Of a stretch of 61,510 nt of DNA, positions 1-61,510 are shown piece after piece. Made by a program: the position numbers and the translations under genes. Numbering within the stretch: the first letter of the stretch is position 1; each line of letters begins with the position of its first letter. Location: positions 1 through 61,510 of the IMG/VR virus record IMGVR_UViG_3300006925_000017. One strand, written 5' to 3'. Origin of the DNA: a virus. The notes beneath the pieces are model-generated. The model was given only the letters and a program-made list of their open reading frames with translations. It did not search any database and was not told where the DNA came from.

Positions 1-1
1 T

Positions 2-769
2 ACTGTAACATTCTTTTCAAGGAACGGTAAAGAATTTACTACCTTAGGTAATTTAGAAAATGAAATTTCTAAAATAGGTGGAGACTTTATTTTAGATGGA
101 GAAATCTGTATGGTAGATAAAGATGGTAATGAAGACTTCCAAGGAATTATGAAACAAATTAGAAAGAAGGATCATCAAATTGAAAATCCTAAATTCTTTG
201 TATTTGATTTTTTAACCTTAGATGAATTTGATGATAAGGTTGGAACTACTCCTCTTACTGAAAGACTTAAGAATGGTTATGATATTTTACCGGAAGAAAT
301 TAAATCTTCTATGTTAGAATTCTTACCACAAGAACAATTAACTACCGAAGAACAATTTACTGAAATGGCAAAAGAAGCCGAAGAGGCTGGGTTTGAAGGA
401 ATCATGGTTAGAAAGAATATTGGCTATGAAGGTAAAAGAAGTCATAATCTTTTAAAAGTTAAAAAATTCCATGATGCTGAATATACAATTTTAGAATGTA
501 TAAACGGTACAATGCGATGGACAGAAAATGGAAAACAAGTTGAGAAAGAAGGTTTAAGTAATATTATAATTGAACATAAAGGTAATAAAGTAAGTGTTGG
601 ATCTGGATTCTCTAAAGAACAAAGAGAACATTACCTTAATAATCATAATGAACTAATTGGTAAAACTGTAACTGTTCAATATTTTGAAGAAAGTCAAAAT
701 CAGAATGGTGGATATTCATTAAGATTCCCGGTAGTAAAACATATATATGAAAATGGAAGAAATTGTTAA
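2..769 (+). CDS. ATP-dependent DNA ligase, C-terminal part (5' end outside window)
   Basis: The frame is open from base 2, so the gene starts upstream and the first 256 codons visible here are its C-terminal part. Covalent nucleotidyltransferase motifs are visible: motif III (FILDGE, about 33 codons in), motif IV (EGIMVR) and motif V (LLKVKKF). An OB-fold-like region with a basic, Gly-rich end follows. The catalytic KxDG lysine (motif I) must lie outside the window. Family role: sealing nicks in duplex DNA during replication and repair, using ATP through a lysine-AMP intermediate. The stop codon overlaps the next ATG (TAATG). A T4 gp30-type or other phage ligase is most likely; an RNA ligase is less likely given the OB-like C-terminus. 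Confidence 0.85.
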   Translation, partial: TVTFFSRNGKEFTTLGNLENEISKIGGDFILDGEICMVDKDGNEDFQGIMKQIRKKDHQIENPKFFVFDFLTLDEFDDKVGTTPLTERLKNGYDILPEEIKSSMLEFLPQEQLTTEEQFTEMAKEAEEAGFEGIMVRKNIGYEGKRSHNLLKVKKFHDAEYTILECINGTMRWTENGKQVEKEGLSNIIIEHKGNKVSVGSGFSKEQREHYLNNHNELIGKTVTVQYFEESQNQNGGYSLRFPVVKHIYENGRNC

Positions 770-1419
770 TGTATCCATTTCATATCTCACCTGTGGTGAT
801 GCAACAGAAAGTAACCAATATATATTGTATGGAATTATTTGAGAAGTATAGAAAGTGGGGGAAAGATATAACTGTCTTTGATGTTGATGATACTTTGATT
901 GTAACCAAAAGTAAGATTAGAGTTTTTAATCCAAAAACAGGATATGAAATAGATCTTACGCCACAAGAATTTAATACATTTAAAACCAAGCCGCATGATA
1001 AGTTTGATTTTAATGACTTTAGGGATTTAGAAATTCTTAAGGCTGGTAAAATAATTGATTGGGTTTTTAACATTCTTAAAAGAACAATTTCAAAAGGTAC
1101 TGCTGTAGGTATTATTACTGCGAGAGACGATTCAAAACTTATCTATGATTTTTTAATGCATAACGGTGTTGATGTTAATCCTGATTTTATCTTTGCAATT
1201 AATGATCCTTCGTTAGGGTTTACTGGTTCTACTGCACAGAAGAAAAAAGATGCCTTTATGAAATTTGTGCAAATGGGATTTAGGAATTTTAAATTCTTTG
1301 ATGATGATAAAGAAAATATAAAAATTGCAAACAGTCTTAATAAAGATTTACCTGAGGTAAAAATGAAGGCGACTTTAATAAAACAAAAATGGATTCCAAA
1401 CTTCAGCGACTTCAAATAA
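769..1419 (+). CDS. HAD-superfamily phosphatase-like protein
   Basis: This 216-residue protein has the haloacid dehalogenase motif set: motif I DVDDTL (about residues 38-43) with the nucleophile and acid aspartates, motif II ITAR (about 117-120), a lysine-rich stretch for motif III, and acidic motif IV FFDDDKEN (about 179-186). Such phage HAD proteins remove phosphate from nucleotides or DNA/RNA ends. The substrate cannot be read from sequence. It sits directly behind the ligase, so a role in DNA or RNA end processing or nucleotide metabolism is plausible. I chose the ATG overlapping the ligase stop. A TTG two codons earlier and an ATG at 829 are alternatives; the catalytic core begins after 829. 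Confidence 0.75.
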   Translation: MYPFHISPVVMQQKVTNIYCMELFEKYRKWGKDITVFDVDDTLIVTKSKIRVFNPKTGYEIDLTPQEFNTFKTKPHDKFDFNDFRDLEILKAGKIIDWVFNILKRTISKGTAVGIITARDDSKLIYDFLMHNGVDVNPDFIFAINDPSLGFTGSTAQKKKDAFMKFVQMGFRNFKFFDDDKENIKIANSLNKDLPEVKMKATLIKQKWIPNFSDFK

Positions 1420-1862
1420 AGCTAAAAGCATTTACTAATATTTTGTTAAGTATTAGAGATCTTTCGAATTCTTCTACTACTAAGGTTGGTTGCATGGCCT
1501 TAAAAAAAGACTTTAGTAAAATAGCAAGCTTTGGGTATAATGGATCTTATAGTGGGGCTGGTACAAATAAAAATACTGGAACAGAAGAAGATTCTTTAAC
1601 ACCTGGTGAAAGTGGATTTATTCATGCTGAGGTAAATATGATTGCCAAGTTTCAAGAATATGATCCACAAAATTACATAATACTCTTAACACTCTCCCCT
1701 TGTAAAATGTGCACTAAAATTTTAGTTAATGCTGGATTTAAGCATGTTTATTGGATACAAGACTACAGAGACATGTCTCATCTTAAAATATTTAGTGAAT
1801 GTAATGTGACCTATGGTAAAATTTCTAACCTAGTAAATGACTACCACTCTATAAAGGACTGA
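1389..1862 (+). CDS. dCMP deaminase-like cytidine/deoxycytidylate deaminase
   Basis: This 157-residue protein carries the zinc-dependent deaminase signature: HAE at residues 79-81 and PCKMC at 104-108, giving one His and two Cys zinc ligands plus the catalytic Glu. The family converts dCMP to dUMP to feed dTMP synthesis, which suits a replicating AT-rich phage. The length fits a short dCMP deaminase. It overlaps the HAD gene by 31 bases, so the two are probably co-translated. The ATG at 1389 is the first in frame and leaves an N-terminal helix before the core. The exact substrate (dCMP or another cytosine nucleotide) is inferred from the family. Confidence 0.85.
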   Translation: MDSKLQRLQIKLKAFTNILLSIRDLSNSSTTKVGCMALKKDFSKIASFGYNGSYSGAGTNKNTGTEEDSLTPGESGFIHAEVNMIAKFQEYDPQNYIILLTLSPCKMCTKILVNAGFKHVYWIQDYRDMSHLKIFSECNVTYGKISNLVNDYHSIKD

Positions 1863-1878
1863 ATATATACAAAAAATA
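1860..1878 (+). promoter_or_regulatory. Putative late-type promoter box, copy 1 of an exact 19-mer
   Basis: The 19-mer TGAATATATACAAAAAATA begins on the TGA stop of the deaminase gene and lies 29 bases before the TTG at 1889. An identical 19-mer stands at 9638-9656, also beginning on a stop codon and 31 bases before a start. The core resembles the T4-family late box TATAAATA. Function is inferred. Confidence 0.5.
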
Positions 1879-1888
1879 GTACATACTT

Positions 1889-2470
1889 TTGGTCGTTGAA
1901 GCATTAACATTTAAACTATCTCTTGATTTTTTTGTCTACTTAAAAAAGTACAAAATAGATGTGTCTAAAATCCGTGTAGGATTTTATGACCAAGTAAATC
2001 AAAAAACTGAATTTACGGATTTTAACAGTATTGAAGAAATGGAATTATTCTATCAGAATAATTATGTCCCATTTGATCCTTGTTTTATAGGTGATATTGT
2101 TTCTATACAATTATTCCTAGGAGCAAGTGAACTATATGAATTTACAACTGAATATAGAGCATCCGATTTAACAGGTAATTTTACATTGACTACCGGGTCT
2201 TCTTTTGATATTCAAAGAAATTCACAACGTTCAGTTCTCGTAGATAGACAAGTTTCATTTATTAACAAAGCAGTGAAAGAGTATAGAAAATATTGGGATG
2301 AAATTTATAGAATATATACATTAGGTATTTACTCACCGTGTTATGCAGTGCCTGGTTGGTCACAAGGGACATGGTATTTAAATCAATTAAGAGAGGTGTT
2401 TACATCAAGAAAAGATACTGATGAATTTCCTTATGATGATGCTACTATTATTAATGAACCACCTGAATAA
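1889..2470 (+). CDS. Hypothetical protein before the large fibre
   Basis: This 193-residue protein has no recognisable domain. It is rich in aromatic and acidic residues, has no signal peptide or membrane segment, and ends in an acidic tail (DEFPYDDATIINEPPE). No ATG exists near the 5' end. TTG at 1889 is the best start because it lies 29 bases behind a promoter-like box and keeps the conserved-looking beta-rich N-terminus. The next in-frame ATG (about residue 51) would remove a quarter of the protein. Its position directly before a fibre gene suggests a virion or fibre-associated role, but this is only context. Confidence 0.6.
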   Translation: MVVEALTFKLSLDFFVYLKKYKIDVSKIRVGFYDQVNQKTEFTDFNSIEEMELFYQNNYVPFDPCFIGDIVSIQLFLGASELYEFTTEYRASDLTGNFTLTTGSSFDIQRNSQRSVLVDRQVSFINKAVKEYRKYWDEIYRIYTLGIYSPCYAVPGWSQGTWYLNQLREVFTSRKDTDEFPYDDATIINEPPE

Positions 2471-2479
2471 ATAAAAAAA
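2464..2479 (+). promoter_or_regulatory. Putative late promoter box (16-mer, copy 1)
   Basis: TGAATAAATAAAAAAA starts exactly 27 bases before the ATG at 2491. The identical 16-mer occurs at 13568 and 32232, again 27 bases before an ATG. It resembles the T4-like late promoter core. Confidence 0.5.
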
Positions 2480-2490
2480 GATAAGATTAA

Positions 2491-5400
2491 ATGGCATTCA
2501 ATCTAAAAGAATACATCATCTACAGAACTGAGGTTCAAAGAGAACTTTTTAACGGAGAGGTAGATGAAAACTTCAAGGCAGTAGCAAACCCATGGGTAGA
2601 TAACAGGTCTTACGATACCGGGCATGTAGTATATCACCCAGTTGAAGTTGTTAGTGCTACTGGGACTCCGGAAGAAACCTTAACTTGGTGGAGAGCTAAT
2701 AAAAGAACAACACAAGGCTCGTTTGATACTAATGAATGGGATATCATCGGAGGTATAGGTACTGGTGATATAACAGTAAGTGGATCAAATGGGTATGGTA
2801 AAGTATTAGTTAATTATACTGGCCCAACACCAGCCCTCGCAGCAGGTCTCGATTTTACATTAGCGTCTACAACTGATAATGATACTCTTAGATTAATAGC
2901 AGGCCCAGGTATTAGTTTTCAATATGACAATACAGTTAAGGCAATTAAGATAATAAATAATGGTAATGCAGGCGAGGTAAATCAAGGTTTAAATATAGGA
3001 ATAGGTGGCCAAGATTTATTTGCTGGGATGAGCGGCCAAGATTTAACATTCAGAGGGCTTAACGTAACTAATGTTACCGGTACTGGTGAAGTGTTAGAAA
3101 TCCAATTGGATGCTGCAAACAATAACGTAGTTTATAATTTTGATGAAGGTGCTCTTGAATTACAGAATTTAAATAGTGGGCAGCCTCTTATTGATTATTT
3201 GGATGATGTTGCAATAACTAATGTACAGAATGCTGATCTTTTACAATGGGATGGTAATAATTGGATAAACATTGCACCTAGTTCTGCTGGTCTAACTGGA
3301 GCACAAGGTACACAAGGTACGCAAGGTATTCAAGGTATTCAAGGTTTACAAGGTATTCAAGGTTTACAAGGCGTTCAAGGTATTACAGGAACACAAGGTG
3401 TTCAAGGTATTCAAGGTATCCAAGGTATTACAGGCGCAGGTACACAAGGTATTCAAGGTATTCAAGGTATTCAAGGTATTACAGGTGCAGGAACTCAAGG
3501 TATTCAAGGTATCCAAGGTATTACAGGTGCAGGAACTCAAGGTATTACAGGTATTCAAGGTACACAAGGTATTCAAGGTGTAACAGGAGCCGATGGTACT
3601 TTTGGTGGTGCTACTTTTGATTATCAATTTAATACAACATTAGTAGTTGACGATCCTGGATTTAGTTATGCTTCTTTAAATACAGCAAACCAAAGCCTAG
3701 CTACCATTATGTCTATAAATGATAATGGTGTTACTGGAACTGACATATCTACATTCTTAAACACAATAAAATCAAGTACTTCTATACCTAAAGGGCATGT
3801 TAGGATATCATCAAAGGCTGATTCAAATGAATTTATACTTTGGCAAATAACTGAAGTATATGACAGACCTTCTGCTCCAGGTACATGGTGGGAATTAGAA
3901 ATAGTACCTGTTGCATTTACTGAAACTGCACCATTTACTATGGATGAAGACATATTAATATCATTTGTTGTAACAGGAGATAAAGGTGCGCAAGGAACTC
4001 AAGGAACGCAAGGTATAATAGGTTCACAAGGTATAACAGGTTCCCAAGGTACTCAAGGTATTACTGGTGCAGGTACTCAAGGTATTCAAGGTATCCAAGG
4101 TATTACAGGAACTGGCGCGCAAGGCGCACAAGGTACATTTGGTACACAAGGTATTCAAGGTATAACAGGAGGTATTGGTTATTTAGGTAATTGGTATTTA
4201 AGAAATACAACAACCGGTGTAGCTGATCCAACATCTGGTGAATTTATTGGAAATAGTACTACAAATTTTAGTAATGTTACTTTCTTTGAATTAAATACAA
4301 CAGACTGGGGTACGACAGGTTCTAATGGTATAAATAGAGGAGGATACTTGGAGTATGTTTGTCCTGGATCAATTATGCATATTGAAGATCCGGCAACCGG
4401 TGATGAATGGCAATGGGAAGTAGATGCTAATGCCCTCTCTTCTTCTACAACATTTAGAGAATTAACTGTTACTTTTCTTGCTGGCCCAAGTGGTATTGGA
4501 ACACTGGATCATGTATATGAAGTTAGATTTGATACCGCTGGATGTACAGGTGCACAAGGTATAACTGGTTTACAAGGTATACAAGGTATAGCAGGTAGCG
4601 TTTCGGCTCAAGGAACACAAGGTACACAAGGTATTACTGGAACTGGAACTCAGGGTATAACTGGTTTACAAGGTATACAAGGTATAGCAGGTAGCGTTTC
4701 GGCTCAAGGAACACAAGGAACCCAAGGTATAACTGGAACTGGAACTCAGGGTATTCAAGGTATAATTGGTTTACAAGGTATACAAGGTATAGCAGGTAGT
4801 GTTTCGGCTCAAGGAACACAAGGAACTCAAGGTATAACTGGAACTGGAACTCAAGGTATTCAAGGTATCACTGGTTTGCAAGGAACTCAAGGTACACAAG
4901 GTATTGAAGGTACAGGTACACAAGGCATTCAAGGTATCACTGGTATTCAAGGAACACAAGGAACACAAGGTATAACTGGTACCGGTATACAAGGTATAAC
5001 TGGAACTCAAGGTATAACTGGTTTACAAGGTATACAAGGTATAGCAGGTAGTGTTTCAGCACAAGGAACGCAAGGAACCCAAGGTATAACTGGAACTGGA
5101 ACTCAAGGTATTCAAGGTATCACTGGTATTCAAGGAACACAAGGAACACAAGGTATAACTGGTACCGGTATACAAGGTATAACTGGTTTACAAGGTATCA
5201 CTGGTTTACAAGGAACTCAAGGTACACAAGGTATTGAAGGTACAGGAACTCAAGGTATTCAAGGTATAACCGGTTTACAAGGAACACAAGGAACCCAAGG
5301 TATAACTGGAACTGGAACTCAAGGTATTCAAGGTATCACTGGTTTACAAGGAACACAAGGTATAACTGGTTTACAAGGTATTCAAGGTTTACAAGGAACT

Positions 5401-7428
5401 CAAGGTATTGAAGGCACAGGAACTCAAGGTACTCAAGGTATTCAAGGTATCACTGGTTTACAAGGAACTCAAGGTTTACAAGGTATTGAAGGTACTGGAA
5501 CTCAAGGTATTCAAGGTATCACTGGTTTACAAGGAACACAAGGTATAACTGGTGATCAAGGAACACAAGGAACAACCGGCGCAGAAGGTGGGTGTTTTAC
5601 TCCTACTGCGTTTTTTAATAATGGATTTTCATCTACTGTACAACAATATGTACAAGTTGATAACTCAACACCAACGCAGGTATTCATCGGTAATACTTCA
5701 GGTTGTCAGTTTATTGGAGATAATGCATTAAATGAAAACGCTACGATTACTATACAAGATCCAGCTACACCAGCTAATAAGATGATACTTAGGGTTGACA
5801 GTAAAATTCCTGCGGCCCTTCAACCTTCTAATGGTATAATTTATAATATTACTATAATTAGTGGTGCTTTTCTTTTAGCTAATAATCCTAGCCCTGTTTA
5901 TACTGTATGTACATACCAGGCAGGTCCACTAATAGTTGGACCAGGTTGTGAACTAATAAATAGAGAGGTATTTACAATAGGTGGTACCGCTCCTGGGACA
6001 TTCGCTGTTAATAATGCAACTGCTAATTTAGTAACACAGGTGTTTATTAGTCCAACTTCTAGTAATAATCAAGCGGCAGTAGTAGGCTCAATACTTTCAT
6101 TTTCCCAAAGTTCTGATGGTACTTATTCTAATCCTGATAATTATGAAGTAACTCTAGTGACAACACCGACAGGAAATTTAGTTTATACTGTTGTATGGGT
6201 TAGTGGACCTAATCAAACTTTTAGTGGAGATGATGAAGTAGTTTATTGTGTTAGTCAGCCAGGTACTGCAGGAACACAAGGTATTCAAGGTATTCAAGGT
6301 ACCCAAGGTATTCAAGGTATTCAAGGTGTAGGTGTAAATGGTGTAGATGGTGCAAATGCTTTAAGATGGATTTGTAATTCAACTTCCGGTGCAGGTGCAC
6401 CTGCAAATAATGATTTTAATATTTCTAATAATGACCCATCATTAGCATCACTTGTAAATATTTCAAAAACTGATGCTAATGCCTCTGTCGTTGATGGTTG
6501 GTTAGCAGGAATCTCTTCAGGTGATCAAATAGCTTTATATAAAGTAGATGATCCGTCACAATTCGGTATCTATTTAGTAAATGGTAATCCAACCTCCGGT
6601 ACCAATTCCCTCTTAATCGCTCTTCAATATATTGCTGGTGACGGGCAATTTGCTGCAGGTGATACATATTCAATATCTTATAACATAACAGGAGTACAAG
6701 GTACTACTGGTACACAAGGTACACAAGGTATAACAGGAGGCAGCGGAACTTCAATTGCTCCTCAATTTGAAAGTTCTATAGTAGTAAGTGATGGTCTTCC
6801 TAATTACAATACTGCTGGATGGCAGGTAGGTGATGCGGCGGCTTCTAGTGGCGGATTGGCACTCCTAGGTGGTTGGTCTGATTCGATTTGGGCTAGGACG
6901 GTACAAGGAGGTTCTTACCCAGGCGGTATAGTAATTGGTGAAATAACATCTGTGGGAGCTCATGGGCCTACCAGGGCTGATCAAGCAAGACCTACAACCA
7001 TGACCTGTGGTGTAGTACCAAATGAATCGGTTGTAGCTGGTAGTAAACAATACAATGTGTACTTCACTGTTTTTACAAATAATACAGGTGTTTCAAATAC
7101 TGGTGATTTTCATGTGAAAATGTGGACGTGGGAATGTGGTGATATAATTCCTCCATCAACCGGCGGAACCGGCGATGACATGATGGCCTTAACTGGCTTA
7201 GGGCCTGATGATGGTATAACATTCTCTAATGCTCAATTTACCGTCTTTGACGACCAAGATGTAAATGCTGGAAAATTCTTATGTGGCACAGCAAGCTTTA
7301 ATATTAGTGTACCCGTTAATCCATCAACTACAAGGATTTTCTTGGGGTTTGCAGCTAGTAAAGGTGGAACTTTGGAGCTAGATGAAGTCAATATTACATA
7401 TAAGGTATTTATCAGTGATCCATCATAA
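2491..7428 (+). CDS. Giant collagen-like tail fibre / adhesin
   Basis: This 1645-residue protein alternates collagen-like Gly-X-Gln repeats (GTQ, GIQ, GLQ, GIT triplets) with beta-rich globular segments. The N-terminal ~100 residues hold a small Trp/Tyr-rich domain that may anchor the fibre. Repeat blocks cover about residues 270-365, 500-565, 685-1030, 1260-1285 and 1405-1425. Between them lie four globular domains of about 100-230 residues, and the C-terminus is a ~220-residue beta domain that could bind receptor. Gly-X-Y repeats in phage fibres form trimeric helices. Proline is almost absent from these, so Gln/Thr/Ile packing must stabilise the trimer. A late-type box precedes the start by 27 bases. 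Confidence 0.8.
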   Translation: MAFNLKEYIIYRTEVQRELFNGEVDENFKAVANPWVDNRSYDTGHVVYHPVEVVSATGTPEETLTWWRANKRTTQGSFDTNEWDIIGGIGTGDITVSGSNGYGKVLVNYTGPTPALAAGLDFTLASTTDNDTLRLIAGPGISFQYDNTVKAIKIINNGNAGEVNQGLNIGIGGQDLFAGMSGQDLTFRGLNVTNVTGTGEVLEIQLDAANNNVVYNFDEGALELQNLNSGQPLIDYLDDVAITNVQNADLLQWDGNNWINIAPSSAGLTGAQGTQGTQGIQGIQGLQGIQGLQGVQGITGTQGVQGIQGIQGITGAGTQGIQGIQGIQGITGAGTQGIQGIQGITGAGTQGITGIQGTQGIQGVTGADGTFGGATFDYQFNTTLVVDDPGFSYASLNTANQSLATIMSINDNGVTGTDISTFLNTIKSSTSIPKGHVRISSKADSNEFILWQITEVYDRPSAPGTWWELEIVPVAFTETAPFTMDEDILISFVVTGDKGAQGTQGTQGIIGSQGITGSQGTQGITGAGTQGIQGIQGITGTGAQGAQGTFGTQGIQGITGGIGYLGNWYLRNTTTGVADPTSGEFIGNSTTNFSNVTFFELNTTDWGTTGSNGINRGGYLEYVCPGSIMHIEDPATGDEWQWEVDANALSSSTTFRELTVTFLAGPSGIGTLDHVYEVRFDTAGCTGAQGITGLQGIQGIAGSVSAQGTQGTQGITGTGTQGITGLQGIQGIAGSVSAQGTQGTQGITGTGTQGIQGIIGLQGIQGIAGSVSAQGTQGTQGITGTGTQGIQGITGLQGTQGTQGIEGTGTQGIQGITGIQGTQGTQGITGTGIQGITGTQGITGLQGIQGIAGSVSAQGTQGTQGITGTGTQGIQGITGIQGTQGTQGITGTGIQGITGLQGITGLQGTQGTQGIEGTGTQGIQGITGLQGTQGTQGITGTGTQGIQGITGLQGTQGITGLQGIQGLQGTQGIEGTGTQGTQGIQGITGLQGTQGLQGIEGTGTQGIQGITGLQGTQGITGDQGTQGTTGAEGGCFTPTAFFNNGFSSTVQQYVQVDNSTPTQVFIGNTSGCQFIGDNALNENATITIQDPATPANKMILRVDSKIPAALQPSNGIIYNITIISGAFLLANNPSPVYTVCTYQAGPLIVGPGCELINREVFTIGGTAPGTFAVNNATANLVTQVFISPTSSNNQAAVVGSILSFSQSSDGTYSNPDNYEVTLVTTPTGNLVYTVVWVSGPNQTFSGDDEVVYCVSQPGTAGTQGIQGIQGTQGIQGIQGVGVNGVDGANALRWICNSTSGAGAPANNDFNISNNDPSLASLVNISKTDANASVVDGWLAGISSGDQIALYKVDDPSQFGIYLVNGNPTSGTNSLLIALQYIAGDGQFAAGDTYSISYNITGVQGTTGTQGTQGITGGSGTSIAPQFESSIVVSDGLPNYNTAGWQVGDAAASSGGLALLGGWSDSIWARTVQGGSYPGGIVIGEITSVGAHGPTRADQARPTTMTCGVVPNESVVAGSKQYNVYFTVFTNNTGVSNTGDFHVKMWTWECGDIIPPSTGGTGDDMMALTGLGPDDGITFSNAQFTVFDDQDVNAGKFLCGTASFNISVPVNPSTTRIFLGFAASKGGTLELDEVNITYKVFISDPS
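3301..3590 (+). repeat. 9-base-period tandem repeat (collagen-like block 1)
   Basis: Degenerate 9-base units of the type CAAGGTATT / ACAGGTACA run in frame with the fibre gene and encode Gly-X-Gln/Thr triplets. Long exact stretches (for example TATTCAAGGTATTCAAGG) recur. Confidence 0.9.
4540..5590 (+). repeat. Main collagen-like repeat block with four long near-identical modules
   Basis: About 1 kb of 9-base repeats. A longer module starting GGTTTACAAGGTATACAAGG and passing through a non-collagen linker (AGSVSA) recurs at 4567, 4663, 4768 and 5020, so larger units of about 96-105 bases have been duplicated on top of the 9-base period. Smaller related blocks lie at about 3985-4170, 6268-6340 and 6700-6740. 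Confidence 0.9.
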
Positions 7429-7487
7429 TATTTAAATTTAAAACAATTTTATTTTTTTATGTATAATAACTATAAAGGGATAATAGT

Positions 7488-7973
7488 ATGGAAAGTATAG
7501 AAGAAAAACTACAGTGGATTAAAGGTGATAAGATAGGGTCGGTAGAAGTTATTAAAACTACCGAGGATGGGTGGACTATATTTGAGAGTGGTGGAAGAAT
7601 ATCAACTAATCTAATATCTGAATTTTTAGAACCTTTGGATGGAGATCCTTTAGATTTTAATTCACCTACACCAGCATCAATAAAAGCAGAGGTCTATAAA
7701 GAAAAATTGCCACCACAAAAAGAAACCTCATCTCCAATAAGAACTCTTTTTGATAAGCAGAAAAAGAATGATAAAGTAAAACTGAATCTTACCTTTCCAA
7801 TAAGTGTCCCTAAAAAGGCTATTTATGAAATTATTAGTTCATCATTTGATAGTGAAGAAGTAAACGAGGAACTAGAATCATTTATTAAAAATCAAATATC
7901 AGAAGATTTAATTTTGGATAGTCTTTTTGATAGTATTAAAGAATTAATTAAAACTAGATATAAAATTGACTAA
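7488..7973 (+). CDS. Hypothetical protein with two-part layout
   Basis: This 161-residue protein is not recognised. The N-terminal ~50 residues look like a small beta barrel (IKGDKIGSVEVIKTTEDGWTIFESGG) and are followed by a Pro/Lys-rich linker. The C-terminal ~65 residues are helical and acidic (SFDSEEVNEELESFIKNQ). It opens a run of five small unknown genes and has an AAAGGGA stretch 10-15 bases before its ATG, one of the few starts here with any Shine-Dalgarno likeness. No membrane segment. Confidence 0.6.
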   Translation: MESIEEKLQWIKGDKIGSVEVIKTTEDGWTIFESGGRISTNLISEFLEPLDGDPLDFNSPTPASIKAEVYKEKLPPQKETSSPIRTLFDKQKKNDKVKLNLTFPISVPKKAIYEIISSSFDSEEVNEELESFIKNQISEDLILDSLFDSIKELIKTRYKID

Positions 7974-7980
7974 GCAATTT

Positions 7981-8002
7981 AAGGTATAATATATAATAAA
8001 AT
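7981..8002 (+). promoter_or_regulatory. Putative promoter box AATATATAA
   Basis: The motif TATAATATATAATAAAA lies directly downstream of a stop codon and about 25 bases before the ATG at 8010, matching the spacing of the other late-type boxes in this window. Confidence 0.4.
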
Positions 8003-8009
8003 CAATCAC

Positions 8010-8384
8010 ATGACACAAGCACCGAATAGAAGACAGAGAAGATTAGCGATGAAGTATCAAGGTATACTAAAGGCGAAAAGAAACTTACCTTTTAATGAAT
8101 GGATGAAACTCACAAAGGCATCTATTGATAAAGGTATAGAATTACATAAAGCTAACACTGATGCAGTAGAGAAGAAAATTACAGAACAGCTTGAGAGCAT
8201 GGAAGAAAGTAAAATTATAGCATGGAAAGAAGTTGGCTATAATGATAAAGAAATTGAAATGTTAAGAGAAGCTGATGCTATTTTAACTGTTAAAGATAAA
8301 GAATCATGGCATACCGATAAAAAGGTAGCAAGAAAGCTAATGAAAGAAGCAAGAGAATCTTTAAATAATAGACTTAATGATTAA
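8010..8384 (+). CDS. Hypothetical basic helical protein
   Basis: This 124-residue protein starts with a basic, Arg-rich segment (NRRQRRLAMKYQ) and is otherwise predicted to be long charged helices rich in Lys, Glu and Ala. This suggests nucleic acid binding or a structural coiled coil. No family is recognised. The last codons overlap the next gene by 8 bases, so translation is probably coupled. Confidence 0.6.
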   Translation: MTQAPNRRQRRLAMKYQGILKAKRNLPFNEWMKLTKASIDKGIELHKANTDAVEKKITEQLESMEESKIIAWKEVGYNDKEIEMLREADAILTVKDKESWHTDKKVARKLMKEARESLNNRLND

Positions 8385-8706
8385 AATCGTTTTAGAACCT
8401 GCAAGGAATGGGGTTATTAAGAGAGTGATCGATGATAATCATGGCGGCGGTAAAGAACAGTGGACTTCAACAGATGTATATGAATCTAATGATGAAAGCC
8501 GTAATAAGTACGAATATATTATGAAGTTCTTTTGGGAGCTATGCGAGGATCTAGGTTTAGAAGGCGGTAATAAATTTGAAAAAGAAGTACTCAGGTTAAA
8601 GACGGAATGGGGTACTCATTATGAGCCTAATAAAAAAGAACTAGAAAGTAAAATAAGAGAGCTCCAAGCAGAGATCGATTTACTAACTGAATGGAAACAA
8701 ACATAG
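8377..8706 (+). CDS. Hypothetical protein with C-terminal coiled coil
   Basis: This 109-residue protein is unrecognised. The first 30 residues look beta-rich with a Gly-Gly loop (DDNHGGGKEQW). Residues about 75-105 form an acidic/basic heptad-like helix (ESKIRELQAEIDLLTEW) likely to dimerise. It overlaps its upstream neighbour by 8 bases and its downstream neighbour by 16 bases, so it belongs to a tightly coupled set of small genes. Confidence 0.6.
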   Translation: MIKIVLEPARNGVIKRVIDDNHGGGKEQWTSTDVYESNDESRNKYEYIMKFFWELCEDLGLEGGNKFEKEVLRLKTEWGTHYEPNKKELESKIRELQAEIDLLTEWKQT

Positions 8707-9080
8707 AATTTAATTTTATATACTCAAAGGATGCGGTAAGAGTAAAAACCTTTTTAGGTGCAGTTCCTAGAAATATTGAATGTATTAATTACATGGATAT
8801 TTTTAACAAACTAACCAAGAATGATTTTTATCAATTTGAACCGTCTGACGCTGTTGTATCGTCTTATCTTATGAAGCAGTTGCAAACTGTATTGGATAGA
8901 AATACTACTTCTTCAATTTTTTATGTACTTGGTAATCTTAATGAATCTACAGTAACAGGTATAAAGACATATGTAGAATCTTTAACCGATAGAGAATTAA
9001 AATACAACATATATCATTCACCAGAAATTAATGTAAACGGTAGCGCAGATCTATTTGAGAACATTATAGAATTTGAATGA
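8691..9080 (+). CDS. Hypothetical protein
   Basis: This 129-residue protein is not recognised. It has a mixed alpha/beta composition (alternating hydrophobic strands such as SIFYVLGNL) and an acidic C-terminus ending in EFE. There is no signal peptide or membrane segment. The 5' end lies within the preceding gene and the 3' end overlaps the next start by 4 bases (ATGA), so it is translated as part of the same message. Confidence 0.6.
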   Translation: METNIEFNFIYSKDAVRVKTFLGAVPRNIECINYMDIFNKLTKNDFYQFEPSDAVVSSYLMKQLQTVLDRNTTSSIFYVLGNLNESTVTGIKTYVESLTDRELKYNIYHSPEINVNGSADLFENIIEFE

Positions 9081-9640
9081 AAGCCCATAGAATATTTACA
9101 AAAGGCCAAACTGTTTATTGTCTATTATCTTCTTTTAGTAGGCCTAATGTTTTATTACCTATAAAAGGTCTTATCATGGATACGCAGTGGGATCCTATTA
9201 ATCCACAGTATCAAATTCGCATTATTAAAATGTATGATAATATGAAATATTTAAAATCCAATTTTTTTGATATGAATTTTAAATATGAGTTTGATAATAG
9301 AGCCAGAAAAATGCCACTTAAAAAAGAAGACTTCAAAAATGTAAAATCATTAGAAGATAGGTTTAATGAAAATGATAGGGAACGGTTTTATGTAATAGTA
9401 GAATCTGTTATGTGTAAAAAAACTAAAAATGATTTACAAGGTTTATTTGAAAAAGTTCAGTTTTATATAATATCAAAAAACCTAAAAGAAATAAGAGATA
9501 TATCATCAAGGCCATTTTTTAAAGGTTCTCTTTCAACTGATAGCTCACAGGAGTTTAATGCTAGATTTAAAAAAGGTTGGTTAGATAAATTCCAAAGAGG
9601 TGATATTGACATAGATAAGTATCTCAACAGCTTAAGCTGA
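9077..9640 (+). CDS. Hypothetical protein, last of the small-gene block
   Basis: This 187-residue protein is unrecognised. The N-terminal half is beta-rich with a possible barrel (KGQTVYCLLSSF). The C-terminal half is basic and helical. It sits between unknown small genes and the first baseplate gene, with a 4-base ATGA overlap upstream. A role as a late structural or assembly factor is possible from position only. Its stop codon is the first element of the promoter-like box at 9638. Confidence 0.55.
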   Translation: MKAHRIFTKGQTVYCLLSSFSRPNVLLPIKGLIMDTQWDPINPQYQIRIIKMYDNMKYLKSNFFDMNFKYEFDNRARKMPLKKEDFKNVKSLEDRFNENDRERFYVIVESVMCKKTKNDLQGLFEKVQFYIISKNLKEIRDISSRPFFKGSLSTDSSQEFNARFKKGWLDKFQRGDIDIDKYLNSLS

Positions 9641-9656
9641 ATATATACAAAAAATA
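9638..9656 (+). promoter_or_regulatory. Putative late-type promoter box, copy 2 of the 19-mer
   Basis: This is identical over 19 bases to 1860-1878 and overlaps the TGA of the upstream gene. It lies 31 bases before the ATG of the first baseplate gene. Confidence 0.5.
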
Positions 9657-9668
9657 AGAGTTTAACTT

Positions 9669-11522
9669 ATGGGAGGTTTTAGTGATGCAGTAGGTAGTAT
9701 AAATGATGCGATGTTTCCAACAAACCCTAATAAAAGCACTAGCTTAAAATTAGGTGCATTTGGTGGTGAATCTGCTGGTTTAGCTAAAGATATTACAGAA
9801 GGTGTATATAAATCATTTTATCAAAATAAAGCAGAAGCCGATTCAATAGCAGTACCATCTGGTATGAAGGCGGAAATTCCTAGATCTATTTTTAATAAGT
9901 TTGCTTTATTTAATTTTAGAGGAATGTATGGTGGTCTTACTGGTGGTGAAGTATTTAATGGTTACTTTGATGGCCCGACAATAGGTACAAGCCAAGATGG
10001 GAAGTCTAGTGAAATAACAGCAACGGCAAATCCTGCTATGGGTGGTGATGCTTCTAAAAGAGTATCTATAGCAAAGTTAATTGAATACTTTAATACTAAT
10101 TATCCTAAAATAGGTTATAGTGCTTCTGATTTTCTATATTGTAAATACTATAAAAAAATACCTGTTAATCATCTTGTTACATTAAGAAGATTCCCAACAC
10201 CAGTAGAAGACAATATATTTGACTTAGCAAAAACACCAGGTAGTAAAGATGGTAAAACGGTTAAGACTGATGAAGCTGTTGATGCTACTCAAGTTGCTGG
10301 AGTTACTGCTGTTACTTACTTAGGAGAGAAGAGTGGTAATAAGCTAGAAGATATGTTAACTTTTTCTTATGGTCTTAGTTATAAAGAAGTTAAATCTGAA
10401 ATGGAAAGTATAAGTAGTGGTGATGGTGGATATACACAGCAACCAATTTATACTAAAATGGGAAAGGGTGGTCAGGCTTTAGCTGATTCTCTTAAAGGTG
10501 TTAGCTCTAGGCAAAAATTTTCAAAGTCATTAAACGGTACATCTGATAAGCTAGGTACTACATATGCCAACTTTGTAATAGGACCAGTTAATGTTGTTAA
10601 TAAAACAATGATTAGAGATACCGGTTTAAATTTTCAACAAGATATGAAACTTAATTTTGAGTATCAATTAAAATCTCTTAATTATGTTAATCCTAAAATT
10701 GCAATGATTGATATAATGAGTAATATGTTAACTATGACTTATAATAATGGTCAATTCTTCGGAGGAGGTCAAAGATATTATGGTAGTGGTGGATATGTAT
10801 CTAGTCAATTTGGTGACATAAATAAATTAAAACAAGGTGACTTTAGTGGTTATATAGGCAGTGTTGTTACTGATGTAGAAAAAGGTTTTAGTAATGTTTT
10901 TGGTGGAGGTACTGGTGAATTTAATTTACCTAATTCAATAGAAGGATTTAAAAAGGTTGGTAAAACGTTACTAGGGAATGTATTAGGTGGATTTTTAAGT
11001 TCTAATGTTGGTTCAGTTGGTGGAACACAGGCAACTAAAGCATTAATTAGTGCAGAGCCTACAGGTGATTGGCATGTTACTGTAGGTAATCCGTTAAATC
11101 CAATTGTAATGATGGGGAATATGTATTGCGATAATTCAGTTATGACATTAGGCCAAGGGTTAGGTTATGATGATTTTCCAATGGAGGTAAAATTTGAAAT
11201 AGATCTTAAACATGGTAAGCCTAGAGATAAAGGAGATATAGAAAATATGTTTAATGCAGGTCGTGGTAGAATTTATGCATCGGCTGCAAGCGAAGAAGAT
11301 GTACTTAATTTAGCCGGTATAGATAAAGCTACTTATGGCTCAGTTAAACCTAAAGGTGCTAACCTCCAAGATAATCAAAGTTCACGTTTTACTGGATCCG
11401 CTGCACCTGGCGACGCAAAGAATAGCCAAATAAGCAATATTAAAAATAGCCCACAGAAAGTAGATCGTAGTGTAACTGCTGATTATATTTCTAGTGTGGT
11501 CAGTATGACTATAGATTCATAA
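9669..11522 (+). CDS. Probable baseplate/tail structural protein
   Basis: This 617-residue, Gly/Ser-rich protein has no signal peptide. It carries a conserved-looking C-terminal section, GDWHVTVGNPLNPIVMMGN (about residues 475-493), followed by a DDFPMEVKFEIDLKHG stretch and an RDKGDIENMFNAG segment. These look like a structured tail-tube or baseplate domain. It directly precedes gp53-, gp27- and gp5-like genes, which places it in the baseplate module, but I cannot match it to a specific T4 protein. Internal Gly-rich loops (GGGQRYYGSGGY) suggest a large assembled beta structure. Preceded by a promoter-like box. Confidence 0.6.
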   Translation: MGGFSDAVGSINDAMFPTNPNKSTSLKLGAFGGESAGLAKDITEGVYKSFYQNKAEADSIAVPSGMKAEIPRSIFNKFALFNFRGMYGGLTGGEVFNGYFDGPTIGTSQDGKSSEITATANPAMGGDASKRVSIAKLIEYFNTNYPKIGYSASDFLYCKYYKKIPVNHLVTLRRFPTPVEDNIFDLAKTPGSKDGKTVKTDEAVDATQVAGVTAVTYLGEKSGNKLEDMLTFSYGLSYKEVKSEMESISSGDGGYTQQPIYTKMGKGGQALADSLKGVSSRQKFSKSLNGTSDKLGTTYANFVIGPVNVVNKTMIRDTGLNFQQDMKLNFEYQLKSLNYVNPKIAMIDIMSNMLTMTYNNGQFFGGGQRYYGSGGYVSSQFGDINKLKQGDFSGYIGSVVTDVEKGFSNVFGGGTGEFNLPNSIEGFKKVGKTLLGNVLGGFLSSNVGSVGGTQATKALISAEPTGDWHVTVGNPLNPIVMMGNMYCDNSVMTLGQGLGYDDFPMEVKFEIDLKHGKPRDKGDIENMFNAGRGRIYASAASEEDVLNLAGIDKATYGSVKPKGANLQDNQSSRFTGSAAPGDAKNSQISNIKNSPQKVDRSVTADYISSVVSMTIDS

Positions 11523-11534
11523 AAAACTAATCAC

Positions 11535-12077
11535 ATGGATATAAAATCATTAGCATTAAAAAATAGATTAATAATAGATGAAACTGGTGAAGGATATTGG
11601 GACCTTACTGCACCATCATTTATTTATGATTATGAATTAGGTGTAAAGGCTTTGCATTATGTGTTACCAGATCAGATAGGTCGCATTGACAAAATATCTG
11701 AAATTTATTATGGCAGTGGGGAATTCGTTGATGCATTATGTATTGTTAACAATATCTTTAATCCGTTTAGTGTTAACGAAGGTGATATATTATGGATTCC
11801 AAATTTAAGAGATCCTAACTTAGTTTATAAAAGACCTAATCCTGCAAGTAGACCTAATGAAGTACAAGAAGCATATGTAGATACAGGAAGACAGAGTGAA
11901 AAAGATCAATCAAGAATTCAAAGATTAATTGAAAAAGCTAAACAGAGTCCTGCTGGCGTATCACAACCAATGCCGCCTAATATGCTACAGCCTGGCCAGG
12001 AATCAAAAACATACGAAGGTGGTTCAATACAATTAGGTACGAATTTACCATCTAAGAAAACTACTCAGTCTAATTAA
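11535..12077 (+). CDS. 53: gp53-like baseplate wedge protein with LysM domain
   Basis: This 180-residue protein has a LysM-type fold signature at about residues 50-92 (GRIDKISEIYYGSGEF, then INNIFNPFSVNEGDILWIP-like spacing). The same layout is seen in T4 baseplate wedge subunit gp53, which links neighbouring wedges. The C-terminal third is Pro/Gln-rich and probably disordered. It follows the putative baseplate gene by 12 bases and ends 2 bases before the hub gene. A general LysM protein is the alternative, but position in the baseplate cluster favours gp53. Confidence 0.7.
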   Translation: MDIKSLALKNRLIIDETGEGYWDLTAPSFIYDYELGVKALHYVLPDQIGRIDKISEIYYGSGEFVDALCIVNNIFNPFSVNEGDILWIPNLRDPNLVYKRPNPASRPNEVQEAYVDTGRQSEKDQSRIQRLIEKAKQSPAGVSQPMPPNMLQPGQESKTYEGGSIQLGTNLPSKKTTQSN

Positions 12078-12079
12078 TT

Positions 12080-13567
12080 ATGTCAACTGTAGAAAGAAAC
12101 ATATTAACTGTAATAGAGCCGACGATAGAACTTGACGAGTTAGAAATAGTTGATCTTGAGAGCGGATCTGAAAACTCGGAAGGGCAAACGATGAAAGAAA
12201 AACCTTCTAAATTTTCATCTATTGTACCAACGATTGTAATTAATAGTTATACTGTACAAGGTGATCGTTTAAATACTTTTGAATTGAGGTCAGTTGGTTT
12301 TTATCCTACTTGTAGATTTACATTTACTGATAGAGATGGTTTATTTACCGCTAGATTTTTTCCTAAAGATGGTGATATCATTCAAGTGTATATAAGATCA
12401 CAAGGTAATGAAGATACATTTAAACCTATAAGAATTGATTTTACCGTTGAGGATATAAGACCTCTTGGTGGTGGTGGCGTTACAAACAAACCACCCGAAC
12501 TTTTAGTTGAAGGAAGAATGCATGTTCCTAACCTATTTACAGAAAAAGTACAATTTCAAGATAATAATAGTTGGAATTCTTTACTGTCTATTGCAGAGGA
12601 ATTAAAACTAGGGTATGCATCTAACGTAGAAGAAACAGCAGATCAACAGATTTGGACAAATCCATATGATACTTCACAAAGGTTTATACAAGACATAACT
12701 TCAAATGCTTATTTGAATGATGAATCTTTTTTTACTTCTTATATAGATCCTTACTACTATTTAACTTTTGTTGATGCTAATAAGTTTTTTGGACAAGAAG
12801 ATGATATAGAAACATCTCAGCAATTTCAACAAAATGCAATAGACACAATAGGAAGTGGTGATGAAAATGAAAGTGATATGACATTTCCTAATATGTTAAC
12901 AAATAATTTACAAACACAAGGTAGTGCAAGATACATTGCAAATTATCAACAAGTTAACAAAAGTGGTAAAATTAGCAAAAATAACGGATATAAAAGATAT
13001 ACACAATATTGGGATTTAAATGCAAAAGAATTTATAAGTGAATTTGTAGATCCTATAACAAATGATACACCAGGTATGATACCTGTAACTAAGGGTAGAA
13101 CAATTAATGGTGAAGTAGAAGGCCCAAGGAATGAGCAGGTTAAATTTAAATTCTTAGGTACACAAGGTGATAATGTTCATGATAATTATTATTATGCATC
13201 TATACAAAATTTTCAAAATCTTGCAGAGATTAATAAGCTAGGAATGACCATAGAATTAGATACGGTTAATCCTGCTATTTTAAGATATAGTAGAATGTAT
13301 TGTCTAATATATGAATACGGGCAAAATGTAAAAAGTGTATTAACTGCACCTAGTAATAATGAAGATGCACCAAATGATTCTGTCCGTAGGTCTGATATTG
13401 ACGGTGATGACAAGAAAAGCCAAAATGGTATTATTAATGAATATCTTAGTGGGTTTTACGTTATTACTGGTTTAGAGTATTTTTTAATTAAAAATTCTCC
13501 AACCGGTGGTTCAGTATTAAAACAAAGAATACATTTACGTAGACGAGAGGTAACACCATCTACATAA
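12080..13567 (+). CDS. gp27-like baseplate hub protein
   Basis: This 495-residue protein resembles the tail-hub family (T4 gp27 / gpD type). After a ~45-residue acidic N-terminal extension comes a beta-barrel-like region (residues about 50-145), then a segment with NPYDTSQRFIQDITSNAYL and FTSYIDPYYYLTFVDAN typical of hub proteins, then a second barrel. The hub forms the trimer that carries the central spike. It is flanked by a gp53-like gene and, one gene on, the spike gene, which fits. It is longer than T4 gp27 (391 residues). Confidence 0.65.
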   Translation: MSTVERNILTVIEPTIELDELEIVDLESGSENSEGQTMKEKPSKFSSIVPTIVINSYTVQGDRLNTFELRSVGFYPTCRFTFTDRDGLFTARFFPKDGDIIQVYIRSQGNEDTFKPIRIDFTVEDIRPLGGGGVTNKPPELLVEGRMHVPNLFTEKVQFQDNNSWNSLLSIAEELKLGYASNVEETADQQIWTNPYDTSQRFIQDITSNAYLNDESFFTSYIDPYYYLTFVDANKFFGQEDDIETSQQFQQNAIDTIGSGDENESDMTFPNMLTNNLQTQGSARYIANYQQVNKSGKISKNNGYKRYTQYWDLNAKEFISEFVDPITNDTPGMIPVTKGRTINGEVEGPRNEQVKFKFLGTQGDNVHDNYYYASIQNFQNLAEINKLGMTIELDTVNPAILRYSRMYCLIYEYGQNVKSVLTAPSNNEDAPNDSVRRSDIDGDDKKSQNGIINEYLSGFYVITGLEYFLIKNSPTGGSVLKQRIHLRRREVTPST

Positions 13568-13583
13568 TGAATAAATAAAAAAA
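13568..13583 (+). promoter_or_regulatory. Putative late promoter box (16-mer, copy 2)
   Basis: Exact copy of TGAATAAATAAAAAAA, beginning 1 base after the hub gene and 27 bases before the ATG at 13595. Confidence 0.5.
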
Positions 13584-13594
13584 CAAAATTATAA

Positions 13595-14938
13595 ATGGCA
13601 GATCCAGGCATTTGGAATCAAGAAATACCAGAAGACGTTACTAATTTGGCTGCAAATTTTCAGAAGTCATTCCCTAACAGTTATGATTTTGCTAAAACTT
13701 TTGTGCAGACACCATCTTCGGTTGCAGGTGGTGGTAATGGTGTAACGAGTTTAGATGATCCTACTTATTTAGGGTTTAACCTTTTGTTTGATAGATCATC
13801 GGCTTTATTTAACGGAGCATTGGTAGGTAGCCCTTCTATACCAGCGCCACAGGATCCTAATGATTTTAGCGGTGGTGATTCAAATTCAATGCTAACTGAA
13901 TATAACGGATCTGCTGTAGGTTATTTAAATAGACAAGGTGAAACTACCTTAGCAACTTATCTGAAGGCGTTTTGCCAAGGGCTAAAGGAAATTGAATCTA
14001 AAAGACCTTATTATTTTCAAACGATAGAAGGTTTACAGGAAGCATGGAATAAAACAGTTAATATGACACCGTATGGTGGAAGTGCAGAAGGTGAAGGTAT
14101 ACAAATAGGTATGTTGGAGGCTATAGATTTAAAAATGTCTGCTTTGTTTAATTTATATAAGTTAGCTTGTTATGATAATAAATACAGAAGAAATCGTATT
14201 CCTGTTAACTTAATGTATTTTAATGTTGATATACAAATAGTAGAAATTAGAAAATTTAAAAGAGTAAGAAATTGGATTAGTTCATTAAACCCAAACTCAC
14301 CTAATAATGAAATGGATAAGTTTGTTAATGAAAATGCATCAATGATAACTTTAAGATTTACTGACTGTTTATGGGATCCTACTGTAAGTGGTACTACATT
14401 TGCTAATGTTTCTAATGATGGTAGTAATTCAATGGCGACGGCTGCAATGAAATGGTCTTATGCTAAAGTAGAAGTATTATCTCAATTTTCAGGATATGAC
14501 TCATCTCTTAAAGACACAGCAGAAACAAAGACACTAGGTGACCTTGCTAAAGGTATGGGTAAAAAGTTTTTAGATAAACAAATGGTTGGTGTTGAAAATT
14601 TAGTACAGAGAAAGGTATTTGGGGCATTACAAAATCTTAAGTTTGGTAATGCGTTTGGTTTAAGAAATGACATAATAAATACAATACAAAATCCACAAGG
14701 ACTAGTTAGTTCTTTACAGGGTGCATTAGTACAAGAAGAAACTACACCAGGGTTTGACTCTAATATATCAGATAATATATTTGGAGATGATGCAAGTACA
14801 GTAGGTGGTTCTGGCCAAACACTTGAGACTAGTAATAATTTTGGTGATAGCCCAGAGCAAACACCCTTTAATGGTGGTACACTATTTTCACCACAGCCTT
14901 CTGGGCCACCTCTTAACTCAACTAACATATTTGAATAA
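13595..14938 (+). CDS. Baseplate tube-cap-like protein (gp48/gp54 position)
   Basis: This 447-residue protein has a central region (about residues 150-300) that looks like a tail-tube fold: a loop GGSAEGEGIQIGML, a helix, a RRNRIPVNLMYFNVDIQIVE stretch, then beta strands ending in a domain-closing segment SYAKVEVLSQF. T4 gp48 and gp54 use tube-like folds to join the baseplate to the tail tube, and this gene sits between hub and spike genes. The N- and C-termini are Gly/Ser/Pro-rich and probably flexible. The assignment to gp48 or gp54 is inference; some other inner-baseplate protein is possible. Confidence 0.5.
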   Translation: MADPGIWNQEIPEDVTNLAANFQKSFPNSYDFAKTFVQTPSSVAGGGNGVTSLDDPTYLGFNLLFDRSSALFNGALVGSPSIPAPQDPNDFSGGDSNSMLTEYNGSAVGYLNRQGETTLATYLKAFCQGLKEIESKRPYYFQTIEGLQEAWNKTVNMTPYGGSAEGEGIQIGMLEAIDLKMSALFNLYKLACYDNKYRRNRIPVNLMYFNVDIQIVEIRKFKRVRNWISSLNPNSPNNEMDKFVNENASMITLRFTDCLWDPTVSGTTFANVSNDGSNSMATAAMKWSYAKVEVLSQFSGYDSSLKDTAETKTLGDLAKGMGKKFLDKQMVGVENLVQRKVFGALQNLKFGNAFGLRNDIINTIQNPQGLVSSLQGALVQEETTPGFDSNISDNIFGDDASTVGGSGQTLETSNNFGDSPEQTPFNGGTLFSPQPSGPPLNSTNIFE

Positions 14939-14941
14939 TTT

Positions 14942-15838
14942 ATGGGGAAATTAACAACAAAGGATTTAAGAGACGATAATCTTAAGGGTACACAATGGAT
15001 CGGTATTGTTGAAGATATTAATGATGATATATTTGAAGGGCGATGTAGAATTAGAGTCTTTGGTAAAATGGATCAAAGACAAGACCCAGAAGATCCAGCA
15101 AGTGCATTTGTTATGCCAACTGCTTCTTTGCCTTGGGCTAGGCCATCTGTAGCATCTTCAGGTGGAAGTAACACTGGTAGTGGTACATTTTCAGTACCTA
15201 AACTAGGAACGATTTTAAGAGTAAGTTTTGATAATGGTAATTATTATGCACCAGTATACCATGAGTCGCTATACCCTTCTGATGAGACTAAGGCGGAGAT
15301 AGAGGCAGCTTATCCTAATTCACACGTATTAATATATGACACTGCATTTGGTTTAACTGGTGAGTTAGAATCTGGTAGCCCTGATGTTACTAATGAAAGA
15401 GAAGGCGAACATATTAAAGTTTTCTTTACGGAAGAAAAAGGTTTAATGATGGATTATACAACAACTGAAGGTCCAACTACAATAAATATAAAACCTGATA
15501 ACTCAGTTGAAATAATAAATGCAAACGGTGATTCTATTGTAATGTTAAATGATGGAAATATAACATTTACACACTCCGCCCAATTTACGATTAATAGTGG
15601 AGCTAATACTGAGATCAATTGCGAGGACGCATTAATTAATTGTAAAAATATGGTTGTTAATCATGCATCATCAATTGAACTAGGGGAAGGCGCGAGTGAG
15701 CCATTAGTACTAGGTAATTTAATGACTACCTTATTTAACACACATACCCATGTTGGTAATCTAGGCGCACCAACTAGCCCACCTACAAAACCGATGACTC
15801 CTAATGAATTAAGTAAGAAACAGGTTAAATCATTGTAA
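14942..15838 (+). CDS. gp5-like central spike, no lysozyme domain
   Basis: This 298-residue protein begins with an OB-fold-like domain (about residues 15-115: WIGIVEDINDDIFEGRCRIRVFG, then LPWARP and VPKLGTILRVSFDNGNYYAPVYHESLYP-like strands, as in gp5/gpV/VgrG). It continues into a repetitive beta-helix (about 180-250). It ends with a tip motif THTHVGNLGAPTSPPTKP. The two HxH histidines resemble the metal-binding tip of P2 gpV-type spikes. T4 gp5 is 575 residues and carries a lysozyme; none is present here, so cell-wall digestion must come from elsewhere. Starts 4 bases after its neighbour. Confidence 0.8.
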   Translation: MGKLTTKDLRDDNLKGTQWIGIVEDINDDIFEGRCRIRVFGKMDQRQDPEDPASAFVMPTASLPWARPSVASSGGSNTGSGTFSVPKLGTILRVSFDNGNYYAPVYHESLYPSDETKAEIEAAYPNSHVLIYDTAFGLTGELESGSPDVTNEREGEHIKVFFTEEKGLMMDYTTTEGPTTINIKPDNSVEIINANGDSIVMLNDGNITFTHSAQFTINSGANTEINCEDALINCKNMVVNHASSIELGEGASEPLVLGNLMTTLFNTHTHVGNLGAPTSPPTKPMTPNELSKKQVKSL

Positions 15839-15850
15839 ATATATAAATTA
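15836..15850 (+). promoter_or_regulatory. Putative late-type promoter box
   Basis: TAAATATATAAATTA overlaps the spike gene stop and lies 35 bases before the ATG at 15871. It contains TATAAATT, one base off the T4 late consensus. Confidence 0.45.
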
Positions 15851-15870
15851 ATAAATTAAACTAATAAACT

Positions 15871-16164
15871 ATGCCATTAACTAAGAGTATTTTAAATGAC
15901 GAGCTGATTACTGCATTTTCTGATGCTATGTATAAGTTTCTTGAAATTTCATCTCAGCCTAATGGTAACGAAGGAAAGGATAAGTCAGTAGAAGCTATTA
16001 AAGAAGCATCAGAAACATTTGCAGCTAAAGCATCAACTTCTATAGATGCTTACATAAGATCAGGCTTGGTAACTACTGTCGTGGCTACTACTGTTGCTAC
16101 AACAGGTACCGCAGTTGCTCAAGCAGGTGCCGGTGCAGGTTCAGGTACTGGCGCAATTACCTAA
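15871..16164 (+). CDS. Small spike-associated hypothetical protein
   Basis: This 97-residue protein has an amphipathic N-terminal helix region (ELITAFSDAMYKFLEIS) and an Ala/Thr/Gly-rich, weakly hydrophobic C-terminus (VVATTVATTGTAVAQAGAGAG). No enzymatic motif is visible. It directly follows the spike gene, so it may accompany or chaperone the spike, but this rests on context. The C-terminal segment could be a glycine-rich membrane-active or packing element. Confidence 0.55.
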   Translation: MPLTKSILNDELITAFSDAMYKFLEISSQPNGNEGKDKSVEAIKEASETFAAKASTSIDAYIRSGLVTTVVATTVATTGTAVAQAGAGAGSGTGAIT

Positions 16165-16208
16165 TGAAACTATTTACTAACTCATATGTATAACTAATAT
16201 TAGATGTA

Positions 16209-16223
16209 CAAATATATAATCTA
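16209..16223 (+). promoter_or_regulatory. Putative promoter box before the S1-like gene
   Basis: CAAATATATAATCTA lies 41 bases before the ATG at 16250 in an 85-base intergenic stretch, giving the S1-like gene its own candidate promoter. Confidence 0.4.
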
Positions 16224-16249
16224 TAATAACACTCTTAATAAAAAAAATA

Positions 16250-17422
16250 ATGATTGAACAAGAAATCACCATCCAATTAAGCGATGATCCATTTGACACT
16301 AAAGTAATTAAAGTTAAAGTACCTAAAGGAACTAAATTAATGTGTACTGAAATGTATGCAGCCGATGCAATGTCAATGTATGATTTAGCAGACGATGAGG
16401 CTGAACGATTACAGAAATCTGAAGAATTACGAAATTACATTACTCAAGGTGAAATTTCATATATTAAGAAAGAAACACAATTAATAGATGGCGAGGAAGT
16501 TGAAGTAAAAACAGAAGCTCTTATTGATATATCCAGAAAAAATACAGCCATCTGTAATTTAATCAAGGAACCTAAAGAAGTAGTAGACCAACTAGAAATT
16601 GGTATGGTAATTGACATTAAAGTCAAAGAGCATAAACAAGGTACATTATATGCATCAATTGGAGATGCATTGGATGAGGTTAAACGAAATGAAATTTATA
16701 ATGCTATAGGAAATAAGACGATCGGATTTACTGGTAAAGTAAAAGAATTAATTCACGGTGGGTATTGGGTAGAAGTTGGTGGAGTAGAATGTTTTATGCC
16801 TGGGTCATTAGGTGGTCTTAATAAATTACAGAATTTTGAAAAGTTAGTAGGTAAAGAATTAATAGTAATGCCAATAACATATTCAAACGAAAAGAAAACT
16901 ATTGTAGTATCCCATAGAGAATATTTAAGAACCATGATTCCTTCTGCGGTTGAAACTCTAAGAGAAGAAATTAAAGAACCTATTACTGGAATTGTTACTG
17001 GCGCTACTAAGTTTGGAATTTTTGCAGAGTTTAACGAATGTCTTACTGGATTAATACCTAAAAATGAATTGGATGAATCGACTTTAGGTTTATTTGATAA
17101 TAGAAATATTAAACCTGGTGACGAAATAAATTTCTGGGCAAAAGAAATAATATCAGATAGAAAAATTATCTTGAGTCAAGCTGGTCCTAAGATTGATTTA
17201 TGGGATGGTGCCGATGAAAAATACAAACCTATGATGGTTACCGAAGGTAAGGTTACTAAGGTTACTAAATATGGGGCGTTCGTCGAATTAGAAAAAGGGA
17301 TAAGTGGACTTGTTCATAGAACTAAATTAAAGAACACTGAACTTAGTAAAGGTGATATTATAAATGTAAAGATTGGTAGTGTTAATGTTAGCGATCGCAA
17401 GATCACTATGAACTTAGTATAA
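16250..17422 (+). CDS. Ribosomal-protein-S1-like RNA-binding protein
   Basis: This 390-residue protein carries three S1-type OB repeats. They lie at about residues 155-225 (GFTGKVKELIHGGYWVEVGG ... FMPGS), 243-308 (GIVTGATKFGIFAEF ... GLIPKNEL) and 328-390 (EGKVTKVTKYGAFVELEKGI, then GLVHRTKL and VSDRKITMNLV). The N-terminal ~110 residues are acidic and may be a further, degenerate domain. Bacterial S1 binds mRNA and brings it to the 30S subunit. A phage copy could favour phage mRNAs, replace host S1, or act in RNA decay or replication (host S1 is a Q-beta replicase subunit). It stands alone between tail genes with its own promoter-like box. Confidence 0.85.
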   Translation: MIEQEITIQLSDDPFDTKVIKVKVPKGTKLMCTEMYAADAMSMYDLADDEAERLQKSEELRNYITQGEISYIKKETQLIDGEEVEVKTEALIDISRKNTAICNLIKEPKEVVDQLEIGMVIDIKVKEHKQGTLYASIGDALDEVKRNEIYNAIGNKTIGFTGKVKELIHGGYWVEVGGVECFMPGSLGGLNKLQNFEKLVGKELIVMPITYSNEKKTIVVSHREYLRTMIPSAVETLREEIKEPITGIVTGATKFGIFAEFNECLTGLIPKNELDESTLGLFDNRNIKPGDEINFWAKEIISDRKIILSQAGPKIDLWDGADEKYKPMMVTEGKVTKVTKYGAFVELEKGISGLVHRTKLKNTELSKGDIINVKIGSVNVSDRKITMNLV

Positions 17423-17438
17423 CCTTTATCCTGGTTTG

Positions 17439-17454
17439 GAATATATAAACAAAT
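17439..17454 (+). promoter_or_regulatory. Putative late-type promoter box
   Basis: GAATATATAAACAAAT lies 26 bases before the ATG at 17465. Fifteen of its bases (AATATATAAACAAAT) are repeated exactly at 44153-44167 before another gene. Confidence 0.5.
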
Positions 17455-17464
17455 CAGGAACTAC

Positions 17465-18763
17465 ATGTATTCTAACGAACAACTTAATGCTATACATTCT
17501 TCAAAGATCGGATTTGAATTTGAGTTTTTTTCAAATGAAAATTTAGATCTCACGAAGGATAGCTTATCACAAGCTCTTAATAAGAAAATCAGAATAGAGG
17601 AAAAGGCTCATAGTGACTTTACCCCAACCGAAGAAACTTTTAAATTAGAACCAGATAATTCTGGTGGTACCGGTATGATTGAATTGGTAACCGGCCCACT
17701 TCCATTTGTTGAAGCTAAATTAGTTATGGCTAAAGCTTTAAAATGGATTAGAGAAAATGGCTCTACTAATGAAAGATGCTCTATCCACATAAACCTTGCG
17801 TTTGATGGTAAAAAGCTAGGCCCTATTACAAATATGTCTAATTTAGATATAGGTAAATTTGTACTTAACTTTGATGAAAACAAAGTATATGAAGCCTTTC
17901 CAAACAGAAGAGATTCTGTTTATGCAAAATCTATAAAGTTTATTGTACCTTTAAGTGGTATGACACAACCATCACCAGAAAAAAATCTTTGGAAAAACTA
18001 TATGTTTGTCAAAGAAAAGTATTATGGTATTAATTTTAGTAAAGTACCTAAAGGTTATATTGAATTTAGATACTTAGGTGGAAAGGATTATGAAAATAGA
18101 TATTCTACTATACTCTCACTAACCGAACATTTTATTACTTCATTATATGAGACTTTAGTTAATCCTCAATATAGTGAATCTGACCTAAAAGTTTTAGATA
18201 AGATTTTAGAAAAGCATAAAACTGTTATTGAATCTTATAGAACATATTCTTCATTTAAAGAAAAGTTTCCAAATATTCATTTAATGATTGATCTAAAAAC
18301 AGCAGATCAAATTGTAGAAATGTATTATCCTAAAATACGCGAAAAGATTTTTGATTTAATTACTAAGGCTGATATGAATGAAGGCTTTATTAATTATGAC
18401 GCGGACACTGGAAGAATACAGATAAAGGATGCTAAATTAATGAGATGTTTTGAAATAAATGGAATTGATATAGTTGATTCTATAATTCAAGGCAATATTG
18501 TTAACTGTGATATTTTTAGCTGCGATTTAAAAAATTCATCAATATTTGAATCTAACTTATTTGGGGCTACTGTTGCAGAAGATTCCAAGATAGAAGAATC
18601 TTATGTTAGTAGAAATGTAATATGTGAGGATAGTTATGTATTTGGCAAAAGAGGAGTTTTTAGTGGAGAAATGGTTGGAGGTATATTTAGACAAGGTAGA
18701 GCTACAAAGCTTGCTAGGTTTGGTGATAATACTGAGGTGATAGAAATAGAAAAAATTAAATAA
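17465..18763 (+). CDS. Putative amidoligase with C-terminal beta-helix-like domain
   Basis: This 432-residue protein matches the carboxylate-amine ligase (glutamine-synthetase-fold, Amidoligase_2-like) pattern. It has GFEFEFF at residues 16-22, LEPDNSGG then MIELVTGPLPF at about 61-81, RCSIHINLAF at 104-113, and GYIEFRYLGG at about 198-207. In the family the acidic residues bind Mg-ATP and the histidine sits near the active site; products are isopeptide or amide bonds on peptides or proteins. The last ~100 residues (SIIQGNIVNCDIFSCDLKNS onward) look like a pentapeptide/beta-helix stack. Located between the S1-like and neck genes, so it may modify a virion protein or cell-wall peptide; substrate unknown. 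Confidence 0.7.
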   Translation: MYSNEQLNAIHSSKIGFEFEFFSNENLDLTKDSLSQALNKKIRIEEKAHSDFTPTEETFKLEPDNSGGTGMIELVTGPLPFVEAKLVMAKALKWIRENGSTNERCSIHINLAFDGKKLGPITNMSNLDIGKFVLNFDENKVYEAFPNRRDSVYAKSIKFIVPLSGMTQPSPEKNLWKNYMFVKEKYYGINFSKVPKGYIEFRYLGGKDYENRYSTILSLTEHFITSLYETLVNPQYSESDLKVLDKILEKHKTVIESYRTYSSFKEKFPNIHLMIDLKTADQIVEMYYPKIREKIFDLITKADMNEGFINYDADTGRIQIKDAKLMRCFEINGIDIVDSIIQGNIVNCDIFSCDLKNSSIFESNLFGATVAEDSKIEESYVSRNVICEDSYVFGKRGVFSGEMVGGIFRQGRATKLARFGDNTEVIEIEKIK

Positions 18764-18767
18764 AGTT

Positions 18768-19622
18768 ATGGCTAGGAATAAAAGTTGGTGTAACCCAGAC
18801 GCACAAGAATGTTTAGATGCACTCATAAAAGAAATTAATGATGATTTGACTGTTGCGTGCCAAATACCTTTTACTGTACCAAAAAAGGAATTGGCTCATA
18901 TTATAAATAGGGCAAAGGATTATTTTTATAAAATATATGAAGATAGTGTTGAAGAGATGTTTATCGCTTTACCTAAATCTGCATGGTACGAAAAAGACTT
19001 TAGGCAAGGAATAAGTCATAATGATGGTGGAAATACTCTAACCGAAAATGATGTAAAAAATCCTAGAGGTGTTGTAAAAATGCCTAGTACTATTTGGGCA
19101 GTCAACGATGTATTTCAGATTAATGGATTTTCAGGAGAAGATGGTGGCTTTGGTAGTCAATCATTTTCAGCAGGTGATGTAGACTTTTCATTAGATAAAT
19201 TTATTTACTCTGATGTGTACGGTGCAGGAATTGGATCAGAAGAACTTATGTATTATGTAATTAATGAAAAATTTATTGATAACGCAAGACAGGTATTACA
19301 ACCACAAATATCATATAACTACAATAGACTGACCAAGAAATTCAGATTTATGGGTAAGTTGCCAAATAAAGGTGCATGTATTTTTCAAGTATATAATACT
19401 ATTCCTGATTGTGATCTTTTCCAAGATGAAGCTTTTATAAGATATTGTATCGGTATGGCAAAAATTCAATTATCTAGAATATTAGGTACATTTCAATTTA
19501 ACCTTCCAGGTAATATTACCATTAATTATGATTTGATTTCAAGCGAAGGGCGAGAAGAGGTTGATTCGATAGTAGAAGAAATAAAAGGTGATGAAGGTGT
19601 TGACTATTTCTACACGGGGTAA
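18768..19622 (+). CDS. 13: gp13-like neck protein
   Basis: This 284-residue protein resembles T4 neck protein gp13 in length (309) and layout. An N-terminal helical region is followed by a middle beta region, then a C-terminal motif, RYCIGMAKIQLSRILGTFQF, continuing with LPGNITINYDLI, an acidic helix and a short DYFYTG end. T4 gp13 has the equivalent ALAKELNGQI, LPGGVTIDGQ and ILVG elements. The neck joins the filled head to the tail. It begins 5 bases after the amidoligase gene. The match is by motif memory, not alignment. Confidence 0.65.
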   Translation: MARNKSWCNPDAQECLDALIKEINDDLTVACQIPFTVPKKELAHIINRAKDYFYKIYEDSVEEMFIALPKSAWYEKDFRQGISHNDGGNTLTENDVKNPRGVVKMPSTIWAVNDVFQINGFSGEDGGFGSQSFSAGDVDFSLDKFIYSDVYGAGIGSEELMYYVINEKFIDNARQVLQPQISYNYNRLTKKFRFMGKLPNKGACIFQVYNTIPDCDLFQDEAFIRYCIGMAKIQLSRILGTFQFNLPGNITINYDLISSEGREEVDSIVEEIKGDEGVDYFYTG

Positions 19623-19651
19623 AATATAATCTAATACCCTCAAAAAATGTA

Positions 19652-19678
19652 GAGAATATATAATAAAATAATATTCTC
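19652..19678. promoter_or_regulatory. Perfect 8-bp inverted repeat enclosing a promoter-like box
   Basis: GAGAATAT at 19652-19659 and ATATTCTC at 19671-19678 are exact inverted copies with an 11-base A/T loop. The 3' arm ends 1 base before the ATG of the gp25 gene. The 5' arm carries the AATATATAA box. It could be an RNA hairpin hiding the start, a protein-binding dyad, or chance in AT-rich DNA. Confidence 0.45.
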
Positions 19679-19679
19679 A

Positions 19680-20045
19680 ATGATAAAGGAAATATACAGT
19701 AGAGACATAGATTCACCTAAGTATAATAATGATGTAATTGAAGTAACAGATCAATTGCAGCAACTTATTCTTAAAGTAGAGAATTGTTTATTTACTCGCA
19801 AGGGAGATGTTCTAGGTGCACCTAATATGGGATGTAACTTAGATGACCTTATCTTTTCGTTAGTATTAAATGAATCAGTTATTGCTCAGAGGATCAGTAC
19901 ACAGATTCAAACATACTGTTCTAATAGCAGCAGCTCCCAATTTGGTGTTGATGTTAGAGTACAGTTTTATAGTACAGCAGAAAGAAATGGTTGCCTTGTA
20001 GATATTTACATAGATGAGCGAAGAGTAATTGGTGCTTTGTTTTAA
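19680..20045 (+). CDS. 25: gp25-like baseplate wedge protein
   Basis: This 121-residue protein has the gpW/gp25 lysozyme-like family signature: an N-terminal strand region, the segment LFTRKGDVLGAPNMGCNLDD (about residues 37-56), then a helix and paired strands ending VDIYIDERRV. In T4, gp25 links the inner baseplate ring to sheath assembly. Length is close to T4 gp25 (132). It lies directly upstream of gp6, as in many contractile phages and injection systems. Confidence 0.9.
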   Translation: MIKEIYSRDIDSPKYNNDVIEVTDQLQQLILKVENCLFTRKGDVLGAPNMGCNLDDLIFSLVLNESVIAQRISTQIQTYCSNSSSSQFGVDVRVQFYSTAERNGCLVDIYIDERRVIGALF

Positions 20046-20063
20046 AATAAAATAAAATAGTTA

Positions 20064-21920
20064 ATGTCATTTTTTAGTAAAACCAGAATTAAAGCAACAG
20101 AGTTATTCTTTGATGCATTTGAGTACCTACAAAGACAGTATGAACAAGCCGGTGAAGTATTTACACCTGCATCTCCATTTGGACAGATACTTACAGTTGT
20201 TTCTAACTTAGGTGAACTTATTTTATTTTATATTGAGGCTGTTGCTACCGAGCTTAATATAAGTAGAGCAAGAAACATTGAATCCATATATGGTTTATCT
20301 AGATTAACAGGGCATGATCCAACTAGAGGAATATCAGCACAAGGTATATTAGGATTAAGACTTAATACATCAGCATCATCATTAGTGGAAGGTGATTATG
20401 TACAAATACAAAATTACATTGCATTAGAGGTAGGTCAAAATAGTTTATCTTATTTTTTAAAATTTGATAGCGATTATATTAGATTAGAGAAAACTACAAC
20501 TGCATTTGTAAATGTAGAATTAATTCAAGGAGAAATTGAAGATCAAACTTTTACTGGAACTGGTGAAGCATTGCAAAGTTATAATTTAACTACAAAAGAA
20601 CCTACTGATCAATATATGGTTAATGTAGTGGTTGATGGCAAGCTATGGAGAAATGTAGATTCACTATATGATATGAACAACGGAGATGAGGCTGCTTTAG
20701 TAAAGACAAGCGTTAATGGTGGGTTAACAGTATTTTTTGGAAATAATCAGTTTGGCCAACCACCTGCACTAGGATCAATTATTAGAGTTACTTATGTAAA
20801 GACTAGAGGTTCTGCTGGTAACATTGGTGGTAGTAATTTAGATATTAAATTTAAAGATCCTGCAACAGACGCACAAGGTAATGAAGTTGACTTGGATCAG
20901 GTATTGGCAATAAATATTGTAAGAAATCCAATGTTTGGTTCTAATAGTGAAGATCCTGAGTTTACTAGGCTTATTGCGCCATATCAGAGTAATTCATTTG
21001 TTTTAGCTAATCCTAACAATTATATTTACTATTTAAGTAAATATGATTTCTTTTCTTTTGTAGATGCATATAATACTAAAAATGATCAATACTTAGATGA
21101 TGATAATATTATATACTTATTCTTAATACCAGATGTGGCAAAAAAGATAACAAGTGATTTGGATTATTTTAATGTTCCACAAGAAGAATTTTCGCTAAGC
21201 TTAGATGAGAAAGAAATGGTATATGAAATATTAAATGAAAGTGGGCGACAAGTTGTAACAGCTGAGGTTAGAATAAATGATCCTGTAATTAAAAAATATG
21301 CTCTTAATATTGTTTTAAGATATGTTGAAGGTTTTGATAAAGATGAGATTCATGCAGAGATAAGAGAAAATCTTAGTACATATTTTATAAGTGTAAATAG
21401 AAGAGATAGAATTCCGAGATCAGATTTAATTGCAATTATAGAAAATGTAGATGGTGTAGATTCTGTTAATGTATTTTTTATATCAGAAGAAAATGAAAAA
21501 GCAATCAGAGATGGTTTTTATGAAATACCTGTTTTTGGAACTGACCCAGTCACAGATCAAAAAGTTCTTATCGAAACTAACAAAATTACTTTGGGGCCTG
21601 ATGAAGATCCTCAGTTAGGTTTAGATAGCTTTGGTGATGTTGTAATTGGACCAGAAGAATTAGCAATAATAAGAGGTGGTTGGGATGATAGGAACGGTAC
21701 TTATTATGAAGAGACCCCTAATAAAAATGCTATCAGTTCTTTAAACATATTCTTTAAAGGTACTATTCCAAATAACTTATATAATAAAACACAACAGGCT
21801 AAATTTAATAACTTAAAAAGAAATAGAGGTACTACAATAGCAACATCAAAAAATTCTAGAAGTACTAATACAGGTAGGTTAAAAGATAACCCAACGTTAA
21901 AAGCAATACAAGGAAATTAA
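20064..21920 (+). CDS. 6: gp6-like baseplate wedge protein (baseplate J family)
   Basis: This 618-residue protein fits T4 gp6 (660) in length and position behind gp25. The N-terminal ~80 residues hold the helical segment with LTVVSNLGELILFYIEAVAT followed by SIYGLSRLTGHDP, typical of baseplate J / gp6 wedge proteins. A beta-rich middle follows, then a C-terminal part with VTAEVRINDPVIKKYALNIV and VENVDGVDSVNV-like elements. gp6 forms the inner iris of the baseplate. The basic C-terminal tail (about 580-618) is probably disordered. Confidence 0.85.
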   Translation: MSFFSKTRIKATELFFDAFEYLQRQYEQAGEVFTPASPFGQILTVVSNLGELILFYIEAVATELNISRARNIESIYGLSRLTGHDPTRGISAQGILGLRLNTSASSLVEGDYVQIQNYIALEVGQNSLSYFLKFDSDYIRLEKTTTAFVNVELIQGEIEDQTFTGTGEALQSYNLTTKEPTDQYMVNVVVDGKLWRNVDSLYDMNNGDEAALVKTSVNGGLTVFFGNNQFGQPPALGSIIRVTYVKTRGSAGNIGGSNLDIKFKDPATDAQGNEVDLDQVLAINIVRNPMFGSNSEDPEFTRLIAPYQSNSFVLANPNNYIYYLSKYDFFSFVDAYNTKNDQYLDDDNIIYLFLIPDVAKKITSDLDYFNVPQEEFSLSLDEKEMVYEILNESGRQVVTAEVRINDPVIKKYALNIVLRYVEGFDKDEIHAEIRENLSTYFISVNRRDRIPRSDLIAIIENVDGVDSVNVFFISEENEKAIRDGFYEIPVFGTDPVTDQKVLIETNKITLGPDEDPQLGLDSFGDVVIGPEELAIIRGGWDDRNGTYYEETPNKNAISSLNIFFKGTIPNNLYNKTQQAKFNNLKRNRGTTIATSKNSRSTNTGRLKDNPTLKAIQGN

Positions 21921-21921
21921 T

Positions 21922-22191
21922 ATGAATAAATTTACAGAAAGACGTACTGGTATGCCAAGTGTATATAAAGCTACATATGAAGAGGGGTGGGAATTAAAAA
22001 ACCTAGGTAATGATTATAATGAAAACTTAATGAGAAATTCTTTTTCTAATTATATGTTTAGAAATGAAAGACTTGGAATATTCTTAGATGAGTATTTAAA
22101 ACCTATAATGACTTTCTGGATTAATAAAGTAAAGTATCTAAGAATATACTATAATTTTGGTGTACCTAAAGATTATCAAAAAATAAATTAA
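21922..22191 (+). CDS. Small conserved-looking baseplate-module protein
   Basis: This 89-residue protein is rich in Tyr, Arg, Asn and Phe, with no signal peptide or transmembrane segment. It sits 1 base after gp6 and 1 base before the large wedge gene, so all three are co-translated. Such a placement suggests a small wedge component or assembly factor, but no family is recognised. The start has an AAGGAAAT stretch 8-15 bases upstream. Confidence 0.6.
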   Translation: MNKFTERRTGMPSVYKATYEEGWELKNLGNDYNENLMRNSFSNYMFRNERLGIFLDEYLKPIMTFWINKVKYLRIYYNFGVPKDYQKIN

Positions 22192-22192
22192 G

Positions 22193-25100
22193 ATGGCTAA
22201 TAATTGGCAATATTTAAACTTCTTTGATAAGAATGGAAAATACTTAAACCTTGATTATGATAAAGATCAAGATAAGTGGACGGGAAATGTTTATTTGCCT
22301 GAAGTTTCTATTGGTTTATTTGAAGTTGGACAATTATTTATTTTACAAGAATTTATTAATTCGAATACTAATACAAAACAATTTGGATTTCCACATGGTC
22401 TTGAGGTTGCTACTGGTACAACTGGATCAACTAATGGTATATGTAATTGGGTTGCTGAATGGGAAACATCAGATCCTACTGAGATATTCTTGTTTCAGTT
22501 TGATATGAATTTTGATACAGGTACTCAGACTTCGTTAGAGATAGAACCAGATGGACCACCTTTAAAAATAGTATCTGAAGTAGAGATACCGTTAGATAGC
22601 GATCCTAATTATATAGTTAGTCCTGAAGGATTTTTAATCACTGATCAAATTACATCAGAGGCATTACAAATTAATGTTGCAATAAGATCTGAAGTAGAAA
22701 ATACGTTTAAGAGGACTTTATTTATTAAAGATGATTGTACTGGTAACATTATAGCTGAAATATTATTTTGGGGAGAAACTGTTGGTGAGGATGAAAGGTT
22801 AAAGGTTATGACTCAAAATATGGGGTATAATATTTTAGAATCAGATAGTAGTGTATTTAGAGATACTAATATTAAAGAAATTCTACCTAACTTTGAAGAA
22901 GTAAATTTAAAGAGAAAGGAGATCATGTTAGAAGGTTCTAATATTTACCCTTTCATAGGTTCTTACAAAGGATTAGTTAATGCAATTAAATTCTTTGGTT
23001 ATGATAAATTAGATGTTAAAGAATTTTGGAGAAATGTTGATGCTAACTCTCCACAGTTCGGTAAATATATTATGAGTAATAGTATTGATATATTTAACCC
23101 AACGGTTCAATTAAATGACAAATCAATAACACTACCTAATAAAAGATTTAGAAAAACAAGTTTATTTAGTTTAGTTTATAGAATTAATAATATAGTACCT
23201 GATAAGTTTGATGAAGAGTCATTACCTATAACTGAAGAAAATTTTGATTTTACTATTGAAGAAATTTTAATAAAGTTATTTGGTTTAAAAAGAAAATTAG
23301 AAAGCGAATTTTTACCTCTTAATGCTAGGATTAAAGATATCACAGGTGAGGCTGACTTTTTTGGTTTATTAGAAGTAGTTAATACAATAAGTAGAAATGA
23401 TAAGAGAGAAATTGTAGCAGGTATAGATACTAACTTTAAACTTTCTACCGATGATTGTATTTACATGGAAGATCTTAGATCATTTAGCCAATTTTGTTTA
23501 GCATCGGAGGCTATAGTTAACCAAGCTATAATAAATTATTGTAATGCATATATAGCACCACTTGCATCGGCTCAGAATATTGGTAGAAATTTAGTAGTTG
23601 GTCCTGTGTCAGGTTCTTATAATTATCCTCCGGCTCCAATTGGACCAGATCCTAATAGCCCTCTAGGTAATATACAAAATGGTAATGATTTTAAAGTTTC
23701 AGATTTAGCAGATGCGTTTTTAGCTTATTTTACTAGGTATGCGCCAAAATTAAATAAGGTTGGTGCGTGGCCTGATGGTGAGTCTTCGTATTATTTACCT
23801 GACAAGCCGGATATACCAGTTGGGGCAATGACTGTTTTAAAGAATGATTCATTTAAAAATATAACATGGGATAATGTAAACTCTACATGGAATCAATTAA
23901 ACGATGCAAATACATTCTTTACATTTGACATTGATCCACAAGGAGTATTCGTAGGTGATGTATTTTCTGTTACTGATCCTGCTACAGGAACAGGCGCTAG
24001 TTACACTGCTGTAGTCGGTGATACTGATGTTGAGGTTAGGGATGCTCTCTATAACCAGTTAGCATTATTAAAGTCATCATTTACAGACCCTTGGTTATTT
24101 TGGGATATTAGTAAAGAAACTATTTCTACGGGTGAGGTGATTAGATTATTTGGGCAGAATGTCGATAGATTAAATGTTTCATGTCAATCTTCAGTAGGAA
24201 GTCAATTATTATTTAACCAATTACCAGGAGAAACTTTATTTACCTGGGATGGTATAGAAAGAGGTAATTTTGATGAAATAGAGTGGACCATATATAAAGA
24301 TGCTACAGATGTTTCACCTTCTTACTACAAGAAAATAAGAGGTCCTATTGCACAGTATAATAATTTACCTATAATATTACCATACGTAGGAGTATATAGT
24401 GTAGAAATGAAGCTATATGACTTATACAATAATATATCGTCAAATGTTAAGACTGATTTTATTTGTGTAGAAAATAGAGAAGTTGAATACTCTGGTTGGT
24501 ATCAAGCAAGGAAATTAAATTATACTTGGTCAAGCGAAGGATCTTACGATTGGAACAATTATGGATCTTTATGGAATTTACCTATTACCCCTGATGTAAC
24601 ATGGGATCAAGAGACTCCTAGCTTATATGCATCGTTAGATAGAGTAAATGCAATATTAAATAATTTTGGTTTAGGTACATCACCTGACTTTCAGTTATTA
24701 AATTTTCAAGATGATGGTAAAGCTAGTTTTTCTAGCCCATATAGGTGGGAGAATTTAACCACCGGTGGTTGGAATGACACTTATCATTTATGGTGGGATA
24801 TGACTAGTACTACTGGTGATACACCTGCATTTTTTCAATTCCAAGAAGTTGTGCCTGAAACATATCTTAAAATAACTGATGTTAATGGTGAAACGGCCGA
24901 GCATTATTTTGACTTATCAATTAACACATTGGCTGATGCAGCTGCTAGTTTAAATATTAGTACCAATAGAATTATTAATAAGTATGTTTATAATGTAGTT
25001 TATGACGCAAGTAGTAATCAAAAATTTATACAAGCCGTCTGTAGATATTTTGGGGTACATGGTGATTGGGTATATCTTGATATCGTATATGCTAACGGTG

Positions 25101-25483
25101 ATAGAGTATGTCCGAGTACTGGAGTAACAGGTTCACCTTTTTCGACAGGTTCAACTGGCTGCCCGAGTTTGATTTATAGAAAAGGGTTAAGCAAAGCAAG
25201 CAACCCTACATGGAATACAGCTAAGTTTGTAAACAACGGTAAAACATTACCTAAAATGACTTGGTTAATGTTTGTTTATGATAAATGCAAGATTCCAGGT
25301 AAAACTAATCCTAGGTGGATTATTAAGAATACAACTAACTCAAACATAGCTGATATATATTTTGAGAGTAAATACTTAACATATCTGTTTAAGGAATCTG
25401 GTAAATACGAGATTACCCTTGAACTTACAGATACGAATGGGAATAAATATAAAAAGGGAAGAAATATCCTAGTAATTAAATAA
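22193..25483 (+). CDS. Large baseplate wedge protein in the gp7 position
   Basis: This 1096-residue protein is close in length to T4 gp7 (1032) and follows gp6. It has an N-terminal beta domain, then a helical block (about residues 230-400) with SNIYPFIGSYKGLVNAIKFFGYDKL. That block recalls the C-terminal-type segment of gp7-like wedge proteins, in which a short tail folds against gp6. Further beta and immunoglobulin- or PKD-like domains follow (about 690-760 and at the C-terminus, KYEITLELTDTNGNKYKKG). gp7 carries the outer wedge and fibre attachment in T4. Homology to gp7 is inferred from order and length. Confidence 0.6.
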   Translation: MANNWQYLNFFDKNGKYLNLDYDKDQDKWTGNVYLPEVSIGLFEVGQLFILQEFINSNTNTKQFGFPHGLEVATGTTGSTNGICNWVAEWETSDPTEIFLFQFDMNFDTGTQTSLEIEPDGPPLKIVSEVEIPLDSDPNYIVSPEGFLITDQITSEALQINVAIRSEVENTFKRTLFIKDDCTGNIIAEILFWGETVGEDERLKVMTQNMGYNILESDSSVFRDTNIKEILPNFEEVNLKRKEIMLEGSNIYPFIGSYKGLVNAIKFFGYDKLDVKEFWRNVDANSPQFGKYIMSNSIDIFNPTVQLNDKSITLPNKRFRKTSLFSLVYRINNIVPDKFDEESLPITEENFDFTIEEILIKLFGLKRKLESEFLPLNARIKDITGEADFFGLLEVVNTISRNDKREIVAGIDTNFKLSTDDCIYMEDLRSFSQFCLASEAIVNQAIINYCNAYIAPLASAQNIGRNLVVGPVSGSYNYPPAPIGPDPNSPLGNIQNGNDFKVSDLADAFLAYFTRYAPKLNKVGAWPDGESSYYLPDKPDIPVGAMTVLKNDSFKNITWDNVNSTWNQLNDANTFFTFDIDPQGVFVGDVFSVTDPATGTGASYTAVVGDTDVEVRDALYNQLALLKSSFTDPWLFWDISKETISTGEVIRLFGQNVDRLNVSCQSSVGSQLLFNQLPGETLFTWDGIERGNFDEIEWTIYKDATDVSPSYYKKIRGPIAQYNNLPIILPYVGVYSVEMKLYDLYNNISSNVKTDFICVENREVEYSGWYQARKLNYTWSSEGSYDWNNYGSLWNLPITPDVTWDQETPSLYASLDRVNAILNNFGLGTSPDFQLLNFQDDGKASFSSPYRWENLTTGGWNDTYHLWWDMTSTTGDTPAFFQFQEVVPETYLKITDVNGETAEHYFDLSINTLADAAASLNISTNRIINKYVYNVVYDASSNQKFIQAVCRYFGVHGDWVYLDIVYANGDRVCPSTGVTGSPFSTGSTGCPSLIYRKGLSKASNPTWNTAKFVNNGKTLPKMTWLMFVYDKCKIPGKTNPRWIIKNTTNSNIADIYFESKYLTYLFKESGKYEITLELTDTNGNKYKKGRNILVIK

Positions 25484-25492
25484 AGAAAAGAA

Positions 25493-26143
25493 ATGGCAAT
25501 TAGCGTAACAGAAATTCTCGGAACAGATTCATTATCCGGATCCAGGTTAGTATTGAATGATAATTTCAATATAGTGACCAGTGAAATTAATGCAATGGAG
25601 GTTTATTTTAACCCTACTGCAGGTACTATTACCAATCTTAATGATCTGAAGACAGAGTCACTAAGGGTTGGTTTATCTACTGTATTATTAGATATTAATG
25701 CATCTACGTTTGATGTATTAACTAATGTTAATATGACAGGTAATTTAAACTTAAATGGTGGAGGGTTATTTAGAAATGACATAGACCCACAAACATTAGA
25801 TGATATTTTTGCAGGTGCAGTACCTTATAATATAGCAGTAGGTACAAGTACAGCTATACCACCATATACAACAGAGCGTGTTGGTAATAGTGATGTAGCA
25901 AACATTGTAACACTTTCACTAAATGATGGTGCAATTGGTCAGGAAATCTTTTTTGTATATTCACAAGCACAAACTGGTACAGTAAGAATTACTGGAGCAG
26001 TTACACCACTTGTATTAAGTGGGGGTAATACAAATATAGATTTAGCTGCACAGGGGCAGACTGTTCATTTACTATGTGTTGACGATGGAACCGGAAACGG
26101 AGTATGGTTTATTGTAGGGGGTGATGCATATACATTATCATAA
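25493..26143 (+). CDS. Virion structural protein, short fibre-like
   Basis: This 216-residue protein begins MAISVTEILGTDSLSGS followed by LNDNFN. That N-terminus is closely matched by the 1112-residue fibre at 36880 (MAITIQEILASDTISQF then VNFNFD). The shared segment is probably a baseplate-docking peptide. The rest is beta-rich and Thr/Gly/Asn-rich, as in short tail spikes. It follows the gp7-position gene by 9 bases. Confidence 0.6.
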   Translation: MAISVTEILGTDSLSGSRLVLNDNFNIVTSEINAMEVYFNPTAGTITNLNDLKTESLRVGLSTVLLDINASTFDVLTNVNMTGNLNLNGGGLFRNDIDPQTLDDIFAGAVPYNIAVGTSTAIPPYTTERVGNSDVANIVTLSLNDGAIGQEIFFVYSQAQTGTVRITGAVTPLVLSGGNTNIDLAAQGQTVHLLCVDDGTGNGVWFIVGGDAYTLS

Positions 26144-26166
26144 TAATTAAAAAGAAAAAGTAATAC

Positions 26167-28281
26167 ATGGCAACTACGCCTTTAATTAAAACACCGCAAG
26201 CTGATGGGGGTACATTTTATACCTTCTCTTCCTCTGCGAGAGATTTGTCTAAGACACTCAATAATGATGAGCTCAAACTGGTCTTTTCTAAGTTTGTGCT
26301 TTTAAATATTCCTGACTTTGATAAGCTAGACCCAAACACATTTAGTAATTACGAAAACTATATGCAGTTTGATACCATTGATGGTATGATTCTTAGTGGT
26401 GGATTAAAAGGTGATCCTAATGTTAATTTTACAGAAAGTCTTCAGAATTACGCGCTGAACTTAGAAGAATTAATTATTAGTGATGCTTCTTATGATAATA
26501 CAATACAGAGATCTGTTGCCGAAAGAGTATTTTTTAAATGGATGAAAGAGACTGGTGCAATGCGATTTCGTGCTGCTACTAATCTTGAAAAAAATCCTGG
26601 AGTTTCAAGGCCTTTGTTTGTTGAAGAAGATGAGATTAAAACAGGAGCAAGGCAATATAGAAAGGTTGTACAATATGTAGGCGATATTGATATTGTTAAT
26701 AATGTAGATAAAGCAGGTGAAGCTTATACAGAACTTTATATTAATGTACCAACTGAAGTAGGTGGAACACCAACTATTTTATTTGATTCTATATCTGATG
26801 CAAACTATCAACCAAGTTTAAGAATACAGGGTAAAGACGAATTTATCTTAGGGCGTAATGCTAGTACAATACAACCACAAGGATTAAGCATAAATGCATT
26901 TTATGATTATGATCAACCTTTGCTAGGTTTAAACTCAGGTGGGTATACGGATTCTAATGCAAATTGGATGAATGAACCTACGCCGCCAACATCATTAGAT
27001 TCTTATTTTACCGAGCCTATAACATTCACATCACCAATCAGTGTTGATATACAAAAATATCCTAGTGATTATAATAATCCCGTTGGATTTAATGGCTCTG
27101 CTTATGTTAGGTCTCAGTTAGATGGTATTTCTGTAGATTTTACACCTAACGATTATGAGCAGATTATAACAGATCCAACAATTGCAACAATACCTCAATT
27201 TAATGGAACTGATTTAGCAAGTACATTTGAATTTAATGCGGTATTGGTTTATTACGATTTAGTAGACACTAGTAACACAGCAAATACTGTTACTAACCTT
27301 TACGGTATTTTATTAGTAGATAACATAACACCTACAACTGATGGTGGTTATATCCAAAGATACCCAAAATATAAACCTAATAAAGTTACAGGACAGAATG
27401 GAAACAGTTATGGATTTAAAATCAATTTACGATTTGATGCTTCACCAGGAACGGCCGGTATCGATACAATTGTCAATGACTATAATACATTTTCAATGCA
27501 GCTCTTCAGTGAAGCGACTGCACAACTTCAAGAATCAGCAAAAATATTTCAGACCCAACAATTAGAAATTTCTGAACTGGATCAAAAAGTACAGTCATTA
27601 GAAAATCAGATAACAAATGTTTCTGATGTTACTTCATTACAAGCACAACTTAACAGTATACAAAGACAATTGGATAATGCCAATCTTGCTTTTGCTAATG
27701 ATACTGTTCTGCTTGATTTAATAGCTAAGAACTCTGATGAAATCCAAGGATTGGCAAATGGAAATGTTCCTATTACATTACAATATAACACTAATGTAAT
27801 TAGACAAGGCACAGGAATAAATGTAGATACCAATACACCAAACCTTATAACCATTTCATTAGCAAACCAAGAATATAATTTGATGGTTCCCTTTGACAAA
27901 GATCAATTAGAAATTACTACATCTAATCCTCTTAATTTAAACCAAGCGACACCGCAAGTATTTTCAGACCTTAGGATTTATACAAATATGCTAAGATTAG
28001 ATACTGTTAATGAAGCAGGTGGAGATTTAAATGTTTATATAGATGATACTGACATACAATGGTCAACGGGACAAACTTTAAGATTGGTATTTAATAATAA
28101 TCTAAATATAGGTTCAAGAAATATCAGAGTTTGGACAGATGCACAAAGTAGATTAAATACTGGTTCATTTGGAGTTTCTATGGGTGTTATAACAAATATA
28201 GATATATCACAAAAACCTATCATAGAATTTATATGCACAGAACAAGGCATCTTAAATTTTGTGTATGACGTAATTAAATAA
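26167..28281 (+). CDS. Virion structural protein with central coiled coil
   Basis: This 704-residue protein has an N-terminal mixed domain and a beta-rich middle. A clear heptad region lies at about residues 450-515 (QLEISELDQKVQSLENQ and AQLNSIQRQLDNANLAF). A C-terminal beta domain ends in FVYDVIK. The layout (globular, trimeric coiled coil, beta tip) fits a fibre or baseplate appendage. No specific family recognised. The promoter-like A-rich leader AATTAAAAAGAAAAAG precedes the ATG. Confidence 0.6.
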   Translation: MATTPLIKTPQADGGTFYTFSSSARDLSKTLNNDELKLVFSKFVLLNIPDFDKLDPNTFSNYENYMQFDTIDGMILSGGLKGDPNVNFTESLQNYALNLEELIISDASYDNTIQRSVAERVFFKWMKETGAMRFRAATNLEKNPGVSRPLFVEEDEIKTGARQYRKVVQYVGDIDIVNNVDKAGEAYTELYINVPTEVGGTPTILFDSISDANYQPSLRIQGKDEFILGRNASTIQPQGLSINAFYDYDQPLLGLNSGGYTDSNANWMNEPTPPTSLDSYFTEPITFTSPISVDIQKYPSDYNNPVGFNGSAYVRSQLDGISVDFTPNDYEQIITDPTIATIPQFNGTDLASTFEFNAVLVYYDLVDTSNTANTVTNLYGILLVDNITPTTDGGYIQRYPKYKPNKVTGQNGNSYGFKINLRFDASPGTAGIDTIVNDYNTFSMQLFSEATAQLQESAKIFQTQQLEISELDQKVQSLENQITNVSDVTSLQAQLNSIQRQLDNANLAFANDTVLLDLIAKNSDEIQGLANGNVPITLQYNTNVIRQGTGINVDTNTPNLITISLANQEYNLMVPFDKDQLEITTSNPLNLNQATPQVFSDLRIYTNMLRLDTVNEAGGDLNVYIDDTDIQWSTGQTLRLVFNNNLNIGSRNIRVWTDAQSRLNTGSFGVSMGVITNIDISQKPIIEFICTEQGILNFVYDVIK

Positions 28282-28303
28282 ATAATAAAAGAAAGCATAA
28301 CTA

Positions 28304-31300
28304 ATGGCTGAAAATAATTCAATATCAACACTTTTACCTGAGCTTCTAAGGTTATTTAATAATTCTTTAGAGAGTTTTGAAAAGGTTAATCAGGCCATAA
28401 CTTCAAGTAATGAATCTGTTACAATTAATATTCAAAATGATAACGGTACAAATTCTAGAGTTACTATTCCAAGTTTTGGCTTTCTTAAAAATTCAATAGA
28501 TAGATTAGATAATAATCTTAATACAATTACAAATGTAAATGGATCAAATAGTTCTATAAGGTTATCTGATGGTACATTTAGAAAGTTAGTATTGGCACAG
28601 TTACCTGTTGAGGCTAGTGATTTATCTAGCATTAATACAGTAGAGAGATTTAATGTAAAGCCTAATTGGTTTTTTGAAGAATTAATAAATCCTCTATTAT
28701 ATGTATCTTTTGATTTAACTGGCCAAGTACCTATTGATACTGAAAGAGCAATCATAAGAAGATACATACTTAATACTAACACGCAATCTAAGATTAATTA
28801 TTTTAATAGTAATTATGAAGGGCGATCAGATATAAATTACACTACTTTTTTACAACAAATCGTAGAAAGAAATATATCATATGTATTAGATGAAGCAGTT
28901 GTTGATTTACCGCCTAGGTCCAAAAGATATACTGGTAATTTTAGTGTACTTAGAATATCGGATGCTACTGTTACGGAAGAAGTAAATGGTGTTACTGTAG
29001 TATCACAAAAAAAGCAATATAAATTAAATAAGATTTTTTATACTGACTCTGAGGCAAATTTTGGTGATACTATTCAGCTAGCAGTTGGTGATAGTCTTGA
29101 AGTAATTAGCGATCCTATTAGTACAAGATATAAAGTTACTAAATTAGATTCTAGCACAAATACAGTTATCTTAGAATTAGTTGAAGGATCTGATCCTGTT
29201 TTAATTGGTTCTGATATGCTAAAAATCGCATCATCAGTAGAAGACAATGTACAAGTAGATGTTACTGTAGGATTTAATGAAAGATGTGTTACTTTTGTAA
29301 AACCAATAGATCCTAATTCTAAAATACCTTCAGTAAATTGGTCACCAGGTAGTTCGTTTTATACAAATACACTTACTACTATTAATGCAGCCGGCTCTAG
29401 TCAAACATTAGCAGAATATTATCAGCAGAGTGCAATTGATTTTGGATCAATGTTACTTTCTTTTGCGGATGATAAAATCCCAACAACAAGAGAAGGAATT
29501 AAGCCTAATTCACCTACAATAAATACTGAAGATTTTGGTGTTAAATTAATTAATGCACAAGTAAGCGATTCACCTGCTATAATTGAACTTACTGATTTAA
29601 ATAATCAAAAGAATACTATTGAGTCTACCTTAAAGGAACTCGATGTGGCGATTCAGCAAAGTAGAACTAAAATACAAACCACTAATTATTCTACTGAAGT
29701 AGAAAGAGATGCTGACAAGAATGCATTACAAGGTTTAATTACAGAAAGATCTTCTCAGGCTGAATTATACTCATCTGTTGTAAAAGAGATAGATGCAAAA
29801 GCGAAAGATAATTCTGTATCAAGCATTGCACCTAAATATAGAGTAAGAGGTTTTTGGTCAATGCCATTAGAAAAATCTACCCCAGCAACAGGGCCACAGT
29901 CTATTGTTAAATTTAAAATAAGATATCGTTATTTATCTAATGACGGTGTGGCAAATCCTGTTAATCAATTTGAATTTCAAGACGGTTCAGGTACATCACA
30001 AGGCGCGTTTTCAAATTATTCAATAATAGAAAGTACACTAAGACCTAGGGTTAAAAATTCTTTAACTGGTGTTTATCAATGGGTACCTATTGACTCCGAT
30101 AATGCAGAGTCAGTAAATATTAATCAACTAGATATACCTATAAGAAAAGGTGAACAGGTTGAAGTACAAGTTAAATCTATAAGTGAGGCTGGATGGCCAT
30201 CTAACCCATTAGAGAGTGATTGGTCAATCGCTGCTATAATTCCATTTCCTGCAGATCTTAGCTCTGATAATGCTACTGAAGCAATCATAAACCAAAATCA
30301 ACAAGACTTAGCAAAAGTTTCTTTAGAACAAGATTTAAATGAACTGGGTATACAAGAACATTTAAGTAGTTCATTTACTGCTAATGAAACATATTATGCA
30401 CATTCATCTCCGGTTATTGCATCTGGGTTTTTATCTGAGAATCAGACGCCTATTGATTTATTTACTAAGTTAACGGAAATGCAAAATCAGTTAGATTTGT
30501 TTTCTGAGATTTTACAATCTGCACAAGGTGAATTACAAACTACTTTGGTAGATGATCAAGGTAATGTTACAAATCTTAATAGAAATGCAACAACAAGTAT
30601 TTTTGCTGGATTTTATTCACAAGAGGTCGCTAACTTAGATGATCCTAGAGGTGCAATTATATCAAAAACTTTCTTTATTAATATTGCAAACACTGCACAA
30701 ACTGGACTAAGATTAATAGCTAGGATTGCAGGTAATAGAACTAGAATGGTTAAGCAATCTGAAAATCCGCCAATAAGCCCATATCTCACTAATGCAGATG
30801 TTACTAATGGCGCTACCATTTTGCCTGCAACATATTCATGGCTAGATAATAGTTCAATAAACCAAAGCTCAGGTATTAATACATACACGGCTGATGATGC
30901 TGATTATAATACAATTAGAAAATATGATTTAACCCCAATCTTATTAACTAACCCGGCTACGAGTAATTCATGGAGATTTGGGCAGGATGTTTCTATTGCA
31001 CCATATCAATCAGCACAAAATAAAAACCAATTCTTATATAGTAGATTTAGTGATGTTTCATCAGAAGATAACTTTTATAGTTATAGAAACCCTGATGGTG
31101 ACTTTATTGTAAACCTAGACCAAGCAGAAAATTTTTATGGTAGAAATGCATCTTCAAATACAGCTTTAGCAACTGACTTTTTCTGGGGAGGTGGATTTGA
31201 TGCAACAGGAGCACCTTTTACTACTAGCGGTTATGTAGCAGGTAATGATGATGTAATTGATGTACATACTGAACACCCATATGTTAAAAGTTATGCTGCA

Positions 31301-32197
31301 TTTAGATCAAATTATATTTTACAAACAGGTGATACCTTAGGTGGTGTTAATGCAACTTTACCGGAAGTGCAGGTAGGTGCTATTGATTGTACTAGTGCAT
31401 CTGCAACATCTGGTGCAGGAACCGCTAATGTTTTATTTAGACAATCAAAGTTTATACCTTTGCAATCAGATGAAAGCTATGGTAAACAACAATCAATATA
31501 TTTAAATGAAAATGCAGTAGATCTTATTGCATTAGGTTTAACTGAACCTGTTACTTTTAATGATGCTAATAATACATCACTAGCCGCTAGCCCATCATTA
31601 GTAGCCGTACCTAATTTATCTAATGCTACATTAAATCCAGATCTTACTAATGGTGGTGATGGGTATGAAAGAAATGTAAAAACTGCATTTGATAGTTTTG
31701 ACCAATATTTATTAGGTAAGCAATCATGTGGTTCTTATTTATTTGTATCGACCGATACCCATCAAAATATTCAAGTAGATGGAGACTCGGTTCAATCTGA
31801 AGAGGTTGTACAATTTGGTCAGCAAAATTCTATTAATATACCTTTAGTATTTCAGTATAGAATGACAGACTATTTTGGTACAGGAGCTGGTTCATCTGGA
31901 GGTATAGGTAATATTGCAGGTGATTCTACTGGAGCTACTGTAAACGTAACATACACCAAGAAGCTTGGTTTCGATTTATACCCTAATAATCAAAGTGTAT
32001 TCCAGTATGACATTGAGGTTTTTGCTAAATACAGATCGGATAATTTAAATATAGATGTATTCCCATCGCAGACAGTAACTAAAGGATTAAACGATTTAGA
32101 AAAAGTAGTAGCAGGATTAAACCCTTCAGTAAATCAAACAAGAGTTTCTAGGATACAACTTGCTAATGTTAACGGTGGTGCTGGACCAATAGGTTAA
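28304..32197 (+). CDS. Large virion protein with coiled coil and FN3-like domain
   Basis: This 1297-residue protein has no signal peptide. A helical N-terminal ~110 residues precede mixed domains. A charged heptad stretch spans about residues 425-500 (LNNQKNTIESTLKELDVA). A fibronectin-type-III-like segment follows at about 510-640 (KFKIRYRYLSNDG, then EVQVKSISEAGWPSNP). Another helical stretch lies at 645-740, with a beta-rich C-terminal half. It lies in the run of long structural genes behind the wedge and probably forms part of the outer baseplate or a fibre base. Specific identity unknown. Confidence 0.55.
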   Translation: MAENNSISTLLPELLRLFNNSLESFEKVNQAITSSNESVTINIQNDNGTNSRVTIPSFGFLKNSIDRLDNNLNTITNVNGSNSSIRLSDGTFRKLVLAQLPVEASDLSSINTVERFNVKPNWFFEELINPLLYVSFDLTGQVPIDTERAIIRRYILNTNTQSKINYFNSNYEGRSDINYTTFLQQIVERNISYVLDEAVVDLPPRSKRYTGNFSVLRISDATVTEEVNGVTVVSQKKQYKLNKIFYTDSEANFGDTIQLAVGDSLEVISDPISTRYKVTKLDSSTNTVILELVEGSDPVLIGSDMLKIASSVEDNVQVDVTVGFNERCVTFVKPIDPNSKIPSVNWSPGSSFYTNTLTTINAAGSSQTLAEYYQQSAIDFGSMLLSFADDKIPTTREGIKPNSPTINTEDFGVKLINAQVSDSPAIIELTDLNNQKNTIESTLKELDVAIQQSRTKIQTTNYSTEVERDADKNALQGLITERSSQAELYSSVVKEIDAKAKDNSVSSIAPKYRVRGFWSMPLEKSTPATGPQSIVKFKIRYRYLSNDGVANPVNQFEFQDGSGTSQGAFSNYSIIESTLRPRVKNSLTGVYQWVPIDSDNAESVNINQLDIPIRKGEQVEVQVKSISEAGWPSNPLESDWSIAAIIPFPADLSSDNATEAIINQNQQDLAKVSLEQDLNELGIQEHLSSSFTANETYYAHSSPVIASGFLSENQTPIDLFTKLTEMQNQLDLFSEILQSAQGELQTTLVDDQGNVTNLNRNATTSIFAGFYSQEVANLDDPRGAIISKTFFINIANTAQTGLRLIARIAGNRTRMVKQSENPPISPYLTNADVTNGATILPATYSWLDNSSINQSSGINTYTADDADYNTIRKYDLTPILLTNPATSNSWRFGQDVSIAPYQSAQNKNQFLYSRFSDVSSEDNFYSYRNPDGDFIVNLDQAENFYGRNASSNTALATDFFWGGGFDATGAPFTTSGYVAGNDDVIDVHTEHPYVKSYAAFRSNYILQTGDTLGGVNATLPEVQVGAIDCTSASATSGAGTANVLFRQSKFIPLQSDESYGKQQSIYLNENAVDLIALGLTEPVTFNDANNTSLAASPSLVAVPNLSNATLNPDLTNGGDGYERNVKTAFDSFDQYLLGKQSCGSYLFVSTDTHQNIQVDGDSVQSEEVVQFGQQNSINIPLVFQYRMTDYFGTGAGSSGGIGNIAGDSTGATVNVTYTKKLGFDLYPNNQSVFQYDIEVFAKYRSDNLNIDVFPSQTVTKGLNDLEKVVAGLNPSVNQTRVSRIQLANVNGGAGPIG

Positions 32198-32217
32198 TAA
32201 CATTCTTAATTTATTTT

Positions 32218-32256
32218 ATCTTTATCTTTGGTGAATAAATAAAAAAAGAGAAAGAT
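32218..32256. promoter_or_regulatory. Imperfect hairpin enclosing a late promoter box
   Basis: ATCTTTATCTTT (32218-32229) and AAAGAGAAAGAT (32245-32256) pair at 11 of 12 positions. The loop region holds the third exact copy of the 16-mer TGAATAAATAAAAAAA (32232-32247), 27 bases before the ATG at 32259. The promoter reading is supported by the repeated spacing; the hairpin may be chance. Confidence 0.45.
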
Positions 32257-32258
32257 AA

Positions 32259-35200
32259 ATGGCTGAAAAACTTTTAGACAAGGCTTCTTATGGTATAATT
32301 AGAACAAATCCTAAATTAACAGGTAATGTTAAGATAGTTAGTAATGGTGATAACATATACTTAGAATCTTTTAGTGCAAATACTCAGCTAGCTTCATCTA
32401 CATTTAAAGCGTTTAAAGTAAGTGGTGATGATACTTATGATAGAGATGTTTTTAAATTTTTTCAAGGTGGTAAATTTCCAAAAGACTTAGCATATGAAGT
32501 ATTTCAAGAATTTCAAGATATATCAGTTCTTTCACAATACCAAAACCAGTATGAAATGTTTTATTCTGCTGGTACAAGGTCAGTTGCCTCAGAAGCATAT
32601 TCTGAAAACTTAGGGATGTTATCACCGCTTTGGTTAAATGAACAGATTCCTAATAATTTTGTAATATTTAGAATAGACAACCCAGCAGCGGTAAACAATA
32701 TAAATGAATCTTTAGAAAATACTAATTATTTAGACGCACAAACATCTACTGCATTTACAAAAAATGTTCTTGAGAATTGCACTGCAATCAAAACATTTGA
32801 TTTAAGCAGTAATAGTTTATTGGGTTCCTATATAAGAAACTACAGAAACCAAGAATCTTTTCCAGAAACACCTTTAAATATTTCATGGAGAAATGACGAA
32901 CCTTTACAGTGGGCAGGTATTAATTATGCAAAGGGCGGATTTACAGCAAATGGTAGTTTTGCATATAATGATTTAATAACAAAGGATGCTACAATAATAC
33001 AAAATGAGTCCTTCTTTACTGAAGGATTTCAGAGAAACGGTGTACTATTGGCTAACTTAGTAAATTTAGAATTTTTGTTTTCTGATGCAGATGCTCCTGA
33101 TTATTCTATTAATCGCTATTTTGGTTTATATGTAAACGAAATAGAAGAAGGGTTGTTTGATATATCAGGTGAAGGTTTTTATAAAAATACAGAAAAAACT
33201 CAGTTACCTAAAATTAAAACAATAACTGAAGTATCCGAGCAACTTAATACACCGTTTGAAATGACAAACACTAACGGTATGCTTATTTATTTAGATCCTG
33301 CCAAAACTACAACTATTACAGGGTTACCTACACCACAGAGGGTGAATGAAGTAGAATCAATATTTTATATTAAGGATAAGAATAATAGTTTCCATACAGT
33401 TAAAAAAGGCTCGTTATGGGGTAATAACGAAATAAGAATTTTTGACACTAAAATTGACATTTCAGTTCTTGCTGGATTTAAATACCCTGATACCTATGCT
33501 AATGCACAAATCTTACCACAGCAGGGTAAAGCCACATGTAAGTTTGATATATTAGATGAATTAACTGATGGGTTTAGAATTACCTTTTATGATGGTATTA
33601 ATGAAGTAGGCCAAATAGGTGCTAGTTCAATAGAGGTACCTGAACCAGGCAAGAGTAAGTTTCAATTTTTTAATCCTAACGGTACACCCGAAGAAATTGC
33701 TAAAGCTATTACATCTGCTATCAATATTGGTATACCTCTAGAATCTAGATTTTTTGAAGCTTCTTATAACAACGGTACTGTTTTTGTTCAATCAAGATTT
33801 GCTGGAGATAGATTTAATAGACTAAGCTTTAAGATGGATTTTGTAGATTATCCATTAATGGTAAACTCAATTTTAACATATCCTTTATCGTCAGTAGCAG
33901 AAGACACTAAAAACTTTGTAGGAGGAAATGATGTAAAAGGATCTTTACTTAAAGTTACAAACGGTGATCAGAATAGATTCATAAAAGGTAATTGGATACA
34001 ATCTAAAGATGGGTTTGCTCAAATTGGTGATTGGGTACCTTATCTGGATAATCCTATAAGAAACAAAGTTGGTAAAATTATAGGCTATGAAGGTGTAGAC
34101 GAAAATGTAATAATAACACTTAATGACGATCAAATAAATATTACCCGCAGTGGTCAGGTTGCACTATATTCTGATTATAGATCATCGTTCGGTAGATTTT
34201 CAATATTTCCTATTAAAGATTTTGATTATGATTTTTATAGTACTATGTATAGTAAATTAGGTGAACTTAATTTCGAGTTTATGAATTATAATCAAACAAG
34301 TGATGATGGTGTTTATACTAACGTTAGTGCTAACCCGGAAATTAGAGCATTTTATGATGATGGTGGTTTTGCTAGGTTAATAGGATTGTTAAAAGACGCA
34401 TCACCTGACGAAACTTTTGATACTGTTATAAAATCCGAATACGATAGGCTTGAGGAAAATTACCTAATACAACAAGCAACAGCTTCTAGGATCATTCCTT
34501 ACATAAATAAATGGTCTTGGGTAAATGATGGTAAAAATGTTAGAAATTTACCGTATAGCTTGAATGTCAATGAGGCATTTGGCCAAAATAATTTTGCACC
34601 ATCTAAATGGGAAGTAGGCCAAATAGCACAAGGGTTTACTCATGAGTGGTATTACTTATGTGAATTTCCTGAATATTTTGGTAATGAAGCAATTAAGAGC
34701 TCTTGGAGTTATATTGATTATGCACCATCTGATACTATTGAAGCTAATCCTATAACAGGAGCTGTTTATACACCAGGTACTTTTCAAAAAGTTAATAAAG
34801 ATTATTTTAATGATTATTTTATTATTGATAAATTTGTTACGGGTGGAGTTATTAATTTAATAGATAGACAACTTAGATATGGTAGATTTAGCGGTGGGGA
34901 TGAAAAGAATTTTTCAGAAGCCTTTTTAAGAGGTGTTAGAGTTATAGCAAAATCAAAAGCTAATCCTAAAGATAAACCTAACTTTAATGCTAGGTCATTA
35001 AAATATCTCACTGATGGTAGTTTTAATGATTATAGATTTTCTGTAATGCTTATACCTAACGCACCAGATAAACCTACTACACAAATAAAATTTGTAAAAA
35101 ATGAAAAGTGGAAGACTGTTGTAATGATGATCTTTTTAACTTTAGATAATGCATGTTTTAATAACGGTGAACAAATTATTGATAGAACTGCGTTATATTC

Positions 35201-36872
35201 TTTAAGAAATGAATATGTAACACAAAGCACACCTCCGCTAACTAATGAATGTAAACCTGAAATAGATGCAGTAACAAATGAATATATTTATACAAAGGGT
35301 TTTTTAAATGGGGCCATTGCTTTAAATGCTGCGCAGTTTGAACCTAGTATTAATGCATATCTTATAAAAGGTATTCCTGATATAAATGGTAATGCTACTA
35401 GATTTTTAACTGACATTAGGAGAGGTAGCGATGGTTTATTTAACACGATACAATTTACAATAGGAGTAGACCAATTTCAAATAAGTGATATAGTAAGAGT
35501 AGTATCTAACACTGAATTTTATGCATCTACTCTAACAAAAAATGGCGTGCAGTATTTCCCTGGTGGTGGTATACCAACAACATCATCTTTAGTACAAACT
35601 TCATATACTACTCTTGGTGGTGGGTTTGATGCTTATTCTACTAGATTAACCGATGTTGGTTCTGCTACACTTTTTAATAATGTTAATTTAGGAGATCCAT
35701 CTATAATTTATGAAACTATTGATAAAGACGGTAATCGTATATTGGATTCTGATGGAAACATTGCACAAACGTTTGCTATTGAATTAAGGTCACAAGAGGA
35801 TATTTTAAAATCTGTTTATATTGGGGCATTACCTGATCCTGCTAAACCTACTGTATTTAACTTAACGGATATTATTGGTTATGGTCTTTCGCTACAAACA
35901 AAACCTAGGATAACCCCAATAGGAAGGCATGCAGGTTATTATCAACCAACTGCGCTAGATATTTTATATTTTAGAGACCCTTATCTTAATGTTGATTTTA
36001 GTCCACCTATACCAGAAGATGCTATATATAAAGAGAAAGTATTAGAACTATGTAGATATACAAACACTCAATTTAATTCTAGTGATGTTAGTAACTTTGG
36101 GCAAATAAAGAATTTATTTTATCATAAAGTTAATGAAGAAGATCCGTCTACTGTATTAGAGCTTTCTATTGACAGTGCATTCTTAAGTTTATACCCTTTA
36201 ATTAATGAAGTAGGAATTGCTAACAGAAACTTTTACGCATTTGCGTCGAACTGGGAGCCGTCTTACTTTAGGAAGAGTATAGATAAATCTCAAGTAGAAT
36301 CTGTTATTGGTACCAGAGCAATGACAGAAAAGAAATCATTTTTTGGTTCTAAATATTTAAAAGTACCTGAGCAAATTGAGTTAGAAACATTTGAATACTC
36401 ACCATTCGTAAAAGGTGCTATAAACCAGCCTTCATTAATAGAAGGTACATTTATGACTAGTGAAAATGATACATCAATTAAATTTTTTAATTTTATACAG
36501 AAAAGATTAATTGAATTTTTATTTAACCCTATTAAAGAACAGTTTGTAAAATACATAAAGCCTGAATTTAGTTTCGGTAATTTAGATACTATTGACGATG
36601 ATGTAATAAGATATATTACTCAAAATATACTACAATTATATAAAGTAGGTAATATAGATTTTTATGTAAAAAGCACAAGGGATAACAGCCCTATTGATTA
36701 TTCTACTGCATCATTAACAAACGTAGAAAAGTCCGCTGCTGGATTAAGTATAAACACAGCGGTTGGGTCAAGATTAATAAATAATAATCCATTTGATCTT
36801 AGCCTAATATATAACAAAAGGACAGGTTTTACTGAATCGTTTGGATTTAGTGTTACTATAGTTAAAAAATAA
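32259..36872 (+). CDS. Very large virion structural protein
   Basis: This 1537-residue protein is the second longest here. No named domain is recognised. The N-terminus (KASYGIIRTNPKLTGNVKIV) and an early segment about a nonspecific beta fold suggest a baseplate or tail-surface protein. Composition is Asn/Phe/Tyr/Ile-rich, without transmembrane segments and with few cysteines. It stands between two large structural genes behind an exact copy of the late-type 16-mer box, so strong late expression is likely. It could be an adsorption-apparatus platform protein; function is not readable from sequence. Confidence 0.55.
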   Translation: MAEKLLDKASYGIIRTNPKLTGNVKIVSNGDNIYLESFSANTQLASSTFKAFKVSGDDTYDRDVFKFFQGGKFPKDLAYEVFQEFQDISVLSQYQNQYEMFYSAGTRSVASEAYSENLGMLSPLWLNEQIPNNFVIFRIDNPAAVNNINESLENTNYLDAQTSTAFTKNVLENCTAIKTFDLSSNSLLGSYIRNYRNQESFPETPLNISWRNDEPLQWAGINYAKGGFTANGSFAYNDLITKDATIIQNESFFTEGFQRNGVLLANLVNLEFLFSDADAPDYSINRYFGLYVNEIEEGLFDISGEGFYKNTEKTQLPKIKTITEVSEQLNTPFEMTNTNGMLIYLDPAKTTTITGLPTPQRVNEVESIFYIKDKNNSFHTVKKGSLWGNNEIRIFDTKIDISVLAGFKYPDTYANAQILPQQGKATCKFDILDELTDGFRITFYDGINEVGQIGASSIEVPEPGKSKFQFFNPNGTPEEIAKAITSAINIGIPLESRFFEASYNNGTVFVQSRFAGDRFNRLSFKMDFVDYPLMVNSILTYPLSSVAEDTKNFVGGNDVKGSLLKVTNGDQNRFIKGNWIQSKDGFAQIGDWVPYLDNPIRNKVGKIIGYEGVDENVIITLNDDQINITRSGQVALYSDYRSSFGRFSIFPIKDFDYDFYSTMYSKLGELNFEFMNYNQTSDDGVYTNVSANPEIRAFYDDGGFARLIGLLKDASPDETFDTVIKSEYDRLEENYLIQQATASRIIPYINKWSWVNDGKNVRNLPYSLNVNEAFGQNNFAPSKWEVGQIAQGFTHEWYYLCEFPEYFGNEAIKSSWSYIDYAPSDTIEANPITGAVYTPGTFQKVNKDYFNDYFIIDKFVTGGVINLIDRQLRYGRFSGGDEKNFSEAFLRGVRVIAKSKANPKDKPNFNARSLKYLTDGSFNDYRFSVMLIPNAPDKPTTQIKFVKNEKWKTVVMMIFLTLDNACFNNGEQIIDRTALYSLRNEYVTQSTPPLTNECKPEIDAVTNEYIYTKGFLNGAIALNAAQFEPSINAYLIKGIPDINGNATRFLTDIRRGSDGLFNTIQFTIGVDQFQISDIVRVVSNTEFYASTLTKNGVQYFPGGGIPTTSSLVQTSYTTLGGGFDAYSTRLTDVGSATLFNNVNLGDPSIIYETIDKDGNRILDSDGNIAQTFAIELRSQEDILKSVYIGALPDPAKPTVFNLTDIIGYGLSLQTKPRITPIGRHAGYYQPTALDILYFRDPYLNVDFSPPIPEDAIYKEKVLELCRYTNTQFNSSDVSNFGQIKNLFYHKVNEEDPSTVLELSIDSAFLSLYPLINEVGIANRNFYAFASNWEPSYFRKSIDKSQVESVIGTRAMTEKKSFFGSKYLKVPEQIELETFEYSPFVKGAINQPSLIEGTFMTSENDTSIKFFNFIQKRLIEFLFNPIKEQFVKYIKPEFSFGNLDTIDDDVIRYITQNILQLYKVGNIDFYVKSTRDNSPIDYSTASLTNVEKSAAGLSINTAVGSRLINNNPFDLSLIYNKRTGFTESFGFSVTIVKK

Positions 36873-36879
36873 GAATACG

Positions 36880-39800
36880 ATGGCAATTACCATACAAGAA
36901 ATATTAGCCTCAGATACTATTTCTCAATTCGTTGATAAAGTAAATTTTAATTTTGATCAACTTATTTTAAATGGAGGAGGGGCACCTGGTCCATTTGGGC
37001 CACAAGGTTTACCTGGTCCTATTGGTGGGCGTGGTGAAAGAGGAACTGAATGGTATCAAGACCTTACAGTTAGCCCAGGAACTGATCCTAATACGATTAT
37101 TGTTTCACCTAATTTATTAGATAATGATTTTTACTTACAAGCCAATGGTCAAGTATGGGAATATGATGGCGTTAATTGGGGCATTACAAATACTAACTTA
37201 ACTGGTCCACAAGGACCTGCTGGTGTATCCATTGGATGGGATTCATTTGGTAATAATCCACTAGGTACTTATGTACAAGCATATCAAAATGCTTTGTACC
37301 CTGCAATAATTGGTGGTACATCAGGTGCTACATCAGGAAATGGTGGATTATCATCGGTAGTAATAGGTGCTATTTCACCGACCGATATTGCTTTTGGTCA
37401 AGCTGGGTTTAATGCCAAGTTTAATTTAAGTACTGATATGGCTGGTAATGTTGATACTACGGTAATGTCAATGTTAGTACATCAACAAGATAGTGGTGTA
37501 AGCGCAATCAAGTTCATGGGTGGTGAAACTGGTATAGGTGACAACTTTGAACAAGACGATCCAACTTTATTAGCAGGAATTCAATTAGCGCCAGATGATT
37601 CATTACTTCTAACTACAAGAAAAACTGCTACTGCTCCAGGAAGTATTACTGACACTTACGGTATAAAATTAAACGCATCAGAACGAGGATTAAATCTGAG
37701 AGCTGGTTTGTCGATTGATTTAACAACAGGTGTTAAAGGTGGTGGTACTAGTATCGGTGGTGGAATTGAAACATCGGATTTAAATATTGAATTGAACACA
37801 ATGGCAGGTGGTAACGGTGCTAAATTAAATTTTGTTAGTATTGGGGCAGGTGCTGCTAATCGAATACAGAGTGGTGGTAATATTTTGTTACCAGGTGCGA
37901 TTTCAGGAATTTATGATGGTATTACTTTAATAGAGTCGAGTATAATCCAAGTCGATGCAACTGAATTTATATTATTACGATCTAATCTAAATGCAACAAT
38001 TAAGAGTGAGGGTGCATTAATTAGATTAATAGGCGATGACGGCGCATATCTTAATGGTGGTGGTGCCGGAGGGGTAGTAATTGGAAATGATTATGATGGT
38101 GTAAATACAACCGGCGCATTAATTTCTACGCTAACTAATGATCAATTAGGTGTAACAATAGCAGCAGGTTATGGAGCTGTATATAATCCATTGTCTACAT
38201 ACCAAACCGCAAAGGCTATTAACTTGGTTACCGATAGTAGTAGTGGTATGGGCGCAGGTAATATAAATCTTAATGCATTAAATCCTGGCTTAGGAGGTGG
38301 TATTGATATAGATTCTGGTGCAAATGGATCTGGGTACTTATCTCTTCGTAGCAAAGGACAAGATTTATCATTATCAACAGGACCTGATTCTGGAGGACTT
38401 GGTGGTAATATTAAAATATCAGTAGATACAGGAACTGCAGTAGAACCAACCCCAGTTATAACTATAGCTTCTACTAGCTCTAGTGGTCTAGTACCTAAAA
38501 CAGCATACTTTGGCTATCCTAGCTATATAAGCAATAATTTTGATAAACCTGCTATAGTAATTAGTGCATCTGATGGGCCTACGGGTGGTAGTGGTTCTAA
38601 TAATCCTACAATAAGATTAGGTCTTTTAGGTGCTGAAGTAGGCACAGGTTCTGACCCATGGAAGCGATTCCCAGGTGGTGCAATGATAAAAGGTCCTTAT
38701 GCGCCGGTTTCTACCGTCGGTCCTGCAATAAACATTGAACAAGAACCTGAGAGTGTATTACATATAAATGGTGGTACTACTGCAAGCGGTGCTTATGCTG
38801 GAGGAGTATGGATATACTCACCAGACAACGCATCTGCCACGATGCCAAATCTCCCATTCCCGAACATAGCTCCTATGAAGTCATCTGTAAGAATATGGGG
38901 TACTGCTGATACAGTAAGCACTAGAATTAGTAACGCAGGAGAGACTAGTAGTGGTGTAACTATTGGTTTAAACCAAGACGAATTTGGTGCATCTGCTAAC
39001 AAAGGTGGAAATAATGTAAGCGGTACAACTCATTTATATGGTATTGGTTATAATAGAGGAAACTTTAATTCGACAGGAGGTACTGGAAGCGCACTCGTTG
39101 CAGGGCTTACTCTTAACCAAGGCTTAACTCTAACAAAGACTTCAGCTTTCCAGAACTGGCCGCAAAGCCCGGTACCTGACGGTCCTTATGGTGGTGTTAA
39201 TGTAGGAGATCAATATAGACATAGACAAACGTTTAAGGTTTGGGGTGATTATGTAGGAGATCATTATATCTCCAAGTTTGGTGGTGCATATAGCGGCCCT
39301 ACTATCCAAGAACAGACATTTATGAGTGGCTCACAGGGGTGGTCAAGTACTGTTGACTTATACCAAAATGCAGATATTCAACCTAGTGTAGCTGCATGGA
39401 CTACCGCTGGTCTAACGCCTAAGATTCCAGTTGGCTTTCAATATAGATATCAATGGATGAGGGTTGGTAGAGTTGTAACAGGTAGTGGTTTGATTAGATT
39501 TATAACTAATCGATCACCTTTAGCACCGAACGGTGAATCAAGTACTTCAAATACATCTATAGATCTTTATCCTTATTGGAGTTCTCTTTTTAGTACAAGT
39601 GATTATAGTTCATTAAGTGGATCCACTAGCCCAGCTGGATTGGATTTACCTATCGCAAATGTATTCATAGGACCGATACCTCTTCCTATGCAAGTAAGTG
39701 GTGCAGGTAATTCTACGGATAGCAGCCTAGTAACAGGTACTCTGTATGGAGCTGTAAGTAACGTTAATATATCAGGTATTGCTACCGGTCTCATCAATAG

Positions 39801-40218
39801 TGATGGCCATGGTGGTCCACGAGGTGGTGGTCAAGCTATTAAAAATGCAATTAACCAATCAGGTGGTGGTTTCAGTACTAATGGTACAGGAACTAGTTAC
39901 GGTAAATTACCTTGGATGGCTACAAATATTACTGTCGGTAGCACAGTTCCAGTCGCGCAAACATCAGGTGAAGTACAGGGTGGATCTCAAACTGACCCAG
40001 CAGCAGCACATGATACTAATGGAAGTGGTACTCATATGTGGATTAACCTTCATTCAAACCCAGCTAATACTAGACTAGTAGTTGATACTGATGGTAATAA
40101 TGGAACAGCATTAGGCCCAATTAACAATAATGCACCATCAGCCCCTGAAGGAAGTAGAAATGCCATATATCAATCTTATCATAGATTTACGTTTACATAT
40201 GAAATAGCTAACCCTTAA
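36880..40218 (+). CDS. Tail fibre with collagen-like elements and beta-rich shaft
   Basis: This 1112-residue protein starts with the docking-like segment shared with the gene at 25493. Two short classical Gly-X-Y stretches with proline follow (GPFGPQGLPGPIGGRGERG at about residues 36-54 and TGPQGPAG at about 108-115), around a small Trp-rich domain. A long Gly/Ser/Asn-rich repetitive beta region (about 170-800) follows, then a C-terminal beta domain (YQWMRVGRVVTGSGLIRF). The C-terminus is the likely receptor-binding or assembly part. Unlike the fibres at 2491 and 60269, its collagen units use proline. Confidence 0.7.
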   Translation: MAITIQEILASDTISQFVDKVNFNFDQLILNGGGAPGPFGPQGLPGPIGGRGERGTEWYQDLTVSPGTDPNTIIVSPNLLDNDFYLQANGQVWEYDGVNWGITNTNLTGPQGPAGVSIGWDSFGNNPLGTYVQAYQNALYPAIIGGTSGATSGNGGLSSVVIGAISPTDIAFGQAGFNAKFNLSTDMAGNVDTTVMSMLVHQQDSGVSAIKFMGGETGIGDNFEQDDPTLLAGIQLAPDDSLLLTTRKTATAPGSITDTYGIKLNASERGLNLRAGLSIDLTTGVKGGGTSIGGGIETSDLNIELNTMAGGNGAKLNFVSIGAGAANRIQSGGNILLPGAISGIYDGITLIESSIIQVDATEFILLRSNLNATIKSEGALIRLIGDDGAYLNGGGAGGVVIGNDYDGVNTTGALISTLTNDQLGVTIAAGYGAVYNPLSTYQTAKAINLVTDSSSGMGAGNINLNALNPGLGGGIDIDSGANGSGYLSLRSKGQDLSLSTGPDSGGLGGNIKISVDTGTAVEPTPVITIASTSSSGLVPKTAYFGYPSYISNNFDKPAIVISASDGPTGGSGSNNPTIRLGLLGAEVGTGSDPWKRFPGGAMIKGPYAPVSTVGPAINIEQEPESVLHINGGTTASGAYAGGVWIYSPDNASATMPNLPFPNIAPMKSSVRIWGTADTVSTRISNAGETSSGVTIGLNQDEFGASANKGGNNVSGTTHLYGIGYNRGNFNSTGGTGSALVAGLTLNQGLTLTKTSAFQNWPQSPVPDGPYGGVNVGDQYRHRQTFKVWGDYVGDHYISKFGGAYSGPTIQEQTFMSGSQGWSSTVDLYQNADIQPSVAAWTTAGLTPKIPVGFQYRYQWMRVGRVVTGSGLIRFITNRSPLAPNGESSTSNTSIDLYPYWSSLFSTSDYSSLSGSTSPAGLDLPIANVFIGPIPLPMQVSGAGNSTDSSLVTGTLYGAVSNVNISGIATGLINSDGHGGPRGGGQAIKNAINQSGGGFSTNGTGTSYGKLPWMATNITVGSTVPVAQTSGEVQGGSQTDPAAAHDTNGSGTHMWINLHSNPANTRLVVDTDGNNGTALGPINNNAPSAPEGSRNAIYQSYHRFTFTYEIANP

Positions 40219-40230
40219 TATTAATTAAAA

Positions 40231-40473
40231 ATGACAAAGAAAGAAACTAAAGAATTAATAAATTTTGTAGATAGATATAAGGAAATAGAAACTTCGATCG
40301 ATCTAATGCAAAAAAGTATCCAAAGTCTAGCAGAGAAAAGAGATAATCTTTTTGATGAATTAGAGGACATGAAAACTAATGAAAAAAAGTTTATGGATAA
40401 ATTAATAAAGAAATATGGAGAGAGTGAAGTTACTCCTTATAAATTATTACAAGTATACGAAAACAGCATATGA
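40231..40473 (+). CDS. Small coiled-coil protein
   Basis: This 80-residue, highly charged protein is almost entirely a predicted helix with heptads (FVDRYKEIETSIDLMQKSIQ ... KRDNLFDELEDMKTN). No membrane segment. Its stop overlaps the start of the membrane protein behind it (ATGA), so it is probably translationally coupled to it and may interact with it. Function unknown. Confidence 0.6.
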   Translation: MTKKETKELINFVDRYKEIETSIDLMQKSIQSLAEKRDNLFDELEDMKTNEKKFMDKLIKKYGESEVTPYKLLQVYENSI

Positions 40474-41252
40474 TAATATTAAGAAATATATTAGCTATAA
40501 TAACTGACCCTAAAAATACAAGGATGTTTTTATTAGGTGGTATTGTAGTGTTATGTATTTTGCTGTTAAGACAGTGCCAAGCTACTGATGATGCAAAGAA
40601 TGAAGTTTACCGAGTTGAAAATAATTGGAAAGCATCACTAGACACAATTGAAAATTATATTGATGCTAACGGTAATGCGGTAGCTGAGATAATGGCTTTA
40701 AATTTATCGATAGAAGAAATTGAAAATGAATTAGAATTTGAAAAAGGAAAACCGCCAATAACTATAATTAAAACCGAGACTGTTATTAAAGAGGTTATTG
40801 TAGAAGTACCTGTGTTTATACTCGATACTGTTATAAATACGGTGATTGGTGATTTTAATTCAGCTTTAACATTTTCAGATAAAAAAGAATGGGGTAAAAG
40901 TTCTAGAACGATTGATGCTATAATACCTTATGAAACTTCCGATAGTCTTATATCGTTTGGTAATGCTAGTATAGGACTAGAACAAAATATATTTTTAACT
41001 GCATCATTAATTAAAGATACTAAATCAAAAGAATTATTTGTAAATCTTTTAACCGATTATCCTGGAACTACATTTAATAGTGCTGAAGGAATATTAATTG
41101 ACCAAAAGAGTAAAGCGTTTAAAAGTTTACAATATGAAAATAGAAAAACATTAGGCTTAGGTTTACAGTTAGGTGTTGGTTTAAGCGGTGAGCAGATAAG
41201 CCCATATGTAGGCATTGGTTTAAATTATACACCAAAGTTTTTACAATGGTAA
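40470..41252 (+). CDS. Membrane-anchored protein with coiled coil and beta C-terminus; candidate spanin
   Basis: This 260-residue protein has a short basic/neutral N-terminus and a transmembrane helix at about residues 19-34 (MFLLGGIVVLCILLLR). A periplasmic-type helical stretch (about 38-95) and a strand-rich region follow. The last 32 residues alternate Gly and hydrophobic residues (LGLGLQLGVGLSGEQ, then YVGIGLNYTPKFLQW) and end in an aromatic residue, like outer-membrane beta strands. This could span inner to outer membrane as a spanin does during lysis. A tail protein or other envelope protein is possible. No lipobox is seen (RQC does not fit). Confidence 0.5.
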   Translation: MIILRNILAIITDPKNTRMFLLGGIVVLCILLLRQCQATDDAKNEVYRVENNWKASLDTIENYIDANGNAVAEIMALNLSIEEIENELEFEKGKPPITIIKTETVIKEVIVEVPVFILDTVINTVIGDFNSALTFSDKKEWGKSSRTIDAIIPYETSDSLISFGNASIGLEQNIFLTASLIKDTKSKELFVNLLTDYPGTTFNSAEGILIDQKSKAFKSLQYENRKTLGLGLQLGVGLSGEQISPYVGIGLNYTPKFLQW

Positions 41253-41265
41253 ATAAATAAAAGGA

Positions 41266-42645
41266 ATGGAATCATCTAAATTTATACAATTATCCGACGG
41301 TATTTTATTAGAGTACATATACACTAGTCAAACTAACCCAACGGAACTTAATACATCCATTTATCCTATAGAGATAATGAGAGATGGTCATACTGATGGT
41401 AGCTATCTTTTTAATACTGATAGTGTATCTGCAGAGATGGGTAACTATCGTGACATTTCAGCAGCAGCGATTAATAAAAATAAAACACAATATGCATATT
41501 TAGATACTGATATTGGTGTACCTTATAATGACTTTGATCCTGAGTTAACTGATAGTGCAAATTTACTACAGACATTTAACCCACAGCAAAATATAGCATA
41601 TGATAAAATAAGAGTACATTTTGTTGCAGGGTTTACTTTTACAGGCTATGACGGAATAATATTTGAAACGCTAGTTCCTAGAAGAGATGGTACTTTACTT
41701 AATTTATCTTCTATAAATTTCTTAAAGACTGATACGCCTGTATTTAATCCAGATCCAGTTTTAATTAATGATAATCTTTATGCTACATACATAGAATGGA
41801 GAATACCTTCATTATTCTTTATGAATAACAGTTTCAGTAATACTGTACCTAACGGTTTAGGATATCGTTTAACTGAAGGGCAAGGATTTCTTAGTACACC
41901 TACCATTACATTTAAAGCTACTGGTATTTATGAAACGGTTGTTGATAACGGTTATAACTATTATAATGTAGAGGAAATAAATGCAGTAAGTTTACCTAGT
42001 AGAGATATTTATGATAATCTATATGCAAGTGTTGTAGAGGCAGATGGTGGAGATTATTTTGAATTATCTGGTGAAGTAACAGGTTCTACTTTTTCTAATT
42101 TTATTGCTCAGTTAAATTCATCAGGTGGTGACTATGTAGTATTTCATGAAATTAATGTAAGTGAACAAATAAATACTTCATTTGTTAAAACTAGTACTCA
42201 GGTATTTACACAAACTACTAATTTTGATAATCCTATTTTATTTAGGCCTATTATTTTAAACAGTGCTATTGCTACATCTTTTTCAATTAATTACTTATTA
42301 AGATTATACAATAGAGCAGATAATACACAGATTTTAAAATCAGCAAAACTAACTTCGTTTGATGTTAAAAAATATGGTAGACGATTAATGAAAATTAATT
42401 TAGGTGTAGTTCCTACTGTTGCTAATGTATATAACCAATTGGCTAATGATGATGGTTCAAATATTATTGTTAATAATGGAGGTGTTGGAAATAACCCAGG
42501 ACAGACATCTACTGAAATAGTTGAACAATTAGTTATAAAAAATAAGTATGTTACTACTTTTAGAGATAGGATAAACGTAAAGGCTGCAATTTCACCAGCT
42601 AAAATACAAACAATAACAGATACAGAAGATGGCAGTACAAACTAA
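41266..42645 (+). CDS. Virion structural protein
   Basis: This 459-residue protein is beta-rich with Asn/Thr/Tyr abundance and has no signal peptide or transmembrane segment. Segments such as KIRVHFVAGFTFTGYDGIIF and YATYIEWRIPSLFF suggest jelly-roll-like strands. It overlaps the next structural gene by 17 bases and follows the candidate spanin by 13 bases. Its start is one of the few with an AAAAGGA stretch close to the ATG. Family not recognised. Confidence 0.5.
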   Translation: MESSKFIQLSDGILLEYIYTSQTNPTELNTSIYPIEIMRDGHTDGSYLFNTDSVSAEMGNYRDISAAAINKNKTQYAYLDTDIGVPYNDFDPELTDSANLLQTFNPQQNIAYDKIRVHFVAGFTFTGYDGIIFETLVPRRDGTLLNLSSINFLKTDTPVFNPDPVLINDNLYATYIEWRIPSLFFMNNSFSNTVPNGLGYRLTEGQGFLSTPTITFKATGIYETVVDNGYNYYNVEEINAVSLPSRDIYDNLYASVVEADGGDYFELSGEVTGSTFSNFIAQLNSSGGDYVVFHEINVSEQINTSFVKTSTQVFTQTTNFDNPILFRPIILNSAIATSFSINYLLRLYNRADNTQILKSAKLTSFDVKKYGRRLMKINLGVVPTVANVYNQLANDDGSNIIVNNGGVGNNPGQTSTEIVEQLVIKNKYVTTFRDRINVKAAISPAKIQTITDTEDGSTN

Positions 42646-43564
42646 CGAGACAGTTACAGCTAACCAAGCTGAATACTTTAAAAGATTTACATCTCTTAAT
42701 CCTACAGCAGAACCGTTACCACAAGGCGATGGGCAAATAAGAATTTCACCATTTGATGATTATGTAATTTTTACAATATTTGATGAGACTGGTGAAAATG
42801 GTGACTTAGCAGATTCCCCGATTGATTTGAGTAATGTTGGTACTCTTACTTTGGTTTTTGTTGGTGAAAACGATGAAATACGAATTCCTAATTGGACACA
42901 AGTTGAAAATGTAGACTTGGCGCAAGGTCAAGTTTTATTTAGAATAGACAAAGAAAATTCAAAAAAGATATTATCATTAGATAATAAAAACTTTTACATA
43001 TCGACTAGAATGGAAGATGAATTTGGTATTAGTGATGAAAGTGTTTTATACACTGGTACGTTTTTAGGTTTAACTGATGCAGCACAAGAAAGACTAACAA
43101 CAAAAATGAATGCACAATCATTACTGTATTCTGAAGAGCTATCTAGATTACAGAGTGAAATAGATGAATTGAACACTACATTAGGGCAAAGAGATCAAAC
43201 AATATCAGAAATGCTAGCAACATTAAATCTATTAGAGCAATCAAATATTTCATTAAGTGATGAAAACGCTTTACTATATGAACAACTAGGCCAAGCACAG
43301 TCAGATATAATAGCAGCAGAGGCAGCAGCTGCGCAATCATCAGTAACCTCTATTAAATCTCGAATAATACAACAAGCAGGTATAGATGAAATAGTGAACA
43401 ACGCTGCTTCTAATATTAATGATACTTCTTATTGGGAAAACGCATCTGCTTTGAATGAAGAGTTCAATACAGCAAGTAATCCTGTCACCAGCGATGGTTT
43501 ACAGGGAACACAGGGAACAACAGGAGGGTCGGGCGTTTTCGACGTTGGCGATCTTCTCTTTTAA
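42629..43564 (+). CDS. Virion structural protein with coiled coil and collagen-like stub
   Basis: This 311-residue protein has an N-terminal beta domain (about residues 35-150), then a long coiled coil (about 155-235: LSRLQSEIDELNTTLGQRDQ ... LLEQSNISLSDENALLYEQL). A C-terminal tail contains GLQGTQGTTGGSG and ends FDVGDLLF. That short collagen-like piece matches the repeat style of the giant fibre at 2491. It may be an attachment site for, or a remnant of, a fibre segment. Overlaps the upstream gene by 17 bases. Confidence 0.55.
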   Translation: MAVQTNETVTANQAEYFKRFTSLNPTAEPLPQGDGQIRISPFDDYVIFTIFDETGENGDLADSPIDLSNVGTLTLVFVGENDEIRIPNWTQVENVDLAQGQVLFRIDKENSKKILSLDNKNFYISTRMEDEFGISDESVLYTGTFLGLTDAAQERLTTKMNAQSLLYSEELSRLQSEIDELNTTLGQRDQTISEMLATLNLLEQSNISLSDENALLYEQLGQAQSDIIAAEAAAAQSSVTSIKSRIIQQAGIDEIVNNAASNINDTSYWENASALNEEFNTASNPVTSDGLQGTQGTTGGSGVFDVGDLLF

Positions 43565-43599
43565 GTTTCTTAGAAGATCTCGTATAAAAATAAAATAAT

Positions 43600-44154
43600 A
43601 TGTTACTAAGCGCAAGAAATAATCAGTTTAAATTTGAATTCCCTAGAAATTTTATTCCAAAGGAAATTGCAGATAAGTATAAATCATATTTAAATCGCAT
43701 GCCAGGTTCAATGATTAAAGAACCTATAGACTTTTTTAATTACGGTATACAAGCAATGAATTTACCAGGACCTAGCTTTGACCCAGTATCGCAAAATGAC
43801 TTTCCAGGTAATACCAGAAAATTTAGAACTAGTTTACCTAAACAAGAACTTTTTGATAAATCGCTAACCGTTACAATGCAAGCCTTTGATGGTTGGATTA
43901 ATTATTGGATGGCTGTTGATGTTTTTGATTATTATTATAAGCAGAGCGGTAAAACTCCATTTGTACCTGAAGGTGTTGGTTTACAGATGATTGATGGTGA
44001 AGGGCAAATATTTGTAACTGTTCAATTAAAAGATATGATAATGACCGGTGTTAGTGCGTTAGATTTAAACTTCTCAAGTAACACAATTGAATTTCAAACA
44101 TTTGATATTGAATTTAGCTACAACGTTTTAGAAACTATAGTTAACTTAACTTAA
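43600..44154 (+). CDS. Tail-tube-like protein
   Basis: This 184-residue protein shows a tube-fold pattern. It has an N-terminal strand (NNQFKFEFP) and the loop IQAMNLPGPSFDPVSQNDFPG. The segment KSLTVTMQAFDGWINYWMAVDVFDYYY follows, and the end is VSALDLNFSSNTIEFQTFDIEFSY, typical of tube or tube-initiator proteins in which a final strand pair closes the ring. T4 gp19 is 163 residues. It may be the main tail tube protein or a tube-related baseplate protein (gp48/gp54 class). No sheath gene was found nearby. Confidence 0.5.
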   Translation: MLLSARNNQFKFEFPRNFIPKEIADKYKSYLNRMPGSMIKEPIDFFNYGIQAMNLPGPSFDPVSQNDFPGNTRKFRTSLPKQELFDKSLTVTMQAFDGWINYWMAVDVFDYYYKQSGKTPFVPEGVGLQMIDGEGQIFVTVQLKDMIMTGVSALDLNFSSNTIEFQTFDIEFSYNVLETIVNLT

Positions 44155-44168
44155 TATATAAACAAATA
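44152..44168 (+). promoter_or_regulatory. Putative late-type promoter box
   Basis: TAATATATAAACAAATA starts on the stop codon of the tube-like gene, 25 bases before the ATG at 44177. Fifteen bases are identical to 17440-17454. Confidence 0.5.
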
Positions 44169-44176
44169 GAAAAGCA

Positions 44177-44533
44177 ATGAAAACATTTAAAGACTATCTT
44201 ACAGAATCAACAGATGATTCAGTTAATATACAAAATTTACTAAATGAATCTCACGATTTAACTGAGGAGCAAGAAACTGCTATAGATAACGCAGTAGACA
44301 GAATTATGGAAGAACATAATAACGGAAAAGATTTAGAAGTTATTATGGAAGAAATAATTAATGAAGGTATATTAGGATCTGTTTTAGGTGGTCTTACTGG
44401 TTTTGCTTTAGGTAAAACAGTAGGAAAGGCCATTGCAAAGGTACTCGGTATTCAAAAAGGAGCCTTGTACGATTTATTAACTAGTCGATTAATTGGTGCT
44501 GCATTAGGCGCAGTATTAGGTAAACGCATTTAA
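44177..44533 (+). CDS. Capsid-targeted-like precursor of a glycine-zipper peptide
   Basis: This 118-residue protein begins MKTFKDYLTES, which resembles the T4 capsid-targeting sequence of internal head proteins. It has candidate prohead-protease sites of the [LI]-x-E type after residues 10, 24 and 63. The part after residue 63 (55 residues) is a glycine-zipper-like hydrophobic and basic peptide (GILGSVLGGLTGFALGK, then GAALGAVLGKRI). The acidic middle may shield it before cleavage. A packaged peptide that enters or opens the cell membrane during DNA entry is one reading. A holin-like or other small membrane protein is another. The T4 comparison is established knowledge; the role is inference. 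Confidence 0.6.
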   Translation: MKTFKDYLTESTDDSVNIQNLLNESHDLTEEQETAIDNAVDRIMEEHNNGKDLEVIMEEIINEGILGSVLGGLTGFALGKTVGKAIAKVLGIQKGALYDLLTSRLIGAALGAVLGKRI

Positions 44534-44543
44534 TTCAATATAA

Positions 44544-45212
44544 TTGATTTACTCAGGTATAGATTTTTCTCTTAATAGTCCAGGTGCATGTACACAGGAC
44601 CATAAAGGCAAATACACATTTATTACATTCTTTAATTATGGTAATAGGGTGTGGGATGAAAAGGGTAGAAAAATACCTAAATCATTCTCGGTTCATAAAG
44701 AATTAATGGATAATAAAACAATATTAGGATTCCCTTATTATAGACAAGTTAAAGATAAAGACTTTTTACTTAGGGAACGAGAAAAACTCACAGATGGCCA
44801 AAACATAGCCGACTTAATTTCAAATATTTTAATAACATTATATGGCACAGAAGATCATAGAGTTGCTTTAGAAGGATTCTCTTATGGATCAAAAGGTAAT
44901 TCTTTTATTGACATAGTTCAATATAATACCTTTTTAAGAAACGAAATTGTAAACTCTTGGGGTGTAGAAAATATTTCAATTTATCAACCATCACATGTTA
45001 AAAAATTAGCAGGTAAAGGTAATGCAAATAAACATTACATGGTAAAGGCATTTCAAGACGATGTTTTTAATGATAGTGATTTAAGGAAAACTAAATTGTG
45101 GAAATGGACTCAAGGTAAAGACTTTACAGAAAAGATCCCTAAACCAATAGATGACCTTGTAGATGCGTACTTTATATTAAACGCGAATAAGAAAAAGGAA
45201 AGTGAACAGTAA
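44544..45212 (+). CDS. RuvC-like Holliday junction resolvase / RNase H-fold nuclease
   Basis: This 222-residue protein shows the RNase H-fold acidic set: D7 in YSGIDFSL, E110 in VALEGFSYG, and D203/D204/D207 in IDDLVDAYF. It also has the lysine-rich segment PSHVKKLAGKGNANK seen in RuvC-like phage resolvases. The role is cleavage of branched DNA before packaging. T4 uses the unrelated endonuclease VII (gp49), so this is a functional replacement. There is no ATG; TTG at 44544 is the only start after an in-frame stop at 44541 and gives the motif-bearing N-terminus. A terminase-like or transposase-like RNase H protein is less likely. Confidence 0.75.
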   Translation: MIYSGIDFSLNSPGACTQDHKGKYTFITFFNYGNRVWDEKGRKIPKSFSVHKELMDNKTILGFPYYRQVKDKDFLLREREKLTDGQNIADLISNILITLYGTEDHRVALEGFSYGSKGNSFIDIVQYNTFLRNEIVNSWGVENISIYQPSHVKKLAGKGNANKHYMVKAFQDDVFNDSDLRKTKLWKWTQGKDFTEKIPKPIDDLVDAYFILNANKKKESEQ

Positions 45213-45325
45213 AATACTTTATACCTTAAAACCACAATATACTTAAATGCTAGTAATTAGATACTTCTCTTTCTTTAATTAGGTATATTTTATATATAGA
45301 GTTTAGAATTTAGTTTCAGAAAATT
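45213..45325. other. 113-base intergenic region
   Basis: AT-rich spacer without an open reading frame of note. It contains a TTTTATATATAG box about 35 bases before the GroES-like gene, which could be a promoter. I see no convincing terminator or RNA gene. Confidence 0.4.
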
Positions 45326-45592
45326 ATGATAAAGGCAATAAAAAATAGAATATTTCTTAAAAAAGATGAACAACCAGAAAAAATTGGGAGCATCTATGTA
45401 CCAAAATCTGAAGGCCAGTATGCACCACCATATTCAGGTGTTATATTATCTGTTGGTGAAGATATAGAAGATTCGGATTATAAAATAGGAATGACGGTAT
45501 TATTTCATGACTTAGCAGGTACTGAATTTACTTACAACGGTGAAAAGATATTTAGTATTAGAGATTCCGATGTAACTGCTATTATAGAATAA
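45326..45592 (+). CDS. GroES-like co-chaperonin (gp31 analogue)
   Basis: This 88-residue protein has the Cpn10 order of elements. An N-terminal strand (IKAIKNRIFLKK) precedes a loop (GSIYVPKSEGQYAPP) at the mobile-loop position, where I-Y-V stands for the hydrophobic GroEL-binding tripeptide. Next comes YSGVILSVG (equivalent to GEVLAVG), then KIGMTVLFHDLAGTEF and a closing strand DSDVTAII. GroES caps GroEL. T4 gp31 replaces GroES to fold the major capsid protein gp23. Same role is inferred here. It lies between the resolvase and the ssDNA-binding protein. It is slightly shorter than GroES (97) and gp31 (111). Confidence 0.8.
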   Translation: MIKAIKNRIFLKKDEQPEKIGSIYVPKSEGQYAPPYSGVILSVGEDIEDSDYKIGMTVLFHDLAGTEFTYNGEKIFSIRDSDVTAIIE

Positions 45593-45782
45593 TTTTTTTC
45601 TGTTTAGTGTGAAACTAAATAGAGATATGAATATATAAATAACAAAGGAACTGATTATTCAGTGACTTATAAACAGGCATATAACAAGGCAAAGTATATT
45701 GGCAATTCCCGGGCAAGTTAAATAGGCAGCGCTGCGTTATATCCATTAATTAATAACAAAGTAAAATAAAAAGGCAATTAAA
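45593..45782 (+). promoter_or_regulatory. Long leader of the ssDNA-binding protein gene with GGCA repeats
   Basis: This 190-base stretch is the longest gene-free region here. It holds a promoter-like TGAATATATAAATAACAAA at 45628-45646, which contains an exact TATAAATA. GGCA follows at 45676, 45688, 45701, 45712, 45725, 45773 and at the start codon (45785). Palindromes CCCGGG (45708-45713) and GCAGCGCTGC (45726-45735) lie within, and a 7-bp inverted repeat ATATAAC (45679-45685) / GTTATAT (45736-45742) encloses them. The T4 gene 32 leader is a structured operator bound by its own product; this leader may work likewise. Function is inference. Confidence 0.55.
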
Positions 45783-46715
45783 ATGGCAAATGAATTCGAC
45801 ATTTTCAGTGTAAGCGTCAAGGACCTTGACACTGGAGACAGACCTGCACCAAGCAGCGATCTGTACACACCAAAACCCGATCAGGGACAAGACGGTACTT
45901 ACCGTTCACTAATTAGGTTTCTTCCTAATGTAAAAAATCCACGTAAACCTTTCGTTCGTAAATATGTCTATTGGTTAGAAGATAGAGATGGCAACGGATT
46001 TTACGCAGACTCACCTTCAACTGTTGGAGATAAATGTCCGGTACAGGATATGTTCTTTAAACTTAGAAACTCAGAATCTGCTGTAGATAAAAAGATGTCA
46101 GAAGGGCTTAAGCGTAGAGAAGTATTTTATGCATTGGTTCAAATCGTAAAGGATCCACAGAACAGAGATCTTGAAGGCCAAATTAAAGTAATGAAATTTG
46201 GTTACAAGATTAAGGCTAAGATTGATGAGGAATTAAATCCTCAGTTTGATGAACCAACTCAAGTATTCGATCCGTTTGAAGGAAAGAATTTTGAATTAGT
46301 AATTTCAAAGAAAGGTGGTTATCCTAATTATGATTCTAGTAAATTCCAAGGTAGCCGAACTGCAATGGCAATCGGCGGAGAATCAGTAACAACTGATGAT
46401 GCTGGTAGAACTGCAATTCTTGGTTACATTAAGGATGCACCTGAATTAGGCAACTTTGATTATCGTCCATGGACCGATGAGCAGAGAAATAAGGTAATGG
46501 GTGTACTATCTCAATTTAGTAATCCTGGTTCCTCTATTGATACTGTAACTCGTAAACAGGCTGCACCGTCTCCTGCAAAATCTGAAAAGGCAGCGGCGTC
46601 AGTAACTGAAACGGCTGTTGCAGGATCTGCTTCCCCGGCGGCAACAGAAACAAAATCAGAAGATTCTTCTAAAGGAGATGATTTTGATGATTTCATTAAT
46701 GGTTTAGATCTTTAA
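45783..46715 (+). CDS. 32: gp32-like single-stranded DNA-binding protein
   Basis: This 310-residue protein matches T4 gp32 (301) in length and layout. The core contains YRSLIRFLPNVKNPRKPFVR and YVYWLEDRDGNGFYADSP, then DKCPVQDMF, followed by a second OB-like half. A flexible Ala/Ser/Pro/Thr linker (about residues 255-295) leads to an acidic tail ending DDFDDFINGLDL. The tail normally recruits replication partners. The T4 zinc site needs CPxC; here it reads CPVQ and no other cysteines are near, so the zinc finger appears lost. It is flanked by primase, UvsY and UvsW genes. A long leader upstream suggests autoregulation. Confidence 0.85.
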   Translation: MANEFDIFSVSVKDLDTGDRPAPSSDLYTPKPDQGQDGTYRSLIRFLPNVKNPRKPFVRKYVYWLEDRDGNGFYADSPSTVGDKCPVQDMFFKLRNSESAVDKKMSEGLKRREVFYALVQIVKDPQNRDLEGQIKVMKFGYKIKAKIDEELNPQFDEPTQVFDPFEGKNFELVISKKGGYPNYDSSKFQGSRTAMAIGGESVTTDDAGRTAILGYIKDAPELGNFDYRPWTDEQRNKVMGVLSQFSNPGSSIDTVTRKQAAPSPAKSEKAAASVTETAVAGSASPAATETKSEDSSKGDDFDDFINGLDL

Positions 46716-46719
46716 TGAT

Positions 46720-47793
46720 ATGGCAACAGAAGTATTAATATCTTCTGATATGAAAGCTCGGATCATCGATAAGGTGGTCCGAGTTCTTCATACTAACCAT
46801 TCTCACCCTGAGAAAAGAAGAATATTAGAAAGTAAGGAAAGATTAAATTTTGCATGCCCTTATTGTGGAGACTCCACAGATTCGGTAAGAAAGAAGAGAG
46901 GTAATCTTTATTGGAATAATTTACAATATCATTGCTATAATTGTTCAGCACACGAAAGTTTAGACGTCTTCCTAAAAGACCACAATGAAAACTTCGAAGG
47001 TGAAGAAAGAATCAATGTAATTAATTTCATTAAAGAAAACCGTAAAAACTTTTCACTAGGTGAAACTTTAGAGTTTCATTTATTTGAAATGGCAAATAAT
47101 TTATCATTAACATTTGATGAGATTGCATTAGGTTTTAATGTCTATCCAATAAACTCATTAACATATAGAGCATATCCTTATTTAAAAAGTAGATTACTTC
47201 ATCATAAAACCGAAAAGTTCGGTTATGATCCAAGACGAAAGGAACTGTATGTATTTAACCTTACACCTAAAGGAAAGATTGTTGGTTTTCAAGTAAGAGC
47301 GTTGGATGACAATAGTGGTCCTAAATATAAAACGTGGAATATTGAAAGAATATATGATAGGCTTAAAAAACCTTTAAAAGTTTCAGAAGAAGAATTAGAT
47401 TCTCTTAATAAAATATCAATGATATTCGGTATACTTACTACAGATTTAAGTAGGCAGTTTACTGTATTTGAAGGTCCTATAGATTCATTCTTTATGTCTA
47501 ATACAATTGGTCTTACTGGTGTTAAAAAACAAATACTAGATTTTGATGAAATTCCAACTGTTAGATATTTCTTTGATAATGATATTGAAGGAAAGACTAA
47601 AATGATACAAAAACTAAAAAGAGGTAATACTGTTTTTATGTGGGATAAGTTTTTAAAGGATTTTAGAATACCTTCTAAAAAGGTAAAAGATTTAAATGAT
47701 CTAGTTAAATATGAATATAAACATAGGACTGGGTGTTTAAACGAGTTGGATAAATATTTTACAAACAACCATTTAGATCTCATATTCATATGA
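46720..47793 (+). CDS. DNA primase (gp61-like)
   Basis: This 357-residue protein has an N-terminal zinc ribbon: CPYC at residues 46-49 and HCYNC at 71-75. A TOPRIM-type catalytic part follows with EGPID at 251-255 and FFDNDIEG at about 284-291. T4 gp61 is 342 residues. It makes RNA primers for lagging-strand synthesis together with a DnaB-type helicase (not in this window). It starts 4 bases after the ssDNA-binding protein gene and overlaps the next small gene by 4 bases, so these replication genes form one unit. Confidence 0.85.
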   Translation: MATEVLISSDMKARIIDKVVRVLHTNHSHPEKRRILESKERLNFACPYCGDSTDSVRKKRGNLYWNNLQYHCYNCSAHESLDVFLKDHNENFEGEERINVINFIKENRKNFSLGETLEFHLFEMANNLSLTFDEIALGFNVYPINSLTYRAYPYLKSRLLHHKTEKFGYDPRRKELYVFNLTPKGKIVGFQVRALDDNSGPKYKTWNIERIYDRLKKPLKVSEEELDSLNKISMIFGILTTDLSRQFTVFEGPIDSFFMSNTIGLTGVKKQILDFDEIPTVRYFFDNDIEGKTKMIQKLKRGNTVFMWDKFLKDFRIPSKKVKDLNDLVKYEYKHRTGCLNELDKYFTNNHLDLIFI

Positions 47794-48005
47794 TAAAAAA
47801 TTATAGTAATTTTGTGACAGAACAGTTTGATGATTTTTATGATGATTTAGAAACTTCTAAGAAAAAACTTAAATTATTTACTAAGTTTAAAAAAATTGAA
47901 GCAGAAGAAGTAAAAACTAGTTTTTCTTTACCTCAGCCTAAAAAGAAGTTTCAACCAAAGATTAAAAATTATAAAAAGATTAATAATAATAAAGGAATAT
48001 TTTAA
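47790..48005 (+). CDS. Small lysine-rich protein with capsid-targeting-like N-terminus
   Basis: This 71-residue protein begins MIKNYSNFVTEQFDDFY, which fits the tag pattern with a V-T-E candidate cleavage site after residue 11. The rest is strongly basic (KKKLKLFTKFKK ... PKIKNYKKINNNKG), so the processed product would bind DNA, like T4 internal proteins. It sits between primase and UvsY genes with 4-base and 1-base overlaps. A replication-associated basic protein is the alternative. Confidence 0.6.
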   Translation: MIKNYSNFVTEQFDDFYDDLETSKKKLKLFTKFKKIEAEEVKTSFSLPQPKKKFQPKIKNYKKINNNKGIF

Positions 48006-48454
48006 TGGCATTTGACGATACACAAATAAAAGAAGCTAATGAGCAGTTGGAAGGTAGATTAACATCAGATAGAAATGATTGGAAATCAAAGATTAAAGAT
48101 CTTGTTTCTAAGCTTAAAAATATGAATGAGCTGGCCGAGTGCCAAGTAAGAATGTTATCATATCGACAAATACTATTAGATAAAGTAACTGATTTTAAAA
48201 CTACCATATATAAAAGGAACGCTACTTGGGATAGGTATTATAAACAACAGTACCGAGAATATTCAATTAACTATGATGTTAAGTTAACTAACGGTGAAAA
48301 GAATCAATTTATAAAAGCAGATCTTTCATCTCTTAGGCAACAAATTGATATGTTACAATCTCATATAGATTATTATTATGAGTGTATTAAAACATTAGAT
48401 AATATGGCGTTTGCTATAAGAAACAGAATTAATCTGGATGATAAGGAATTTTAA
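48005..48454 (+). CDS. uvsY: UvsY-like recombination mediator
   Basis: This 149-residue, mostly helical protein stands directly before the UvsW helicase, as uvsY does in T4 (137 residues). Its C-terminal helix (YECIKTLDNMAFAIRNRINL) parallels the T4 UvsY end, which has a similar LDAIKSRGFAIK pattern. UvsY loads UvsX recombinase onto gp32-coated ssDNA. The match rests on position, size and the C-terminal pattern. The gene shares single-base or few-base overlaps with both neighbours. Confidence 0.6.
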   Translation: MAFDDTQIKEANEQLEGRLTSDRNDWKSKIKDLVSKLKNMNELAECQVRMLSYRQILLDKVTDFKTTIYKRNATWDRYYKQQYREYSINYDVKLTNGEKNQFIKADLSSLRQQIDMLQSHIDYYYECIKTLDNMAFAIRNRINLDDKEF

Positions 48455-49956
48455 TGGAACTATCTCTGTCGGAAAATAAAAAGTTTTTAGTAATTGATTC
48501 ATGCACCGAATTGGAATATGAGCAATTAAAATCTAGTCTTACTAAGAAAATAGAAGGTTGGAGATTTCACCCTCTAGTAAAGAAAAAGGTATGGGATGGT
48601 AATATTTCATTTATCAAAAGAAATAAAATTCCGGCAGGGTTATGGAAAGAAGTAATTGATATATGTAAAGAATATGATTATCAATTTACATTAAACGGTA
48701 TAACTGATATTTTTGATACTTCTATAGATGAAGAAATATTTAGATCTTGGGTAGATGAGTTTTTTGCTACATCTGAAATTAAGCCTAGAGATTATCAAAT
48801 TGATGCAGCGATAAAGATTTTAAAGTATAGACGGTGTTTGGCTGAATTAGCAACATCTGCAGGTAAAACTTTAATTTCATTTATGGTGGTTGCTTATATG
48901 ATGGAACAGTTAGGTAAAAAGAAAATCTTAATGATAGTACCTAATGTAAGTTTAGTTGTTCAAGCAAGCGGAGACTTTGAAGAATACAATAAAGGCAGGG
49001 TACCTATTAAGATTCAACAAATTTATGCAGGCGTAAAATTACGAAAGAGTTCTAATGTTGTTATAGGTACTTACCAATCATTAACTAAAAAGGACGAGGA
49101 ATACTTTAGCCAATTTGATGCAGTCTTTGTAGATGAAACTCATAAAGCAAAAGCAAATTCAATTCAAAAGATAATGGATAAATGCTGGCATTGTGACTAC
49201 AGATTTGGTTTGAGCGGTACTATTCCTAAAAGAGGAACTGTAAATAGACTAAGCTTAATGTCGGCAATGGGCCCATTAGTAACTCAAGTAAAAGCTGCTC
49301 ACTTACAAGAAGAAGGTCATATTGCAAAATGTAAAGTATTGCAAATCCACATGGAATATGCAACCGATGCTCAAAAAGAAGCATTTTCATCATTATCTAA
49401 AAACCCATATGATAGACAAAAGCTATTTAGTTTAGAACAGAACTTTATTAATGAAAGCGAAAAGAGGTTAGATTTCGTTTGTCAAGTAATTAAAAAGTCT
49501 ACATCTAATTCACTAGTGCTATTTCATAAAATAGCTTATGGTGAAAAGATATACCAAAAACTTCGAGCAATAACAGATAAGAAAGTTTATTATGTAGACG
49601 GTTCTGTTAAATCTGATTTTAGAGAAGAGTTCAAAAAAAGAATGGAAAAAAATGATGATGTTATTATTGTAGCTTCGTATGGTACATTCTCAACCGGTAT
49701 ATCTATTAAAAATATACACAACATATTTTTTACTGAATCATTTAAATCCGAAGTGATCATTAGACAATCAATCGGTAGAGGATTAAGAAAGCACTCATCT
49801 AAAGACGTTGTAAAAATATATGATTTTATTGATGATTTCCGTTATAAAGTAGATGATCATGACTGGGTAAATTACATATACAGACATGGTATGGAAAGAA
49901 GAAAAATTTACAAAGAGGAAAAGTTTCCATTTGAGGTGCAAAATGTTAGATACTAA
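48454..49956 (+). CDS. uvsW: UvsW-like DNA/RNA helicase
   Basis: This 500-residue SF2 helicase has nearly the length of T4 UvsW (503). Motifs: KPRDYQ (110-115), Walker A ATSAGKT (133-139), DETH (227-230), SGTIP (254-258) and QSIGRGLR (438-445). The N-terminal ~100 residues form the UvsW-specific substrate-binding domain. UvsW unwinds R-loops and branch-migrates recombination intermediates, switching origin-dependent to recombination-dependent replication. It is the last of the replication genes before the head-internal-like cluster. Confidence 0.9.
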   Translation: MELSLSENKKFLVIDSCTELEYEQLKSSLTKKIEGWRFHPLVKKKVWDGNISFIKRNKIPAGLWKEVIDICKEYDYQFTLNGITDIFDTSIDEEIFRSWVDEFFATSEIKPRDYQIDAAIKILKYRRCLAELATSAGKTLISFMVVAYMMEQLGKKKILMIVPNVSLVVQASGDFEEYNKGRVPIKIQQIYAGVKLRKSSNVVIGTYQSLTKKDEEYFSQFDAVFVDETHKAKANSIQKIMDKCWHCDYRFGLSGTIPKRGTVNRLSLMSAMGPLVTQVKAAHLQEEGHIAKCKVLQIHMEYATDAQKEAFSSLSKNPYDRQKLFSLEQNFINESEKRLDFVCQVIKKSTSNSLVLFHKIAYGEKIYQKLRAITDKKVYYVDGSVKSDFREEFKKRMEKNDDVIIVASYGTFSTGISIKNIHNIFFTESFKSEVIIRQSIGRGLRKHSSKDVVKIYDFIDDFRYKVDDHDWVNYIYRHGMERRKIYKEEKFPFEVQNVRY

Positions 49957-49982
49957 TATAGAATATCTTTCTTATGAGAGAT

Positions 49983-49998
49983 GGATATATAAAAAAAG
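49983..49998 (+). promoter_or_regulatory. Putative late-type promoter box
   Basis: GGATATATAAAAAAAG lies 37 bases before the ATG at 50020 and would start transcription of the head-internal-like cluster. Confidence 0.45.
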
Positions 49999-50019
49999 AA
50001 TCAAAAAAAGATAATTATA

Positions 50020-51567
50020 ATGAAACCAATCAAAAAGTTTTCAATGATGACAAAGGCCGAAGGTTCAATTAATGAATCGGCAGATGTTAATCACGATGCA
50101 GTAATGGATCTTGTTAAAAAACTCGGTTACGAAAGCGTTGACGAATTAAAGAAAGAAAAAAATCTTCTAACTAAATTAGAAGGTTTATTAAAGGATTTTA
50201 CTCCTAAACAAGATATCTCTGAAGATGAGCTTGAAGAAGATAGAGCCGAAGATATAGCTGATGAAGTTAAAAAGAAAGGCGAACCTAAATCATTAGAAGG
50301 TGAAGAAGGTGAAAAGGAAGAAGATAAAGAAACTGGTGCATCTGGTGAAGTCGCTGAAACTGATGAAGTTGAAGAAGATACCGCGAAAGATATCGAAGAT
50401 GAAGTATTAGCTAAAGGCGAACCTAAAGATATAGAAGATAAAGCAGGTGATAAGGTATCTGACGATCCTGAAATTACTGCTGATGTTCCTGCTGAAGCTG
50501 ATGAAGTTAAAGATGAAGATGGTGTTGATGTTGCTGCTGAAGAAGAAGAAACACCAGCTGCTACTAGAAGAATTATGGCCTTTGAAGATTTTATTAAAGA
50601 AAAAGAAGTTACCGTAAATAAGAATGTTAAATATCACGATGATGATGAAGAACCTGAAGACTATGCTGTTCCTATAGCAGCGTCTAAAGAGCCTCTTTCT
50701 GAAGATGAAGAATCTAAAGGTATGGAAGATGAAAAAGAAGGTGATGAGCTAGAAGATAAAGGTGATAAGAAAGTTGATTCTGAGGATGACAAAGAAAAAG
50801 CTGATCATTATAAAGGAGCTGTTAAATCTGATGACTCTGAAATTGATGCATTAAAGAAAGATGTTGAATATGATGAAGATGAAGAAAAGAAAGATGAATC
50901 AAGAATCATGTCTTTTTCAAACTTTGTAACTGAAGCTTATGTAGAAGAGGAAGATGAAGAAGTAGAAGAAGCTGAAGATACTGAAGAAGATGAATCAGTA
51001 GAAGAAGGTGTTGGTGAAGTAATTACTAAAGTTGAAGGTGATGAAATTGCTGATGAAGTTGCTGGTGATGATGGTCTTGCTATTCCTGCAGAGAAAGGTG
51101 ACGGTTCTGAAACCGCTGCTGGTATTGCTGGAGATATAATGGATATGGGTAAGGTAAAAGAACAACCTGAATCAAAAGGTGAAGAATTAGTTACTAAAGA
51201 TCAAAATATTACAACTGAAGTAAAGGGTGAAGCTGATGATCTTAAGGATGCTACTGAAGTTCCTGCAGAAATGGGCGATGGTTCTGAATCTGCCGCAGGT
51301 ATTGCTGGAGACATAATGAATATGGGTAAGGTAAAAGTACAACCTGAATCAAAAGGCGAAGCATTAGTTGGAGAAGCTAAGATTAATGAAAAGGATATTA
51401 CTTCTGCTGATGAATTTAAAGAATATGCAATGGCAATTCTAAAAGATGCATTCGGAGATGACTTTGATGAAACTAAGGCAACTGAAACTGCTGAAGGATT
51501 ACTTAAGAAGTATGGTGAAGATTATGGAGCAATGGTTGGAGCTTTACAATCTACGATGGGATCATAA
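50020..51567 (+). CDS. Acidic repeat protein with embedded capsid-targeting-like tags; prohead core candidate
   Basis: This 515-residue protein is extremely rich in Glu, Asp and Lys. It contains three pairs of internal repeats: about 72-92 and 118-138 (EDIADEVKKKGEPK / KDIEDEVLAKGEPK), 184-197 and 295-305 (RIMAFEDFIKE / RIMSFSNFVTE), and 358-390 and 417-450 (GDGSETAAGIAGDIM / GDGSESAAGIAGDIM). The middle pair copies the N-terminal tag of neighbouring proteins and carries [IV]-x-E sites, so it may be cut into several peptides. The C-terminal ~55 residues look globular. Acidic cleaved proteins such as T4 gp22 and gp67 build the prohead core. No enzymatic motif. Confidence 0.6.
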   Translation: MKPIKKFSMMTKAEGSINESADVNHDAVMDLVKKLGYESVDELKKEKNLLTKLEGLLKDFTPKQDISEDELEEDRAEDIADEVKKKGEPKSLEGEEGEKEEDKETGASGEVAETDEVEEDTAKDIEDEVLAKGEPKDIEDKAGDKVSDDPEITADVPAEADEVKDEDGVDVAAEEEETPAATRRIMAFEDFIKEKEVTVNKNVKYHDDDEEPEDYAVPIAASKEPLSEDEESKGMEDEKEGDELEDKGDKKVDSEDDKEKADHYKGAVKSDDSEIDALKKDVEYDEDEEKKDESRIMSFSNFVTEAYVEEEDEEVEEAEDTEEDESVEEGVGEVITKVEGDEIADEVAGDDGLAIPAEKGDGSETAAGIAGDIMDMGKVKEQPESKGEELVTKDQNITTEVKGEADDLKDATEVPAEMGDGSESAAGIAGDIMNMGKVKVQPESKGEALVGEAKINEKDITSADEFKEYAMAILKDAFGDDFDETKATETAEGLLKKYGEDYGAMVGALQSTMGS

Positions 51568-51585
51568 TAAATTAAAACTAAAGAT

Positions 51586-51924
51586 ATGAGTAATATAAAA
51601 AAGTTTGCAGATTTTGTAAATGAATCTTTAAATGAAAGGTTTACTTTCGCCGATGCAGTAGATACTGCTGGTGAAGATGTAAAGAAAAATGAAAAAGGTA
51701 TTGCTACTGTTCTTAAAGCTCTTAAGGCCAGAAAAGCTGATGATATCATGATAATGACAGATACTACCGAAGATGAAGGTTCTGATTTATTTGATGTTAT
51801 TGGAGGAATGAAATCTCTTCCTATAGATTCTACTATTTATGATAAAGCATATCACGGCAAATATAAAGGTAAGAATGTAGTTGTATTTGACGATGGTGAA
51901 GATCTTTTTGCATATACAAAATAA
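51586..51924 (+). CDS. Tagged small head-internal-like protein
   Basis: This 112-residue protein begins MSNIKKFADFVNESLNERF, matching the capsid-targeting-like pattern with a V-N-E site after residue 13. The rest is alpha/beta with an acidic C-terminal part (VVVFDDGEDLFAYTK). No known fold recognised. It lies 18 bases behind the acidic repeat protein and 7 bases before another tagged gene. Likely packaged inside the head if the tag works as in T4; function after delivery unknown. Confidence 0.6.
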   Translation: MSNIKKFADFVNESLNERFTFADAVDTAGEDVKKNEKGIATVLKALKARKADDIMIMTDTTEDEGSDLFDVIGGMKSLPIDSTIYDKAYHGKYKGKNVVVFDDGEDLFAYTK

Positions 51925-51931
51925 TTAAAAC

Positions 51932-52318
51932 ATGAAACATATTAAATTATTTGAACAATTTCTATTAGAATCCGATTTAGATAAATTTTATAATAGTAAG
52001 ATCAAGAATCCTAAAAGTGGTAGAGAAGTTACCGTAAAGACAATATTAGGAGATCCTGACAATCCTTTATATAAAAAGGTAAAGGCAAAGGAAGATCAAC
52101 TAAAAGGTGGATCTGATGATAATTCCGAAGAAATTAAAAAGTTGGAGGATGAGATCAAGGAAATGGATGATCGCATAGAAATGATTAGAATGGATATAGC
52201 TGAGATTGAAGATGAAGATCCTGATGATTATAGAATTCAAGAATTGGAAGAAGAAGAAGGTGGCTTGCTTGCTGATATTGAAATGGCTAAAGAGAAATTG
52301 GCTAAACTTAAAAAATAA
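51932..52318 (+). CDS. Tagged coiled-coil head-internal-like protein
   Basis: This 128-residue protein begins MKHIKLFEQFLLES with an L-L-E candidate cleavage site after residue 13. Residues about 50-128 form a highly charged coiled coil (KKLEDEIKEMDDRIEMIRMD ... EMAKEKLAKLKK). The first nine bases of coding sequence and the first seven residues (MKHIKLF) are the same as in the next gene, so the tag itself may have been duplicated. No further function seen. Confidence 0.6.
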   Translation: MKHIKLFEQFLLESDLDKFYNSKIKNPKSGREVTVKTILGDPDNPLYKKVKAKEDQLKGGSDDNSEEIKKLEDEIKEMDDRIEMIRMDIAEIEDEDPDDYRIQELEEEEGGLLADIEMAKEKLAKLKK

Positions 52319-52320
52319 CC

Positions 52321-53592
52321 ATGAAACATATAAAATTATTCGAGGAATGGCTGACTGACAAAGGTCAGCCATTTCTTTTTGAAGGTGGCGCCGCTGGTCA
52401 CATGGCTCATCCATTTGATGATAAGGATTTAACCTTTGGTGATTTTAAGGCAATGATAGATGCTGGTCTTAGAGGTGAATTAAACTTTGAAGAAGAGGCT
52501 ACCGAAAAGACTGATGGTCAAAATGCATTTGCTACTATTCAAGATGGCGAAGTTAAATTTGCAAGAAACAAAACAGAGTTAAAGAATCCAATGACTCTTT
52601 CTGAATTTAAGAATAAATTTGAAGGTCATCCTAGTAAATTAGTACAAGATACTTTTCAATTTGCTGCACAAGATTTGGCTAGATTATTAATGAACCTTTC
52701 TCCAGCTGACCAGGAAAAATATTTTAAGAATGGAAAAGACTTTATGAACATGGAGTTAATCTATTCACAAAACCCTAATGTTATTCATTATGATACAGAT
52801 GTTATTCAATTTCATGGTATAAAAGAAACGGATGGAAATGGTAATATTACAGGTACTAATAATAAACCTGCAAAAGAAATCGCAGATATACTTAAAAAGG
52901 TTGAATCTGATATTGGTAAAACATTTAAAATAATTCCACCTAAGGCTATTAAATTACAAAAAGATTTAGATTTTACTGCAAATAAGAAAAGATTTATTAA
53001 TCAAGTTAATGCTTTAGAAAAAAGATATGGTTTAACTGATAGTGATGAGGTTTCTAAATATCATGAAATGTGGTGGAGAGAATTAATTAATAAACAATTT
53101 CCTTCACTATCACAAGATGTAAAAGAAGGTTTACTTAAGCGATGGGCATACGGAGATAAGAAGAGCTTAAACATGAGATCTCTCGCCAAACAAACTGGAC
53201 CTAAAGAAGCTGCGTTAGTTAAAAAGTTTGATAAAGAAGATGTTGCTAAAAAATATAAAGAAAACATTAGACCTTTTGAAGATCTGTTCTTGGAACTAGG
53301 TTCAGTGATTTTAAAAAATGCGTCTGACTTTTTAGCTGCTAATCCATCTGATGAAGCCCAAAGATTAAGAACACAAATACAAACAGCAGGGAGTAAGATT
53401 AAAAAGACTGGTGGCGCTGACCAAGTAAGAAAGGTAGAGGCTGAGTTAGCAAGGCTCGATAGAATTGGTGGAATAGAATCTATATTTCCAACTGAAGGTA
53501 TAGTATTTAAATATAAAGGAAAAATTTACAAACTAACTGGAACCTTTGCTGCAATTAATCAACTATTAGGTATCATTAAGTTCGGTAGATAA
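52321..53592 (+). CDS. Ligase-fold nucleotidyltransferase with capsid-targeting-like N-terminus
   Basis: This 423-residue protein has a full covalent nucleotidyltransferase motif set: motif I KTDG (residues 63-66), ARN at 81-83 as motif Ia, motif III FMNMELIY (141-148), motif IV EGIVFK (392-397) and motif V YKLTG (403-407). The long helical insert between III and IV (about 180-385) is unusual. The family links nucleic acid ends or caps RNA through lysine-NMP. The N-terminus MKHIKLFEEWLTD resembles the tag of neighbouring proteins, but its site reads L-T-D rather than L-x-E. An RNA ligase is more likely than a DNA ligase because no C-terminal OB domain follows. Substrate unknown. Confidence 0.65.
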   Translation: MKHIKLFEEWLTDKGQPFLFEGGAAGHMAHPFDDKDLTFGDFKAMIDAGLRGELNFEEEATEKTDGQNAFATIQDGEVKFARNKTELKNPMTLSEFKNKFEGHPSKLVQDTFQFAAQDLARLLMNLSPADQEKYFKNGKDFMNMELIYSQNPNVIHYDTDVIQFHGIKETDGNGNITGTNNKPAKEIADILKKVESDIGKTFKIIPPKAIKLQKDLDFTANKKRFINQVNALEKRYGLTDSDEVSKYHEMWWRELINKQFPSLSQDVKEGLLKRWAYGDKKSLNMRSLAKQTGPKEAALVKKFDKEDVAKKYKENIRPFEDLFLELGSVILKNASDFLAANPSDEAQRLRTQIQTAGSKIKKTGGADQVRKVEAELARLDRIGGIESIFPTEGIVFKYKGKIYKLTGTFAAINQLLGIIKFGR

Positions 53593-53679
53593 AATAGTAT
53601 ATAGGCCTATATAGATCACCTGTATTAAGAGTTAGCATTTGTGATATTTGTATATACTCTGAAGATAATAGAGTAAGAT

Positions 53680-53709
53680 AAGGGGTAGGTATTATGCTAT
53701 CCTTTTTTT
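53680..53709 (+). terminator. Probable intrinsic terminator
   Basis: AAGGGGTAG (53680-53688) pairs with CTATCCTTT (53697-53705) over nine base pairs, two of them G-T, with an 8-base loop and a run of seven T. It lies in the 168-base gap after the ligase-fold gene and would separate it from the next gene. Confidence 0.6.
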
Positions 53710-53728
53710 ATATAGCTATTAAACTAAA

Positions 53729-53741
53729 GAATATATAAATT
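53729..53741 (+). promoter_or_regulatory. Putative late-type promoter box after the terminator
   Basis: GAATATATAAATT lies 32 bases before the ATG at 53761, just after the hairpin at 53680, as expected for a new transcription unit. Confidence 0.5.
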
Positions 53742-53760
53742 GACAATATAAAATAAGCAA

Positions 53761-56571
53761 ATGAAAGAGTTAACTCAGATTTATAAAGATGCAGGGCAAC
53801 AATTAATAGAAGATCTTTTTAAGGATTATCTTGTAGTTTCAGAAAAACTATCAGGTTCTTCATTTTCATTTAAAAAAGGCGGTGAAGGAATTACTTTTTA
53901 TAAAGGTGGAAATCAAAAGCCTATTAACTTAATTGATAGGACTATAATGGTTTATTATGAAAAGCCTATTAATTTTATAAAATCTGTAACTAACAAAAAT
54001 CTTTCTTCTATTCCTGAAAATTGGAAGTTCTGTTTTCAATATTTTGTAAATACTAATCCTGGTATTATTACTTATGATAAGCTACCTAAAAACAATTTAG
54101 TACTTACTCATATTAAAGTAATGACACCAGCTGGCAAAGTTACAAAGGTTATAGAAGATCCTAGAGTAATTAGAGACTGGGCAAACGCATTAGGTGTTAC
54201 TCCATTACTTCCATTATTTAAAGGTTACTTAACAGAAGATCAAAAGAAAAAGATTAAAGAATTTTTAGAAACACCAAAAGAAGATCATGCTGAGATTTTT
54301 AGTACTAATTCATTTGCTGAATATTTACTTAGAATTCTAAATCCTAATATTCAATCAACTACTTTACAAAATGATCTTAAGAAGCCTATAGAATCTATTG
54401 TATTTAAATTTTATAAATCTGGTACTAAACAAGTTATTGCTGCTAAGTTAATAGATCCTTATACAATTAATTTAATGAAAGAAAAGGAGCCTATAGATAT
54501 GAGGAAGACTCCTGCTGATATTAATGAAATTATTTTGTTGGATCTTTTAGCATTTATAGAAGAAAGAGGAATTAAGAAGCATGAGATTTTAGGGGATAGT
54601 GAAGATATGAGATACATAGAATTAGTTTCAAACATATTTAATGACTATGTAACCAAAAGAGGAAAAGATATTGCAAAGATTGATATTGAAAAAGCTGAGT
54701 TTGCTAAAGGTAAAGAATTTGATTTAAATGTAGAATTAATACCAAGCCAAAGAACTAAAGATATCCTTAATAGTAATCCTAAGCTAAAAGACTTATTTAA
54801 AATAATGTTAGGCTCTTTAAAAAAGAAAAGAAAGAATGCCGGTAATATTATGACACCATCAGTTATTGAAGATTTTAATAAAATGGTAAATAAAGTAACC
54901 GATGTAATTCAAACAAAGGATGATGGCAAATTTAAAACTTTTGATGATTACTTAAAAATTAAATCAACTAATGAATCTCTTTTACCTAATGCTGAAGAAT
55001 TATTAATTGAAGATAAAGTATTGGATTATAATAATTTTATTAACCTAGCAAAGGTTGATGTTTTAAATGAAGCAAAGAAACAGCCTAACGTAAAAGAAAG
55101 ACAGGCTAATTGGTTAAAGCATTATGAAAAAACTTTCCCACAAACAAGAAGAGATTCTGCAGGTCCTAAATATAGCCCAGAATATGTAAGAGCTAATTTT
55201 GGAGCAAATGATGGTACTGCCGAAGAAAACATTCAGAAATATTTAAAAGCTTTAAAAGTCCCTACATCCGCATATAAGATAGAGGGCTTTCCTAGCGGGC
55301 ATTACCATAAAGATGTTGCCAAAACCTTTTCTGGTCAATTTCATACTTATAAAATAACATTAAAGGCTAATAAACAAATATTAGGACAAGACTTTAAAAG
55401 AGGAGATACTATTTTTCTAACCAATCGTTATAAAGTAAGTGCAAAGACAGGCGAAGCAGCAGTAATAAAAGGAAAAGATTTAACTCCTGATGCAATGGAT
55501 CTTGCAAGTACTACCTATAAAACAGGAGTAGCGGTTGTTACTAAAGTAAATCAGTTTATAGATAACACATCTTACCCTGACAATTATAAACAATTCATTA
55601 AAGATTCTATGCAAGTAGTATTAAAAAATAAAGTTGGCACCTTTTCAGATTTTGAAGTCTATGCTTCTAGTGGAACTCCTATAGTATATAAAGTTGGTGC
55701 TTCTTTCTTTGATGGAATAGATCAAGTTTCTGTAGCTAATTTTTCTAATGACTTTGGTGAAGTGTTAGGGGCATTAATGATGTTTAATATAATTAAAGAT
55801 ACGGGAGAAGGATTAGCATATCCTAAGAATTCAAATGAAGCATTAGTTGATTTTGAATTTGATCAATATAAAGTTTCTTCTAAGGCAGGAGGCGGAGGTA
55901 CACCGAGTGGATCTTCAATAATGAAAATGATTGATAATGCTAAAAGAAATGATGGCCTTATGTTAGATGTAGATCAAACAACATTTTATGAAGATGTAGT
56001 TAAGGTATGGCTAAACCCATATGAATTAAATAGAAATTCAACAACATATAATAAAGTGATGAATTTAGCTGCTGATGTACTAGGACCTAACCAAGGATCA
56101 GGCTATTCATATGTTTTACAGCAAGCTAACCTAAATCAAAAATCTGTAACAAGAGAAGCCTTAATTAAATTTTTAGATGAATTATTTAAAGAAGATCAAA
56201 ATAAATTTAAATCATTTATAAAAACACTATCAGAAAAAACTGGAGCATGGAGAGGTAAAATTGATTCGACCAAATATGCAAAAGAATATGAGGAGAGAAT
56301 GGAAAAAAATGATTCTAACAGAGTAGGGATGATTTTCTATCCTATTATGGTAGAAACTGCAAATGCATTAAATGAAAAATATTCTGATGTACTAACTCAG
56401 CTTACACAAAAAGTAACTGATGTTAAACAGGTATATTTAGATACTAAAGTTAAAGCAGGTGCTTTCATATTTAAAACTAAAAAGTTTAGTAGTGCTAACT
56501 TTAAGTTTCAACAAAAAGGTATGGTGTGGAATCCTTTTTCATCTATGATGGGAATCAAAATGGTAAAGTAA
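53761..56571 (+). CDS. Large protein with divergent ligase-like N-terminal domain
   Basis: This 936-residue protein has an N-terminal ~240 residues that trace the nucleotidyltransferase pattern: KLSG at 29-32 for motif I (KxxG), YKGG at about 47-50, WKFCFQYFV at 88-96 in place of motif III (the acidic residue is replaced), IESIVFKF at 210-217 for motif IV, and AAKLID at 227-232 for motif V. Catalytic ability is uncertain. Two tag-like stretches lie inside: FKTFDDYLKIKSTNE (391-405) and LDYNNFINLAKVDVLNEA (421-438). These may divide it into pieces when cut. The C-terminal half is alpha/beta with no recognised family. It may be a giant head-internal protein. Confidence 0.5.
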   Translation: MKELTQIYKDAGQQLIEDLFKDYLVVSEKLSGSSFSFKKGGEGITFYKGGNQKPINLIDRTIMVYYEKPINFIKSVTNKNLSSIPENWKFCFQYFVNTNPGIITYDKLPKNNLVLTHIKVMTPAGKVTKVIEDPRVIRDWANALGVTPLLPLFKGYLTEDQKKKIKEFLETPKEDHAEIFSTNSFAEYLLRILNPNIQSTTLQNDLKKPIESIVFKFYKSGTKQVIAAKLIDPYTINLMKEKEPIDMRKTPADINEIILLDLLAFIEERGIKKHEILGDSEDMRYIELVSNIFNDYVTKRGKDIAKIDIEKAEFAKGKEFDLNVELIPSQRTKDILNSNPKLKDLFKIMLGSLKKKRKNAGNIMTPSVIEDFNKMVNKVTDVIQTKDDGKFKTFDDYLKIKSTNESLLPNAEELLIEDKVLDYNNFINLAKVDVLNEAKKQPNVKERQANWLKHYEKTFPQTRRDSAGPKYSPEYVRANFGANDGTAEENIQKYLKALKVPTSAYKIEGFPSGHYHKDVAKTFSGQFHTYKITLKANKQILGQDFKRGDTIFLTNRYKVSAKTGEAAVIKGKDLTPDAMDLASTTYKTGVAVVTKVNQFIDNTSYPDNYKQFIKDSMQVVLKNKVGTFSDFEVYASSGTPIVYKVGASFFDGIDQVSVANFSNDFGEVLGALMMFNIIKDTGEGLAYPKNSNEALVDFEFDQYKVSSKAGGGGTPSGSSIMKMIDNAKRNDGLMLDVDQTTFYEDVVKVWLNPYELNRNSTTYNKVMNLAADVLGPNQGSGYSYVLQQANLNQKSVTREALIKFLDELFKEDQNKFKSFIKTLSEKTGAWRGKIDSTKYAKEYEERMEKNDSNRVGMIFYPIMVETANALNEKYSDVLTQLTQKVTDVKQVYLDTKVKAGAFIFKTKKFSSANFKFQQKGMVWNPFSSMMGIKMVK

Positions 56572-56581
56572 ATATATAAGG
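56569..56581 (+). promoter_or_regulatory. Putative promoter box overlapping a stop codon
   Basis: TAAATATATAAGG overlaps the stop of the preceding gene, 14 bases before the ATG at 56583. The spacing is shorter than for other boxes, so it may serve as leader sequence only. Confidence 0.3.
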
Positions 56582-56582
56582 T

Positions 56583-57701
56583 ATGGATAACATAAATGAT
56601 TTAAATGATTTCTTAAATGAAAGGAGAGTAACTGTTAAGAGAAGGTACACTGAGGCTCACCCAGCTAAAAATGTATCTACTGCTGCTAGAGTTCGTTCTG
56701 CTATTTTAGATGCTGTTGCTGATGGTCATTTAACTGAAGAGGAGGTTAATAATATCTTATCTGAAATAAAGGCTCACAAAAGATGGCTTAAAAGAAATGT
56801 AGGATTATTTAATATTAGTGAAGATGAAACTGGGATTAAGAGATATTCATTATCTCCTTATGGTCATAGAGTAAGAACTGCAACCGCTCCAATTAATGAA
56901 GCTTTAAAAGTTCCTCATAAAGAACAAGGTAAGAAAAAGGTTAATATGTTTGTTGGTAGATTCCAACCTTTTACATTAGGTCATGTTAAAGTATTTGAAA
57001 AAATGTATAAAGAAAATGGAAAGCCTGTAGTTGTATTTTTAGTTAGAGGAAAAAACAACGATCCTGAGAAAAGGCCGTTTGATGAAGAAATGCAACAAGC
57101 AATGTTTGCTAAGATGGCAAAACAATATCCATTTTTAGAAACTGCTATTGTAGTTCCTAATGGTGCAATTGATACAATGTTTGCAGCAGCAAGACCTGCT
57201 TATGAACCTGTGATGTGGGGATATGGGACGGATAGAAAAAAATCATACGGTGCAATGATTGACAAACAATCATACCGAGATCAATTAGGAGTAGATCCTG
57301 ATTTTAAGGGTTTTGAGATTTTTAGAACTGATGATAACATTTCAGCATCTAAAGTTCGTAATGCGTTAAAGATAGATGATGAAAAGACTTTTAAGAAAAT
57401 GACTCCTAAAAGTATACATAGTTTTTATAAGCCATTACAAAATATATTAGAACCAATAAAAGAAATTAAAAATAACAACATGAAAAATTTAAAATCACTG
57501 AATAACTTTACTGTTGAAGAATCAAAGATCAATGAAGAGTATATTGAGCTTATGCCTGGAATGGAAGAAGGCTTAGAACAAATAGTAGAAGGTTGGATAG
57601 AATGGAAAAGTGGACCTGCAACAGAAAAGAGTGATATTGCTCCAGCAAGAAAAGAATTATTAAACTTTTGTACAACTTATTTAAAAAAGAATATTAAATA
57701 A
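56583..57701 (+). CDS. NMNAT-like adenylyltransferase with capsid-targeting-like N-terminus
   Basis: This 372-residue protein begins MDNINDLNDFLNERRV, a tag-like segment with an L-N-E site after residue 13. After a helical region comes the nucleotidylyltransferase fold: GRFQPFTLGH (125-134), the HIGH-type ATP site, and ISASKVRNAL (253-262), the second signature. Such enzymes add AMP to nicotinamide mononucleotide, pantetheine phosphate or FMN; the layout is most like phage NadM/NMNAT-type proteins. The last 73 residues start with M300 and read KNLKSLNNFTVEES, a second tag, behind an A-rich stretch. It may be a fused or internally initiated small protein. Confidence 0.7.
   Translation: MDNINDLNDFLNERRVTVKRRYTEAHPAKNVSTAARVRSAILDAVADGHLTEEEVNNILSEIKAHKRWLKRNVGLFNISEDETGIKRYSLSPYGHRVRTATAPINEALKVPHKEQGKKKVNMFVGRFQPFTLGHVKVFEKMYKENGKPVVVFLVRGKNNDPEKRPFDEEMQQAMFAKMAKQYPFLETAIVVPNGAIDTMFAAARPAYEPVMWGYGTDRKKSYGAMIDKQSYRDQLGVDPDFKGFEIFRTDDNISASKVRNALKIDDEKTFKKMTPKSIHSFYKPLQNILEPIKEIKNNNMKNLKSLNNFTVEESKINEEYIELMPGMEEGLEQIVEGWIEWKSGPATEKSDIAPARKELLNFCTTYLKKNIK
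57480..57701 (+). CDS. Possible internal-start small tagged protein (in frame within the adenylyltransferase gene)
   Basis: An ATG at 57480 in the same frame follows an A-rich stretch (AAATTAAAAATAACAAC) like other leaders here. It would give 73 residues starting MKNLKSLNNFTVEE, with the tag pattern and an acidic middle. Whether it is made separately, or is a fused domain of the larger protein, cannot be told from sequence. Confidence 0.3.
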   Translation: MKNLKSLNNFTVEESKINEEYIELMPGMEEGLEQIVEGWIEWKSGPATEKSDIAPARKELLNFCTTYLKKNIK

Positions 57702-57928
57702 TGTCTAAAGACGTAAATGAAAATGAAGCAGGAACCGTTGGCTTAAATCCTAACATGGATGTACAGGGTATGGGGGCTGTTGAGCTTCCAGGTGATCCTG
57801 GATCGGCAAATTCTTTTGCTACACAAAAGGTTGGTAGTGGAGATGATCCTGAAGGAAAAAAGAAGAAAAAGAAGAAAGTATTACTTTTATCGTTTGATAA
57901 GTTTATGGATCTTCTTCAAGTAAAATAA
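57701..57928 (+). CDS. Small protein with poly-lysine and C-terminal tag-like helix
   Basis: This 75-residue protein is Gly/Asp/Asn-rich and disordered over the first 50 residues. It then carries GKKKKKKK and ends VLLLSFDKFMDLLQVK. The final helix resembles the tag core of the neighbours (SF-x2-F) but stands at the C-terminus and lacks the x-E site. It overlaps the adenylyltransferase stop (TAATG). A small DNA-binding head protein is possible. No known family. Confidence 0.5.
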   Translation: MSKDVNENEAGTVGLNPNMDVQGMGAVELPGDPGSANSFATQKVGSGDDPEGKKKKKKKVLLLSFDKFMDLLQVK

Positions 57929-57938
57929 ATAATGTATA

Positions 57939-60230
57939 ATGCCAGTACTAGCAAAAGATCAATTAAAACTATTATTTGAAGCAGGTGATTTAATCACTCA
58001 GACTACGCTATATGATTTTATTGATGCATCATATAACCCTACACTAGTAGGTGGAACTGATATACAATTAGTTAAAGTCAGTACTGCTGCTGGTGATACT
58101 ATAACTATTAATAGCTTAGGTGGCGGAGGAGGTGATACTGTTACTGCAGGTTCAGGTATTAAATTAACACCAGTTGGATCTGATGAAGAAATATCGATTA
58201 ATTTAGATAATACACAAACAAACCTTATTGTAGATGGAAATAATAAATTAACATTTGCAGGTTTACATATTAAGGATGAAGGTACTGATATAGGTACATA
58301 TAAAACTATTAACTTTGTCGGTGCTGATGTATTAGCTCAAGATAGTGGTACACCAGGTACTGTAAATGTCTTTATACCAGTACCAACATTTGCTTCTCAT
58401 TTTAACACAACTGATGGTAGTACAAACGGAACAGTTTCAGAAGGTGGTTTTACAAGAAGTGCATCAATAAGAATAAGCAATCCCCAGGATGAAGGTACCG
58501 GTACCCCATTTAAAACTGGCGGTTGGGCTGGTACTAATCACCCTGCATTTAATAGTAAAGATCCATCAACACCCGTGCCAATTACATTTACGACAAGCGG
58601 TCAGGTAACAGGCTTTAGTGATTCTAATATCGGTAATGCTAATATAAATGTTATTGTATATGATGCTGATGGTGTTACTGAGTTAGAAAATTTTACTACA
58701 AATACTATATTTGCAGCAGGTTCATATAACTCACCTTCAAATAGAATACTTGTTAATATAACTAATTTTCAAAATGATGCTAATAGAAAAAAAGCAGATG
58801 TTCAAATAACAGTAAACATTGGTGATATTTTTACGTTTGCCGGTAGGAGCGGTGGAAGGTTTCATGTTAAGTGTACTATGACTACTGATTCAACTACTGA
58901 TAGTGGTGCTTCATATTCTTACACTCAACCGGAGGTTTTCTGGGATGCTAATAATGACGGTGCTTATCCATCAACACCACAGATCAATGGTAGTGTTACT
59001 ATCATAGAATCTACTTCACTTCCATCTATAATTACAAAATATTTAAGCGGTGTTGAATATTATGATCTTAATTCACGATTTGAAATAAATGTTAACTCTA
59101 TTGATAAACTTAACAGTAACACACAAGGACAAGGTGGTGCTTCTAATTATAATTTATTAGTTGAAGGTACAGATTATGGCTTAACTCCTGTACAAGAACC
59201 TGCATGGGATAACACAAGTTGGCCTAGTGGATTTAGTTTAACAGGTTGGACAAATGATTATGATGCAAGTAATATAAGTATCGATTACGATGAATGGGAT
59301 ATTACTACATCTAATTGGAGATTTAGAAATACTGATGCTACAATAAAATCAAAAGCATATGACCCTTGGCTAGATTCAGGGTTTGTAAATTCTAATCCAT
59401 CTGAGATATTAATAGATACTTATGGTGTAACAAGTGATAAATTAACTGAAAGATTTGATGATGAGGCACAGCGATTAACAAGAAGTTTAGGTTCTTATCA
59501 ACCAATAGTTTCTTCTTCTGTATTAGCCCCATCAGGTTTAACAAACCAAACAACATCGACTATATCAACTGGCCCGTTCTGCCAGTCTGCTGTTGTAGGA
59601 GGTACTTTAGTTAGGCCTGATAAATTTTACGCGGATGACGGTAATTCTCCACTACCATCAACAGTAATATCTAATTTAACTGGCTTTGCTCCAGTAGGGG
59701 GTGGTGGTAATCCTGATTATAATACAGCAGCTTATGGAGTAACTTCTACTTATCATAGATTATTTGAAGTATCATCAGACCCCCCACCAGGCGACGACAA
59801 CCGTAATAGACCATTTAGTGCATTTGAATTAACCTTTTCAGGAGATTTTGGGACTAGCCCTGATGCACTCACTGCATTAAGTAGTAATAAGATGTTAATA
59901 TATGTTAGGCCGTTAGGTACTTCTGGTAGTACCAGTAATATTGGATATAATGCAATACCATATTCTGTCCATGGCCAGCCATTTTTCGGTCTTACACAAG
60001 ACCCACCTACTTCGGTTGATGCTCCTGATAACAGCGCTCAAATAAGAACAACAATAGCAACACCAACCCCAAATGTTATAGACTGTTCCTTTGGTTCGAT
60101 ACCAGCACCAATTGATGGTTTTTATATTGAGGTTCATTTAATTGATGAAGAAATTAAACTAGGTGGTATATCAGCAAAAATAATATTTAGCAATGGGTCA
60201 CCTACATCAGAGTCTGGTGGATCTGTGTAA
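57939..60230 (+). CDS. Virion structural / fibre protein, beta-rich
   Basis: This 763-residue protein has a short helical N-terminus (KDQLKLLFEAGDLITQTTLYDF) followed by a Gly-rich turn, a SGIKLTPVG-type strand region and long Thr/Ser/Asn-rich beta domains ending PTSESGGSV. No signal peptide or enzymatic motif. Such a layout is typical of phage tail fibres or their distal parts. Followed by a collagen-like fibre, so the two probably form an adsorption module. Confidence 0.6.
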   Translation: MPVLAKDQLKLLFEAGDLITQTTLYDFIDASYNPTLVGGTDIQLVKVSTAAGDTITINSLGGGGGDTVTAGSGIKLTPVGSDEEISINLDNTQTNLIVDGNNKLTFAGLHIKDEGTDIGTYKTINFVGADVLAQDSGTPGTVNVFIPVPTFASHFNTTDGSTNGTVSEGGFTRSASIRISNPQDEGTGTPFKTGGWAGTNHPAFNSKDPSTPVPITFTTSGQVTGFSDSNIGNANINVIVYDADGVTELENFTTNTIFAAGSYNSPSNRILVNITNFQNDANRKKADVQITVNIGDIFTFAGRSGGRFHVKCTMTTDSTTDSGASYSYTQPEVFWDANNDGAYPSTPQINGSVTIIESTSLPSIITKYLSGVEYYDLNSRFEINVNSIDKLNSNTQGQGGASNYNLLVEGTDYGLTPVQEPAWDNTSWPSGFSLTGWTNDYDASNISIDYDEWDITTSNWRFRNTDATIKSKAYDPWLDSGFVNSNPSEILIDTYGVTSDKLTERFDDEAQRLTRSLGSYQPIVSSSVLAPSGLTNQTTSTISTGPFCQSAVVGGTLVRPDKFYADDGNSPLPSTVISNLTGFAPVGGGGNPDYNTAAYGVTSTYHRLFEVSSDPPPGDDNRNRPFSAFELTFSGDFGTSPDALTALSSNKMLIYVRPLGTSGSTSNIGYNAIPYSVHGQPFFGLTQDPPTSVDAPDNSAQIRTTIATPTPNVIDCSFGSIPAPIDGFYIEVHLIDEEIKLGGISAKIIFSNGSPTSESGGSV

Positions 60231-60240
60231 AATATAAAAT

Positions 60241-60258
60241 TGAATAAATATAAAAAGA
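60241..60258 (+). promoter_or_regulatory. Putative late promoter box before fibre 2
   Basis: TGAATAAATATAAAAAGA lies 28 bases before the ATG at 60269 and matches the first 10 bases of the exact 16-mer before three other virion genes. Confidence 0.45.
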
Positions 60259-60268
60259 AACTAATCAA

Positions 60269-61510
60269 ATGGCAGGATTTTCTATAAATGAAGTTAATAA
60301 GCTAACCTTTAAAGTACAGGCAGGTGGTGTCATTGATGCATCTGCAGGTAAACGATGGTATGAATCAACTTTAGCATTCGAGCCTAATGTTAAGGCAACC
60401 GAAAGAATATTAACACAATATCAATCTATTCCTCCTGCTGCTACAGTTTCTGCTGCACAAAGCGCGGCAGCAGCAAACCCAACTATTATTCAAGATGATA
60501 GTAATCCAAGTAATGCAATAAGATTAACACAAGTATATAATTTAAATAATTCTACATTTGTAGCTTATAATACTTATAATGATCCTACTTCTGGTTTTAG
60601 GAGAGATTGGATTTTGCCTGCATCTCGACCACAAGCGTCAGGACAACCTTCAGATGGGTATAAGATTACCTTATGGAGTGGTGATCCTGCGGGTGCACCA
60701 GGTAGTTTTGCGCAAGTATATCCAACACTAGGCCAAGGGTCTCAGCCTGAATATGTAGGTTGGGTATTTAATTATGATCAAGGATTACTTTTTATATCTG
60801 ATTACTTACAAACTTTAATTGCTGATCCAAATTATGCATTTCTATTTCCGGATGGTTTTAATTTCTATATAACTGGTTTTAGATATATCGGTACATCTGG
60901 AGGTGGTGGTGGTTCTGCGATAGAAATAGAAGATAGTGGTACATCCGTAACTACTGATGTTAAAAAAATAGATTTTACAGGAACTGGTGTAACTGTTACA
61001 GGTTCAGGTGCTGGTAATGAAAATATTGAAGTAGCTATTACTTCAGGTAGTGGTCCACAAGGTACACAAGGAACTCAAGGTATAACTGGTTTACAAGGAA
61101 CGCAAGGTATTACTGGAGCACAAGGAACAGGAACTCAAGGTATTCAAGGTATCACTGGTTTACAAGGAACTCAAGGTTTACAAGGTACTGAAGGTACAGG
61201 AATACAAGGTATTCAAGGTATCACTGGTATTCAAGGAACTCAAGGTACACAAGGTATTGAAGGTTCAGGTACACAAGGTATTCAAGGTATTCAAGGTATC
61301 ACTGGTATTCAAGGAACCCAAGGTTTACAAGGTACTGAAGGTACGGGAACACAAGGTATTCAAGGTATCACTGGTTTACAAGGAACTCAAGGTACTCAAG
61401 GTATTACTGGATCACAGGGTACAGGAACTCAAGGTATTCAAGGTATCACTGGTTTACAAGGAACTCAAGGTTTACAAGGTACTGAAGGTACAGGAATACA
61501 AGGTATTCAA
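60269..61510 (+). CDS. Second collagen-like tail fibre (3' end outside window)
   Basis: The frame is open from the ATG at 60269 to the window end (414 codons). The first ~235 residues form an anchor or globular part (MAGFSINEVNKLTFKVQAGG, then a Trp/Tyr-rich beta domain). A strand-rich stretch with SAIEIEDSGTSVTTDVKKID follows, and from about residue 258 the proline-free repeats GTQ/GIQ/GLQ/GIT with occasional GTGTQ and GSGTQ breaks. The repeats match the fibre at 2491 in both protein and DNA, over 53 kb away, while the N-terminal domains differ. A late-type box lies upstream. Confidence 0.75.
   Translation, partial: MAGFSINEVNKLTFKVQAGGVIDASAGKRWYESTLAFEPNVKATERILTQYQSIPPAATVSAAQSAAAANPTIIQDDSNPSNAIRLTQVYNLNNSTFVAYNTYNDPTSGFRRDWILPASRPQASGQPSDGYKITLWSGDPAGAPGSFAQVYPTLGQGSQPEYVGWVFNYDQGLLFISDYLQTLIADPNYAFLFPDGFNFYITGFRYIGTSGGGGGSAIEIEDSGTSVTTDVKKIDFTGTGVTVTGSGAGNENIEVAITSGSGPQGTQGTQGITGLQGTQGITGAQGTGTQGIQGITGLQGTQGLQGTEGTGIQGIQGITGIQGTQGTQGIEGSGTQGIQGIQGITGIQGTQGLQGTEGTGTQGIQGITGLQGTQGTQGITGSQGTGTQGIQGITGLQGTQGLQGTEGTGIQGIQ
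61051..61510 (+). repeat. Collagen-like 9-base repeat block of fibre 2
   Basis: In-frame 9-base units (CAAGGAACT, CAAGGTATT, ACTGGTTTA) continue to the window end. Sub-blocks such as GGTATCACTGGTTTACAAGG recur within it and also occur in the fibre at 2491. Confidence 0.9.

Follow-up and report, generated by a model that had tools for sequence, protein, structure and literature searches.

A short N-terminal tag, probably of the T4 capsid-targeting type, recurs on unrelated proteins of an uncultured T4-like virus and its relatives

The window analyzed here is a 61.5-kb fragment from an uncultured T4-like virus of bacteria, with 51 predicted genes amounting to 19,698 amino acids. A motif scan placed the strict pattern [FYL]-x-x-[FYW]-[LIV]-x-[ED] at residues 4–7 in six unrelated genes of the window (Table 1), namely 44177, 47790, 51586, 51932, 52321, and 56583. 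The first-pass annotation had claimed a common N-terminal tag on these six genes; its starts and N-termini proved correct, as did its statement that all tags except that of 52321 end in [LIV]-x-E, with five of the six ending in [LV]-x-E and the 52321 tag ending in D, followed eight residues on by L-F-E. The pattern was found 20 times in the 19,698 residues, including the 6 matches at residues 4–7, against ~0.33 N-terminal matches predicted from the rate of the other 14—a post hoc figure, the motif having been derived from the same six tags.

Table 1. Tagged and tag-containing genes of the window.
Position	Strand	Feature	Basis
44177..44533	+	118-aa tagged protein; tag MKTFKDYLTE at 44177-44206	ORF, motif
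47790..48005	+	71-aa tagged protein; tag MIKNYSNFVTE at 47790-47822	32/33 family members tagged
50020..51567	+	515-aa acidic protein with two internal tags (50569-50601, 50902-50934) behind a degenerate N-terminal one	
51586..51924	+	112-aa tagged protein; tag MSNIKKFADFVNE at 51586-51624	10/10 family members tagged
51932..52318	+	128-aa tagged protein; tag MKHIKLFEQFLLE at 51932-51970, then NPKSGREV cargo motif	
52321..53592	+	423-aa putative ligase-like enzyme with tag MKHIKLFEEWLTD (52321-52359) and a further L-x-E site, LFE|GG (52375-52383)	
53761..56571	+	936-aa protein whose residues 1 to ~390 form a T4 RNA ligase 2-like domain; then, at 54931-55071, internal tags with an L-N-E site, and a swappable second half	
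56583..57701	+	372-aa nucleotidyltransferase (NMNAT/cytidylyltransferase-like); tag MDNINDLNDFLNE at 56583-56621, internal tag-like stretch and I-N-E at 57480-57536	
57701..57928	+	75-aa capsid N-arm mimic; V-N-E site, NPNM...GSGD arm, poly-Lys, C-terminal tag-like LLSFDKFMDLL, core at 57890-57916	

Internal copies had also been reported in the products of 50020, 53761, and 56583, and all are present: RIMAFEDFIKE (residues 184–194) and RIMSFSNFVTE (residues 295–305) in the first; FDDYL (residues 394–398) and YNNFI...LNE (residues 423–437), both without an E directly after the core, in the second; and MKNLKSLNNFTVEE...INE, from residue 300, in the third, the tail of which is weakly similar to L070 (E 0.001 over 28 residues). 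The 50020 product begins with a degenerate tag with a delayed site (MKPIKKFS...SINE|S), resembling T4 ipI, and the N-terminus of its homologue in L079 is MKHIKKFSQLVTES. The strict tag is found in 36 of the 45 members of the 44177 family, the remaining nine being variants, of which four have K or N replacing the final E, while in two the start of the tagged gene is called early.

Judged from the predicted proteins, the same address tag of 10–13 residues is carried by dozens of otherwise unrelated proteins, both in the window virus and in many relatives. Among the 1343 distinct proteins predicted for the window and L001–L129, 178 of the 627 strict-motif matches begin at index 2–7. When 2116 proteins were clustered at 40% identity, 49 of the 1060 representatives were N-terminally tagged, as compared with means of 4.5 (maximum 11) for shuffled N-termini and 5.3 (maximum 13) for internal windows, the latter taken from the 750 representatives of at least 70 aa. 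A search of the relatives by tag pattern, covering L167–L246, yielded at least 98 distinct tagged proteins whose bodies form at least 65 clusters, in agreement with the earlier claim that the bodies behind the tags are unrelated. Tagged bodies match different families (nucleotidyltransferase, ATP-grasp, methyltransferase, and Acb1), and at least 51 of the 65 cluster representatives go unmatched in Pfam at E 0.001. Tagged genes are often adjacent (L140, L150) and some tags are nearly identical in DNA, as would be the case if the tagged proteins were relics of one duplicated gene, their N-terminus shared by common descent rather than being a portable label; but the number and variety of the body clusters, and the finding of one cargo motif behind both N-terminal and internal tags, described below, make such an origin highly improbable, and a tag that was duplicated and then given a new body would fit a portable label as well. 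Tagless homologues, named in the first-pass annotation as potential counter-evidence, do exist in a few cases—the nucleotidyltransferase in L071, L074, and L078, and a fused Mel-JY01 protein related to 52321—and count slightly against a capsid-targeting role.

The tag is conserved at the level of protein, not of DNA. The 142 tags collected comprise 136 different 39-mers, and their codon variety resembles the bodies' own over most of the length, being reduced only at K5 and L6. A nucleic-acid signal, such as a translation enhancer or mRNA element mimicking a peptide motif, would account for the many genes with the motif at the start codon and for the lower codon variety at these two positions; it is contradicted by the codon variety elsewhere and by the occurrence of the motif inside proteins and near their ends, and is accordingly considered exceedingly improbable. 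A T4 late promoter, TATAAATA, was also discarded as a candidate, with 5 matches found against 18.4 expected and the closest that precedes a tag gene lying ~2.1 kb from it. A DNA similarity search of the phages collection with the tag returned 345 records, and among the matches listed these were short and mostly of E > 0.1; the places indicated in LR756504 and LR756501 showed no tag on scanning, LR756504 having 4 tag-pattern matches at other places. The tag pattern had 0 matches in genome_contigs, which speaks for the capsid-targeting reading given below. T4 and G005 escape the DNA tag pattern, their tags being spelt differently. The letters of the tag motif, used as a literature query, gave no match.

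Among 26 tags collected without requiring E, residue 13 is E in 23, one of the three exceptions having a delayed [LIV]-x-E (VNEA), and 21 of the 26 have S, A, K, or G as the next residue, 14; a common longer form is MKH[IV]KLFEQF[IV]NE. In T4, used as a control, the detector picks out only two of the 73 ORFs predicted in 50 kb, the internal head proteins ipII and ipIII, both beginning with MKTYQEFIAE; ipI begins with MKTFKEF...ITE. The motif occurs once in T4 gp23, in AFGSFLTE|A, the gp23 cleavage site. The gp21-processed IPI, IPII, and IPIII agree with the tags described here in their length, in the spacing of the aromatic residues, in the sequence of the cleavage motif, and, going by the protease matches in relatives, in the family of the protease (compare MKTYQEFIAE of ipIII with MKTFKDYLTE of the window). 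The T4 capsid-targeting sequence is described as 10–19 residues long, with targeting residues at IPIII positions 4 and 7 (PMC9026906); relative to these, the aromatic/hydrophobic spacing matches with no offset in 44177, an offset of +1 in 47790, and one of +3 in 51586, 51932, 52321, and 56583. The principle itself is already known from T-even phages, the internal proteins of which are described as diverse defence proteins with the conserved capsid-targeting sequence as their sole common part (PMC3012670). Unlike in the T4 internal proteins, the tag here is spread over dozens of families, including several enzymes, and is accompanied by internal copies, one of them at a cargo junction, by tag-like C-termini, and by a copy of a capsid N-arm.

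As a check, the first-pass annotation had proposed looking for a nearby prohead protease gene in the full genome. None was matched in the 61.5-kb window fragment itself, but a gp21-type protease was matched in all 17 listed records that reach 117 kb or more, though in one through a short frame only. The protease profile matched each of the 15 tag-fetched records of this size that were tested, G029 only via a 132-aa frame, and the two others lie above the cut-off of Peptidase S77 (PF03420); a scan of 15 records with that Pfam family gave matches in 4, all four above the cut-off. The protease proteins of L126 and L127 also match the PHROG family of head maturation proteases. Protease matches are likewise present in LR756500 and in G005, whose 52321 homologue is 83% identical to that of the window. 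G002 and G003, possibly as fragments, have tags with the gp21-type profile unmatched, and LR756501 has the protease with the tag pattern unmatched. In eight comparison records (three huge-phage and five isolates), the protease profile matched four, namely all three huge-phage records and, weakly, PALS_2, so that the protease alone does not imply the tag. In L127, the order of genes is portal, tagged 123-aa gene, head maturation protease, major head protein, and N-terminally tag-like 316-aa gene—as in the T4 order 20-67-68-21-22-23, with the tagged gene occupying the gp67/68 slot. The idea that the long protease gene is a protease–scaffold fusion was dropped, its PHROG family alone having 519 positions and covering much of the gene.

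The protease co-occurrence and this head-gene position bear on whether the tag might instead be a docking peptide for another phage structure or compartment, such as the tail, a membrane, or a replication complex, with [LIV]-x-E merely the end of an amphipathic helix. Tagged genes do also sit among tail and replication genes, and a helix is predicted over the tag in the 52321 model at low confidence only. Nevertheless, the retention of E in most tags, the likeness to T4 ipII and ipIII, the protease match in 15 of 15 large tag-fetched records, and the tagged gene between portal and protease argue against docking elsewhere, which we regard as unlikely.

The best reading is a capsid-targeting sequence of the T4 type, on a much larger scale than in T4. 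With T4-type N-termini, protease matches in relatives, the head-gene position in L127, and unrelated bodies, the capsid-targeting proposal of the first-pass annotation is supported on sequence, and it is very likely that the segment is such a portable label, promoting core binding, protease cleavage, and ejection of the body. A short hydrophobic face (F/Y-x-x-F/Y/W-L/I/V) would bind the prohead core during head assembly, a gp21-type prohead protease would cut after [LIV]-x-E, and the cut body would stay in the head among the DNA before being ejected into the next host, where the cargo might be used in early takeover or counter-defence. The label is N-terminal on dozens of unrelated bodies and internal in some proteins, where it would link a carrier domain to interchangeable cargo. 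Proteins so tagged are thus probably loaded into the head and enter the next cell with the DNA. The sequences themselves show the tags, the range of bodies behind them, their association with the protease, the place among head genes, and the exchange at one internal tag; we infer the steps from core binding through head packaging, cleavage, and injection to cargo use, and the injection step follows the precedents of T4 and P1. In P1 DarB, the first 30 residues are reported to send a large counter-defence protein to the capsid and to work on a reporter, with no BLAST consensus reported there for the Dar N-termini (PMC9024508); the likeness lies in the N-terminal signal, whereas here one consensus is common to unrelated proteins. 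Head proteins of SPN3US are described as having N-terminal propeptides removed by a prohead protease, several being >100 residues in length (PMC5694885), as compared with 10–13 for the tags.

The 53761 protein provides the clearest view of an internal tag. Its residues 1–446 show a T4 RNA ligase 2-like fold (Foldseek best match 2hvq, E 1.4e-7, probability 1.0, with low TM-scores of 0.29/0.39), and E28-K29 is invariant across alignment A4. Identity to the window protein changes at one junction: 61% before and 95% after in L105, 92% and 46% in L114, and 95% and 18% in L042. This exchange point coincides with the predicted internal tag plus [LIV]-x-E. The NPKSGREV-type motif of 51932 also lies behind the internal tag in 53761 relatives, and all 12 proteins with NPx[ST]GRx[VI] have it immediately after a tag (four N-terminal and eight internal tags), as counted among 3614 proteins from loci fetched by tag pattern or window-gene homology, in which tags are over-represented. 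A general rule placing alignment boundaries at the strict motif was unconvincing: of four boundary classes, three showed no enrichment, and in the fourth (77 vs. 55.2) the reversed motif was likewise high. When the tag expression was narrowed, 18 of 30 internal sites fell at a boundary, a modest excess over the 12.0 of random positions, which came up to this count in 3 of 1000 draws. It is thus on 53761 and the NPx[ST]GR cargo that the polyprotein claim rests. Polyvalent proteins, for which packaging and injection have been predicted in the case of phages (Iyer et al., 2017; PMC5512222), are comparable by concept in their multi-domain build and domain exchange; in 53761, by contrast, the exchange point is a targeting tag plus a predicted prohead-protease site, the tag being absent from the polyvalent descriptions compared.

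Phage proteins injected beside the DNA have mostly been found singly, by mass spectrometry. A readable tag would allow their prediction from sequence alone, including in uncultured phages; it points to many families without a Pfam match as candidate early-takeover or counter-defence proteins, and the internal tag at the exchange point of the RNA-ligase protein suggests how cargo of this kind is reshuffled. More tentatively, with chances somewhat short of even, the tag may be a general virion-loading code in a large group of uncultured T4-like phages (records of ~120 kb up to 462 kb or more): a 13-residue label over an open-ended set of gene families, with internal labels marking protease-cut carrier–cargo polyproteins whose cargo is swapped by recombination at the label, and with a load including RNA ligases, an NMNAT-like nucleotidyltransferase, and an Acb1-like enzyme that would supply pre-made RNA/NAD repair and counter-defence before phage gene expression.

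As for the individual bodies, the 52321 structure model gave no Foldseek match at E <= 0.001, the 17 best-ranked weak matches being nucleic-acid ligases; in VIA-align, the best Z was 6.0 over 108 residues, families missing from the list not being thereby excluded. K63-x-D-G and E392-G-x-V are conserved in alignment A1. The second E of 52321 may serve the enzyme, because the tagless Mel-JY01 fusion has the same E. The 57701 product aligns with the capsid protein of L126 at 27/47 identity (two-sequence E 2e-16), copying its N-arm. C-terminal tags as a general class were weakly enriched (5 clusters, one of them a 44-aa ORF of doubtful reality, vs. shuffled mean 1.1, maximum 5, and internal windows mean 2.3, maximum 6); hence, C-terminal tags rest on the 53761 and 57701 families. 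PADLOC gave weak matches only. One relative tags an Acb1-like anti-CBASS protein, a predicted cyclic nucleotide-cleaving enzyme (L148:3684-4226), which scores 30.0 bits against a Pfam cut-off of 27 and has both H-x-T motifs in common with gp57B, the Acb1 of T4.

The first-pass annotation's six tagged N-termini and internal copies are all present in the window's predicted genes, and its reading of the tag—a short N-terminal segment ending in [LIV]-x-E—as a T4-type capsid-targeting sequence (CTS) is well supported at the sequence level; loading into the phage head, cutting by a gp21-type protease, and injection are predicted. The IMG/VR virus record (61,510 bases), which contains T4-like tail and replication genes, is probably a fragment. 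The strict motif [FYL]-x-x-[FYW]-[LIV]-x-[ED] was found at residues 4–7 in six of the 51 predicted genes, with 14 further matches scattered over the 19,698 aa of the predicted proteins. Because the motif was derived from those six genes, it was tested on relatives. In a T4 control (50 kb, 73 predicted ORFs), the detector found ipII and ipIII only; ipI, which directly adjoins 57B, has a degenerate tag, MKTFKEF...ITE|A, resembling the N-terminus of the window's 50020 product (window genes are named by start coordinate). The motif occurs once in T4 gp23, at AFGSFLTE|A, its maturation cleavage site.

Relatives were retrieved by homology searches of viral_contigs with the 52321 product (best 80 of 569 loci) and the 56583 product (40 loci). 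Of 627 strict-motif matches in the 1343 distinct proteins predicted from the window and loci L001–L129, 178 started at index 2–7. When these proteins and added stretches of large relatives were clustered, 49 of 1060 representatives were tagged, versus 4.5 (maximum 11) with shuffled N-termini and 5.3 (maximum 13) in an internal-window control. A looser expression marked 14 of 223 genes in the large relative G002, 15 of 232 in G003 (160,000 of 161,411 bases covered), 16 of 254 in G004, and 11 of 237 in G005 (180,000 of 181,663 bases covered), part of these counts being due to chance because 0.4–1.7% of internal Met residues also fit.

IMG/VR was scanned for MK-x-x-KL[FY]E-x-[FY]-x-x-E by means of a degenerate DNA pattern, which matched at least 119 stretches; 80 of these (L167–L246) were examined. 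Among the matches listed, the pattern marked at least 107 reading frames, giving at least 98 distinct tagged proteins (≥45 aa) in at least 65 body clusters; an upstream open frame of >40 codons was found for none of these proteins. Alignment of 65 representatives gave a common MKHIKLFEQF-x-NE, several letters of which are fixed by the search pattern (residues 3, 9, and 12 being largely free), and no consensus beyond the tag. Pfam searches of the representatives (E 0.001) identified 14 families with one member apiece, including DUF5661, DUF5824, cytidylyltransferase-like, D-Ala ligase C-terminus, methyltransferase, and Acb1. The pattern had no matches in genome_contigs, and nine in the 462 kb phage record LR756500, versus none with the pattern reversed.

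With respect to the cleavage site, residue 13 was E in 23 of 26 tags gathered without requiring that ending, and one of the other three showed a delayed VNE|A. In the 52321 family (32 rows), the tag ends in E in all 14 members with a longer linker, and in D in 17 of the remaining 18 (E in L079). A second site, [LIV]-x-E|GG at the body start, is kept in 32 of 32 rows, but its E is also carried by the tagless fusion of Microcystis phage Mel-JY01, so that its reading as a cleavage site calls for caution.

Pfam PF03420 matched in four of 15 relatives, G001 and G004 included, and a profile (A7) was built from four such proteases. A7 matched all 15 tested tag-fetched records of ≥117 kb (those listed beyond G001 and G004), 14 of them at E 1e-60 or better; the match in G029 was only a 132-aa frame (1.8e-11). 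G019, G026, and G027 gave identical scores and are probably near-identical. A7 also matched LR756500, Mel-JY01, and T4 gene 21, and had no match in G002 or G003. In L127, PHROG matches place a tagged 123-aa acidic gene between the portal and head maturation protease genes, followed by the major head protein and then a 316-aa gene starting MKLSKKLMLFEEFTE; the T4 order is 20-67-68-21-22-23. The protease gene of L126 and L127 encodes 573–666 aa, whereas in T4 gp21 is 212 aa long and the scaffold is encoded separately by gene 22.

The 53761 product has a T4 RNA ligase 2-like domain at its N-terminus, and its family was aligned as 28 chosen members. Before the junction (residue 440), the 16 long members form a single group; beyond it they split into two groups of eight that share no BLAST match of ≥100 aa. 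Identity of the window protein before and after the junction was 61% and 95% with L105, 92% and 46% with L114, and 95% and 18% with L042, and sliding identity shifts at residues ~421–440, spanning YNNFI (423–427) and LNE (435–437). The other 12 members have the ligase domain, then a nucleotidyltransferase, and TFDQFIK-type tails at the end. Among 3614 proteins from loci retrieved by tag pattern or homology to window genes, 12 carry NPx[ST]GRx[VI], in each case directly behind a tag (four N-terminal, eight internal). A general test for boundaries at the motif gave an unconvincing result, and a narrower test a modest one; the internal tag as a cargo junction is therefore shown for one gene and one cargo only.

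The 52321 product is putatively ligase-like, with weak structural support. The 56583 product matches nucleotidyltransferase PF01467 (31.8 bits, cut-off 21) and, weakly, PDB sequences (E 0.014 to 0.089), two of three named NMN adenylyltransferases. The two domains are fused in LR756508 and in Mel-JY01 (annotated there as cytidylyltransferase-like), which suggests that the enzymes act together. In relatives, tags also precede ATP-grasp proteins, of which that of L143 exceeds the PF07478 cut-off and that of L148 stays below it; the looser expression adds an ATP-dependent DNA ligase. The tagged Acb1-like protein, both H-x-T motifs of which are common to T4 gp57B, is a candidate counter-defence delivered alongside DNA. 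An [LV]-N-E site lies just ahead of the N-arm in both the 57701 product and the L126 capsid protein, and several longer 57701 homologues have an extra N-terminal MPA[QK]SKAQRR-type domain.

Coordinates of head, predicted cargo, and capsid-arm features in the window and in loci of relatives (L-numbers)
Feature	Coordinates	Source	Details
Head maturation protease genes	L126:8183-9904; L127:13459-15459		573-666 aa
Nucleotidyltransferase and 52321 ligase-like domain fused as one gene	L125:11243-13162; L166:10483-13230	Microcystis phage Mel-JY01; huge phage LR756508	
Tagged Acb1-like anti-CBASS protein	L148:3684-4226	Relative G004	30.0 bits, cut-off 27
75-aa product	57701-57928	Window	N-arm like relative's capsid protein (27/47 identical to L126), poly-Lys, C-terminal tag-like end

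Earlier work already presents the internal proteins of T-even phages as diverse defence proteins with only the CTS in common (PMC3012670), so the principle is known. A literature search, which took in PMC9026906, PMC9024508, PMC5694885, and PMC5512222 and had most subscription journals outside its coverage, returned nothing that describes this tag for uncultured phages, internal tags at cargo junctions, or a copied capsid N-arm. Overall, the tags are real, and their reading as a T4-type capsid-targeting system used on a far larger scale is well supported by sequence.

The window (1-61510) contains five matches to TATAAATA, the late promoter sequence of T4, where 18.4 were expected; it is thus rarer than chance, and the late genes may use another signal. 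A 1645-aa protein (2491-7428) with long GTQGIQG-type collagen-like repeats is perhaps a fibre.
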